Positions 1-64,000 of a stretch of 64,000 bases of DNA are shown here, one piece after another. Position 1 is the first letter of the stretch, and each line of letters starts with the position of its first letter. Under the pieces are notes generated by a model. The model had not been told where the DNA came from. It saw only the letters and a program-made list of their open reading frames with translations, and ran no database searches. Position numbers and translations under genes: made by a program. The stretch comes from Mesodorylaimus sp. YZB2_4 (taxonomy: Eukaryota > Nematoda > Enoplea > Dorylaimida > Dorylaimidae), in contig JASANH010001283.1 in the NCBI GenBank assembly GCA_030248295.1, positions 186,001-250,000 of the forward strand, read 5' to 3'.

Positions 1-90
1 CGGGAATCGAACCCGCATCTCCATCCAGTACCTCTGTGTACAAAAGTAGGCTGAAGGAGGGTTCGAGTCCCTCTCAGGGTGAAACTTTTT
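1..90. repeat. tRNA-like repeat fragments (B boxes on both strands)
   Basis: Position 2-14 reads as a pol III B box on the minus strand (GGTTCGATTCCC) and 59-70 as one on the plus strand (GGGTTCGAGTCC). The same paired arrangement, more decayed, recurs at about 1745-1870 in the next gene's intron. No complete tRNA cloverleaf can be drawn, so these look like remnants of a tRNA-derived short interspersed repeat in an intron. Confidence 0.45.
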
Positions 91-163
91 CAAAACATTT
101 TGGTCGGATGCAATTAAGTTTGTATCTTTTTAATTTATTTTAACGAACTTACTTGTTTTATAG

Positions 164-3100
164 ACGTCGGAAACGTGACACAAGTCAAATGACTTCACCG
201 AAGTCCGATCACGTCCGAGCGGAGAACTTGAGCATGGCACCAGAGCATTATGAAATGCTTGGTCATTACAGCAAGCCAGTGGCTGTGAATGTGACTGGAT
301 TTAATTTTACATTGACCAATTTGCATCACTTTACTGCTTACGAAATTCGGGTATGATAATCTTGTCTTTATCTTATCACTGATAACAGTATTTGTGCTTC
401 AGATATGGGCGTGCCAAAATGTTAGCGTGCCTGAAAACTATTGCAGCCAACAAGAAGTCATAAAGACTAAAAGGACATTGATGATAAGTAAGTTGTCAGG
501 GATTGAACATGCAAAATTTTGTGTAGATTTATAAGGAGAACGTTTCCTGGTAGATGTTCCCTTATCAGTACCCAAATTTATGCTAAACTGATGAGGTAAC
601 ACAGGGCACACACAATTTGTAGTATTACTGCATCACTTTAACCGTGTAACCCTCCGCCAGCGGGATTTGGCGAGTGGGAGAGAATGATCGATACTCTCCC
701 CTGGCTGGGAGATGTCAGCCTCTTGGGTATAGTCGTAAGACTTGCCTTGCTGCAGTCGGAGTTTGCTCTCTCCCACGCCTGCCAGGCATGGTTGCAACTG
801 TCATGATTTCAGAGAGCAAAGACTCAATCAATGCCACAAGCATCCACATAGTCAACGAGACATCGTCCCAGCCGAATGTCAGATACATTCGATGGAGTGA
901 GCCCGATGACCCCAATGGAATTATTGTCGGATATAAGATTGAGTATGTCAATCAAGCCTCGTCTTCTTCCGAGGTGAGAGCTTGTTCCGTTACTGACGAC
1001 TCCAGTTTAGTTTTAAAAATGCCAACCCTAGCACTGCACTAAAAGAACCCTCATTTTGTGCTTGCTCTAAAAATGTGGACGAAAATCCGGGCTGATTACC
1101 CTGCAGTCATAGTTCGAGATCAGTTCACTTCTTTTCTTTGCTCGAACCACTCATCCTATTACTCTCGCCTTCGTCCCTCCCTTTGTCCGTTCCGTGCCCT
1201 CCTTATCCTCCCTCTTATCGCATTGCCCTTTCCCTGATCAAAACCCCATTCTTGGTCTCCTTATCCCGCGCCCTACCCAAGTGATAAGCAGTGCATTATA
1301 GGAACAGACCAAAACCGAGTGCATCACAGCCAACGATTTCCTTCGTCGTGGTAGTTTCGTGCTCACCGACTTGACACCGGGCAATTGGTCAGTACGTATC
1401 GCCGCTGTCTCGCTGGCCCAACGTGGCGAATGGTCGGGTCGTTTCTATTTCGTCGTACCTGAACCCTACAAATTCTCGAGTACCTTAATCGTCTGCATTG
1501 CCATCATTTGCTCATTGGCCATAACTGCTATGGTCGCATTTTTATCGATCACAATTTATCGACGAAATTTTCGAAAAAAGCTACCAGAATATTTAATGAA
1601 TGTGTTTTCGGCAAATCCCGAATATATTAGCCAACTGGAAGTTTACAAGCCGGATGAATGGGAATTGAAAAGGTAAGATCCTTGGTTTAATATCACGCCC
1701 AAAAGACAGTTAGAACATGGAAGCACAAAAGTTTTACCGTGAGTGAGAATTGAACTCGCAGCAATATTGTTTTACTGACAGCAATATTGTTTTACTGACA
1801 GCAATATTGTGTTACTGACAGCAGTACGTTGCAACAAAATTCTCAGGGGGTTCTATTCCCTCCAAGGGTTATAATTTTTGAATGTGTTTTGTTTTTTTCT
1901 GATCCCTTTTCTACAAATTTAGTCTCGTTTTTCGTGGATTTAAGTCGTAAATTTTACACTAGCTGGGTTCAGAACGTGTTGTGAGTGCTGTCAGATCCCT
2001 GTTTGTTATCTGATCCATACGCACTACCCGCGTCATCCTCACAAGTCTTAAAGGTTAAGAGAGATGAACAGCTTCATTTTTCCACTTTTTCCATTGATTC
2101 TGACTCTTTTTTATTTTGTAATGTTTTCAGGGATGATATCGAACTTCTTCATGAAATTGGCCGAGGCACGTTTGGCACAGTTTACGCTGGAATGGGCAAA
2201 AAGGTCAAGTCAGCATCGGGCATTGTATTCGGAGAATGTGCAGTGAAAACGGTGTCAGAAAGGGCATCGATTTATGATCGTTGGCATTTCCTGATCGAAG
2301 CATCGGTCATGAAGCAGTTCAATGTGGCCCATATTGTCAAATTGTATGGTGTGGTCAGCGAGGGTCAACCCGCCCTGGTCGTCATGGAGATGATGCACAA
2401 GGGCAACTTGAAAGAATATCTGCGATCAAGGTGAAAACATTGATTGTTTGTTAAAAAGTTATAAGATTTCTTTGTATTGGTCGATTTTTCTCATCCAATT
2501 ATGACAGAGATAGGAAATTGATACTTTTTTTAGGCGTCCGAATTCGGAAGAAAATGTCGATGGCTTGAGTCCACCCACATTAAAAGAAAGCTTACAATGG
2601 GCTGGCGAAATAGCTGATGGTATGGCTTATTTGGAAGCGCTGAAATTCTGTCATCGAGATTTGGCTGCCAGGAACTGCATGGTGACGGCCACTGGGAGCT
2701 GCAAGATTGGTACGTGCTTTTGGCTTCTTCATTAGCTCTAGAGTCTTGCCAACGTAGAGTGGACTATACTGATATTTGACCAAGCAATATTGACTGCATT
2801 AACTGATAAGCTATCATGATGGGTTCACTCAATGACCATATTTCCCTATCTCTTGGCCCTCATCCATTCAAAACACAGCAGGCAGTCCATGGACTCACCT
2901 TAGTCACAGCACATACTGTCGCAGTAGGTGTCCATATCCCTCCGAGGACGGGAAACTAAACAGATACACTTCTAGGCGATTTTGGTATGGCTCGAGACGT
3001 TTATGTCAAAGACTACTATCGTCCAACTGGCCGTCGTTTGATGCCAGTTCGCTGGATGTCGCCCGAGGCCCTGAAGGATGCTACATTCACATCAAAATCT

Positions 3101-4305
3101 GACACCTGGTTTGTATGGCTTTTTCCTTACCTGATGGGGAACCTTACAGGTCATTTTCAGGTCATACGGTGTAGTTTTATGGGAAATCGCTACCTTGGCA
3201 AGTCAGCCTTACGCTGGTCTCTCGAACGAAGACGTCATTCGCTTTGTGGTCGATGAACGTCGGAAAATGGAAATGCCAACTGGCTGCCCGATGAAGCTTT
3301 ATCAGTTGATGTCATTGTGTTGGAAATATGATCCAAAAGAGAGACCGTCATTCGCTGATATCGTGGCTATTTTAATGCCTGATCTGAGCGAGTATTTCTA
3401 TCAGGTGAAGTAACCTGCAAGTTTGGGCTGGGAGAGCCCGTTCTGAACCAGTTCCGAACGCGTTCCAAACCAGTTCCAAACACGTTTTGAACCAGCTCCA
3501 AACCCGTTCCGAACTAGTTCCGGACACTTTATGAGCCAGTTCTGAATCATTCTGAACCAGTTCCGAAGCATTTCCGAATCCGTTCTAAATCAGTTCCGAA
3601 CCAGTTTTCAACCTGTTTTAAACCAGTTTTGAACCAGGCTTTTTTGATACTCGTGTTTTGTTTATGGGGGTAATTAATTAATGCAACGAGAAAAATTTGC
3701 CATGGTAGGGCTGTACAGAAGATGAAAAGGATCTTTTGTATGCAAACAATTTTTCTGACGAGGGTTAATGACCCTGGTGTCATTATTCTCTTATCAGTGA
3801 TAAAAATACTTTGCCTGAATGTCATCATTTTAGGTGTCCTATTACTGCAATCAGCGGGGAAAGGAGACTCGGTCGCATACTCAAGGCTCTTCGAACACTG
3901 ATCAGTCTAGTATTCGATACGTTCAACATTTGGCTCCTCAGTCAACCAGCGTGTCATCAAAGTCCACTTTATCAAAGAAATACAGCGTACCTCCGAGCGG
4001 CGATAGTGATCTAGAGGTACCTATTCACTTGATTTGGAATGCACTTTTTTTTACCAATTTTCTTGCAGGAACCGATATGTCATAACAATCGTCGTCCAGG
4101 CAGTAGCAGTCTTTTGAACAGTCCAGTGTGCCGAACGAGGAAGTTGAGTAACAGCGAACCGATCTCATTGGCCAGCTCGTGTGTTGCGAGTCCGGTCGAT
4201 CAGGTGGATGGGCTGATGCTGGACGAGGATAACGTGCCAATCGTCGATAGAAGACCTAGTAATGAGAAATTGCTCAATTCCTGCTCGCCGTCCATCGTAA
4301 CGTGA
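164..4305 (+). CDS. Insulin receptor-like tyrosine kinase A, 3' part (5' end outside window)
   Basis: Receptor tyrosine kinase of the insulin receptor family, acting at the plasma membrane. Exons: 164-350, 403-487, 813-973, 1302-1672, 2131-2430, 2534-2709, 2976-3108, 3161-3404, 3834-4016, 4069-4305 (691 residues; upstream exons missing). It enters at the alpha/beta furin site (RRKR at 165-176), then fibronectin-III strands, a transmembrane helix (about 1480-1558), the juxtamembrane NPEY docking motif, and a complete kinase: GRGTFG loop, AVK lysine, HRDLAARN catalytic loop, DFG, and an activation loop with three tyrosines (VYVKDYYR). Every visible intron matches gene B in position and phase, so A and B are tandem duplicates. 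Oddities: the usual WMAPEA reads WMSPEA and SDIW reads SDTW; other catalytic residues are intact. The C-terminal tail diverges most from B. Stop TGA at 4303-4305. Family assignment is secure; ligand is unknown. Confidence 0.93.
1761..1820. repeat. Three tandem 20-bp copies in intron of gene A
   Basis: The unit GCAATATTGTTTTACTGACA occurs three times head to tail, the third with one change. It sits beside the decayed B-box repeat in the intron between the transmembrane exon and the first kinase exon. Confidence 0.85.
3436..3640. repeat. Degenerate minisatellite, GAACCAGTTCC-like unit
   Basis: About 200 bp in the penultimate-exon intron is built from variants of an 10-12 bp unit close to GAACCAGTTCC / GAACCCGTTCC, roughly 17-18 copies with many substitutions. 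Confidence 0.8.
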
Positions 4306-7300
4306 CACAAGGCTGGCCATGTGAGGTGTAGGGTGGCGAATCTCTATTGTATAGATCTAGCCTGTTATCCTGTCTTTCCATTATCATATCCTTCGAGTGA
4401 GTTTTAGTGCATCCATCCCCATCGGCCAATGCAGTGTGAATTGTTTTCACTGATCATTCCACATTTCACGCTGTTTTTTTTACAGGTTATCATATGTTAT
4501 AATTTGGTATGTTAGTGCAGTCCAGCTTCATTGAGTTATCAGTAATGAGTCATAAGTATTCATCGAGTCTGGGTTACTCGTGCTTTAGCTGATGTTATTT
4601 GTGGCTGTAGCGGGTACTTGGAAGTATTTGCTCTGTGATCATATTCGGGTGCGTGAGGTAGGGATACAAAGACAGGATCGAGGTTCTAATCACTTTAGTG
4701 CTTATATGTTTTAAAAAATGGTCATGCTGAATGTTGTTCTGTCAATAAAATTGTGTATACTTACTTTATTTGCTAAATGAAGTTGAAAATATGGTTGCCA
4801 GGTTATGATGGGAGCAGTGTCAAGGTTACTGCTTGATATGGTCAAAACACCAGGCCTGCAATTTTTAAATCGATTCAGGCTAACTTATTTTTCCGAGTAA
4901 GCCAGACTAGGAAATAAAATGTTTATAATAGCCTGCTTTGCTGGACTGTTGACATTTTCCACGCGTGATTCATGATTTAATGGATGTCAGTACTTGTTAG
5001 GTTGCTACTTTTAGACAACCTTGAACAAGTAAGACTTCAATGTTATGCTGTCAAAAAGGTTACGCCCGCGAGCTCCTCTCGTCTAGGCCCGCACGTCAAT
5101 AGTTTTCACCTGTAGGGCAAGCAAGAACACTCCATTTCCGTGCCACAGTCTACTCTATGGCTGTCGTTCTTGCATGGGCGTCAGCAAAATTAATCCCACT
5201 ACACATGCCAGGTCTAAACATGGCTTGACGTCAAACATGTTTGCTAGCTTTTTTCTTTTCAATTATCCTTTTTCCCGATAAGCATTTGGCTCACGAACAC
5301 TTGGTTACTACAGCTTCTTTTTGTGTTTTACTGAACCTTAGGCTGGTTACGATGCGCTAGTTATGTTATTTCTCCCCTCAACATGTCTTCTATCAGCCAA
5401 GTTTCCATTCGTCTCTTCGATCCTCGTCCTAGTTAGTCCAAATATGGTCACAGCGCAGCTCTGATGCCCGGTGCTAACTAGACTATACTTAGGTCAACCT
5501 TTTGTATGCGGGTCTAATTATCAAGCAGCCTTGAAGAAATAAGAAAACTTTCCATTTTCTTTCACAATAGTGTCCTAGTTAGGATTCAGAGTGTTGACCT
5601 GGTCCATTTCGTAGACCGGTTTTGGCCATAGATGGGAGATGGAAAGTGAAATGGCCTGGTTTAATATTTTTCATTTTCACAATTTCGAGTACATGTTAAA
5701 CGGTAGTAAGTACCTCGTCGACTGCTGGTGGCTAACAATACTTTTCACTGGCTTGTTTTCGACGCGTCGAGGCGTCGTCGTGTTGGCGCACTGGCCTCGT
5801 TGCCAGGTGACATACAGCCAGTATATAGGCACTCCATACATGGCCATAGCACATACAATACATAGTTGGGTTTTTGTCAGTCAGTCACTACCCTTTTTAC
5901 AAGACAGCTGCGTACATAATAATGAGATAGCAGCCTGCCACATCAACCACTCGCCAGCCGAGCAACCAGGACGACTCGGACGAAGACAACGATTATTCGA
6001 ATAGGCAGCACTCTTGTTTACGAGTTCAAGGTTATCGGCTCGAAAAAGTTGTTTTTATCTTTCTTCCCTCTAAGCTACCGTATACTCATCAAGGAACATT
6101 TCACTATTTCGAATGATATTCAGGCCGAATATTTTGCGACAGGTATGTCCCAGCTGGCATCGTGGAGTTGGGTAGGAAGCAGTTGATTTCCATGATCAGT
6201 GCCAACTCGAGGCATCTGCTGGCTTATTCTGCGCCTAGAAAAATCTACGGATTTCTACTACATAGTGGGCTCTGAGTAATTAACTGATCGTGAGTCATGA
6301 AAATGGAATTAGTGAGCACATGTGAGAAAAGCGCAGATTTTCTTGGATATGAAATATATCGATTTTTTATGCCTTCTCTCTATAGGCTTAATAAAAGTAC
6401 TTTTTAGGGGATATTTGAGAAATAAGGAAATGTTTATTCTCCCTCCTCTAAAGTACACCAATTTTTAAACATGCCATTTTCAAAAACAAAAATGCTTTGA
6501 ATTTTAAAATTACTTTTTACGATTTATTGCAAAAGTTTCTTCGCAAATTTTGATAGGAAAATTATGAATCTTTGCTGGTTCAATTTTTTGAAACGTGCAG
6601 AATCAAGGAGCGAGCAATGAGTTTTTCAAGTTTCTTCCAGACAACAATTTGATTTGTTCACACTTCTCCACGGCTGCTAAATTGATTTCAACTGATTTAT
6701 CGACTTCCGGTTTGATCGAAAGGCTGTCGATTCAAAATTTGACACCTCAAAATGCAGCCTCTCAGTTTTCCTGATTTTGGCTCTACATTTCCCTGTTTTC
6801 CCTGTCTATTCCCGGCTTTCCAGCCGTGTATGACCCCTGAGTACTGCCGAAACTATTTGACAAAGGGAGTACCACCCACTACTTTCCTCAGTGAATATTT
6901 ATAGGTTTTGCCAGTTGTCACTAAATAGATGGTATTTTTGGCCATTTTCCCGTCTATCCTAGGTTTGAGTTTCCCGCCAAATATAGATTCGAAAAATTCG
7001 AAGCTTAACTCTGATGACTGTCAGCGCGAGGACTAGCGACGTAAAAAAATAAAACACCAAAGACGTCGCCTTATTGGAGTACGCAGTCAATCTTTTTGAT
7101 TCGAGTTTTCTTATGCGAGCATTAAAAAAGCGTGATTAATTGTTTTTTGATTTTGTCACTATCTTTTCGTCTAAAGGAAAAGACCCTTTTTTCATGCACG
7201 AGTAGAATTTTGCCTCATTTGACATTCGGACCATGTTGATAGTCGTCCCTAATTTCACTCACTCGATCAACTCGCTGATAATGTCATCAGTTCAACCTGC

Positions 7301-9866
7301 CAACTTAGCTCGAGGCAATTCCGAACAAACAAGCTCTCATTTTCTTGCGGCACACAACCCTGTCGCTGAGTCGAGCCAATCCGAGGGCGTATAATTAGGA
7401 ATATGATATGAGTGATTTTATCGAGTATCCTGTTGTTTCTGAGCAGAAGGCAGCAAGGGAATACCTTAGTTGGTTGATAATTATCTCCTCGATCATACCC
7501 ACGCATTTCTCCTTGATCAAACAGCAAGCTCTCGTCAACAAGTAATTTATGCTCGGGGCGGAGTAGATATTTTTCGAAAAGGTTAGACTCATGAATTTCA
7601 TGCCCCTTGTCTTGGTAGAAACATGATGAAACTTGTGATCACACGGGCAAATACTGTATGTTTCGTTCACGCCCGCAAGCTTCCCATCTACTAATTAAGC
7701 AGACACTCTTGACTGGGCCATGTGTCGACTGTGTGCTAATGACCAAGTTGACTCGCCGAAAGAGGGGGCTGCAGGAAGAGAAGAGCAATTAAGACCGGTC
7801 GTGAGGGGGTCGTTTGAGGTAACAAGGCTTCCATGCGAGCAAAATTACATGCCTCCTTGCATTGCATTTCCGCTTAGTTCATATGAGCAGTAGGACGGGA
7901 ATATTGAGATGATTAGATGGCCAGTCCGTTCTGAATAAGACAGACTCCTCGAGCTAAAAATTGTTCTTGCTTCTAACACAAAGTTGAATTAAAAAGGTTT
8001 GAATTTGGTAACGTTTTTGTAGTAACTAGAACAAATGTAGGATTTTTGAATTCTAGAATCGTGTAAATTTGGCAGGACAATGTATTTAAAGACCGATGTT
8101 TATTGATTTTTGATGGCAGAAATAGAAATTACAAATAGAAACAGAAATTATTTTTTATTTTTATTCCTTTCTGAGCAATTAGGAAGAAATTCATTTTCCT
8201 CATTCCTCCCACTTTTACAGGAATGTGCTCATAATTTTTGCGCACCGACCAGTATAGAAATTTTTTTGTGAATATTTTCCCCAAAACGCTTGTCCAATTC
8301 TATCTCTATTTTCCCCAGTTGATCGCGATGATTCCGTGGACTCTGGGGGCAGAGGTTTTGCTGACGTCAGTTGTTTGTCGACTTTGTTATTTTGCAGCTG
8401 TCCTCCCGTCACGGTATCGATCCCGTAGTCCCCTTTAGCTAGGTTAGCAAGCACTATCTTCCTTAGCTTAGACTGCTTTCTCTCTACGCCTAGGAGTAGG
8501 AGGCCAGTGCCAACTCCAAACACAGACGCCCGTCCCTGGAGTGAAGAGGGTGAAGGTGAAAGCGGAGGAGAGCCCTCTGAAAGCAGGCCAACTGCCACCA
8601 AAGCACGTTGTCGATGTCTGACTCAAAAATTTCCTGCTTTTCTTCCTCCCCCCTTTCAAAGTAGACTGAAGAGTAGTACATGTTTTCGAAGCTGGCTAGA
8701 TTTAGCTCGGCGGTTGGTCCTAAACTCGTTTCCCCTTTTCATACCTAGCACGTATTTTGACTTTTTTTCTTGACTTTTCGCGTCTTTGCTCTCGGTTTAT
8801 TTTTATCCATTTTTATGACTCGTCTAAATTTACTATCGTCCTCGTATCTCGGCGCTTAGGCGTTTCGAAAAAACTATCTCCTTCATCATTGTGTCAAAGC
8901 AGTTTCAGTGAAGCGAATGGTCCAAGCAAATGGCTAAGTTTTGTTGGCACGTTCCTTCGATGGTGTTTTGACTGGAACGAGACGGTTTTTCCATTCATCT
9001 CCCCCCTCCCCCTGTCGGCCTGGTTGGCTGGCTGTATCTCTGAAACTGGCAACGAGAAGAATAGTGCTCGTTTAAGGCCAACAACCAGCAGCCAGCCTGG
9101 CTAGCTTGATAAAAATATATGGGCAAAGAAAGTTGTTTTTCTTCTTTTTCTTTCCTTTCACCCATTCGATCAATACGTAAATGCTGTCGAGCTAGAACTT
9201 GGGCTGACTAGTTTCCAGCTTTGGTCGCGCCAGATCTACTAGCTTCGAGTGCAATGCCAGCTACGAGCCGGGGATAAGTGCGCAATTTTTATCCGCTCAA
9301 ATAGTTGCAACCCTTGCCCCCCCCCCTTCGTACCTCGCACTATTATGCGACAATAACAAGCCGAGTTTTGATGGAGGAGCGAAAATTGTGCAGAAGTTTA
9401 AAAAAGTGTGTGCGCAGTCGGCGGAGAGTAGCGGCAATGCAGACTAGGCCGACCAATCCAAATATGGCCGCTATGTTTACTTTTTCTTCGCCTTCCTCCA
9501 ACAACCCGTCCCGTCCAACCAGCCGACTCGCGCTCTCGTTCCGGTTTGTATGCATTGGTGAATGGTGAAAATATTTCTTTTCTTTTCAACACTGCATGTA
9601 CTTTTGAAAGATTTGACTAGTTGCTGTTTTCGATCGAATTTGACTTGTGTCGCGATGCGCGAGCTTTAGCCATTTTCTCCTTTACTGTGCGGGAAAATAT
9701 AAGACAGATTGATTTATATAAAAATTTTTCATTTCTGTTTTTAGCGCGATAAAATAAAAAATTAGGCCGTTATTTTCCTACCTCCACCTTACTCCATGTA
9801 AACATGACCCATATTTCACGAGGCTATTACTATTATTATCGGCATCGATATCGGACTATCAACAAC
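4306..9866. other. Gene-poor interval between the two receptor genes
   Basis: It starts with the 3' UTR of gene A, whose probable polyadenylation signal is AATAAA at 4744-4749. The remaining 5 kb holds only short open frames with no recognisable domain or codon pattern. It presumably carries the promoter and 5' UTR of gene B just before 9867, but I see no clear TATA box or conserved element. Confidence 0.6.
4744..4749 (+). terminator. Polyadenylation signal of receptor A
   Basis: Canonical AATAAA, about 440 nt after the stop codon of receptor A and the first such hexamer in that 3' region. Confidence 0.55.
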
Positions 9867-12800
9867 ATGGTCAATAGACAAAAGGACTTTTATATTTTTG
9901 GTTTATTATTACTATTTATATCGAGCTTCCCATCGACAACACTGGCTTTGGAGGACGTCGGTGAGTTTGAATAGGTCGAAAGGGGACGTCCCACAGACCT
10001 TATTATCACCCATCGGGGGGGGGGGGGGGGGGGGGCACAGTCAGGCCCGGCGTAGATTCAGCGCGAAAATATGTCAGTCGGCTAAAAACTCTTGTGAAAA
10101 GGGGACAGGCTAATCAGTTTGTCATCACTCATCTGCGCACTCAGTCGAGCAAAGGCGGGGTCGTAGGATCATTATGCTGCGACATTTAAGACGGCAGTGT
10201 TTTATCAGTCAAAAGTTGTTTATGGCTTTTATCAGCTATGAGCAGCATACTGTAAAAGGCACTCATGATTCGTACTATCGACTATATCTTGATAAAAAAG
10301 AAACATATTTTTGATGATAAGGTTCTTCCTCGAATAACAAAGCTTGGGCCTAGAAAAGAGTTGGAAACTAATTAGTTCCATGCGAAACGTATTTTGAAAG
10401 TGGGCAGAGAAAAATAGATTGGATGGATTTAAACAAAATAGGAAATGTAAATGCGAGACGCCCCCCTGAGGGATTCCGATTGCGCAGTTCGGTGCAGTGC
10501 TTGCTTACGAACACGTAATTGTGATTTAAGCTTGAGCAAGAATCGATTTTTCTCGCACACATTTGATTTTTGAGATTCATGCGATGCATTAGGGTTTAAA
10601 AAAATGACATACTTTAAAGCAAATCTTTTCAAACAGGAGAAATATGATGACTAGAAACAGCACAAACTACAGTATGATTTTCAATTGCATTTTTGTCCTA
10701 TAATTAATTGATTTGACTCGTGTATTGAATTCCTCGATTTTTTTCAGTCTGTGGTGGATTCGACATGAGAAATTCGCCTTCGCTATTCCTTCTTAGCCAT
10801 TATTCCACACAGGAGCAAATCGATGCTTGGAAAAATTGTACTGTAATCGAAGGGGACGTTAGATATATTTTAATGGAACGTGAATACCAGGAAAGTGCTC
10901 CCTTGACAGCAGACGACTACAAGGAAGTCGCATTGCCTAACGTCAGAGAAATAACTGGATCCTTGATGATATTTCAAGTCGTGTAAGTAGACCCGCCTTA
11001 TTACATTTCTACATGTGTTTCTGTTCGATATTTTCTCCCTGGTTTTCTTGGAACCAGGAATATTTTTTAAAACAGTTTGACACACAATTCTTATTGAATG
11101 CTACACCCTATAAGCTCAATAATTTTCTGCCTTTTAATTTTTAACACATTGAAAAACCATGAAAACTGCGGCTTTGGCGGGGTTTTCAAAAATCCTTATT
11201 TTCTTCCTCAAAATGTGTTTGCCTCAAATTAAACTGTAGAGGCTTAGAAACTTTTATGAAAAAGTGTTTGCCAGGAAAGTTTTTCATTTTATTATATGCA
11301 TACCTGACTCGAGTCTCTTCTTCTTCCATCATCTTCTCTCACGCACACTGGTCCATTCTCATGCCAGCAAGTATTATCACCTGTCCTCGAGTTGTATTCG
11401 CCAACTGTTTACTCATGCACTCTTCTTGTGACAAGACTTATGCGCCAGCTGGCATATAAATATATTTTCTAGCCGTTTGATAGAAAAATATGTGAATTAT
11501 TGATCCTTGCACTAAACAGAACCTAAAATCAATATGGCATAAGTCTTGTTATTTATACTCGGAAAAAGGAAAACATGTTTTCGTTATTTTTTCGCTCATT
11601 TACGTGTATTGTATGAAATATAGTAGAATTGGGGGAATTAGTTATAGTTTACTGAATTCTAGACATTTCGCAATCAGGCTCGAATATGAACGTCATTAAA
11701 TAGGCGTAGAATCTTTGTCTTTATTCGTACGTCATTGAGGTGGGATCAAATGTCACGGTGAGCAAAATCTGGATTCTCACTCTGCTGTGCGCACAGCAAG
11801 AAAAGCTTAATTTCATTTTTACTTGGCAAATTATTTACATACACTTGTGTATTTTGGCATAGAATACAAGAAAGAAATTGATTTTTCCTTCTCAGCTCGA
11901 GTGAAAATATGTTTTTCAACATTTTCTTTCTCCAGGGGTTCATTTTCCATTTTTACTTACTAATATTAAAGAAAAAAACTTGAGCAGGTACCTGGGCTTG
12001 CTAGGCTTGCAAAAAGGAAGGCAATGGTCAGAGTTGGTTATTTGGAAAATGAGCTTTACGTGTTTATACGAATCTAGCAGATAAAATGAGCGTGTCCCAT
12101 GCCTAGTCCAGCTTTAGGAGAGAAAGAAATACGATTCCACATACTGTATGTCAGAGTAGGTTACACATGCTTTCTGTACCCTGGCTCAGGGCATATTAGC
12201 TTTCTCTGCCCCTATTATTCAACAAGTTCGTTGTCACGAGACACGCGGATGGGAGTCAGATTAATGAACACTAGATTGTAGTATAATATAAACACTGAAT
12301 GGTTAAAAAATCGGTTTTAGTTTTTGTCTTAAAAAATTTTGTTAGAAGCATATTAGAAAAATTGTGTGTGTAAAATATTACGTCAAGTAGAAAAGCTGTA
12401 TTTTCACATCTTAGATGCATTTTCTTCATCATCTTCCGTCATAAGTTTAGTTCCGCTTTGGAAAAATGTATTAGTAAAAGCATTTGGCCTCGGTGCTTCC
12501 TGGTTGACATTTTCCCATTCCATTAATTCAATATTTATGCTCGGTGGGTGGTTTAGGGCATCCCACAGTTGATAAGGTTTCTCAGAGTACAAGTCATCTT
12601 CAGTGCCTAAAACACAAACAACTTGCGAAAATTATAAATCTGTCCTATGTTTGCTTCTAATTGGAAAACTTTGTCAGTATGTTGAACGAGAAACAACAGT
12701 TGCTTGGCACATCGAGCGAGCGGGTGACTGATAAGAGTCCTCGCAATAAGACACTGCCTTGCTGTCCTACCAGCACGGCTGCGAGAAATAAAAACAGGCT

Positions 12801-15800
12801 TTATTGACCTGCACTCTGTTATCTTAGTGATAAGAAATACTGAAGTGGTATTTTTTGTTTTGAAGAGGCAGAGCCGAACAAGAAGGATATCCTGCTTGTT
12901 GCAACAGTGCAGTTTTATACACCACTAACGATAAGTTTAGGTTGATCAGGAAAAAATCTGACATTTTAGGGGGATTTGCTACAATATACCTTGTCTGTTT
13001 AAACATTTTGCGTTCGATTTATGCTAGTATGTGTAACAAAATGGGACAGTGAGCCGCATACCTCATTTGCATATATAGAAAATGGACGCATCTGCACATG
13101 CTCTACTGTGCGTTTTTGTGTGCACTTTTGTTTTTGTTTACATACGTCAACTCTAAATCGCAGTGATCTAGAAGACAGCCCGTACTCTCTTCTGCGGTTG
13201 ACAGATCAGATTCACTAAAAGTGCTGACTTGCGCTTTTTTTTTCACTGCTGTCCGTAAAGATATGGGGCTTATACGACATACTGTACTCTATGTAGGTAT
13301 ATGTTGAACATTAAAAAACTTTTGAATGTTTATGTATGTGTATACCAATTTATAATATACCTGTACATATATATTTTTATATATACCATATAAATATATA
13401 TATATATATATACGTATAAACATACATATATATACGTATTCGTAAATGCATAAAGATAAATATATATATGTATATATATACAGTATATATGTGTGTGTGT
13501 GTGTAGGCACATTCACAGTGTACAGTATTCTTGTTGATTGAACATGCTTTTCGCTTAAGCACTATATCTTTGCACATAGCACAGGCAAAACAAGAAACAG
13601 AATAATAATTCATCGAAAAAGGGGGTCGATCAGCAGTTTCTAGTGAATTTGATTCGTCAATCGTAAAAGATAGTACTGACCATTTTCTTCAAGATCTCTG
13701 TAACTTAAAACTGATTGCTGTGCATATTTGGTTTAATCAGTATGACTTGGACTTGTCTTTACGTGATTGGTGCTCTCTAATTTTGTAGAGGACATCTATT
13801 TTATCACTTCGTACTAATTAGTGCAACCTAAAACTGTCAGTGCAATTTTTTTGAACCCTTATTGTGTCTTATGTGACGTGTCAGATTGCACCAGGGCATG
13901 AGTTTATTCTTGTCCATTTTCAGAGGCCTCGACTCCGTGGCCTCGTTGCTGCCTAATTTACGCATAATTCGCGGCAATTCGTTATTCCAAAATTACGCCT
14001 TAGTATTATTTCAAAATCCTGATTTAAAAGAAATCGGGCTAAGTAAATTGATCGAAATTTCAAACGGTGGTGTTCGAGTGGCCACTAATCCTCAATTATG
14101 TTTTGCCTCGACTGTCAATTGGACAGAAGTGTGCCGTGATAAGACAGCTCATATTGTGGTCGAAGGAAATCAGGATCCAAGTATGTTTTTTAATTGGGAC
14201 GAAAATAGTGATAAAGGAAGCCTGTTTTAGATAATTGTGGTGATCAATGTAAACAAAATTCCCCTTACTGCATGTCTGGGATATCGAGGCAGGATGACTC
14301 GGAAGTATCGAATTGTTGGACTTATGAGAATTGCCAGTTGGGTAAGCCTTAATATCTTGCGGCATAACTTATTTTTATGGTCATCGTTTTAGCATGTCCT
14401 TCTCACTGCACTTCTCGAAATCGATCGTGTAACTTGGAAGTGACACCAGCTGTTTGTTGCCACGAGGAGTGCGCTGGTGGATGTAGCGGGCCGACTGACA
14501 GAGAGTGCTATGGTTGTCGCCACGTCAATTTCGGTGGCCAGTGCTTGAAAAGTTGTCCCAACGGGCTTTATATGGTAAGTCATATGCACGTACAGTAGGG
14601 CCCAGAACACTGAGAAGTGATAACGGGTGTTATGAAGCAGGTTGATGAATCCCACTGTACACTGTGCTAGACCCTGGCACTGTTGCTTAGGTGATAGTTT
14701 TGAGTAAATGATAGGTTGATAGTGTACCATACCACACCATCTTGTATGTTACTCGTACCCATCCTCTAACATGCACTCAAAAGGGGGAAGAGACACAAGT
14801 AAACAAGTATGCTGCATGTGATATGTGCTTGAAGCGGCAACTCATATGGTTGCTCAGCATCCCAATCGTAAGCTCCCTGTGCAGGTTAGTCGTGGCACAC
14901 AGCCTAAGTGCCCTGTGGCTTGGAGTACCGCGACATGTGCTGTAGTGTGAGCCCGATTCCCGCTCATGGGACATGTTTCGTGCACAGTGTTACGTGTGCT
15001 ACTGTAGGTATGTTTGTAGGTCCTGTTTTATAGACGAGGCCAGACTGCCCCCTGCGTAAACAGTAGACGCCTAGGGCAGTTTTTCAGTCTCTATCAGTAT
15101 TAAATCAGCCTCTATCAGTATTAAATTCGCTTATGGAATGCCCTTTTCAGCCCCTTATAGTAATTTGATGTTGTTGATTGTAGTTACGGAACAGGCGTTG
15201 CATATCGGCTCAAGAATGTCTTGAAAAACATCCAAGCAGGGACGATTTAGACGAGCCGTCTTATTACAAGCCTTTGCCCGATGGCACGTGCCAAACTAAG
15301 TGCCCATCCAATTATAATGTTGATCCCACCAACCCCCAACGTTGTGTCCCATGCGAGCATAACAAGGATTGCATCAAGAGTAAGTGGCCTTGATATGTGG
15401 GTGGGCTTGGTTAGCGAAACATTTAAGTTTACTAATTTTGCTTTCCTTTCAAGTTTTATCTTTTAAGACTCGAAATTGTGCAAATCAAGATTTATTGTAC
15501 TGTATCTTTTGCGCTCAGCCTCAGATGCATCAGCCTTGAATATCCAACTATGAATTTAGCTATGAGTGACAAATAGTCTTAGATAAATTTTCACGAGTCC
15601 ACAGAAATTTAAAAAAATAGTTTGTACTCGAATTAATTGATCGCTTGATAAAAAATTAATTCATTTCAGAATGTCATGGCTCCCCGATCACAAGTTTTGC
15701 GGAAGCTGAGCAATTTAAAGGATGTACTGTGGTGGCTGGATCTTTAGAAATCAGCATCCAAAGTGATGTCACGAGTAAGTTATCAGCAGTTTCATATCAG

Positions 15801-18800
15801 TTATACATTTTATTTTTCCCGTATTTATAGAAAATTTGGCCCAAAAATTGGAAGAATCGTTGGGTGAAATACGCGAGGTAACATTGACATATCAAATAAT
15901 TTTTGCGATTGCCAAGCTACTTAAATAATTTTAGATCGAAGGATATTTAAAAATATCATTTTCACCATCTTTGGTCTCGCTGAGCATGTTCAAAAATCTA
16001 CGCGCTATTCGTGGCCTTAGGAAAAAGGCGGATGAAAAGTAAGTCGTTGCTAATTATCAGCGCCCATTGCAAATCGCAAAGAGTCGATTTTGAGCTAGCA
16101 TAAAGTTACCACATAGTGGAGGTCAGTTCAAGGTTTATCCTGCTAGCATCAACTTGCTAATTCCAGGTTTTAACAATCTTTGTATCAGCTCCTTATCAGT
16201 GTGCAGACAGTCCTTATCTACAAAGCAGGGCAAAAGATTGGCATCGAACCATTTCTCATCCTGCTTATGATTGAACCAAGACAAGGACAATACCAGCTTA
16301 TGATCTGTATTTTCATTTTCTAGCGTCAATAAATACGCCTTATCAGTATTTGAAAATCAGAATTTAGCTCAGCTGTGGAACTTTAGCAGTGGCCTAATCA
16401 TCAATGGTTCTATTCAATTTCATTACAATCCCCAGCTCTGCTACTCGAAAATTAAAGAATTAGCTGCTGCTATTGGATTGAAAGACATTGATTCCAGAGA
16501 CGTATCTGAATTCACCAATGGAAATAAGGCTGTTTGTAAGTTTTTTATTACTTTTGATTTATTTCTTCTCAAAAATCGAACATTTCAGGCGATGTGGTTG
16601 AATTGTCTTTGAAAATTCTCGCGGTCGGTGCCGAGTGGGTTATGTTTGGGTGGGACGAATTCATGCCCCATTTGATGGACCACCGCATGTTTCTCGGTTA
16701 TCAGTTGTACAGGAGGAAAGTGGATTCGGAAAATGTTGATATATTTGAAGGCAGGGACGCATGTAGAGACAGGTGAGGGTCATAGACGTGAATGATTATC
16801 GATTGATCAGGCTCAGGCTCACGTGCAATGGATGAGATCCGTTGAGCCCATGTCATCGATAGATCACTCAATACGATGAGGGATCAGTCGATATCTATAT
16901 GCGACCGCTGAATATCGATTGAATAGATAGGTAATCACTCAGTTTTTATAAGTGATCATTCAGTATCAAATTAGATAAGTGATCACTCAATATCGATGAG
17001 AGAAGTGATAACTCAGTATCAATAAGATAAGTGATCACTCAGTATCAATAAGATAAGTGATCACTCAATATCGAGAAGATGAGTGATCACTTTATATCGA
17101 GAAGATAAGTGATCACTCAATATCTATGAGATAAGTGATTACTCATTATCGATTTGATGAGTGATCACTCATTATGGATTGGATGGGTGATCAATCATCA
17201 TGGATTCGATTTTTGATCAATCATTATGGATCGGATGAGCGATCAATCCGAATGATCAAGCGCTGGACTAAGAATCAACAGTTTTGCGTGTTGATTAGTC
17301 AGTCATTTAGAGCTATCGATCGCTTATCTGGGATCGATTGCTTGACTCAATTTTTCAAAAACTTTAATCTTTCAGCTGGCAAATGACGTTCGTGCCGGCC
17401 AACAAGGGCGCCATGGTGACTGATTTGAAACCGAACACGCTGTACGCTTTTTACCTGACAACGCTCATCGTGAATTCACCAGGAGCCAAAGGCGGGATGT
17501 CGAAAGTGGTTTATCAAAAGACGAAATTCACTTGTAAAATTACATCTGTTCTTATTAAGTTTCTTCGTCCCAATCAGCCACTCTTTTTCAGGGCCTAGTC
17601 AACCACGTATTACCAAATTAGAAAGTCCTACTGCTCATTCGATCACCGTCGTTTGGGAGCCACCCCTGAATCCCAACGGGGACATCACACACTACATGAT
17701 CAGCTACGTGAAGCGAAAAGACACCCTGCCCAGCGAGAGGGACTATTGTCGGCACAGTAAGTTCAATGAGCTCATTCGTGCATCACTAGTCAGGGGGACG
17801 TTTTCTTATCAATTGTGGCGTCAGAAGGCGCAGGACCGTAATGACACACGTTGTCATTCTATCAAGTGTTTTTTGTGTTCGAATGAACTACTTACAGCGA
17901 ACTGTGTTTGTTTGCATCAGCTAAGGCATGTTTGGCGTATGCAAAAGTGCAATGGAAATTTTAGGCGGAGGGACCGTGTCATAATTTTCTTGATCACTCG
18001 CCGCTTTGATTCAAGATCTCTTGTGCTCCAAAACATCTGAATTACCCCACCGCCTGGCGGGTTATGACTTGTGGGAAAGAGTATTCGGTCCCCCTGGCAG
18101 GGAGACATCGACCCCTCAGGTTGATGTTTCAGCCAGTGGTCGCTTTCTCCTCTTCAATCAGTCGCATTCTGGCTTTGCTTCAAGGTAGAACCTGGCGCAT
18201 CATAAGCACTGCATTTCAGAGCCAACATTCGTTCATGACATCGACGAATCGAATAACTCATATTTGGACCCGGCACTACACACATCGCAGTCAGTAGCGT
18301 CCAAGGTTTTTGCCAAGTCGGATCAACAGTGTTGTCAATGCGAGGCTGGTGAAAATTCATCCGGTGGAAAATTGCTACCTGATGTCAAGGAACAATTGGA
18401 AAAAGCCTCGTTCGAAAACGCTATTCAGAATGTGATATTGCCAACAGGATGGTAAGATCTGGTGTCCTTCGAGGATTAAGAAGGGCTGAAATTGAAATCA
18501 TCATATTTCAGGCGCAAGAAGCGATCGATCGATTATTCGCCGGATGAATCGCGAAATGAAACCACAGAAGCGGAAGCTGCGCCACAACCATCACAACCCA
18601 CTGTTATCAATATAACGGGCTTAAATTACACGCTGACCAATTTGTATCACTTCACATCGTATGAAATTCGAGTAAGTAAAAACCATTATCGCCTGATTCT
18701 GCGGTTACAGTAATCCCTTGAATTCGAATATAATTTATTTTTCTAGATTTGGGCATGCCAGAATGTAAGCGTAGCTGAGAATTTTTGTAGTAGTCAAGAA

Positions 18801-21800
18801 GTCATAAAAAGTAGAAGAACACAACCAATTGGTAAGACTTCATTAACTTTTTTTAACCGCTTTTCTTAATTTTAAAATCCGTTCTTTTCCAGTTTGGAAA
18901 GATTATATTAACGGAACGAGTATTCGTGTAGCCAATACATCTGAGTCCAGCATGCACTCCATTTCAATACAGTGGGATCGACCCGACGACCCAAATGGAC
19001 TCATTCTTGGATACGAAGTGCAGTACTCGAAAATTGGCGGAGCTGGGGTAATTTCCCTTTTCTTGTCAGACTGCACTGTGTGTGGACGTCTTTATTCCTG
19101 TGGGAGAGGACAGTGACAAAAAGATTTCCAAAAATCTGCCTGTTGCTTATAAGGGTACAAAATGGTTGTAGCAAGTCGGGGGTAAAATATGGTTTGACCT
19201 AGTGGGGTAAAATATGGTTTCAGACTTTTTCAAAAAGATGTGCATTTTTGGCGGATTGACAGAGCAAGTCATTTGTATCCTTAAAATGGTATCATTTCAG
19301 GAAGCTACCAACCATTGCATTCCTATCAATGCATATCTGAAACAAAATGGCTACACTTTTACTGATTTGGCAGCTGGTCGATACCAGGTTCGTATTCGGT
19401 GTATGTCATTGGCACAATGGGGTGAATGGTCGTCATATTTCAATTTCGATATCCTGGAGCCGTACAAAATGCCCAATACTGTCATTATATTAATCGCAGT
19501 CGGATGTTCAGTCTCAGTGATCGCCGTGGGAGCTATTTTTGCAATGTATATATATAAAAGAAGTTTCCGCAAAAAATTACCTGAATATTTAATGAATGTA
19601 TTTTCTGCCAATCCTGAATATATTAGTCAACTGGAAGTGTACAAGCCAGATGAATGGGAATTGAGGAGGTGGGTACTGCACACTTTTTTTAGTTTTTTTC
19701 ACCACAATTTTTTGTTATTCATATGTTTTCAGAGAAGATATCGAACTATTGCACGAAATTGGTCGAGGCACTTTTGGCACAGTGTTTGCGGGCATGGGAA
19801 GAAATTGCACAGCCGTGTGCCAAGTTACTTTTGGTGAATGCGCTGTGAAAACAGTGTCGGAAAGGGCATCGATTTATGATCGTTGGCATTTCTTGATCGA
19901 AGCATCAGTTATGAAACGGTTCAATGTGGCCCATATTGTCAAATTGTATGGTGTGGTCAGTGAGGGGCAGCCAGCATTGGTCGTCATGGAAATGATGCAC
20001 AAGGGCAATTTGAGGGATTACCTCAGATCTCGGTGAGTGCCTTTTGAACACAACACAAGGACATGTTCGGGTGAAAAGTCTCTGTTTGTACAAGCAGTAT
20101 CCACTGGGCTGGTGGAATGCATAACAGCAGGTTGCAACGCGCACAGCAGACACACCTGCGACAGGTTGCAGCCAGTTTCAGGTTCCTGGAGTCGTCATGG
20201 ACCTTCCTCTAGCTCTATAACTGTGAATAAAAGGAGGCCCATAATGAAAACCAGCATCCAAAAATATATGCAAAAACTTGAGCCTTGAATGGGATTCGAA
20301 CTCGCACCTCTAAGATTATGGTCAAGCGCGCTAAGCACTTGCACCCTGACTATCGTCAAGTGTCGCCAAATGCGAGCGATCTTATCGCACGATCTCCTTC
20401 GAGACTGGGTATTGCAAATTTTTAATAGAAAAAGGTCCATAATTGGAATCCCTTTCCAGAAATTCACCCAAAACTTGAGCTCTGAGTGGGATTCGAACCC
20501 GCGCACTAAGCTCATTTTTTCGCAATCCTGAACGCAGCCGTATTCTACCAAGTCGTCATTACAATGTCTAATTTTAGGCGACCAAACGCGGAGGAGAATG
20601 TGGACGGATTGAGTCCACCTTCACTGAAAGAAACATTGCAGTGGGCGGGCGAAATAGCTGATGGAATGGCTTATCTCGAGGCATTAAAATTTTGTCACAG
20701 GGATTTGGCTGCAAGGAATTGTATGGTTAGTGCCAATGGTGTATGCAAAATTGGTATGTACGCATTTAAACTTTTTCTGGATCAATTTTTGGAAACTTCA
20801 AGTTCTTTTCAGGTGATTTTGGTATGGCCAGAGATGTTTATGTGAAAGATTATTATCGACCAACAGGGAAACGATTGATGCCCGTCAGATGGATGGCGCC
20901 AGAGGCCTTGAAAGATGCAACGTTCACATCAAAGTCGGATATTTGGTAAGTTTATGGGTCGGCGGAGGGTGGGGCTTGTTGCTGGGATAACAAAAATCTT
21001 CTGAGATGAAGTATCTACCATTTTGCTGCAATCTATTCACTTGAGTACTAATTGAGTTCACAATTCAAGCAAAATAAAATCATGTCTGAAACTATATTTT
21101 ACTCATTGTGGTGGTAGGAAAGCCCAACTAAAACCATATTTTACGCACCGTGGAAGAATGTGGAACTTCCCTGGTTTCTTATATTCCAAATGCCAAATCC
21201 GGGATTAAAACCTCGTGCTTTTGAAGTGGGTAAAATATAGTTTCAAATCTCTTTTTCATAGCAATAATATAAAGTATGCAGAACGAAAACTAAGTTAGCA
21301 GAAAAATAAACACTGACTTGACCGCTTCAGGTCGTACGGTGTAGTGTTGTGGGAGATCGCCACATTGGCCAGCCAGCCTTACGCTGGTCTTTCGAACGAG
21401 GATGTGATGCGGTACGTGGTCGATCACAGGCGAGTCATGGAGATGCCGACTGGTTGCCCGATTCGGCTCTACGACTTAATGTGCTTGTGCTGGAAATATG
21501 AACGAAAAGATCGTCCTTCCTTTGCTGATATTGTGGCATTGATATTACCCGATCTAAACGAACGTTTTCGCCAAGTATTTCAAATATTTTTGTTGTAAGT
21601 TAAAAGGCGGGAAATTTAAATTTGTTTGTTTTAAGGCATCGTACTACTGTACTCAGCGTCATCTTAAAGAATTGACCTCAAGGTCGTCATCGAACGCCAA
21701 AAATCACCATTCCAGCCAAGATGAACAACAAAGCAGTTCAGAGGTAGCTTTAATCACACCAGAAACCGAAAGTTTCGATGATAGATGCTTCGAAATGATG

Positions 21801-22210
21801 CCAGTCGGGAATGGAGGCATTGAGGTACGTTCGCATATTTTGAAAATTCGATTTTCCCGCCTTTTTCTGGACTCATGTTTTTAACGGGGCAGAGATGAAT
21901 TCACCGATTTTTCGACTGGTAATAAATACTTGCGTGCAGTGGGCGTGGCTTAGTCATGCGCTAGCCAATCAGATTGCAGTTATTAAACGTCGTGTTTTTT
22001 CAGTCTCCCCTGTGCAACAATAATCGAGTATCCCCTGAGAAATCGAAACGGCCATCAAAAAATACCAATTATCCAACGCTTTCAAACAGTCTCTTAAATT
22101 CGGACCTTGCAAATTTGGAAATAGAAGTAGTTGAAGCACCATCGACGGGCGATAATCATTATTTACATAAAAATTTCTTGCTCAATGGTTGCGCGGCAGT
22201 CTCGACATAG
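9867..22210 (+). CDS. Insulin receptor-like tyrosine kinase B, complete
   Basis: Single-pass receptor tyrosine kinase expected to bind insulin-like peptides. Exons: 9867-9960, 10748-10982, 13924-14180, 14231-14341, 14393-14574, 15184-15379, 15670-15774, 15831-15877, 15935-16038, 16324-16535, 16589-16772, 17376-17533, 17592-17756, 18220-18451, 18512-18671, 18747-18831, 18893-19047, 19301-19668, 19733-20032, 20578-20753, 20813-20945, 21331-21574, 21636-21824, 22004-22210. Total 4299 nt, 1432 residues, close to human INSR. Order: signal peptide (1-27), L1 (VCGGFDMRN onward), furin-like Cys-rich region, L2, FnIII repeats, furin site RKKR (762-765), transmembrane helix (about 955-978), NPEY (998-1001), kinase with GRGTFG (1027-1032), Lys1056, HRD (1156-1158), DFG (1177-1179) and activation-loop Tyr1185/1189/1190. 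The start is the ATG opening the signal peptide; a 5' UTR exon is possible. The exon 22 donor GTATTT (21575) is weak, chosen because it keeps frame and length with gene A. All key catalytic residues are present. Confidence 0.93.
10015..10036. repeat. Poly-G run of about 20 nt
   Basis: Uninterrupted G tract in the first intron of receptor B. Similar long G or C runs occur near 24257, 35931 and 49859, so homopolymeric G/C tracts recur in this genome. Confidence 0.9.
13355..13505. repeat. TA-rich microsatellite
   Basis: About 150 bp of alternating TATA/TACATA sequence ending in a (GT)n run, in the long second intron of receptor B. It generates spurious Tyr/Ile-rich open frames. Confidence 0.9.
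16880..17260. repeat. Minisatellite with TGATCACT core, unit about 27 bp
   Basis: Roughly 14 tandem units of the type AAGATAAGTGATCACTCAAT plus ATCGA fill most of one intron of receptor B. Each unit carries the palindrome TGATCA or AGTGATCACT. Units drift in sequence toward the 3' side (TGATCAATCATTATGGAT). Confidence 0.88.
19179..19225 (+). repeat. Two direct copies of a GGGTAAAATATGGTTT motif
   Basis: GGGGTAAAATATGGTTT begins at 19179 and 19204 in an intron of receptor B. The same motif recurs in both orientations at 21084-21248, and near 34514 and 34878, so it belongs to a dispersed element. Confidence 0.7.
20225..20575 (-). mobile_element. Two tandem tRNA-derived SINE copies (minus strand)
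   Basis: Read on the minus strand, two head-to-tail copies each show a tRNA-like head with a B box (GGTTCGAATCC types at about 20290 and 20495). Each is followed by the same tail, including CTCAAG, TTTGC/TGGG and TATGGRCCT-like words (plus-strand CCATAATG at 20239 and CCATAATT at 20436). They lie in the intron between the first two kinase exons of receptor B. The tRNA arms are decayed, so functional tRNA genes are unlikely. Confidence 0.65.
21084..21248. mobile_element. Small foldback (MITE-like) element
   Basis: Left end TCTGAAACTATATTTTACTC (from 21085) and right end GGGTAAAATATAGTTTCAAA (from 21228) are inverted copies, 17 of 20 positions matching. They enclose about 125 bp containing a third, inverted internal copy (AAAACCATATTTTAC near 21130). 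It lies in an intron of receptor B. Confidence 0.6.
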
Positions 22211-22947
22211 CAGACGAATGTTATTGTGATTAATTTATGCCTGTTGTACAGTATGGTATTACTGTATATGGTATTGTAACATATTTCTGCTGCCTGATGA
22301 ATTTAACCGTGCACTTGAACTTTGTACCTGACCCGGTACTTATTTCGAGCTGCGTATACCATTTACTTTTTTTGCTGCAATTTTCATTTCTGCGAATTTG
22401 TGCATTATCCCTTCTTTTCTTCGTTTTGCACTTTTTATCCTCTATCTTGCAATTTTTTGTGTACATACCGCTTGTTTCTCATTTATTGTTCCCGTTTGGC
22501 TTCAAGTCCGAGTTTCCTAATTGAGAGCTTTCCTTTTTTTGAAAATATTATAAATGTGTTTTATGAAGTGCGTGTTTCGATATGTATTTTCTGTTATAGA
22601 ATTTTATCCCTTATAAAACGCCGCCGTTGACCAAACGAGTTAAAAAAAGCGAGTTGTGCGAAAATAATCTAAAAAAGATGAAATAGTTTGGGGTCAGTAA
22701 ATGTGAAAAATTTTTGTTCGCATTTGAATTTTTCACAAACATAACTCGACCATAAAATTTATTTTTTATGAGCGCAAAGGCTATGCATTGCGGTCAGATT
22801 TTATGCAGAGATCATGCATAACTGATGGATTCAGAGACAGAATTTGATTGTGCGCAGTCGCGCGAGAGGTTTTAGTGCTGACAGCATTCGAAATTAGCTA
22901 TTGCATTAGACTTCGTAGGTCAGGTGTCGAGTGCAGTGGGATCTGAA
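22211..22947. other. Intergenic: receptor B 3' UTR and protease upstream region
   Basis: Pyrimidine-rich 3' UTR of receptor B, then AT-rich sequence up to the protease start. No canonical AATAAA and no convincing promoter element were found. Confidence 0.5.
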
Positions 22948-25075
22948 ATGTTGTTTCGTATGTTTCTGATTGCTTCCCTAATTCAATCTGGATCTGCATG
23001 GAAGCCACGTAAGTTCATTGTGTCTCTCATTGTCAGAGAGGGTTTCTACTTGTGTCATCCATTTCAGATATTGTGAATGGTGTTGATGCCGATGAAAACG
23101 GGCATCCCTGGTTGTTGTCCCTGGAAAGAAGGGGCAGACCAGATTGCGGTGCGGCACTGATAAGAGCACGGAAAGATGACAAGGAGTCGGATATCGGCAT
23201 CACTGCCGCTCACTGCGTTTGGTAAGCTTAGGATAGCTTGCGGGTTTAAACGTGCTTTAGTGCATCCTAGAAGCATAGCTACGGCCGAGGTGTGTGCCTG
23301 AACTTGTGCTAGGGAGGTACGGGCACAGAGCGGCGGCATGAAGTCAGGAACTGAACACTGAAAGGCATATTGCACTATAAATGTCGGAGGAGGGGCTGCA
23401 GCATACAATGCAGTGAATGATCAGCAAAGGTCTGTAAAATCGACAAATCGATATGAGCGTGAGACACGAGGTTTGGCTTAGTGGTGATGAAAACAGCGCT
23501 GCACAGCGGATAGAACTACATTACACCTGCACAGGTTAACCTGAACTGTGCACCTGCATCGCATTGCACGGTTCCACGCTCCATGAGGATGAAAATACAG
23601 TATTCGACTCCAGGGAACATGCAGTATACAGTAGCAAAAGTATGGTGCATACCAGACGGCATAGTAAGCTACATATAGGGGCGCAGTACTGTAGGCAGCC
23701 CTTTAGACAATTGATGCGGGTCACTCGACTGGGCACCATCGGTACTGTACGCCTGCACAGCGCAGTCGCCTGTATATACATGATAAAATTGTTCACTCAT
23801 ACATGCCAGAGATGTTTTTAGCGGCATCACAGCTCGAGAGTCTCAACCTGGAAAGTTTGACGTGGTTGCTGGCAAATATTTGTTCCGTGACTCGAACGAA
23901 AAGCAAGAGAATCGCCGAGTGCAAGCGCACGTCTGCCATCCACTATTCAATAGAAAAGCGACTTTCGCTAATTTTGATCTTGCACTTTTCAAATTTGAAC
24001 GTCCGATCAAATTCAATGAAAATATTTCTTCTATCGACATTGCAACTGGCAGTGAGAAAATTAAGCCTGGACAAAAGTGTGTGGTAGCTGGATGGGGTGT
24101 GACGAATGAACTCAGTGAGTCATGACTGACAATCTTATGGGAAGAAAATTAGATTGTGAAATCCTACAAATACTGTAGCATGGTGCACCTAAAAATGGTT
24201 TATTTTGTCCTTGAATAGTTTAATTCCCGATGTGGGACCGATTTGACTATAATTCCCCACCCCCCCCCCCCCCCCAAAGGTGGGGTATCTTTGTGCAGTG
24301 CATGAGGTGAACACACCCGCAGGTGGTATTCTACAGCCCTCCCCATGGGTACCCTGTTAGTTTTGCTGTGATTTAAAAGAAGGTTTCCACAGGAACAAAA
24401 CTAACCCCATTGAATTCCGTGTGCCTAATAGATAACAGCTGGAACCTTATATACCTTTTGAGTTACAAGTATCTGAAACAAATAACTGTAATACAGTAGA
24501 CATATGTACATGTATACCGTATATATGTTATATACATATATACATATACAATATATATATATTACATAGGTACATGTGTACATATATAAAAAATATTCAT
24601 ACATACATACGTAATGCACCCATATGTTTTTGTTTTAATTATATGGGTATATACATATATATATCTTAGGGAATAAAAGTAAAAACTGATTTCAGATGAC
24701 AGCTCGGCACGCAGGTCGCCTGTCAGCCTGCAGGAACTGGAAGTGACTGTGCAGGACTCGAGTGTTTGCAAACTTCACTACCCAAAAACGTTTAACGAGA
24801 GTTCAATGATTTGCGCTCAGCCAGAGGCGCCCAAACCGGGCACACCGTGCTCAGTGAGTTGTTACGGCACAACACTCAATAATAAGTTTCTAAATACATG
24901 ATTTCAGGGCGATTCTGGAGGGCCACTGGTGTGTCGTGGTAAGCAGCCGATCTTATTCGGAGTGGTCAGTTTTGGTAATTCGGGATGCAAGCCAGACTTG
25001 CCCGCTGTTTACACTGATTTGAGCAAGCATATGGACTGGATAGAGCCGACCATACACGGCTTAGAATATTTGTGA
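22948..25075 (+). CDS. Secreted S1-family serine protease
   Basis: Chymotrypsin-fold endopeptidase, secreted. Exons: 22948-23008, 23068-23221, 23822-24114, 24696-24853, 24908-25075 (834 nt, 277 residues). A signal peptide of about 17 residues is followed by a very short pro-segment (WKPH) and the mature start IVNG. The catalytic triad is visible: His69 (TAAHC), Asp124 (NFDLALF) and Ser225 (GDSGGP). The position equivalent to chymotrypsin 189, six before the active Ser, is Thr219, and position 226 is Ala. Trypsin-like Arg/Lys specificity is therefore unlikely and a chymotrypsin- or elastase-like preference is inferred. Residue 15-equivalent at the activation point is His, not Arg, so maturation by a trypsin-like enzyme is doubtful. 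The exon 3 start (23822) was set by frame: it yields the expected KFDVVAG strand. Confidence 0.9.
24485..24665. repeat. TA/CATA microsatellite
   Basis: Alternating TATACATATATAC-type sequence in an intron of the serine protease. A poly-C run lies upstream near 24257-24275 in the same intron. Confidence 0.88.
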
Positions 25076-25694
25076 GATGGCGGGCAATTACTTGAACGTG
25101 CTGGGAGCTTGAAGAAATAAAGCCGCATTTATTTGATGCACATTTCTGACTGACATTTAGTGAGGGGACATTTCCATTTACAAAAAATCAAGGACCATTC
25201 ACGTTCCCACTAAGGGGACCATCTCCAGTCAATCTCCATCTTTATCTTTAAAACAGTCAGGGACCGTATCCAACTCTGACTGCGGGGACACGGCTGGGTG
25301 AAAATTCTTACTCAAATTGATCTGATTGCGAAACCTGTTATTAGAGGAGCCCGATACTCCCGTTTTACCCCATCACCAAACGTGTATGCGTACTCGAGGA
25401 TGAAGGCAAGTCTTGCATCTGTCTGTACTTGCGGCTGAAACATCGACCTGCCCATTCCAAGACAGGCGAGATCAGTCGCCACGAACAACAGGGCGCAGAC
25501 TGGCAGTTTTCGCAATCGACTACACTGAACCTGGCTCATTACTGCCTCTTCCGTTTTGCTCTAATGCCTTTCCTTCGCCAGTGTCGCATTCGTACACTTA
25601 ACATAGCTATTATTTAATTTAACGTTTTCGATTTAGCAGCGAACCTTTTTACATTTGTTTCCAAATGTTTTTTAAAATAAAGTGGATTCCTCAA
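25076..25694. other. Protease 3' end and short intergenic region
   Basis: AATAAA at 25116-25121 is the probable poly(A) signal of the protease, 40 nt after its stop. About 25155-25290 holds degenerate repeats of a GGGACCATCTCCA-type unit, also seen at 28390-28600. No gene is recognised. Confidence 0.6.
25116..25121 (+). terminator. Polyadenylation signal of the serine protease
   Basis: Canonical AATAAA 41 nt after the TGA stop. Confidence 0.75.
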
Positions 25695-25706
25695 TTACTC
25701 ATTACG

Positions 25707-25753
25707 ACATGGCCTCTTTTTTATTCAAAAAAAGGTTAAAACGAAGGCCATGT
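25707..25753 (-). terminator. Poly(A) signal held in a hairpin loop (BPI copy 1)
   Basis: On the minus strand the 9-bp inverted repeat ACATGGCCT / AGGCCATGT encloses a roughly 29-nt loop that contains AATAAA (plus-strand 25720-25725). The same structure follows BPI copy 2. Confidence 0.65.
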
Positions 25754-25847
25754 TCACATCATGACCTTCCGTCACCAGAAAAGCGCATTAAAAGGCACTG
25801 GATCAATCACACGCAATACACTGGTTCAAATCGGGACCCATCACTCG

Positions 25848-27887
25848 CTAACAGCACCAAACACCGCCATTATAACTGCACGTATATCCGCAGTTCCGAC
25901 TGACCCGTTGGATGTCGCAGTTGACTTGCACACTTCGAGGAAGAATGGTCACACCGGGCAAGGTGCACGAGTACTTTTCGGGCAGTGGCAATGGGAATTG
26001 GGCGTAGCGATCGAGAAATTTGTTGAGCATCTCGGCGAGGATGGGTGCCACGAACTGGCCGAGATTATCCATCCACTCGTCCGTGAACATGCGAGTCTGA
26101 GGTGGTGGTTGAACCAATTTGATAGACTTGATCTTCACGATGCCAGTGATGCTGAAAATGAAGTGAGGCAACTCGTAAACGCCCCGAATTTCAATTTTCC
26201 CGCCATGTGAGGATTCCAGTTTCGACAGGGACAACTGGGTATGGGACACCCCTGTGAATTACAAGCTATAGGGCCACACCATCCTATCAACAGCACTAAC
26301 ATGCCCTGACCCTAAGAGCGAGGCAGTACTTACTTCAATTTACTGAAAATTGGTTTGAATTCGCCACGAAGCAATCGAACATCCACGCGAGCCAGGACCT
26401 GTCGATTTCCGCCCTTGACCAATGGTCCGTGAACTTCGAGGATGCCACCGCTGCCATCGAAATATCCACTCTTGTCCGACTCGATGTAGACGGCCATGGC
26501 TTTCTGACCACTTTTAAACACGATATCGCCCGTGTCGTTGCTCGAAAATGGTCCGAAACTGGTCAACTTGTCGAAAAAAGCGCCCAAACACGGGAATCGC
26601 TCTGTATTAATGCCCTTTGATTGGACTTTGGCTTGTTTGCGGACATTCTTGACTGGCGATGGCGTCGTCTGTTCCTGAACACCGCAGTTCAGACTGAGCA
26701 GTTGCAGGGTCGATGGCGAGGCCGACTCGTGGGCCGAGTGCTGACGACCAAACACGTGGGCCTGGTGCAACAACGAGTTGAACGTGTAGTCGCTCAGCTG
26801 GAACGTCAGCATTTTATTGTGCGTTCCGACTGGCATTTCGGGCGGATGGAAAGGAACCGAGCTCGAGCCACGCCAGATGTACTTGCCCTGCAAAGGAAGT
26901 GTGTGAGTACGGCCGAGGTCGGATTGTGGGAAACCACTCACCTCCAACTCGGTCATGGTGCAATTCGTGTCCCCGGAGACGGTGGGCGTATTCCACTGCA
27001 GACTGTAGTCCACTTTGTGGTCCTCGCAGTGCACTGGCACCCTGGTCTGGTACTGTTGCAATTCGCCGTTGATCATTTCTTTGACGAACGAGGTGAACAC
27101 GTCGCAGAACGCTTTTTCGAAGAATTCCCGGATCTGAAACAGAAACGTGGAATGTGGTGGTTAGGCAAAGGAGGCAGTCGTTGGGTGCAGAGCACTCGAA
27201 ATACAGGGGCTGGTCCGAGTGCCAAGTCAGACTCACCTTCAAGCAAACGTCCATCTCGCAATTCTCGATGACGCTGAACTCGGCCGCCACGTTTTTGATG
27301 TCGATGCGATGTTGGCCCAAGTAGGCTTTGCAGTGGGTGGTGCGCACGGCGGGCTTGGCATCGGCAGTCCGTCCCAGTTCGTTCGTGGAATTCAGCTCGA
27401 CGTTGGTGACCGAGGCCTGGTACGTGCTGCCGATGGCCGATCCCAGAGTCGGCTTGAACTGCCAGACGCCACCGGCCACCAATCGACCGTTGTAGAATCG
27501 AGATCGAATTCGACTCGGCGAGTTCATCTCGTAGTCGTACTTGCCCATGCTGGCTTCGCTGACGCGCGGCGGCTTGATGATCAAAGTGCCAGTGCCCACG
27601 AACAGCGAAAAGTCGGACAAGGTCAGGGCTTGGAGTGAGCGCTGGACAGACTCGGCTGCGTATTCGTGAACGGCGTCCAAGGCTTTCTTGCACAGGAAAA
27701 TACGAGCGCCAGGACTGCCCGATTTGCCATCAGCGAACGGATCGAGCCACGGAGTTGACGGTGTCGGAGTCGGTGATTGACCAAAACTCGACTCGATCAG
27801 AATAGTCATCGCGATGATCGCGAGGAAGGCCTGAAATCGATTGTTGCCAGTAATCTGAAAAAGTAGAAAAAAGAATTCTCTTACCAT
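25848..27887 (-). CDS. BPI/LBP-family lipid-binding protein, copy 1 (inverted-repeat arm)
   Basis: Secreted lipid-binding protein of the bactericidal permeability-increasing / LPS-binding family. Exons on the minus strand: 27887-27885 (ATG only), 27830-27237, 27133-26942, 26887-26334, 26151-25848; 1647 nt, 548 residues. Signal peptide about 18 residues (MAFLAIIAMTILIESSFG), then a Pro/Thr linker (QSPTPTPSTP). Family landmarks: the N-terminal NPGARIF-like segment (here SPGARIF), VWQFKP strand, NCEMDVCL cysteines, FHPPEMPVG loop, the highly typical MLTFQLSDYTFNSLL segment, and C-terminal FPLPLPEKYSC plus SVQVNCDI. Length suits two BPI lobes. It differs from copy 2 by about seven residues. Whether it binds LPS or other lipids cannot be read from sequence. 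Confidence 0.9.
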
Positions 27888-27980
27888 GATATCGAGAATA
27901 ATCGATGAAAATTTCGAAATAGGACCACCGTTCGACTCCAGCGCAAAGTGAAACAATGAGTTGCAGGCTTCAAAAGCGGC

Positions 27981-27989
27981 CTTTTATAG
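27981..27989 (-). promoter_or_regulatory. TATA box of BPI copy 1
   Basis: CTATAAAAG on the minus strand, about 100 nt upstream of the start codon. It is identical to the element at 37139-37147 and lies in a conserved GGCCCTATAAAAGGCCGC context. Confidence 0.7.
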
Positions 27990-28045
27990 GGCCGGTCGGC
28001 ACCTGATTTCTGGTTTTCCTGGCAAGTAAATAATAAATCTGGCCT

Positions 28046-28840
28046 ATGTGTTTGCTTTTATTGTTCTTCAGGACACTTGAATGGTTCGATGTTGGAACAG
28101 GCTAGTTTTGCCACTGTTTTTAGGTTTGACAACCAGCACATCTGATGAGTGCTCGGGTGGAAAAGGACCAGTCTAGGGCACCCTGGCAGGGTTTGGTTCC
28201 AAACGAGTCAGGAGAATAGCGCCATGCAAATAAGCCAGGCATCAACTCCTGTGGCAGCACACCCACGAGGACCCTGTCTGCTTGCAAAGTGCGTAGTACT
28301 GGTACGTTTATTTTGACCTTTTACCACATCAGGCAAGCTACTATTAGCACACTTCTTGGGGTTGCTCTGTACGACAAACCTGTGAGACAAGGCCAGGGAC
28401 CATCTCCGTATTCTAAATGACTCAGGGCCATTTACGTATTCGAAATCATTCAGGGAGCATCTCCATATCTAAAACAGTGGGGGACCACTTTCATATCCTA
28501 AACACCCAGGGACCATCACCGTATTCCTCATCAGTCACGGACCACCTTCAACAGTTAGGGGGTCATTCAGTCAGGGGCCGCTCCATCTTTGAATTAGTTA
28601 GAATCGATGGTGGTCATGAGAATCTTTCAATATCAATTATGCGTGCCTTAATGTTCAACATGTACCAGGATGACTTCCACCATCTTGCAGAACTTGACAG
28701 TCGGCTTTGAATTTCAATCAAGCGCAAATCATCGAGAGACAAATTCAAATTAAAGTTTTTTCACCCAACCAGAATCAATCAACTTCAAAAACAACTAAGC
28801 AGCCTATCACCGCATAATCAATCATTGACAAACATTTCAA
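28046..28840. other. Intergenic with degenerate tandem repeat
   Basis: 28390-28600 contains about six diverged copies of a roughly 30-35 bp unit around CAGGGACCATCTCCGTATTC. The rest shows no gene. This begins the spacer of the inverted repeat. Confidence 0.6.
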
Positions 28841-29083
28841 CTAGGCGGGCGGTGGTGACATGACGACTTCATCGAAATCCACTTGTGCGAATTCGCGAGC
28901 AATAAACACGCCAGCACCAAAAAAACACGCTCCCTTGACCATGGACCATCGATATGGATCCGTGTACAGACTTTTCGATAATTCGTACAGCGAACGCCAC
29001 AAATTTGCTTTGCCGACAGCTGGTCTCGAGCCACTTGCCGGACTACGACTAATACCAGCTCCGCTCGTTGAAGTCAATTCCAT
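28841..29083 (-). CDS. TOMM6: Mitochondrial import receptor subunit TOM6 homologue
   Basis: Single-exon 80-residue protein. The C-terminal half has the TOMM6 layout: an aromatic amphipathic stretch (LWRSLYELSKSLYTDPYRW), a short membrane helix (MVKGACFFGAGVFIAREFA) and an acidic-then-proline tail (DFDEVVMSPPPA). It parallels the animal TOM6 pattern of a Gly-Ala-Gly-Val helix followed by Ala-Arg, Asp-x-Asp and a Pro-rich end. TOM6 is a tail-anchored small subunit that stabilises the outer-membrane TOM translocase. The N-terminal 25 residues are Ser/Gly-rich and poorly conserved, as in the family. The start is the ATG at 29083; the longer frame upstream has no in-frame ATG. It lies 433 nt downstream of COX6A on the same strand. 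Other small mitochondrial tail-anchored proteins are the only alternative. Confidence 0.72.
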   Translation of the reverse strand: MELTSTSGAGISRSPASGSRPAVGKANLWRSLYELSKSLYTDPYRWSMVKGACFFGAGVFIAREFAQVDFDEVVMSPPPA

Positions 29084-29516
29084 ATTGCTGATGACGGGAT
29101 TGATCAATCGATATTTCAGTATGTGAGGATCGATACGTTTGAACGGCCCGAAATTCCGCCGAGTCGATCGATAACAGTCAATTTACAAAAAGAGCTAAAA
29201 CCTAGAAGTTAAATAATAAAGTCCAAACTCCTGCATAATCTGATAAGAAATGAATTCAGGCAAAGCCAAGAAGCTAAAGTACATAAGGAGAACAAAATCA
29301 GACACGTTTTTACTTTCAGCAAAATCCTTCACCTAAATTTAGGTATTCCAAACAACGTCCAATACTGACAATAATGCATTACTTGTCCAGTAGAAAATCG
29401 TGTCATCAATGACGCAAATCGAACGAAAAATTACTACAACTATGCCGAAAACATCGATTGTTTTGAATTTCGTAGTTATCGAAAACTAACTATACAAATG
29501 CTGGACCAAATTCTAC

Positions 29517-30084
29517 TCAATGATGTCCGCCGTGTCCTTCGTTCGGATCCGGCACTTCGTAGCCAATTCCGGGCAGAGCATTCTTGACTGGATTATGGAA
29601 CAAGGACTTCTTGCCGTCCTTCCATGGGAAGTCCTAAAAGAAAGAAAACATAAGCGAAGAACAAAAATTTTTGAAACTTTTTACTCGCCTTTTTTCGATG
29701 ATACATCCATTCGTATTCAACGAAAGGCTCCCGCGGATGTTTTTGATGTTCCATTTCGACGAAATACATGTACACGCTGAAAATTGCCACCGATGGCAAA
29801 GCCATAAAATAGGTCAGCTTGCGCCACAATGGAACTCCGTGTTCTGAAAAATATTTTTTTACAAAAAGCAAGAGACACCGAGACAAAAACCTTTTCGACA
29901 GTTTAGAAAAAGTACATGAACCAGTCAAACTTCTCCGCCTCTACTCACCACGAGCATGATTTTGTTCTTTGAACAATTCGAACGGTCTTTCGGGTCCGTA
30001 AAAGAAAAGATTGCGTTTTTGCGCGGTCGGAAGCGCCTCTCGTTTGGCCGCGTTAAGTAAACTGCCCACCAAAAATCGATTCAT
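29517..30084 (-). CDS. COX6A: Cytochrome c oxidase subunit 6A, mitochondrial
   Basis: Nuclear-encoded accessory subunit of respiratory complex IV, in the inner membrane. Exons on the minus strand: 30084-29949, 29843-29689, 29633-29517; 408 nt, 135 residues. The N-terminus is basic and hydroxylated (MNRFLVGSLLNAAKREALP), fitting a mitochondrial presequence. Then come the family's LWRKLTYFMALPSVAIF membrane helix, HPREPFVEYEWMYHRKKDFPWKDGKKSLFHNP and the NALPGIGYE end; FPW, DG and LFHNP are hallmark residues. A His/Gly tail extends past the usual C-terminus. The second intron begins GCGAGT rather than GT: the only boundary that keeps the reading frame into DFPWKDG makes it a GC-AG intron. Confidence 0.93.
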
Positions 30085-32921
30085 TTTTAATTTTAAAAAG
30101 GTATTGGTTCTCGAAATTTTTTATTCAGCGAAAGAAATATCTATCGAAGCGGAATTTTGGCATTTTGGTTTGGTTCTAGAATCGTACTGTAGTTTTGCGC
30201 ACACTATTTGGGAGCGATAAAATTGCGTTTCAGATCAAGCAAGCTTGAAAAATTGATTAGTCATAAAAAAAATGTTTTTGCATGAACAAGAAATAAACTG
30301 TAAAATGAAAATAGGAATAACCTTTTAAGTATACAGCTGCAGAATTAAAAACATGGCTTTTAGCTTGTCAGCGGAAATGGAGGAAGGGGTGTGGCCTTGG
30401 GATGCGAAAATGCAAGACTGTTTTCTAGGATCTACTGTACACGAAACAAAGAATGCAAAAAAAGTAGAATGAAATCCAGAGTTTATTTTATGACTGAAAT
30501 TTCGCAATCTCGTGCCTTCCCTCAACAGCTTCTTGCAGACAGTGTCTGACTGACTGCCTCTGTCTGTCTGCAATGTGAATGTGTATAGCCAACGATCAAC
30601 AGGAAGCCGCAGAATTGCCAGAGCACCCAAAAACCCCCAGCTAATCTAATGTGAAGGAGGCCAGCAAGTTATGTACGAGTAGATGTGGTCACTGCAGCTC
30701 TCTGACACGTTGGCTGCAGCAACCGCAGCCAACGTGAACCACCATGTCTGGCTGGGGAAAAGTGAAGTTCAAAATTTTCTGATTTTTCCCAAATAGTTGG
30801 ACCACTTATGCTTTCAGAATTCTTTATCCTGAATGAATATCTGTATCTAAAAGATATGATTTGCATACAGTATTCATATCTACATCTCTATCTTTCCGAG
30901 ATTTAGATATGTAAATAATATCCATTAATTTCTTTTTTCAAGTTCATGTCAAAGTAGTTGCAAGTACGGTGGGTAAAAATACTTGATTTGAATGCGTATG
31001 CGTATGCGTATTGCGTACTCCACAAAGTATGCTTACAAGTTTGCGTATTGCGTATTTTTCTCATTACGGCTATACGCGTATACGTATCCAAATTTCTATG
31101 CGTATTTTTTACGCAACTAACTGTAGTTGCAAGACATTCGAGTAACTCTTCCCAGTGAACCAAGCCACGACAAGGTCAATGTCGCTGCACAGTATAGTGA
31201 CCGCAGTTGGCATAGCTAAGGGCACATACAATACTGTATATAAAAAATAGGGATTCTTTGTATTTGCACAGTGCACAAATACATTATTTACGATATAATA
31301 AGATATATAATATTCAAACAGTCATATAACGAGTATATCATAAACCGTAATTAGTCAACAACTGGGTGAAAAAATGTTTCATAATAAAACCAGTTTGACA
31401 ATTTTTACTTATATAAATATATAGTAAAAGTGGTAAATTAATTATAAAAATCACTTAAGTATATTATATAAACAATAATTTATGAACAGGTCAAGGTCTT
31501 ATGACACACTTTTTAATGAAAACGTGTATTGTCAAAATTATTTGCAATATCTTTATTTTGTACACCTTCATCCTGTACGTGTTCTATCTTTATGTGTGTG
31601 AGTATGATATTTTGGTAATTTTATAATTCCCCAAAATTTTTGTACAAGTATATAATTTTTTAACATACTTTCTAGCACGTGTAAAATTATGTAACAATAT
31701 TTTGTGAAGTATATACATAATCATGTAGTAGTGGGGCTCATTAATTATGTTTAACAATATTTTTTGAAGCATTGGAGACAATCCTAAATAAACAGAAATT
31801 ACTAACCCTTGGTTTAAATAATGATTTTAGACCCAAGTCAGAAACGCAAGTACATACAGCTTAAATTTTTTTAACGAGAGCAGTTTTTGCCATGTGAGAT
31901 TTTTCTGAGCGACTAGTATGGAGATATATCTCATCATCACTATGCCACTTGTGACCGACCAGCCTTAGCCCATACATTTCATGGCTTATCAGCGAACGCG
32001 AGTTCAGTGATAACAACGTCATCTCGTTTCGCCTCTGATCAACAAACCTATGCACTCGGCAAAGTGGCTGGCCTCAGACGTCTGTACGTTGGCGAGTAGT
32101 TCAGGCTCGTCTTCTTATCTATGGCAAACATGGTCATTTTGGAGAAGGGGACTAAATATTTCGTCTGAACTGAGTATTAGTGAGTGGAGGCGATGTGTGT
32201 GTACTGGAGGTGCTGAGGCAGCTGTCTACTAGTAGCTTAAAATTTTTAAATACATATATTGAACGCTAACAGTTTTTGCAGGTAGTGCTGTTTCTGTTAG
32301 CCCTTGCTTCTAATCAGTCAAATATCTGCTTTGTAATCACTGATAATCACCGGTGACCTGATTCGATATTAGTATTTTAAGGCTGGAAGTAGTTCGATGC
32401 GGTGCGTCAAAGAAGGTTGCGATGCGACGTTGTGGGCACTTTTTTAAATTGTCTGTGGTCCCTAAAGTGTCGCATTGCACGCTTATGTGGCGCATCTCAT
32501 CGGACTACGCTTTTGGCTTAAGGTAACCTGTGAAAATTTCGCCTGATTAGGTTGATATGCAGGAAATCACGAGTCTAGTACAAGTAGGCGAATTGAGTAG
32601 TTATTGTGTTTTTCAAACCTATCTGAGGAGACTCTGCGCGTGACTGTTTTGTTGGCTTGGCTGGTATTAAATTTCGAACCAAAGCAGCACCTGGGCGCTA
32701 TTCCAGAACCTGTTGTTACTTAATCCGTACAACATGGTGACGAAGTAGAACTGTGTGCCGACATGACAGTCTAGCGGGTACTGTGCGGACGAACACCGAG
32801 AATGGGGGGACACGTTATGGCAGTTCAACTGTTCATTCCTTATGGCACGCTACCTAGAGGAGTGAGAATCAGCTGTTTCTCTGACACTGTGGTGACCCTT
32901 TCCAGCTAACCTATCATCAGA
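30085..32921. other. Intergenic between COX6A and copper transporter
   Basis: AT-rich DNA with no recognisable gene. 30991-31115 carries irregular repeats of ATGCGT/GCGTAT. The CATCAG just before 32921 resembles an acceptor, so the copper transporter may have a non-coding first exon in this stretch. Confidence 0.55.
30991..31115. repeat. Imperfect GCGTAT microsatellite
   Basis: Runs of GCGTAT, GCGTATT and their reverse complements, about a dozen in 125 bp. Confidence 0.75.
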
Positions 32922-34270
32922 ATGGACCATCACATGGGCATGGAAATGACCACAGCAGCAGGCGGTATGGCTGACATGACTGGGATGACTGGAATGAGCG
33001 GAATGACCGGCATGACTAGTATGACGGGTAAGAAATACTGTTATTGGTTAGGCCGAGCGGAATATAGACCATTTCACAGGCTTAATACATCGCAAGATTT
33101 AAATTTCCCGCTTCAAGCCGTTTTGACAAGTTATATAGATTTGTTGACAGTTTCCCTAATTAAAGGCTGTAGCTGGTTTTTTTAAGCGGCCAGAAGGTGT
33201 CGCTATTCTGTTTTAAAAAATGCTTTTCAGCGGGACGCGCATTAGCTTCGAAGTGAGAAATTTTTTATCTATATGAAACTGTTATATGCAGGTTGCAGCG
33301 GGAAATTCAAATTTTGCGTTGTGCGAGATCTATGAAATTGTCTATAAGCGTATAACCCATAGTTGGAGTTTTCTGACATATAATTTAGAAGTTCTTGGAA
33401 GGCCCCTGACATATCTTGAAGAAGTGATAACGAAATAGGGTTTCTACTGCCTCTTTCTATGCATATGTTCCATGTTAGGCACTCTCATATACTAATTTCT
33501 AAACACAACATCGCAGCATATGCACGCATTCTGCATAGAAAATGCGTTCCTCTGTAGCGAAATCGGTTTCATGCCACTTCATTATCATGCAGTGGCCATT
33601 TCTGCTACTTCTTAAAAGAGTGCAGTTTGCTGCGAAATGTTTCTGTAAAATGTATATTTTGCAGGAGGCATGGATATGGGCGATATGATGAAATCTTATT
33701 TCCACATGGATTACATGGATGAAACGGTACTGTTTAAAGGCTGGAAAATTCACGATGTTGGAAGTACGTAAATTTACCCAATCTACTGTATATCTTTTCA
33801 TATTTAAGATTTTTTAAAAAAATTGTTCTGCTTTAGGTCTAATTTTATCCATGGTTGGCGTATTTTTATTCGCACTGATTTACGAGGCGCTGAAATTTGG
33901 TCGCCAGTGGCTGGTCGAATATGCGGCATCACGTCAAGCCACTCGATTTACAAATATGGACATCAAGTCGAGAGCAGGACAGAAAAATGTTTTCATTGGG
34001 TATGAAATGAGTTTTCAGCTCAAAGAAATATGGTGCTGCTGAATGCAAAAAGTACAACTTTTTTCCAGCTCAACACCATTTACGGCTTGGCATATCCTGC
34101 AGACTTTCCTGCACATTGTGCAAACCTTCATTTCCTATATGCTGATGATGGTTTTCATGACATTCAATGGCTACTTGTGCATCGCTATCATCGCTGGTGC
34201 AGGCGTTGGGTATTTCGCTTTTGGATGGCGTCCAAAATTTATGGTCGAGGTTGAAGATCACTGTCATTGA
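32922..34270 (+). CDS. CTR-family high-affinity copper transporter
   Basis: Trimeric Cu(I) importer of the SLC31/CTR1 family, plasma or endosomal membrane. Exons: 32922-33027, 33665-33763, 33837-33999, 34069-34270; 570 nt, 189 residues, almost the length of human CTR1. The extracellular N-terminus is Met/His-rich (MDHHMGMEM, then six MTG/MSG-type repeats, then GGMDMGDMM), which captures copper. TM1 is the [20 protein letters not shown] segment. TM2 carries the Met-x3-Met selectivity filter (MLMMVFM), TM3 the GxxxG packing motif ([10 protein letters not shown]), and the protein ends with the diagnostic HCH metal-binding triad. A possible 5' UTR intron precedes the ATG. Poly(A) signal AATAAA at 34494-34499. 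Confidence 0.95.
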
Positions 34271-34493
34271 TTGCGTCCATTCCATATATATAGTCATGGA
34301 TTACACACAAATATTGTGCCCTGAACGTATTGAGAAGGTGTAATTTCCTGATAAAATTAGGTGCTGATAAGAAGCATTACTTTATGTTGATAATGGCTGA
34401 TAAGTAAGACTGGGGCGACTTTCTAAGTTTCTGCTGTTTATCAATATCAATGCTCTCAATGCACTTACAAAAAACCATTCAAAAGGCGAAATG

Positions 34494-34499
34494 AATAAA
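34494..34499 (+). terminator. Polyadenylation signal of copper transporter
   Basis: Canonical AATAAA, 224 nt after the stop. Confidence 0.6.
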
Positions 34500-35249
34500 A
34501 CTTTTCTTATTGTGTAAAATGTGGTTTCACGTCGGATCGACCTGACATGGATGACAGTCCTTGACAGGTTTCACAACTACCCGCCTGGCTTCCTTCTGAG
34601 CATGTGCCAGTGAAGTTGAGGACAAGGAAGCGTTTGTATCCCACTAATCAGTGTATCACACCTCTTGTAGATTCTGCAAACACAGAGCTGTAGTAAGCTG
34701 GCTAATCCATCAGTCAGCCCCTTGTAGCTCAGATCCTATTGTATATTGTACACACTCAAGCAGAAAGATGACACTTTTAGTTTGGCGGGGACGAGATGCA
34801 TTGAAATTAAAGCAGAAACTAGATATTGGATGCTGTTTGCTTGAATATGATGTGCAGTGAGTTAAATCGCCTGATATGGTAAAATATAGTTTCAGATAAG
34901 TCTGAATGATGAAGATGTTCTGCATCCTGAACAATCAAAATAAATCAGGGTTTTCAAACATCAGGTTGTGCGACACTCAGGGTTGAGCGAAACGCATGCA
35001 TGCATTCAATAAGGGTGGGTAGAGTCACTATCAGGCTCTTTTTTTCATTTTTAGTGTGAGCAGATAGGAAAGCCACCTTCACGGCCAAAAGCACGACAGC
35101 TGAGGCACTATGCTATGCAATGACGGATTTTTGCTAGATCAGCGTACATGAAGACTGTGAGCTCTTGTCAATAACAATCCACTTACATTATGTCTATTGG
35201 ACATGGACACCTGATCCCCAGGTCCGACAATGGGTTCACAGTTCGACCC

Positions 35250-35330
35250 AAAACCCAACCGAAACCCATTTTTAAAAAGTCAAACCCAACCGAAACCCAT
35301 TTTTAAAAAGTCAAACCCAACCCATTCGCT
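35250..35330. repeat. 33-bp tandem duplication
   Basis: AACCCAACCGAAACCCATTT followed by TTAAAAAGTC is present twice, then a third partial copy. Confidence 0.85.
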
Positions 35331-37138
35331 AGTGAGCACAAACCCAACCCATGTTTTTTTTTTAAATTGACTAAAACTCAAATAAACCACTTTTGTTCAG
35401 TAAAGTATATCATCAGTATGACGCACAGTTTTGTGAAAATGCTATCTTCCTTCGCTAAGCGACCTGACGGAAAGCAATCTTGTTCGCGCAGAGTTTACTC
35501 AAGAGTCTACCTCGAGAGAGGAGTTGGGAGGGTAGTGGAAGAGTCTCCCCTGGCACCTTCCAGGGCACCAGGTATCACATATGACAGCGCACATAACTCT
35601 GAAAGGTGACCTCACGATGAACACATTTTTGAGCAGTTAATTGAGTCCTACCCTGCTCGCATCTTCATCTACCTTTGGAAAGATCTGACTGCACCTCCAA
35701 ATTCGGTTGGGCATTATCCTTCTCATATCTCAACGGCCATTCCGTTTTCGAGTGGCGACTTCCAAATAACATGACCCCAGCTGAGGGAGCATTTTCACCA
35801 GGGCACATCTTACAAGCTTTGTTCCTCAAACACGGAGATGCTGGTCTCCCGTCATCATATTCACCCGCAAATAGAGCCGCCGTGGCTCACGATCAGTTTA
35901 GACGCGTACACAGGATTTCGGGGTCGGAGGGGGGGGGGGGGGGGAAACAAAAAAATTGCATAAATATGCTATAACTTAGAGCTCAAAGATAAGCGCCAAT
36001 CGCCCGGATGGGTGTTAAGAGCGAAGGCAAAATTTTTGCAAAATTGGCCTCTCTCGGACATAATTTCTTACTAATCTATGAATAAATTTGCACCTGAAAA
36101 AATTTCTTGCCTTGCTGTTGCAAGGCAAGAAATCACTCTGTAAATTCAGCCAACTCAAGCCCCACCCCCTGCCAAAAAGCAAGAGGTTTTTCCATGGATT
36201 CTGACCGACCAAACTTTCAAACTTTCAAAGTTAGGACACTGCTGACCTGATCTCTGACTGCGAGTCGACAAAAGCTCAGGTCAGAGCTCGATATCATCTG
36301 CTGACAGACCATTTCTCAGTTCCGTCAGTCAGACTGACATGTCGAATAAGACTAGCTGGGGTGGGGGGACTGGATACGCTATTTGAAGCACCAGGGTCTG
36401 TCGACTTGAAATCAACGGACATCATATTGCAGTGCCACGCTGTGGAGCCATCTACGTGGTCATGCTAACGAATAAGGCTGACCATATAAGTGGAAAAGTA
36501 GCTTTTTGGGTTGGATTCAAAAAAGGCAGCTAGCGTTTGGTGCAGCCAGTTCAGGCGCATCAGCTGTATATTCCGGAGCATCGAACAGTTTCATATCAGT
36601 ATCAACTCTTATCGAACACCTTACCCAGCTGTGTTGCAGGATTTACGAAGAAACATGCGTTTGTTTTGTTTCTTGACTCAAATCTGAACCATCTGAACAG
36701 CGTTCAGACTACTCCATTCTTATCGCAGTCTTTCTCTGCTACAGAAATCTCTGGTTCTTGCATATACACCAAAAAGCACCATGATGGCTGCATAAAAAGA
36801 ACGAGCGCTCACGCGCATTTGCATTATTTCCTTGGCGTCACTGATTGTGAGCAAAGTTTTCCCATACTTGACCTTTGCAGGGTGGCGAACTGGTTTCACT
36901 TCTCTCCTTATTAAAGAGCAAATTCCATGACAGACAGGTCATAGAGTTTGTGAGTAAATAAACAAATGAGCAGCGATGGAGGTGCACTCAACATTTATTA
37001 CAGCAAATGATGGCGAAACTGGTCCACTTGAACATCAGACCATCAGATTCGCCCAGAAAAAAATGATGGAAACAAAAAAAAAGGGCCAGATTTATTGTTA
37101 TCTTATCACAAGAACCAGGAATCAGGTGCCGACCGGCC

Positions 37139-37147
37139 CTATAAAAG
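37139..37147 (+). promoter_or_regulatory. TATA box of BPI copy 2
   Basis: CTATAAAAG, with a plausible initiator CTCATTG about 30 nt downstream (near 37169). The same element occurs in the other arm, and a related TATA box precedes the third BPI gene. Confidence 0.72.
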
Positions 37148-37240
37148 GCCGCCCTTAAAGCCTGAACCTCATTGTTTCACTTTGCGCTGGAGTCGAACGG
37201 TGATCATATTTCGAAATTTTCATCGATTATTCTCGATATC

Positions 37241-39280
37241 ATGGTAAGGGAATTCCATTTTCTACTTTTGCAGATTACTGGCAACAATCGATTTCAGGCC
37301 TTCCTCGCGATCATCGCGATGACTATTCTGATCGAGTCGAGTTTTGGTCAATCACCGACTCCGACACCGTCAACTCCGTGGCTCGATCCGTTCGCTGATG
37401 GCAAATCGGGCAATCCTGGCGCTCGTATTTTCCTGTGCAAGAAAGCCTTGGACGCCGTTCACGAATACGCAGCCGAGTCTGTCCAGCGCTCGCTCCAAGC
37501 CCTGACGTTGTCCGACTTTTCGCTGTTCGTGGGCACTGGCACTTTGATCATCAAGCCGCCGCGCGTCAGCGAAGCCAGCATGGGCAAGTACGACTACGAG
37601 ATGAACTCGCCGAATCGAATTCGATCTCGATTCTACAACGGTCGATTGGTGGCCGCTGGCGTCTGGCAGTTCAAGCCGACTCTGGGATCGGCCATCGGCA
37701 GCACGTACCAGGCCTCGGTCACCAACGTCGAGCTGAATGCCACGAACGAACTGGGACGGACTGCCGATGCCAAGCCCGCCGTGCGCACCACCCACTGCAA
37801 AGCCTACTTGGGCCAACATCGCATCGACATCAAAAACGTGGCGGCCGAGTTCAGCGTCATCGAGAATTGCGAGATGGACGTTTGCTTGAAGGTGAGTCTG
37901 ACTTGGCACTCGGACCAGCCCCTGTATTTCGAGTGCTCTGCACCCAACGACTGCCTCCTTTGCCTAACCACCACATTCCACGTTTCTGTTTCAGATCCGG
38001 GAATTCTTCGAAAAAGCGTTCTGCGACGTGTTCACCTCGTTCGTCAAAGAAATGATCAACGGCGAATTGCAACAGTACCAGACCAGGGTGCCAGTGCACT
38101 GCGAGGACCACAAAGTGGACTACAGTCTGCAGTGGAATACGCCCACCGTCTCCGGGGACACGAATTGCACCAAGACCGAGTTGGAGGTGAGTGGTTTCCC
38201 GCAACCCGACCTCGGCCGTACTCACACACTTCCTTTGCAGGGCAAGTACATCTGGCGTGGCTCGAGCTCGGTTCCTTTCCATCCGCCCGAAATGCCAGTC
38301 GGAACGCACAATAAAATGCTGACGTTCCAGCTGAGCGACTACACGTTCAACTCGTTGTTGCACCAGGCCCACGTGTTTGGTCGTCAGCACTCGGCCCACG
38401 AGTCGGCCTCGCCATCGACCCTGCAACTGCTCAGTCTGAACTGCGGTGTTCAGGAACAGACGACGCCATCGCCAGTCAAGAATGTCCGCAAACAAGCCAA
38501 AGTCCAATCAAAGGGCATTAATACAGAGCGATTCCCGTGTTTGGGCGCTTTTTTCGACAAGTTGACCAGTTTCGGACCATTTTCGAGCAACGACACGGGC
38601 GATATCGTGTTTAAAAGTGGTCAGAAAGCCATGGCCGTCTACATCGAGTCGGACAAGAGTGGATATTTCGATGGCAGCGGTGGCATCCTCGAAGTTCACG
38701 GACCATTGGTCAAGGGCGGAAATCGACAGGTCCTGGCTCGCGTGGATGTTCGATTGCTTCGTGGCGAATTCAAACCAATTTTCAGTAAATTGAAGTAAGT
38801 ACTGCCTCGCTCTTAGGGTCAGGGCATGTTAGTGCTGTTGATAGGATGGTGTGGCCCTATAGCTTGTAATTCACAGGGGTGTCCCATACCCAGTTGTCCC
38901 TGTCGAAACTGGAATCCTCACATGGCGGGAAAATTGAAATTCGGGGCGTTTACGAGTTGCCTCACTTCATTTTCAGCATCACTGGCATCGTGAAGATCAA
39001 GTCTATCAAGTTGGTTCAACCACCACCTCAGACTCGCATGTTCACGGACGAGTGGATGGATAATCTCGGCCAGTTCGTGGCACCCATCCTCGCCGAGATG
39101 CTCAACAAATTTCTCGATCGCTACGCCCAATTCCCATTGCCACTGCCCGAAAAGTACTCGTGCACCTTGCCCGGTGTGACCATTCTTCCTCGAAGTGTGC
39201 AAGTCAACTGCGACATCCAACGGGTCAGTCGGAACTGCGGATATACGTGCAGTTATAACGGCGTGGCTTGGTGCTGTTAG
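37241..39280 (+). CDS. BPI/LBP-family lipid-binding protein, copy 2 (inverted-repeat arm)
   Basis: Secreted BPI/LBP-type protein. Exons: 37241-37243 (ATG only), 37298-37891, 37995-38186, 38241-38794, 38977-39280; 1647 nt, 548 residues. The first intron, 54 nt, separates the start codon from the signal peptide; splicing gives MAFLAIIAMTILIESSFG and then QSP. The last intron ends at TTTTCAG 38976, not at the earlier CACAG: the third paralogue confirms this and gives NITGIVK in frame. Domains and landmarks are as in copy 1. Residue differences from copy 1 are SGN/SGS, SPN/SPS, AAG/AGG, NAT/NST, CTK/CTM and the penultimate GVA/GGV. The last 20 residues (RVSRNCGYTCSYNG and on) extend past the third paralogue's end. 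Confidence 0.91.
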
Positions 39281-39385
39281 TGATTGGTGCGTTGGTGCAT
39301 TCCGCGTAGGAATAATTTCATTCCATGTATGTGTAAGCCAGTGCCTTTTAACGCGCTTTTTTGGTGACGGGAGGTCATGATGTGC

Positions 39386-39433
39386 ACATGGCCTTCGTTT
39401 TAACCTTTTTTTTCAATAAAAAAGAGGCCATGT
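39386..39433 (+). terminator. Poly(A) signal held in a hairpin loop (BPI copy 2)
   Basis: ACATGGCCT (39386-39394) and AGGCCATGT (39425-39433) form a perfect 9-bp stem with a 30-nt loop containing AATAAA at 39415-39420. Confidence 0.68.
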
Positions 39434-40124
39434 TGTTGCGGGAATATATGGAAAACTTGTCAAAGAAACGTGCACCGGAACTTTGGCTGCTGATCAAGAC
39501 AGCATTTTTTGAGTATGCAAGCATCGGACCTGTCTGAGACTATCTGCTTTACGCATTATTGAATATCGTCATATGAAGAAAAAGTAAAGCCAGGATTATT
39601 ACATGCGACTAACAAATTAACGTATATCACGTGGGCAGCAGGCTCTAGAACGCAAATTGAAGTATGTACTGCACTGCATCATAGAGTTAACCTAACGATA
39701 AGGTTATTGTTAACTCATAACTTTCAATTTGCGCTCGTAACAACTGCATCAACTATAGCTACATGTCGCCAAACACGTTTTTGAGAAGTCCTCCTAGTTT
39801 GTCATGGATTATTTATGCGTTTATAAGAATGTTATTTACAAGACTCATAAAGATAAGGCTTCTGAGAGACCTTTTATGTGGTGTATAGAAACTAGTTGGT
39901 GAGTTTTTATTCGATCGCTTCTTCACCGATTTCCATCTTTTTCTTACAGCAGTCTACAGTATCTTGAGCGTTCTACGATCAAAAAAAAACACATAAGTGG
40001 GCGGGGCATGGTAGCTTTGGCGGGCATCCAAATTGACGCCACCTGTTGTGGTATCTCTGACTCCTTTGCACAGGTACCTTCTCATGCTATGCTATGTAAA
40101 AGCCACAAAGCGACGGCCCAACAC

Positions 40125-40171
40125 CAACAAAGACCCAACACAAACAACAACAACGAAAAAAAAACACCCAA

Positions 40172-40211
<40 letters not shown>
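40125..40211. repeat. CAACAA-rich stretch and long poly-A tract
   Basis: ACAACAACAACGAAAAA leads into about 40 nearly uninterrupted A residues. It could be the tail of a decayed retroposon or simple low complexity. Confidence 0.85.
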
Positions 40212-41378
40212 AAACCATTATGCTACCAAAAGGCTTATCAGTCCACTTAGCCACTCATCGTCAGGACTGCTCGGTCTGCGACCTGATTGTAGAGCATCCT
40301 CGCCAAAGGGATCAGAAGAGCGATGCGATAACGTAGATTGAAGAACAATTACTTGACTTTTTCTGCTGGACGTACGCTTTTATTAACTATGAAGTAAGAT
40401 AAGGCTACAATTTGAACACTTGGTGGCGTTTATGTTGTTTTGCATACAGACTAACGCTTTTCGAAAGGCTCCTTGTTTAAATGTGATCTTTTAGAAACAA
40501 GATCAAAAAAGATATATGCGCAGAACATGTGGGGTTCTCGTATTAGAAAATTGACACGCAGAATTGGATTGGGGCGGTCCTAGAGTCGTTCAGCTGAAGA
40601 AGCTACTTGGCCTTGCTCGCTGACTCCAAATGCGTGCTTTTGGTTCAAATGGCCTGTTCTCTTTAATCAAAAGTACATACTTCCTGTATCCATCTTGAAT
40701 TTCACCAAAATTTGGCACTACTGGTTGAACTTTGCAAAAAAGCAGTGCAGCACCTGCTGAGTACACGACTGACTGAGGTGCAACATTTCGTTAGTTTGAC
40801 TCATTCGCATTTCTGTGCTATTTTCTTGGTTGCACAGCTCGAAGGAAAAATTTGTTGTCAGGCGTTCATTCTTTGCGCGAGCTTCCGCACAGGGCCCGAT
40901 TCTGAGGCTGCACTAAGCTGTTTTTGTTGGAGTCACAAACAGACGCTGACACCGGCTCGGCTGGAACCGAAATACTGTATGCGCGTGGCCAACTGGAAGC
41001 CGCTTGAAGTGGCACATTCCACTGGGTAAAAGTCACTTTCGGCGTCAACTGCAAGTTGGATTGCTCGATGCAAGTAGCAAGTATGCTGATCCATCGCACT
41101 GACTTAACCCGCTTGACGTTTCCAGAGTCGAGATGCCTTCAAAAAGACCTAGTCTCTCAACAACACATCTTAAACCACAGAAAAATTTTTTGTTCAGCAA
41201 GAAGAAAGCATTCGTGGATTCACAGACGCAAAGGTGGTTGCAATCGTGAACTATCACTATTCAGTGAATTTTTGTGACCCCCCCTTTAAGTGCATGCCGA
41301 CGTGCGACAGTCACGTAAAATAGCAAAGCATCATATTCCTCTAAACTTTTTCAGAAAACGATATAGTAGAAACCAATC

Positions 41379-41550
41379 CGGGCTCGTAGCCTGGCGGGTT
41401 AAGGCGTCTGCCTCTCATGCTGGGTGCGCATTTACAGGGGAGGGTTCGACTCCCGCCCCGGTGCAAAATAATTGTCAATTATGTGTTCCTAAGCCCTCGA
41501 GTGCGCTGTATAGCGCTTGGCCATGGATAAAGTATGACATGACGTGACAT
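41379..41550 (+). mobile_element. tRNA-derived SINE, copy 1
   Basis: tRNA-like head with A box (CTGGCGGGTTAAGGCG), a pairable anticodon arm (TCTGC ... GCTGG), a long variable arm and B box (GGTTCGACTCC at about 41443). It is followed by a shared tail (CCCTCGAGTGCGCTGTATAG, then GGATAAAGTATGACATGACG). It matches 50588-50748 over its whole length, tail included, which marks it as a SINE rather than a tRNA gene. Confidence 0.82.
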
Positions 41551-42813
41551 CCATACGGGCAGCTCTGACCAAACTTTACCCCTAACTGGCTGTCATCCGA
41601 ATCGACTAGCTGGTGTTTTACGGCCTGAATCTGCAGTAGTTGCATCCTTGGTTTGGTGCTATCAAGCCGTGCTTAGAGGCATCTGCTCGATCCGAGGCGG
41701 ACATCTCACAGGCGCCGCTTGAATACCAATTGAAACTACGACAAAACTTCCTCTCAGAGCAAAGAAATGCACAGCCGCTTATTTTCGCTAGCGACGTAAA
41801 CGGGTTGACAATATATTGTTGATCCATGCACGAGTTTGGAATATGGTCAAAGTCTTTGATTGTGTCTGCAAAATAATCTCAGATCTTATAATGAACAAAT
41901 TACATTGTTATGACTTGGTTTTCAAAATTCCTCAACACTTTCACAATTAGCACGTGTCTTAAATTAGGGACAGCCAGGTCAAAATGGTTTAGGATAGGAT
42001 TTGGGGCATACAAATAGTATGATACTGTATATCCTAGGTGATTGCGAAACCGGGGAAACCTTTTCTTATAATCAATGTACTGAAGGTGTAGCCGCTAGTC
42101 ACTTTAGGTCCAAAGGTCAACTTATAGGTCTGCCACAAGCCCCCAACTTTGAAATACTAATAACTTCAAAATACCGATGATAATCTTTATTTTTTCGACG
42201 ATATAGATTCCGATACCCATTTTTTTTAGACAAGGATATCGAAATCAGATCAATATGCTTACTGTTAACAGCAGTGTTGCAATGGAGGTCAATGTCAAAG
42301 TCAAACCCTGTCAAAATCGGATGTTTTCAAAAACCGCCAGAACTCACCAGCTTTGTATCCTCACTATCTCACTTCAGTTCAGCGCTATACTTAACAATTT
42401 ATTATCCTCTTTCAATTCACCGCGGATAATCTAGGAGGGCTAAATTACGGTCAGATTCATGCTTGGTCATTCGAAGGCGAGCGGGTTTTTAAAAAAAGTT
42501 TCCAGCAATAAGTGAATTGAAGATAGCGACAACTTTGTAGAGAAGTGTTTTTTCACTTGCATTTCAAAACTTTGAAAAAAATGTCAAAAACGAATGAAAA
42601 CGCAAACTAATAATAAAAACCTTATCCATTAGACAGCACGCTGTCTGAACAGAATCGTCTTTGAGATACGCATGTTATCAAAACGATACACGATACTTTA
42701 CTTCGCGAATTAGAAGGTACAGTAGTGGTGAAGTGAAAGAGCAGTTAATGCAGTGGAGTAAAAAAAGAGAAAACACGTTTCTAGTCGATGTAGCCATCAC
42801 TTTTTTATCAGAT

Positions 42814-44664
42814 TCACATTTCCTTCTTTGAAGCGACAGCCGAACTACCTTTCTTGACGCCGCTTGATTTGATTGACATGCCCGCTGGATTCACGGGTTT
42901 CATTGACGTCTTTTTCTTTGAAGCAACTTTCGTCAAGGACTCTTTCATCGCGGAACCATCGCTCGGCACGACTTTGGATTCCTTGTCCGAGACGGAGCGA
43001 ACGCTTTTTAGAAAATCCTTCATCGTCTCATCAGCTGCTTTTTTCTCAGCTTCCCGCATTTTAATGTGAACGAAGATGCCGATGCCAGTGGCGACGATGA
43101 CCGAAACGAAGATGACCAATAATATGATGATGATCCATATTAGGCCGTCGAGGGTCCCCTCTTTGCTATCACCTTTCTTGATCTGCATCCCCGCATCTTG
43201 CCCTTCAGTCTTCGGTTCAGGGGGATGATTTATTTTCTGCTTACGATCCGGCGGATGTTCAGTCTTTTGACTGGAGGAGGACTCAGGTGGATCGCGACGA
43301 CTCAGGTGACTGGAAGAAGACTCAGGCTGCTCTTGACGAGTCAAGTGGCTGCTGGAAGAAGATTCGGGAGTCTCTTGACTAGTCAGGTGACTGGATGACG
43401 GAACAGGGGACTCATGACGATTCAGGGCACTGAAAGAAGATTCAGGCGGATCACGACTGCTCAGGTGACTGGATGACGACTTAGGCGGTTCTTGACGAGT
43501 CAGGTGACTGGAAGACGACTCAGGCGGTTCTTGACGAGTCAGGTGACTGGAAGACGACTCAGGCGGTTCTTGACGAGTCAGGTGACTGGAAGACGACTCA
43601 GGCGGCTCAGTCGGGCATGGATCGCAGACGAAGATCTCGGGACAGTGTTCCAGTTCTATGGACTCTTCCTTTGGTTTGGCACCTTCGCGTTTCACCATGG
43701 TCATCGGACCGCAAACAACGCTGCAATTCGGTTTCGGGTTGGCCCATGGCCATTTTTTGTCGCATATGCTCTCGCAGTCGACGATCGTGCAGTTGTTGGA
43801 CGGTGCCTTGTCTTGGCACTTCTCTTGGCTGATGTACGGGTGCTTGACTGCTACTCGCCAAGTAACCAAGTCACAGTTGGCTTGCTGCTCGTCGGCGTAG
43901 CGACAGATCTTCTTCCATCCGCACAGCTCATGCACGATATCATTAGCTACTTCAGTGAGGGTTGCGACGACGTCGTCCTTGCGTTCTGTCTTAAAGAAGA
44001 ATAACTTGTTTGAACCGCCATCGAATTCGCTGGCTTCTTTCTTGGCCGCCACTTTAACAAAATCTTTCATTCCCACAGCTTCGCGCCAAGTCAGCACATA
44101 GGTCAATACTCCTTTAGCTCGCATCTCTTCTAGCTTACTGGCCGACAGGGAAGGCTGGAAACTTTGGCGAGGGTACATGATGATGATGACTTTGGCTCGA
44201 GTGGTGTCGTTGTAGTTGAAAATTTTTTCATCAATCAAACGCAATGCGTAATTAAACTCGAAATTGTAGAAATGGTTGACGTACATACCGCGATCCAATT
44301 TCGTTGTGCTTGGTACCCAATTCGACATCGTTTTGATAAAAGCATCATGATCGCCCGTCAAGTTCTTTAGAATTTTCGATTTGCGTGGATCTTCGCCGCC
44401 GTGAATAGAGCGCAACTCGTCATCATCACACACAGGATCGACCACAGCCACCCTTACCTTGTTACTTCCGATTTCAAAATTCGCTGGGAGGACCTCGGCG
44501 TAGGCTTCACCAAAACCGGAAGTCGGCAGGCTTACGTCCCAAAACGCGGGAAAGACGACAATATCGATCTTGCCATCGATTTTCGTGTGACAGTTGACCA
44601 GAGATCGTCCAACATAAACGATCAATAGTAGAGTGATCATCCAGCGAATCCTTCGTTTCATCAC
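42814..44664 (-). CDS. vWA-like type I membrane protein with Ser-rich repeats (paralogue 1)
   Basis: Intronless, 616 residues; exact function unknown. Order: signal peptide (MITLLLIVYVGRSLVNC region), a von Willebrand A-like fold (KIDIVVFPAF strand; NFEIGSNKVRVAVVDP; NYALRLIDEKIF; RAKVIIIMYP; KGVLTYVLTW), a Cys-rich module (CDKKWPWANPKPNCSVVCGP and IFVCDPCPT), nine 13-residue repeats of the type EPPESSSSHLTRQ, a Lys/Glu linker, one transmembrane helix (about residues 500-525) and a basic Ser/Lys-rich cytoplasmic tail. The metal-ion site of true vWA domains is not recognisable: no DxSxS follows the first strand, and the usual TDG is MYP. It therefore probably does not bind ligand through a metal. 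Several NxT/S sites suggest glycosylation. It is a clear paralogue of the gene at 61.7-63.1 kb, which lacks the repeats. Confidence 0.85.
   Translation of the reverse strand: MMKRRIRWMITLLLIVYVGRSLVNCHTKIDGKIDIVVFPAFWDVSLPTSGFGEAYAEVLPANFEIGSNKVRVAVVDPVCDDDELRSIHGGEDPRKSKILKNLTGDHDAFIKTMSNWVPSTTKLDRGMYVNHFYNFEFNYALRLIDEKIFNYNDTTRAKVIIIMYPRQSFQPSLSASKLEEMRAKGVLTYVLTWREAVGMKDFVKVAAKKEASEFDGGSNKLFFFKTERKDDVVATLTEVANDIVHELCGWKKICRYADEQQANCDLVTWRVAVKHPYISQEKCQDKAPSNNCTIVDCESICDKKWPWANPKPNCSVVCGPMTMVKREGAKPKEESIELEHCPEIFVCDPCPTEPPESSSSHLTRQEPPESSSSHLTRQEPPESSSSHLTRQEPPKSSSSHLSSRDPPESSFSALNRHESPVPSSSHLTSQETPESSSSSHLTRQEQPESSSSHLSRRDPPESSSSQKTEHPPDRKQKINHPPEPKTEGQDAGMQIKKGDSKEGTLDGLIWIIIILLVIFVSVIVATGIGIFVHIKMREAEKKAADETMKDFLKSVRSVSDKESKVVPSDGSAMKESLTKVASKKKTSMKPVNPAGMSIKSSGVKKGSSAVASKKEM
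43262..43611 (-). repeat. 39-bp in-frame coding repeats
   Basis: Nine tandem units encoding variants of EPPESSSSHLTRQ. The three at the high-coordinate (N-terminal) side are almost identical, suggesting recent expansion at that end; one unit carries an extra Ser codon. Confidence 0.9.
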
Positions 44665-45446
44665 GATTTCTTTGATTTGAAAAATTGTTGCTTCCGACGA
44701 TTTTTTTAATTGTCGACTTTACACTTCGATAAGACTAGTGAACACAACCGTGCATAAACAAAGCAGAAAGCAGATTGTGAGTGAGGGCTGCCCATGCTGC
44801 TGATGTCCACATTCTGTCACTTTACACTGCTAGAGGGGTCATTGCCAGAGCACGCGATCTTAATGCAGACTCCTCTCACCGGACTTATCGTGTGATTTTG
44901 TAAAGAGAGTAGAGAGTATGACAAGACGGCAAGGATCGCTCCAAGAAAGATGGAAGGACGTAACCTGTATGCCTTCTGTGTTCCCTGTGCTATGCCTCCC
45001 ATCCAAGAGCTGTGTGCAGTGCGGCATCTCAGGACCAGCCTAGTCGGCCTGGGCAACACTACTGCTGTCTTGTCTGTCTCTGCCTGAACGCATTCTTCGG
45101 CATGGCTTCAGGTTTTAATCAAACTTTATGCTGGCCTTGCGTGACGGATCGCCCGTTGTTTGCTTTGCACTGCTATTCATTTCAGTGCGGTTTCAGAAAA
45201 ATCAATATCTCAGGGTCCGCATGATGATTTTGTTTCTGTTTTTTGTTTCGCCATTCCGTTCTTCTTTCGCCGGTTTTCGCAGCGGAGCATCCTGAACCAG
45301 AGGCCTGTTCAACGGAGCTCACGATCATAGTCGTTCTAAACTGGTTCAGGTCGTCAATTTACCTGTGTTTGATGCAGAATATAGATGCAGCCTTTTCGTT
45401 CGATCGAATGACTTATCACTATGCAAATTAGATGGATCCACAAGGG
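44665..45446. other. Intergenic between vWA-like gene and third BPI gene
   Basis: Divergent promoters of the vWA-like gene (minus) and BPI paralogue (plus) should lie here. Only the TATA box at 45447 stands out. Confidence 0.5.
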
Positions 45447-45454
45447 TATAAAAG
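45447..45454 (+). promoter_or_regulatory. TATA box of third BPI paralogue
   Basis: TATAAAAG in the context GGGTATAAAAGGGGCC, resembling the TATA elements of the other two BPI genes. The start codon lies about 300 nt downstream, so the 5' UTR is longer or contains an intron. Confidence 0.62.
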
Positions 45455-45744
45455 GGGCCATCTGACCACAATTGTTTAGTCTTATTCGAACGAACGATTG
45501 GCGTCGAACGGTAGAGTCAAGAACGTTAGTCAAGTTTTCGGTATTTCAAGAAACCTGGGCACATTTTGTGATCATCAGAGTAAGTCTATTTCTTGATTCG
45601 ATCTCGATCAAGATGAGTGAAAGATTGCTCAATCTCAAATTCCTGACACGTGAAATAAAAGACCTTCTTCTTCCAGGAATCTCCGCATTCGCTGATATAT
45701 TCTTGGTTTTAATTCGAATCGTAGCGTTCACGAGCCTGTTGACG

Positions 45745-48700
45745 ATGGTAAGCACATTATTTTCCATGACCCTAACTTTGCATCATCGATCGATCTCTGC
45801 TTTACTTATCGATTCAGACATATCAGTCTATAACTGATCTAATATACTACTTTATTAGCTGATTCAGATAGCAGCTGATTCAGACGAGCTCGACTTTGGG
45901 ATCAGATGATCAATGATAGAATCGATTTCTGGTGATCACATGATTACTAGCCCAAATAGTGATCCTTTTGTGATCTTGTGATCATTGGCGGAATCGATGA
46001 TCATGCTGAATGGAGGGGACGTTGGAGTGTTAGTCGATCGTTTTGTTGTCGATTTAACTATCGGTTTTTCACTCTGAGCTGATCGAGCCCTTTACGTTAT
46101 AGATAGCCAATCGACAGTCGATTGACCAATTGATTTCTACTGTGCTGTTTGCCTGTGTTCTCCTTGCACCTTATTGTCACTGGTTTCCTGTTTTAGCGCT
46201 CCATCATGCTTCTTCCCGTTCTTCTGGCGATGTCATACACACGAGCAAAGGCCTTCACGACGCAGCCGACCTCTCCGAGCACGAAATCAAGCACAACTTC
46301 GACCCCGTCCACATCGCCGACCACCACTCCACCATGGATCAATCCTACGCTGGGCGGCAAGGTCGGCAATCCGGGCGCTGCTATCTTCCTGTCCAAGAAA
46401 TCCATCGATGCTGTCCATTCGTACGCTGTAAGTGGAGTGGGACGAGCTATCCACGCTATCCAGTTTGGCGAACTGAGTCTTCCCAGTGGTCTCGGTCTGC
46501 TCACTATCAAACCACCACGAATCGTCGAATCGAAATTGACCAACTATCAGTACCAGTTGCATGAACCGAACCGAGTCTGGTCTCGTCTGTTCGGTGGACG
46601 ATTGGTGGCCGATGGCGTCTGGCAATTCAAGATGGATGGGGACAAGGAGCCAACAACGGGCAAATACAAGGCCGTGATCACTGGGGGCGAGTTGACGACA
46701 AATAGCCAATTGGGAAGAAGCATCGATGCCAAGCCTGCCCTGAAATCCATCGATTGCATGGCCAATTTCTCTCAAATGCGTGTTGACATCGAGGGCTCGG
46801 CCAATTTGACATTCGTGGACAGCTGTGATACATCGGTTTGTGAGAAGGTAAGAAAATGGGCGCCGGATATCATAGTCACATAAGCCTTAGGTTTGCTATC
46901 CCCAAATATTTGAAGCAGACCAGTGAAAATTAAGCTTAGTGGGGGATGTTTGAAAGCTTAAGTTTCAAGCTGACGGAGGATGCTCTCTATGTGATCGTTA
47001 GTTTCTGTAGGAGGCCCTGCCTGATGTGTTGAAATCCACCAGGAATCCAGTTGAATCCATGTTGTTCCTCTAGGATTCCAACAGCTTTCACGAGGGGTCC
47101 TCTTGGAGTCTAAGTGGTATCAAGTACGATAGACTCACGTACATCCGCCAGGTTATCAGCTAGATCTCCAGCCTGCCCGCAGAACCTAGCGATACCATAG
47201 AGAGCATCCTACGCCAGAGCGAGGAGCCTGGCGGCTGACTAGCATGGTTGTAACAGGACTGGCTTCGTATTACTGAGGTAGTGACCAGTGGAGCTCTTGC
47301 AACGCCAAAAACCCAGGGTAGCCTACGAAGCCTTCCGACCTAGTACATGGCTGAAACGCCACCCTAACGGGTGATGCTCCCAGCTGCTGGCTCCATACAG
47401 AGTATCGATTGCCAGTCGCGCCTTTACATGGTTAGTATACCGAGTGCGCTAGACCATTCAATCCATTTCAGGCTCGCAAATTCTATGGAGACGCTATTTG
47501 TCAAGCTATGAACGCATTCGTCCAAGAATCGATCAATGCTCCCTTGACCACGTTCCCAACTCGTTTCAATTTGTCCGCTGACCACAAGTTGGACTACGCG
47601 TTATTGGCCAACGAACCGAAAGTCACAAAGGATGGAGTCTGGTCTGGGTTAGAGGTAAGGCTGGTGTTGGTTGGGACTTGGTTGCGGCTGTGAGGCCTAT
47701 CAGTGTTTTCATTTAAGGGCAAAGTCCACTGGCGCGGCATGTCAGCTGTCCCTTTCAATCCCCCACCGCTAACTTTGGTCGACAAGAAACGCATGCTTAC
47801 GTTTGGAATGGCCGACTATACTTTCAACAGTCTTTTTCACCTAGCATATTCGCAAGGTTATCGATTCTCGGCTGCCGATCTCCTCAAATCGCCGTCAATG
47901 CAGAGCCTGCTTTCGCTCAATTGTAGCTCGTCGAGGAAACCAATTCGTAAAGTATCGCCTATGCATCTACATCGATTCGATCCAGTCTGTTTGGGTTCAT
48001 TGGTGGAGATGTTGGGCGAGAGTGGTTATCAATATTTGGCCAACGAGACGGGCGATATTGTGTACAAAACTGAACAGAAAGCGGCTTCTATTTTTATATT
48101 ATCTGATCGAACAACTTATTTCGACGGCGGAAATGGCAATTTGGAAATTTATGGACCAGCTACTGGCCGAATTGGGAAACGAAAGTTGCTGGCAAGCGCG
48201 GCTGTTCAACTATTGCGGGGAAAATTCGAACCAAAATGGAATGGAGTAAAGTAAGTCCAGCTGACTATTGGGCAGGGGGTGGGCTCTGGACGCTGTCATG
48301 ACAGCTTACGATTAGTGGGGGTTTGATGTTCTCGAATGTTGGGTATTTCGTCTGGTAGTCGACCCACTGCGCTGACGATAAGCCGATAACTAAGAATGCC
48401 ACCCGTCAGGTTGATGTTTCAGTGATGGACTAGGTCGGAGGCCTGTTAGTTTCGCCTTTACCCAGACCCCCCAGTCAGTCATTTTTATAATGTCACCTCT
48501 TACATTTTGATTTCAGTGTCACTGGCGCAGTCAAACTTGTTCGAATCACCTTGGACAAAGGCATTGGTCAAGCATCGTCTATGAACGACGATTGGCTCAC
48601 CAAATTTTCCTGCTTCGCCATGCCCATTCTGACAAAAATGTTCAATGAATTCTTGAATAAATTCGCTCAATTTCCAATCCCGATCTTACAAGGATTTAAA

Positions 48701-48760
48701 TGCACATTTCCTGATTTCGTGGTCTCTAGTCGCACCATGCAGCTGGATTGCGACATTTAA
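45745..48760 (+). CDS. BPI/LBP-family protein, divergent third paralogue
   Basis: Secreted BPI/LBP-type protein. Exons: 45745-45747 (ATG only), 46197-46847, 47472-47654, 47718-48250, 48517-48760; 1614 nt, 537 residues. Intron number, positions and phases match the two inverted copies, including the start codon isolated on its own exon and followed by GTAAGC. The signal peptide MRSIMLLPVLLAMSYTRAKA leads into a Thr/Pro/Ser linker. Landmarks: GNPGAAIFL, GVWQFKMDG, CDTSVCEK, GKVHWRGMSAVPFNPPPLTL, MLTFGMADYTFNSLF, NETGDIVYK, FPIPILQGFKC and MQLDCDI at the C-terminus. Alternatively translation could begin at ATG 46206 inside exon 2, giving a shorter signal peptide. The introns are longer than in the other copies and one holds a decayed repeat. 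Confidence 0.9.
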
Positions 48761-48916
48761 CAATTTTGTGATTGTAAATTGATGTGAAAGTGATTTGATT
48801 GTATGTGCATTTCATGATGAGCGAATGTTTTAAATGGGTGGCTGGCTCTACTTGTGCACGTGTGTGCGTCGTAGTAATGAAACCATGTTTTAGACGTGGT
48901 TCCTCTTGTCTTATGA

Positions 48917-48922
48917 AATAAA
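48917..48922 (+). terminator. Polyadenylation signal of third BPI gene
   Basis: AATAAA lies between GGTTCCTCT and AGAGACC, an imperfect version of the stem-loop flanking the AATAAA of the other two BPI genes. Confidence 0.65.
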
Positions 48923-49744
48923 GAGACCATGCTCATGCGATCGTGAGGCTGAGGCTTTAAATTTTTTTTTACAGCAAGTTTTATGAACAATACCTTTGCG
49001 TTTTCCAGTTCCGAATGCTTGATCTACTGCGACGCGGGATTGCGGAATCAGGGATGCGGGACTCGCAAGACACCCGTCAATTTCCCGATGATTTGTCATG
49101 GTACTTGTGTGCATCAAAACCATATTATGATGTTATTTTCCAATTGAAAATCTGCCTGCGTGCACGAATCGCTGTCGAATATCTTATGTTAGACTTGTTT
49201 GTTTTTGTTTCGATCGGAAGTCTTGGTACTTATAGGCACTCTTTTCAAAGTGCCCAGCACTTGTCACATTTGGAGCTCACCATCGGCGAGCCGCACACTT
49301 TCCCGAAGCGTACACCGAGCATACCTCCTACTGGTGGTAATCGCCATCAATTATGTGTTTTGTGGGATTTTGGGGTACGAAATCACAAGTACAATATAGT
49401 ACATTCCTGATGGGGAGCGAGCTAGTGAAGAAGTATTTGGTTTGTAAACATCCCTGAACGCGTCAATGCAGTGCTCCAGGCTGTCAGCTGCTTCAAGCTC
49501 CTACTCCGTATGCGACGGCATTGACTGTGAGTTTTTTTGTCTCGGCGCTTGATTATTTTCACAATGAAGTGCCACCCTGTTAGAATTTCGCATTTTTCAG
49601 GGTTTTTCAGGGTTTTTCGTAATCTTAAAGACGGGATGGTTCTTAACTTACAGGGTTGTAGCACGTCTGGGTTTATGCACCTGGAGCAAGTGACCATTGG
49701 AACATTCGCACCAGGGAGCCAACTAAGTCTTTCGGCCTAGTTCA

Positions 49745-49828
49745 GGGTGAGAACTCGCCCAGACGGGTGATGCAGACCGGGGCCCAAACTCGCCCGGTCG
49801 GGTGATGCCCAGACCGGGGTCGTGGCCC
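49745..49828. repeat. Two copies of a ~40-bp GC-rich unit
   Basis: AACTCGCCCAGACGGGTGAT and AACTCGCCCGGTCGGGTGAT each continue into GC(CC)AGACCGGGG. Confidence 0.8.
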
Positions 49829-50590
49829 AGGCGCGCAGCCAGGGGGGTTGGCTCGTGAGGGGGGGGGGGGGGGCACGCAAGACATATAACCATCCGTTTG
49901 AATGTCCGCCAGGGGGAGGGGGATGTGCCCCTTTCCCGCCGGAGGCGAAATTTTTGAAAAATCGCCGTTACAAGACACGTTTTCAAACCTGACCTATATA
50001 CCTAGGTACCCTCAACAAAAACTAGTTACATTGGACTAAAAATTCATACAGCTGACTACACAATATTATGCTGTAGCTCATTCAGTAACCAGTCAGCATC
50101 TTGAAGATCATGATCGAACTCCCCTCTGCTGTCGTCGCTGCTGAAACCGATTCCACTATGACAAGATTGCTCATCAGCTTCTTCCAATCTCTCATTTCCT
50201 TGGGGTTTGTCCCCAAGTTCATTTTCTCGCAAGGTTGAAGCGGCGGGGCTTCATGAAGAATCGGTTGACAATTTCCTCTGGGCTTGCTGTGATCTCCCAA
50301 TGACTGTGGATTAAACCTATACACTGGCAGAAATGTGCTAAGTAGCAGATAAATGAGAATAGTGTCTGCTTCAAGGCACATTATTCGGCTGACTTCTAAA
50401 AGGATGTCAGCTGGCTAAGCTTACAGTACAGCGATTGCATGACTCTTTATCGTGTTGTACTGCCTTTCTATGCCTCCGCCTATACTCACAATAAGAGCTC
50501 TACAATTATGCTCTATTTTTTTAATATGTCTGGACTTTTCACCCCGGGCCATGGCCCCCTGCCCCCCCCCCTCCCGCTGGCTGCGCGCAG
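49829..50590. mobile_element. hAT-like non-autonomous foldback element (tentative)
   Basis: The left end GGCGCGCAGCCAGGGGGG is matched by an inverted right end CCCTCCCGCTGGCTGCGCGC. The block starts and ends next to GTGGCCCA / GTGGCCTA, a possible 8-bp target duplication, which would fit hAT elements. Internal G and C runs mirror each other. No transposase frame is present. The right flank overlaps the first bases of the SINE at 50588, so the element may have inserted at the SINE edge. Confidence 0.45.
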
Positions 50591-50748
50591 TGGCCTAGCG
50601 GGTTAAGGCGTCTGCCTCTCACGCAGGTTGCGCACTTAGAGGGGAGGGTTCGACTCCCGCCTCGGTACAAAATGATTGTCAAATATGTGTTCCTTAGCCC
50701 TCGAGTGCGCTGTACAGTGCTTGGCTATGGATAAAGTATGACATGACA
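50588..50748 (+). mobile_element. tRNA-derived SINE, copy 2
   Basis: Same head and tail as 41379-41550. A box (TGGCCTAGCGGGTTAAGGCG), B box (GGTTCGACTCC, near 50648) and the shared tail with CCCTCGAGTGCGCTGTACAG and GGATAAAGTATGACATGACA. It diverges by scattered substitutions. Confidence 0.82.
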
Positions 50749-51437
50749 CTCAGGATCGATTGTCAGTCGAGCCTTTGCCAGGTTCCATTGTCAGGACAGG
50801 TCCAGACATGCCTGACTGTCAGGTCCGGCCCGTTTATCATGCTTCCCCCAAGAGTTTCGCGTTGATGACCTGTTTCGTTGTCCGTGATGCCTTTTCCAGT
50901 CAGTCTGTACTGCTTGCGTGTCCTGTGCGATCACATGTAATAGGCGTATATGGCCTGCGGGGAAGGCTATGTATCTGGTTGCCTTGACTGATAACCTTAC
51001 ACAGGGAGCAGTGTAGACTTGTCCTCGTTGGCCGCTCGATACACTCTCTCCAGGCAAGGCAGAAGCCCGTCGGGTTGATGTCTCTAGCTTCTACGACTAG
51101 GGGACCTGCCGGGGTTTTTTTTGACCATCCGCTCCCCGCGGTACCTTTCCAATGTACTGCCTGTTGCACGTATACTCGTCCTTCATCGTATCGCTAGTGG
51201 AGGTACAATACATCGAGTTGCCATCCTTGCAACTGCATCTCTTCTCTCATCCTCTGCACTGTGCAGTCAGTAGGCGCCAACAAATCACGTCTATCCGTCC
51301 TCGAAACAGAGTACATACAGTATGGCACAGCCACGCTGTTCTGACTCGTGTAGTCAACCTAGACAACCATAGCAGAGTAGGCGCTAACATATCATTCGCT
51401 TCATTCGTTGGCAGACAGCTTTGGCTAACGATCGAGC

Positions 51438-54400
51438 CTACAAAGCCCACACGGTGAATTGGTTCCTCTCCGAAATTATCATTCTTTTTGAAAAATTACT
51501 CACTTTTTCGTTAGAGAAAGCGTGGTACATTTGAATAAATATACCAAGTAGAACATTTATGCCGAACACCACAGTGAATAAAGATATCCTTTGATGATAG
51601 ATGGCCGTCCACGACAAAAACCAGGAGGCGAATGCTGCTCCAAACACGAAAATCAATCCAGCGTGGGCCAGTCTACAAGAACTGTTATTTTGTGACTGTG
51701 GCGGTTAGTCTATGTTCTGTCTGACCTGCATGAAGTGACAGCAAACGACTGGCTGCGCGTTAAGCCGTATCCTGTAGCCTCGATCAAAATCACAGTTGGC
51801 CAGGCGATAATCGCTATTGGGAGAAACGTCGCCAGCAACACAGGGTGGCCAGCATTGACCCAGCATCTGTAACAAATAACCTTGTGCACCAGCCGACTCA
51901 CCCCTGCAGCAAGTACGCACGAAAAGTCAGACATGAGTCTACCGTATGATGTCGCCCCAGTTATGGTCACAATGGATGCAGGCAGACCTGAAACAGAAAG
52001 TATTCACAGCTTTGCGTCATGCTCAATATGCTCACTCCGCTCACCCCAAGACACCCCGAGTGCTGTTCTCAATCCAATGAGTGCATTTTGACCAATGACC
52101 ACATCAGTGAGGACTGCGTAGACGTGAAGCGCTTCCATGGCAAGCAACATGAAATTCACAGTGAAAAAATATTGCAGACCGAGTGCTGCCAGGTTGCAAA
52201 CTTCCTGAAACCAGTCACTGTCAAATCGAACAGTCGCCCGTAGCGTGTTCTTACGTGGCTGAAACGACTGTCGTCCCGACTCGCGAATGTCAGCAGAAGT
52301 ACATGCGATAGGAACAGGCTGATGTCTTGGTTCACGTGGATGACCTGTAGATAATAGGTGTGCCTGGCAAATAATAAGACTGTTTTTGGAAGACTCTCGC
52401 AATGGCCTTTAAAATTCTCCTCACCGCAAGCAAACAAAAATCGCCACGGATAATCCAGTGCCGACCATGATCCATGCGCATCCGATATTCATTATTGCAT
52501 CAGCTACAGCTCGTTGAGTACTGGTCATTGGATTCTAGAATTAAAAACGGATATTTTTTGCATATATTTTTGATCCATTTATCCAGAGGGCTTCAGATCA
52601 TAGTCGAGATTTATCGCTCCAGTGATTTCCTGCTGTAGCCTCCTAGCCTTGCACACTGAGGGACATACAGTAATTCATGCCTAAAGTGCGAGCAGCTAGC
52701 TAGAGATCCCCACATGACATGCTGGAAAGTGAATGAAGATCGAGAGCGCAGTGACAGGGTGACTTACGCATTCTGGTAGTTTGCACTCGTCGACCTCAGT
52801 TTCAGCAATACAGCCTTGTCCAGATGTATTGGATGGCTGACGTGCTCGTTGCCGAAGCACACCGGATCCGCACGTTGAACTGCAAGGGGAATACGGACCC
52901 CATTCATCGAGTTGACACCTCGCTGAAAGTAAGTATTTTATGCACTTCGCAAGATAGCCATGGAGCGCACGCGTACTTTGTCCAGGTGAGATATTCCCAG
53001 ATTTGGTGCCTTCAGGAGATGACTCTGGCTTTGACATGGTTATTTTGTTGCTGCTGCTGCTTTTTGCGGTGTCTGGGGGCTTATTGGAGGTTGCTACCTG
53101 GGCAGGATTAGTGAAAAATAGTGGTTTAGTGATCATGACTGTTTCAGTGCGCGTCTGCTTCGTGTTGGCTGCGGGGCTAGGTGCTAATATGCCATCCCTG
53201 GTTACTGTAACCTCGTGTCTATCTTCTTGCACAGGTGTGGTATGGTATGCAGCTGTAAGGTTGTGGTCTACATCCAAGGAGTTTGTTAAAATAAGACCAG
53301 TCGAAGGTTTTGTGCTCCCGCTGCTGGGCAGATGTTTGTCAGGCAACGAAAGACTGTTTGCAGAGGTCGTTGCAAAGTTAGACGATCTTGTCGCTGCTTG
53401 TGTTGCGAGAACTGCAGCTGGATGAGTAGAGGAATACACTATTCCTGTTGACTTTTTTAAGACACTCATTAATGGCGTAGGAGGGGCATGTGCGCGTGAC
53501 TCCGCTGCAGCTTCAGGCTTCTGATACTGCTGTGGATACACGGGATGCAAGATTGGCTTTGTAACTTTTACATGAGAGGCAAAAGGGGCATGATGACCTC
53601 TTGATGGTGCAGGTTTTGAAACCACCTTCATGGCCTCGGAGGCTGGTCTTGGCGTGTGAGGGCTAAGAATGCTTGAGAATTGAAGAACTGGCGGAGGAAG
53701 CGTGATAGACGCCATCCTATGGCTTGATGGCATGTTGGAAACGATTTCAGGATCAGGAAATGGTCGCTGACTGTGTGACCATAGCAGTCCAAAACTATGC
53801 TTGGGAACATTTGTTGAACTGGGAAACAACTTTTCGCTCTGCGAGGTAGACCCTGTGTGGACGGTGGGTAATGTCACTGGCACAAAGCTTTTATGCTGTG
53901 AGGGCTCTGCTGTGACCGTTTGCACATCCAAAAGAGTTGGTGGCACTGACAAGGCGGAAGCAGTAGCTGTTACAGGGCTTCTTTGGGAACGAGTGGAGAT
54001 GCAACTCGATTCAGTGCTCATGGACGGATGCAACTGTGATGGTAAAGGTAGGGTTTGCTGGGGAGTAAAACTGCCTAGTGGCACTTGCTGAACTGATGCA
54101 GTTTTGTCTGCAACTTTTCTTGGTTCCTGTCGAGCTAAAGTGGGATCTTCTCTTGAAGGAGTATTCGGTAGCTCTTTTGTAGCAATTCTGTCCATTGTGG
54201 TCTCGACGTCAGTTGAGGAAATATTAGGACCCAAAGTGGGCTCGAAACCGTCTAGGCTACTTTCGGTCTTTTTCACTGGATCACCACTGAAATCAGTACT
54301 GGGTTTCAAGGGATCTTGTATCACCTGGCCAGGTCTTCTGGTCATTTGGACGGAGTCAGTACTGAATGCGGCACTAGGGAGTTGGCCTTGTATCGTGGTC

Positions 54401-57400
54401 TGTGAATCGGTGCTCGATCTTTCCTTAACTGGGCCACTAACATCGGTTAGTACTGGCGTATTCTGCTCTGTTATTGCCATTGATGCAGGAGGAAGGATGT
54501 AGCTAGTAATTGGGGATAAGGTTCCCACTTCGTTTGATGCTGTACTTTTCGGTGGAGTTGTGGACTGAGCCATGTTAGTGCGTAAGCTCACATTTTCCTG
54601 CTGTGGATAAACAGATTTGGATGCTGGCAATGGTGACTTGCTTGCTGCTGTTGAGATCGAGGACGCGTCTGCTGTTGGATGCACTACTGGTGGTGAAGGG
54701 GCTGGTGTCAGGGTCTTAAATGCAGTGACACTACTCTGGACCCTGTGAAAAGAAGACACCAGCGCTGTAACTGCTTCCTGATTTTCGCGGGCTACTGTGC
54801 TCATCATTTCAGTGGCACGATGGGCAAAGGTATCTGTAGAGGGGATTTCTAGCGTCGAAGCCGCCGAGGACGCTGTGCCAGATGCTCCAATATACTGCAG
54901 TGTAATCTGATCTGTGGTGCGGATACTACTTAGGACGCCTTGCGAAAATCCCTGCGAGCTGCTGCTGAGGAGATTGATGAAGGAAGGTGGATTGGTGAAG
55001 TCTTCTTGCTCTGGATTTTGACTTCTTGATACCAACTCTCCTGCTTTTTCATAGAGCGGGTCTGGGTAGACAATGGTATGAATAGCTTTGGAGCTGGTTT
55101 GATCACTTGTTGTTGCAGTGAGATGATATGGGCGATGTGAAGACAAGTTTAGTACTTGCGCAGTGACATGCTTTTGAGTAGCTGATGTTTGTGATGTTTC
55201 TGGGGCTGTTGTCGATGTGCTAAGATGCTGCCATGTGGTTTCTTCTGTCGAAAAGGGTGAAGTAATGCTATATGCTATTATGGTGTCAGCAGTATCAGCC
55301 ACTGCAACCGTGCTGAAGGCTTGTGTTGCAACTGCACTGCCTGCTCCTTCTAGCGTGGGTAAATTGACGTCATGCGCTCGTGAGGAGGCCAAGTCTTTCG
55401 CTGTCTCAGTCGTTGAACAAGTACTGCAGTCCATTGACTCCGGTGTACTCTGTGCCTCTCCAAGTATAATTGACTCGTCTGTTGATGGTGTCATTGCAGT
55501 GGCAGTGTCAGAGCTTAGGGCAGTGCTGTAGTCGGATTTGACGTGCATAGCCTGCGTCGAACTTTGTGGGCCATTTTTTGCAGTGCTGTACCGACTTGTG
55601 GTGGGAATCAGACCGTCAGCAAGTGCCGCATGAGGATGTAAAGAATATGCCGGCGTTTGTGAGCTGACATTGTCCTTAGAAGATGCATCTGATGTGTGTG
55701 ATGTTTCTGGAGAATTTGTCGATGTGATGAAATGCTCCGATGTGGTTTCTACTGTCGGAGAGCGCGAAGTAATATTACGAGTTGCTGATGTGTCAGCAAT
55801 ACCAGCCACTGCAACCGTGCTGAAGGCTTGTTTTGTCACTGCACTGCCTGTTCCATCTAGTGTGGGCGAACCAACGTCATGCGCTACTGATGTGGACAAG
55901 TCTGCCGCAGGCCCAGTCGTTGAACAAGTATTGCAATCCTGTGTTTCCGCAGTACTTTGTGCTTCACCTAGAATAACTGAATCGTCCAGAGAGGGTGCCA
56001 CTGCATTGGCAGTGCTGTAGCGGGACTCAGTGAGCATAGTTTGAGCCGAATTGTGAGGGAAGCTGGGTGCAGTACTGGAAAGACTTATCAAGGGTTTCGG
56101 TCTGTCAGCAAGTGAAGTATAAGTTTGGTTTTCTGCTGTTTCGTCTGCTGAAATATTCTCACTTACGCCGTAGGATGAGTTCAGCACGCCTTGTGTCGTG
56201 CCATAAGAAGATGCCTGTGCTTTTCCCCTTTGGCGAGCGGTTGCAGCGGGCTCACCCTCACTTGTGACTGGAATGTTGCCCGTTAAAGTCTGCATGGTAG
56301 ATTGAAGTTTTGTAAGGCTTGATGTGGATTCCTGCGCGAAAGTGGATTGAAATGAGGTCGATATCGGGGAGGTTGAATAAACTGAGGCCCCAGCCGTTCT
56401 TCGTTCCGTACTAGAACTCGAGCTGCTAAACATTGTTGATGTGCTCGCTTGTGGTCGCGTTGTGGTCGCTGTATGTGCCTCTGGGGATATGGTCAGTAAA
56501 AGGGTGCTTGGTCCAATATTTTCATACCTTGTGGAGCTGGTCATTGATGAGCTTAGTATGGGAATCCTCGCTTTGCTTGCGAAATCAGACTGCTCAGGCG
56601 AGCTGCGTGCTGTGTTAGCGACTGTGGAAATAGTTGATAGCAACAGCGATGTTTGCGCAAATTCCGACTCAGACATGCTGGGCGGCGAGGTCACTTGTGC
56701 GTGGGCTGGCATGCTTGAGAACTGCAAATGTGTGCTAGTTGAGACAGGCACATGTGTTGAGTACGGAGTAGATTGGGTTTGCATAGATGTTGGACTTGCG
56801 ATGTGATCAGATGTTCTGAATACCAGGTCTTTCGTTGTACTGCGGACAGCAGGAGAAGTCAGTCCATTTAAAAAACTTGTGGGACCCCCATTGCTGATCG
56901 AGGGAACAGCAGCTGTAAGTTCCGAAGAAATCTGGATGTCTGAAGTAGAAGCCTCGAATGCTGAAACGAAACTGGTTGATATCAGCTCCTCGGGCTGAGA
57001 AGGCAATGGTGTCAAGGAAAAGGTCGATGTGGCTGCAAAGGAGCTGCTGAAAAACAGCGCTGCTGACACTAATGAGGAATCCGATTGAGTTGTGGTGCCA
57101 CCATCAGTGGATGAAGGCTGAACAGTACTCGAGACAAGTGGCAGGGACGAGGAATATGACGATGCCAGGTTTGGTTGAGTGGTGGACGGATAAGACGAAG
57201 CAGTTGTGACGACGGTTGGAGGAGGATGGGGTGTGGTTTCGACCAGATACTGTATGTGCTTTTGGCAGCTTCACTTGTGGCTGAAGCAAGGGGATGCGTT
57301 GAAGTGGAGAGTGGGGTTGGTGATGTGGAATCCTGGCTTATTGAGCTTGTCGTTGCAGTGCCTTGCATTGTACTTGTGATTTTGTCGATATCCTCCTGCG

Positions 57401-59851
57401 CATCTGTCTCAAATGACGTTGTACTGCTTGCCAGGGATGTCAAAACTCCTGCGCCCGCAATTACTGACCAAGAACTTTCAGAGTAAGTGCTTGTCGCTGC
57501 AGCAGAGCTCACAGCAGGAGTTTGGTTTGAAGTACTTGCTGCGAAGAAAAAAGCTGCGACAGGAACGAGCGTAGTGATCGTAGGAACCACTGTCGGTATG
57601 ACTGTGCTCGGGGCTGGCGTGGCTGCGATAGTGATTGAACGATATGCTGCAGTCGCAGGATTTGTGCTTTCTGATGACGGTTGCGTCAATATACCAGCTA
57701 AGCCAGCATACGCACTGGTGGCGGAGGCTGCCCCAGTATTTACGCTGATGGTGTACGGGTATGATGCCTCTGGTGAAGGCAGCGCGGTATTATAGACGCG
57801 GATAGAGCTTGTAGGGGTCGCTGATGTGCTAGATGAGATCGCCGTCGAGGAGACTGCACTGGATGTGATCGACGCCGAGGAGGCTGCACTGGATGTGATC
57901 GCCGTCGAGGAGGCTGTGCTAGATGAGATCGCCGCCGAGGAGGCTGTACTGGATGAGATCGCCGCCGAGGACGCTGCACTGGATGTAATCGCCGTCGAGG
58001 ACGCTGCACTGGATGAGATCGCCGCCGAGGAGGCTGTACTGGATGAGATCGCCGTCGAGGACGCTGCACTGGATGAGATCGCCGTCGAGGACGCTGAGCT
58101 AGATGAGATCACCGCCGAGGAGGCTGCACTGGATGTGATCACCGCCGAGGACGCTGCAATGGATGAGATCGCCGTCGAGGACGCTGCACTGGATGAGATC
58201 GCCGCCGAGGAGGCTGTACTGGATGAGATCGCCGCCGAGGACGCTGCACTGGATGTAATCGCCGTCGAGGACGCTGCACTGGATGAGATCGCCGCCGAGG
58301 AGGCTGTACTGGATGAGATCGCCGTCGAGGACGCTGCACTGGATGAGATCGCCGTCGAGGACGCTGCTTTGGATGAGATCGCCGTCGAGGACGCTGCACT
58401 GGATGAGATCGCCGTCGAGGACGCTGCTTTGGATGAGATCGCCGCCGAGGAGGCTGTACTGGATGAGATCGCCGCCGAGGAGGCTGTACTGGATGAGATC
58501 GCCGTCGAGGAGGCTGCACTGGATGTGATCGCCGTCGAGGAGGCTGAGCTAGATGAGATCACCGCCGAGGAGGCTGCACTAGATGTGATCACCGCCGAGG
58601 ACGCTGCAATGGATGAGATCGACGTCGAGGACGCTGCACTGGATGAGATCGCCGCCGAGGAGGCTGTACTGGATGAGATCGCCGCCGAGGACGCTGCACT
58701 GGATGAGATCGCCGCCGAAGAGGCTGTACTGGATGAGATCGCCGCCGAGGACGCTGCACTGGATGAGATCGCCGCCGAGGAGGCTGCACTGGATGAGATC
58801 GCCGCCGAGGAGGCTGTACTGGATGAGATCGCCGTCGAGGACGCTGCACTGGATGAGATCGCCGCCGAGGAGGCTGTACTGGATGAGATCGCCGTCGAGG
58901 ACGCTGCACTGGATGAGATCGCCGCCGAGGAGGCTGTACTGGATGAGATCGCCGTCGAGGAGGCTGTACTGGATGAGATGGTTGTGGTTGAGGTGGCGGG
59001 TGTGGTTGTGTACTTAACCCCGAACGTTATGTCGCATGGCCCAGCGATAGTCGAGCATGCTGTGGCTGCGGGAGGCGGTCCCGGGCAAATGGCTGGTTCG
59101 GTAGCGCAGCCTGAAACAGGTGTAGACTAAGAGAAGGGCAAGAAGGCGAGACAAAAAGGAAGAAACTTACCATATTCGCACATGACGCCTTTTTTCGTGG
59201 AACAAGAGCTTGCAAATATTGTGATGTTTGTTCTGAGATAAATTCCGACTACTTTCAATCCGAAATACGCAGCGAGACAATTCGGATGGTTTGCCTCTGA
59301 ACAGCTTCGGTTAAGTAAGATAGGGATTCTTGAAACCTGTGATCCTTCAGTGTCTGCATCGCTCATCCAGCAGAAATCTGTTAGGTGACAGCCTGCAATA
59401 GGAGCCCTGGCTCCAAGCCACACCGTATTTGGAACGGTTCGCAAACCACCGTTATTGTTGCCATTGCGAATTGACATTCCATACGCCAAAAACGTCAAAT
59501 TGTTCATAACTTCGCGAAGCTCATCATCAGTCTGAAAAATAGCAATTCTGCCACTCGCCACAGTCGAATCGAACCAGGTAGCCGTTTGTTTCGCACAAAA
59601 GTTTGATTGGGTTGTCCAATTTGCTACATTATCCGCCATGAGTACGTAGCATTTATCGTTGTAGAAGAAAGAAGGTGTGTTTTTCCTTCCAAATGCAGCG
59701 CAAAGCTTGGACATGTCGCCTGGAAATCATCTTTTTTCAAGATTGCAATTACAGATCCAGCGCAGGCAGAGAACTTACACGACTGCGATGCCGTAATTAG
59801 TGCAGCCACTGTTACTGCGCGGAGAAAATGCCTTGGGCCAGTAAGAGTCAT
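51438..59851 (-). CDS. C-type lectin / mucin / TSP1 / adhesion-class 7TM receptor
   Basis: Putative giant cell-surface GPCR, about 2600 residues. Exons (minus): 59851-59779, 59719-59171, 59110-52977, 52922-52768, 52534-52425, 52363-52255, 52204-52045, 51987-51726, 51681-51438. Signal peptide; C-type lectin-like domain (KCYVLMADNVANW, CWMSD, GVMCEYG); a Cys-containing linker; 38-39 ten-residue Ser/Ala repeats; a long Ser/Thr/Pro mucin; a TSP1 module (DEWGPYSPCSSTCGSG); then seven helices with adhesion-family signatures: IHVNQDISLFLSH (TM2), FFTVNFMLLAMEALHVY (TM3), GVSWGLPASIVTI (TM4), WVNAGHPVLLATFLPIAII (TM5), INVLLGIFIQMYHAF (TM7). No GAIN domain or GPS site lies between TSP1 and TM1. The mucin exon changes frame once near 57.22-57.28 kb (one base short, or an unseen intron). 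The tail may instead splice at GTGAGT 51503; no further exon was found. Confidence 0.78.
55155..56035 (-). repeat. Two ~130-150-residue direct repeats inside the mucin
   Basis: Two copies (about 55160-55545 and 55680-56030) share LGEAQST, a Cys pair in CxTCSTT, AHDV, PTL(D/E)G, SAV, QAFSTVAVA and PETS. They represent a segmental duplication inside the Ser/Thr-rich region. Confidence 0.8.
57811..58980 (-). repeat. 30-bp coding minisatellite, 38 units plus one degenerate
   Basis: Tandem units of exactly 30 bp. The minus-strand coding frame gives the ten-residue unit ISSS[TA]ASS[AT][AV] (codons ATC TCA TCC AGT ...). Variants of GCC/GTC and GAGGAGGCT/GAGGACGCT alternate, giving blocks of higher-order similarity. 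Because no unit contains a stop in several frames, long artefactual open frames appear on both strands. Confidence 0.95.
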
Positions 59852-59977
59852 CTTTACAGATATTCACACTGACTTGCAATCTTTCCCTTTTCAAAGTGAT
59901 TAACAGCTCACACCACGGCCAATAAAGAACTATGAAGTTCGACCGACCAGTCTCCTTAGTGGCGAGCAGAATACCTC

Positions 59978-60247
59978 TTACTGGCGGGGGGTACCTGTAT
60001 ACTTGAGATCATAAAAATTTCGTGGACGCTCCGCTCCACTCTTAAAAACACGCGAAGCTAGAACTATTGCGGCTACTAGCAGCCAACACAGAGGTGCCAA
60101 CTTATATAACAATTGCTCTAGTTCCAGAAAACTATTAGCTCGTTTTTGTGAAGGCGGACTCCTGTAATTTAGTACGGGGTGATTAGGCGTTCTTTTGTCC
60201 ACGACAGCTTGTGGAGGCGAACTCACACAATTGCCACGAGGTGGCAT
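59978..60247 (-). CDS. Possible small single-pass membrane protein
   Basis: Open frame of 89 residues starting at ATG 60247. A polar Pro-rich N-terminus precedes one strongly hydrophobic helix (YKLAPLCWLLVAAIVLASRVF) and a basic tail (RPRNFYDLKYTGTPRQ). It lies about 130 nt upstream of the lectin-mucin receptor on the same strand. No family is recognised. It could be a small gene or an unrelated open frame; internal GTGAGT and ACAG sites mean splicing could alter it. Confidence 0.3.
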   Translation of the reverse strand: MPPRGNCVSSPPQAVVDKRTPNHPVLNYRSPPSQKRANSFLELEQLLYKLAPLCWLLVAAIVLASRVFKSGAERPRNFYDLKYTGTPRQ

Positions 60248-61700
60248 TTCACCTAAAACTTATTTATTCGTAATGAAATTCATCCACACAGTAGAAATAC
60301 CGCCCACACTAGTGGAGCTTGGCGAATAGCCTTCTTGGTCGGCTGCTAATGACGCCCCTTCGGTACCAGATCTCTACAAATGTGATCCTATGCTTGTTAC
60401 CCCGGAGACGACGGGTGCAAGGTGACTGGCTTGGTTGCTTGGTTCGCCCACTTTCATTGTCAGCTTTTCTCCAGACGAGGACGTGCTCCAGGCGACAGGT
60501 ATGGATGTGGGCATGCAGGGGTTCAAAAGAGGCTGTAAAAACGGAAAACGGTCCCTCTAAAATGTATGTAAAAATTTTGAAAAACCTGCAAAATCAGCGC
60601 CAATTTTTAATAAGTGCGAATATCTAATAATTTGATGTTTCTATCCATTCCGGCTCAGAACAACCAGACAATAGTTGTCTACTGCAGGTAGCAGAATAAT
60701 AGGATCAGGACAAAGGCGCCACAAGCAACTACAACTAGACGACTAGACGCCACTTGCAAAAGTGTGCTCATGTCAGTCAAAAAAATCCATGGACAAACCT
60801 ATGAAGGCGGATTTATAGCCGGCAAAATTCTACACCTACTCCTCGGGTAGGAGTAGCGCGCAGGGTAATATTGAGTTAGGCTGGATACTGTACTACTCTC
60901 TACTCTTACCTTCGAGTAGCGAATTTTGGGCCACCATAAACGACCAGGTGTAACGAAATTATCTGCGCTGGAGTAGTGGAGGCAGGTGCAGCAAATGCAA
61001 TAACTTTGAGTGTTAGTGCATTCTCTGCACTCGTGTACTTGCCGAAAGCCAAATCTCAAAATTTAATCCAACAAAATTTGGTGATGGATGGGTGACGCTG
61101 GAGTAGTGGAGGATCTGCACAAGGGTGCCTTCTGGGGAGATCAAGCACACAAACAAAGGGTGCGACGGAGTGGAAGATGATTGAAAATTTGCGACTCACC
61201 CGTGTACAGTTTTTATTCCGCGAAAAATGCGCGGTGGAACTGCGAGGTTACAGGAACTTCCTTGGGGAATCACATTCTGCAGCATAAATCAGAAGGCACC
61301 AACTCTTACTCATGAGCGCCGTTTTCGTTTGTTATGCGTTTATATTGTTTCGTTGCGACTTTAGAGTTTCTTAAAGAAAATTCATGAAAAACATCCGCAT
61401 ATTTTTCATTCTTCGCCCTGATCTGCCAGTCTGTCGCTTTGTCTGCGAGAGATAGTCAGACAAAGCGAGAGAGCAAAAATGAAAATGAGCTTTCAAAAAG
61501 CGTTTTCGCTAGATCTCAAACCATATTGAGCAACTTAATTTTTCTTTTCGAATTTTTGGTTTACTTTTGAATGAACTTGATGAAGTAGGAAAGTTGCAGT
61601 TGATCCTTCATTTTACAAAAGTGGAGGGAGCAAGATGACATCGAGCGAGAACGAGTGGACAAATATTTGGAAACCAATACATCACATCATCCGGTCACCC
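60248..61700. other. Intergenic, no gene seen
   Basis: No recognisable coding potential. Repeated TAGGAGTAG / GAGTAGTGGAGG words occur at 60838-61115. A perfect 12-bp inverted repeat lies at 61434-61468. Confidence 0.55.
61434..61468. repeat. Perfect 12-bp inverted repeat, 11-nt loop
   Basis: TCGCTTTGTCTG (61434-61445) and CAGACAAAGCGA (61457-61468) are exact inverse copies, about 230 nt past the 3' end of the vWA-like gene on the minus strand. Confidence 0.85.
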
Positions 61701-63143
61701 TCACTTCTTTTTTCCAGAAGTGCCAGCTAATCTGCTCTTCTTCGCTTTACCAGACTTGGTCGACTTTCCTGCACGCTTTTCAGATTTGGTACTCAGTTTA
61801 CCAGACGATCCTTTCGTTCGTGGTGCTTCCACCTTGGATTCAATTTCCGACAAGTCGGCGGCCGTTCCTTGTTGGGCTCCTGGTGCTCCCATATAAACGG
61901 ACATGGAGATGACACTTTCCATGAGTTTCTCAATTTTTTTGTTAGCAGCCTCAGCTTCAGCCTTGCGTTTCTTCATGATGATGAAGACAGCGGTGCCAAA
62001 GGCGACGAATGCGATCAGCATGACGACGATGATCCCGACAGCGAGCCAGATCATCGTGTTGATTCCCTCCTCACGATCAGTCGGGCATGGATCGCAAATG
62101 AAGATATCCAGGCAATTATGCAGTCGCCAGGCATCCCTTGGAAGAGTACCTTTGCGTTTCACCATCGTGATTGGACCACAGGCTTTAATGCAATCGGGTC
62201 GCGGTCCTTCCCACGGCCACTTGTCGTCGCACTCACGCTTGCAGTCCTCAATGACGCAACTGCCCGTCGGCGTTTCCAGATTGTTCTCACGCGCGTCGAT
62301 GTACACGTTTTCGTCGGCTTGCCAAGCTTGGAATTCGCAAATGGTTCGATTTTGATCCTTGAAGCGGCAGATTGTCTTCCATCCAGTCAGATCGCGCACG
62401 ATGGCTTCCTTCACTTCCAAGAGCGCCGGGATCGTGCTGGATTTGTTGTCTGTTTCAAAGAAGAATACTTTGTCTTTGCGTTCGTCCGCCAGTTGAAAGG
62501 CTTCTGCGTAGGCGTCGGCGCGCATGAAAGGTCCTGGTTTGTCGAGGACAGTTTTTTTCCAAGTCAGCACGTAGACCAGAACACCTTTTTCGCTCATCTC
62601 ACGAAGAATGGATCTTGCCTTGTCGATGAAGTTGCCTCGGTCAGCATGAAACATGATGAGTACTTTGGCTCGTGTGTCGTCTGAGTAGTTGAACATTCTG
62701 TCGACTAGTTGAACGACATATTTCGTATCGTAACGTCGATATTTCAGGTCATATCGATAATCTGGTTGTGGACGGGCAGAAATAGTCCAGTTGTAGATCC
62801 TGATGCCCTCGATGAACATATTCTGATCTCCCGTCAAATTCGCCAATACCTTGTATGTGTCAGGATCCTTGCCGTCCTTGTTTATAGTGTTAAATTCTGC
62901 TTCGTTGAGCACAGGATCCACCAGTCCCAAGCGTACCATATCGTCCCCGATTTCAAAGCTCGATAGCAATACTTCCTTGAAAGCTTCCGCGTAACCTTCT
63001 TGCGGGAAGCCAAATTCTGGAATTGCAGGGACTGCGATGATATCGATCTTGCCTTTGATTCTCTTTTGACCTTCGACCGTCGATATCTCAAGCAGCGCAA
63101 TTAACAGGACAGCGATTATCGAGCGACCGTTGCATTCGATCAT
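61701..63143 (-). CDS. vWA-like type I membrane protein (paralogue 2)
   Basis: Intronless, 480 residues from ATG 63143. The in-frame ATG at 63278 would add 45 residues ahead of the signal peptide; 63143 is preferred because the hydrophobic segment (SIIAVLLIALLEISTVEG) follows at once. Order: signal peptide, vWA-like fold (KGKIDIIAVPAIPEF; SFEIGDDMVRLGLVDPV; RAKVLIMFHADRG; KGVLVYVLTWKK), Cys-rich module (CDDKWPWEGPRPDC, ACGPITMVKRKG, CLDIFICDPCPT), transmembrane helix (NTMIWLAVGIIVVMLIAFVA) and a Lys/Ser/Gly-rich tail. As in its paralogue, the metal-binding residues of vWA are not preserved. The Ser-rich repeats are absent, so the Cys-rich module abuts the membrane. Function is unknown; an adhesion or receptor role is only an inference. 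Confidence 0.84.
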   Translation of the reverse strand: MIECNGRSIIAVLLIALLEISTVEGQKRIKGKIDIIAVPAIPEFGFPQEGYAEAFKEVLLSSFEIGDDMVRLGLVDPVLNEAEFNTINKDGKDPDTYKVLANLTGDQNMFIEGIRIYNWTISARPQPDYRYDLKYRRYDTKYVVQLVDRMFNYSDDTRAKVLIMFHADRGNFIDKARSILREMSEKGVLVYVLTWKKTVLDKPGPFMRADAYAEAFQLADERKDKVFFFETDNKSSTIPALLEVKEAIVRDLTGWKTICRFKDQNRTICEFQAWQADENVYIDARENNLETPTGSCVIEDCKRECDDKWPWEGPRPDCIKACGPITMVKRKGTLPRDAWRLHNCLDIFICDPCPTDREEGINTMIWLAVGIIVVMLIAFVAFGTAVFIIMKKRKAEAEAANKKIEKLMESVISMSVYMGAPGAQQGTAADLSEIESKVEAPRTKGSSGKLSTKSEKRAGKSTKSGKAKKSRLAGTSGKKK

Positions 63144-64000
63144 TTTCTCAAGCAATTCGATGGGAAGTTCTTCTTGAACGAGATTGTTGCAGAATTTGAA
63201 GAGGCGTCGGAAGAGGGTGGTTTCGGTACAATCGCACGCGCACAGAAAGGCACAAAAGAGTGAGTGATCTGCGCTCATTGAAAACGAATAGTGGGTGTAC
63301 TTTACAGTGTAAAGTGCAATACACTGAGAAGTAAATGCTGTAAAAGTAGTAAAGTAGCTGTGCTGCGATAGTTCAATAGTTGGATATCATATGATTCTGT
63401 ACTGTACAGTAGTCCTTCGTCACCTATACAGTGAGAAACTCAAAGCAAAATTCTTTAGCTCAAGCCCAAGCTCAAGCTCAAGTGCTCTACTGACCAAATT
63501 GGAATTAGTGAAAACAGTGCACGCAAATGAGACGCAGGTTGGCCCTGATTTAGTCGGTTTCGTCTGGCGAGACTTTGGGGAATCCGTACAATTTTTAGTC
63601 CACCAATTGATAATTAGAAGACAATTGTTTATCAACGGTAAAGCGCAGAAAGATAAACTAAGGAGGCAAAAGTAAGTTTCAAATGCATTTATTAACAGAA
63701 GGTGTCAGAATTACACGAATCACCAAAGACCTTATCGCAGTCTGTTTTTCAAGCACAGAATATATTATGGATCTACTTACTATACCATGGTAAAGTAGAT
63801 CCATGGACTATATTACCGCTCAAATAGCCACTTGGGTAAATGTCACAGCTCTCTGCGTAAAAGTTAGTTTCAGCGTCCTCTGCCAGTAGTGAATTAGAGC
63901 TCCGTTTGAGATGTGAAGTAAAACAGTCGACAATCATTCAGTACGTGCTTCAAAAAGCTGAAAAGAGCTATCGAATGTGTCTCCCCAGCATGCTTGCTTT
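63144..64000. other. Upstream of vWA-like gene to window end
   Basis: Presumed promoter and 5' UTR of the vWA-like gene. A plus-strand open frame at 63391-63675 encodes a Ser-rich stretch from an AGCTCA repeat and has no family features. No other gene is supported. Confidence 0.45.

Follow-up and report, generated by a model that had tools for sequence, protein, structure and literature searches.

Gene structure

The GAIN domain and its tethered agonist are regarded as what switches adhesion GPCRs on. Can a receptor of this class be built without them? The question is raised by a gene on the minus strand (59851-51438) of the window, the whole 64-kb stretch of DNA analysed here. The gene reads as a signal peptide, a C-type lectin-like domain (CTLD), a Cys linker, a Ser/Thr-rich stalk of about 2,000 residues, a TSP1 domain and a class B2 seven-helix domain (7TM). 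The analysis as a whole covers the DNA of one genome, and the gene chain was read from genomic sequence. The following features were located.

59779..59851, minus strand: exon 1, start codon and signal peptide MTLTGPRHFLRAVTVAALITASQS; equivalent position in paralogue G2, MFLTGPRHLLSLVALGAVIMVSES
59171..59719, minus strand: exon 2, CTLD
52977..59110, minus strand: exon 3, Cys linker (CATEPAICPGPPPAATACSTIAGPCD), then Ser/Thr-rich stalk; end set by candidate donor 52976
57832..58979, minus strand: 30-nt tandem array of 38.3 copies within the stalk
57072..57270, minus strand: overlap at the frame switch of the stalk; unannotated intron or small indel
52768..52922, minus strand: exon 4, TSP1 domain, C-terminal end CKLPEC
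52535..52767, minus strand: TSP1-TM1 intron, 233 nt, phase 0
52425..52534, minus strand: exon 5, 14-residue juxtamembrane stalk NPMTSTQRAVADAI and TM1
52255..52363, minus strand: exon 6, TM2 (IHVNQD)
52045..52204, minus strand: exon 7, TM3 up to the start of TM4
51921..51987, minus strand: exon 8, TM4 (WGLP) and first half of ECL2
51726..51866, minus strand: exon 9, CW motif of ECL2 and TM5
51438..51672, minus strand: exon 10, TM6, TM7, short tail and stop

An earlier note on this DNA had proposed such an exon chain. Its domain order, from the signal peptide through the class B2 7TM, is borne out by our reading of the DNA. Two corrections apply: the reading frame changes within the stalk, and an extra intron splits ECL2 between exons 8 and 9. 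Judged from its sequence, the chain from signal peptide to 7TM very likely forms one gene, in which TSP1 probably occupies a separate exon (exon 4). A second candidate donor of exon 3 lies 6 nt beyond the donor at 52976. Rfam and tRNA scans of the 64-kb window gave no matches.

Class and conservation of the 7TM

The 7TM of the window gene matches PF00002 (1.5e-13) and its best PDB matches are adhesion GPCRs; this agrees with the class B2 assignment made earlier, and nothing was found that places the domain outside class B. In 10 aligned members, the TM3 Glu, the WG.P of TM4, the Cys-Trp of ECL2, the TM6 Trp and the N...G of TM7 are invariant. Of the features that define adhesion GPCRs (class B2), the gene has the 7TM and, by domain makeup, a long multidomain ectodomain, and it shows neither a GAIN/GPS adjoining TM1 nor a tethered agonist.

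Across TM1-7, dN/dS was 0.07-0.19 in the 14 closest pairs; the window copy compared with G2 gave 0.12 in TM1-7 and 0.24 in TSP1. Higher TSP1 values were obtained in two of the 14 pairs (0.91 and 0.41). Values for the stalk are noisy, exceeding 1 in two pairs, and several dS values are above 1. As judged from these ratios, the 7TM is under purifying selection, and so is TSP1 in most pairs.

Family size in the genome

Among the matches listed, about 36 loci with such a 7TM lie on 14 contigs, an approximate count since these anchors were hand-picked among the 7TM matches listed. The selection omits long matches in a single frame with 22-28 % identity, for instance those on contigs C24, C159 and C688, along with a few others. 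The 7TM query behind the anchor list still included the ECL2 intron; the corrected query was used for spliced alignments. TSP1 was found at at least 27 of the 36 anchors, a CTLD upstream on the same strand at 24, and both at at least 18, the TSP1 counts being lower bounds because 150 of 214 candidates were scored. No CTLD match was obtained at 12 of the 36 anchors and no TSP1 was seen at nine. An anchor is preceded by 52 of the 61 CTLD matches, and many loci have one to seven of them upstream, although the number per gene is uncertain because CTLDs were assigned purely by strand order, with one span of up to 40.6 kb. The window gene appears, from these matches, to be one member of a large expanded animal receptor family. 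That the genome belongs to an animal is indicated by Wnt matches on eight contigs.

Lectin-like tip and mucin-like stalk

The product of exon 2 has a CTLD fold, a domain that Pfam missed. EPN or QPD together with WND are the calcium-sugar motifs of sugar-binding C-type lectins. None of these was seen by eye in the exon 2 translation, though sugars may be bound in another way. The CTLD is less conserved than TSP1 and the 7TM together, at 53 % versus 80 % for G2 and 40 % versus 69 % for G3. Such a difference, like the clustered expansion of the loci, would suit a scavenger or endocytic pattern-recognition receptor, in which CTLD binding drives uptake with little G-protein signalling. There is a precedent in placozoans: in Trichoplax sp. 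H2, CTLDs are reported on secretin/adhesion-family GPCRs (28 of 36 CTLD receptors), and pattern recognition and uptake were proposed (PMC6321704). However, the core residues of the transmembrane helices are kept and the 7TM is strongly constrained. We consider a mainly endocytic role rather unlikely, and it would still leave room for the signalling receptor proposed below.

Composition (S+T 37 %, few Cys or Trp) and tandem-repeat analysis show that the stalk is long, Ser/Thr-rich and repeated, a mucin-like makeup that agrees with the length of about 2000 residues and the Ser/Thr richness described earlier. The stalk is probably sugar-coated, with putative O-glycans. In the window copy, the reading frame shifts inside the stalk of exon 3 (overlap 57270-57072). 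An intron was considered as the cause; none of 45 candidates was convincing, the best-scoring one being 518 nt long with a GTGAGC donor. This frame change, and the stops within the 7TM at two of 26 loci (C83_314 and C589_19), might mean that the window copy has recently become a pseudogene while the rest of the family is functional. But the same frame change would be seen if the assembly were wrong there or an intron had escaped notice, the TSP1 and 7TM of the window copy are free of stops, and the dN/dS values against G2 given above speak for constraint, so that a pseudogene seems improbable to us. The long frame of the stalk stops about 250 nt short of TSP1 in G2 and about 360 nt short of it in G3, so that its link to TSP1 is tentative in these two copies. 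A diverged member on C62 carries the second half of the CTLD, the Cys linker and the stalk in a single frame of 2,014 codons, followed by TSP1 and the 7TM.

Junction between TSP1 and TM1

The TSP1 of the window gene scores 33.2 bits against PF00090 (cut-off 21.6) and has the conserved Trp/Cys pattern. Spliced alignments from TSP1 to TM7 were made for 26 loci, the window copy and 25 others. C161, where TSP1 and 7TM are farther apart, looks degenerate and was kept out. At all 26 loci, one intron separates TSP1 from TM1 at an identical site and phase. Its length is 51-72 nt at 23 loci and 232, 233 and 722 nt at the remaining three. At 24 loci, 17 residues separate the final Cys of TSP1 from the TM1 Gly, and at the other two the distance is 19 and 20 residues; in two GPS-bearing receptors of the same genome that were measured, it is 28 residues from the cleavage site. 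The juxtamembrane stalk follows the consensus (N/T/S/K)-P-M-(T/S)-x-x-E, with Gln in place of the Glu in the window copy.

The Met of this consensus (position 3 in 21 of 24 intact copies) could be the start codon of a separate short 7TM receptor, leaving a secreted lectin-mucin-TSP1 protein as a second gene, and reading through the TSP1-TM1 intron of the window does meet a stop. Yet the site and phase of this intron are kept throughout, gaps of 51-72 nt offer little space for a gene end and the next promoter, Leu replaces the Met in three of the 24 copies, and the preceding Pro, which would lie outside the coding sequence if there were two genes, is conserved in 23 of them. Two genes are therefore very improbable.

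The acceptor before TSP1 was chosen as the best AG within 30 nt, so that its count of 26 out of 26 is biased; a fitting donor for the splice from exon 3 to TSP1 was listed at 18 of the 26 loci. Extra introns near TM1 in C83_223 and C83_336 and a different last intron in C589_32 and C151_90 may be alignment artefacts. The three long TSP1-TM1 introns are those of the window (233 nt), G2 and G3.

Absence of GAIN and GPS

A GPS search of the genome gave 12 matches. All of them lie outside the 14 contigs that carry the 36 anchors, and seven GPS/7TM pairs elsewhere in the genome serve as positive controls. The GAIN search suggested earlier gave six matches in the genome, again none on the contigs of the family loci. 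Only one of the six passes the cut-off; the GAIN model is thus weak here, and the conclusion that GAIN is missing is drawn from the GPS search and from how short the gaps are. A GPS hidden within the long TSP1-TM1 introns of the window, G2 and G3 was also considered, and no GPS-like sequence was seen in their three sense frames. The 233-nt intron holds no GAIN-coding DNA, in line with the earlier note, which saw no room for a GAIN domain and no GPS-like motif in it. Unlike C58 and C72, the family has no TTFAVLM-like stretch before TM1 (17 residues versus 28). There is no room for a GAIN domain or a tethered agonist between TSP1 and TM1, and the family almost certainly lacks GAIN. That a separate molecule provides GAIN in trans, or that a distant alternative exon encodes it, is hardly credible, given that the 14 anchor contigs have no GPS or GAIN match.

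Proposed mechanism

We favour, with some reserve, a class B2 7TM family with an ectodomain of one or more CTLDs, a mucin-like stalk and TSP1, which lacks GAIN/GPS and signals as an uncut chain. The CTLD tip would bind a microbial or self ligand far from the membrane, the mucin serving both as a spacer and as a tether. TSP1 and the short juxtamembrane stalk would relay the binding, clustering or pull directly to TM1 and ECL2, and the single uncut chain would signal by a route other than exposure of a tethered agonist. Direct gating by TSP1 and the stalk is a tentative part of this proposal. Mechanical pulling is a hypothesis, and roughly the same likelihood attaches to a lectin-type pattern receptor that works through ligand clustering or through uptake. 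More speculatively, the family may have dropped the tethered-agonist switch: TSP1 would sit on the 7TM of a single uncut chain, the conserved 14-residue stalk would act as the switch, and diversified CTLDs at the tips of mucin tethers would drive it. If so, the animal would have a clustered set of signalling receptors with lectin tips, with which to recognise self or microbes. A large constrained family without GAIN, in a genome with canonical GPS receptors as well, makes gating of an adhesion 7TM without a tethered agonist testable.

Comparison with known receptors

The earlier statement that no receptor of this order had been described was too strong, as CTLD-bearing adhesion-family GPCRs (placozoans, amphioxus) and GPS-less ones (Amphimedon) are known; the full order CTLD-mucin-TSP1-7TM without GAIN was not found in the literature among the matches listed. 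The placozoan receptors resemble the present family in being numerous and in carrying a CTLD ectodomain on a class B 7TM. The main text of PMC6321704 never mentions GPS, GAIN, TSP or mucin. An amphioxus adhesion GPCR likewise bears a Lectin C-type domain (PMC2246102), together with other extracellular domains according to PMC6321704. In the sponge Amphimedon, 12 of 40 7tm_2 receptors are reported without GPS, for which the authors allow loss or incomplete gene models (PMC4302439). Those receptors have short N-termini, whereas the present family has a long ectodomain and a junction read from DNA at 26 loci. The missing GPS at these loci is no gene-model artefact, which bears on the question raised there. 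ADGRA1/GPR123, named in PMC8421042 as the sole adhesion GPCR without GAIN, shares the class B2 7TM lacking this domain; that source lists no N-terminal domain for it, in contrast to the lectin-like domain, mucin and TSP1 found here. ADGRG4/GPR112, a proposed force sensor, resembles the present family in carrying a folded domain at the end of a very long, mucin-like stalk of Ser/Thr type, but that domain is pentraxin-like and the receptor has an HRM and a GAIN domain with tethered agonist (PMC10687090).

The receptor gene belongs to an expanded family of class B receptors

The 7TM encoded in the window matched the Pfam 7tm_2 model with an E-value of 1.5e-13, and a search of the PDB with a profile of ten family members retrieved 58 sequences at E ≤ 0.01. 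The best matches were the adhesion receptors ADGRL3 (3.4e-15) and ADGRD1 (9.9e-15), consistent with the class B assignment made earlier. Class B1 receptors were found further down, starting at GLP1R (1.8e-6), and some other adhesion receptors (ADGRG2, ADGRF1, ADGRG3) scored weaker than GLP1R. In the profile alignment, the TM6 Trp residues of both ADGRL3 and ADGRD1 share a column with a TM6 Trp that is invariant in the family; Trp 6.53 has been described as a toggle switch (PMC8421042).

Relatives were searched for in the one genome from which the family is known (145 Mb, 1,067 contigs), whose Wnt genes mark it as that of an animal. Among the matches listed, 7TM relatives were found on C39, C83, C62, C589, C5, C406, C151, C217, C56 and other contigs. 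Ordering the matches by strand gave about 36 7TM anchors on 14 contigs. A TSP1 match lies upstream of at least 27 of these 36, one to seven CTLD matches lie upstream of 24, and both are present upstream of at least 18. CTLD matches occur at 61 places in the genome, 52 of them before an anchor. Several CTLDs ahead of one 7TM were assumed to form one gene. The CTLD number may differ between genes, since a single anchor on C39 (492-510 kb) is preceded by seven CTLD matches. In G2 and G3, two copies of the receptor gene on C39, CTLD to TM7 can be read as contiguous DNA in the same order as in the window; of this pair, only G2 yielded a signal exon. The stalk frame of G3 ends at a G-rich low-complexity stretch, possibly an insertion (L035, C39 about 553.2-553.5 kb). 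In a diverged member on C62, the second half of the CTLD, the Cys linker and the stalk form one frame of 2,014 codons, followed by TSP1 and 7TM.

TSP1 is joined to TM1 without GAIN or GPS

In spliced alignments from TSP1 to TM7, one phase 0 intron separates the TSP1 exon from the TM1 exon in all 26 loci, at an identical position in 25 and one codon further on in one. This intron measures 51-72 nt in 23 loci and is longer in G2 (232 nt), the window gene (233 nt) and G3 (722 nt). TSP1 probably forms a separate exon. An acceptor was assigned in 26 of 26 loci, a count biased by taking the best AG ≤30 nt before TSP1, and a fitting donor was listed in 18 of 26. The TM1 Gly follows the last TSP1 Cys by 17 residues in 24 loci and by 19 and 20 in the other two. 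In GPS-bearing receptors on C58 and C72, this Gly lies 28 residues from the cleavage site, which TTFAVLM follows. Two of the aligned loci, C83_314 (L043, C83:314300-315600) and C589_19 (L049, C589:19100-20400), carry in-frame stops in the 7TM and are likely pseudogenes.

Genome-wide, the GPS model gave 12 matches at E ≤ 1 and the GAIN model six, none of them on the 14 anchor-bearing contigs. Seven of the GPS matches sit at most about 800 nt upstream of a same-strand 7tm_2 match (C58, C72, C130, C249, C2, C16 and C1, the last scoring under the curated cut-off), and these pairs thus provide a positive control for the GPS search. The search with GAIN carries less weight, as only one of its six matches passes the model's cut-off. 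Together with the short introns, these results bear out the view of the earlier note that the receptor lacks GAIN and GPS.

The same note knew of no described receptor with this order. The order CTLD-mucin-TSP1-7TM without GAIN was indeed not found among the matches listed in the open-licence literature, but adhesion-type receptors that bear a CTLD or lack a GPS are known. Secretin/adhesion GPCRs make up 28 of 36 CTLD receptors in Trichoplax sp. H2 (PMC6321704), a C-type lectin domain occurs on an adhesion GPCR of amphioxus (PMC2246102), and 12 of 40 adhesion GPCRs of Amphimedon are without GPS, where the authors leave gene-model error possible (PMC4302439). GAIN is present in nearly all adhesion GPCRs of choanoflagellates (PMC12716839), and ADGRA1 is named in PMC8421042 as the only adhesion GPCR without it.

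The 7TM is under constraint

Among 24 intact copies, dN/dS was calculated for the 14 closest pairs, which share members; several dS values exceeded 1. Values for TM1-7 were 0.07-0.19; for TSP1 they were ≤0.28 in 12 pairs and 0.41 and 0.91 in the other two. The 14-codon stalk between TSP1 and TM1, too short for reliable values, exceeded 1 in two pairs. Its Pro is conserved in 23 of the 24 copies, and its Met and Glu in 21 each; the window copy has Gln at the Glu position. Use of this Met as a start codon is disfavoured, because the preceding Pro is kept and Leu replaces Met in three copies.

Possible mode of signalling

From this domain order, we infer that the CTLD would capture a ligand and the mucin stalk would serve as spacer and tether, with the signal passing directly via TSP1 and the short stalk to the 7TM. 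ADGRG4 likewise carries a folded tip atop a very long mucin-like stalk and has been proposed to sense shear via its GAIN domain (PMC10687090); in the window family, which is without GAIN, the final step must differ. It is nearly as likely that the receptor acts in pattern recognition or uptake, as has been suggested for placozoan CTLD GPCRs, a role that would be compatible with direct signalling.

Other features in the window

17474-19837: exon encoding a fibronectin type III domain (PF00041), then a frame with a TM-like segment
25836-28058 and 37070-39292: near-perfect inverted repeat, arms of 2,223 nt, 98 % complementary, 9,011 nt between
42814-44718 and 61701-63386, minus strand: two look-alike genes, each in a single frame, with large ectodomain, one TM helix by eye
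50580-50680: short stretch resembling a tRNA, with ggttcgactcccgcc at its end

The fibronectin type III exon and its following frame may belong to a receptor gene. Neither single-frame gene matched a Pfam family above cut-off; the one at 61701-63386 is the 5′ neighbour of the receptor gene. ARAGORN called no tRNA at 50580-50680, which is possibly a tRNA-derived repeat. Both arms of the inverted repeat carry near-identical open frames, the right arm matches LBP/BPI/CETP models under their cut-offs, and a third, diverged copy lies at 46197-48254.
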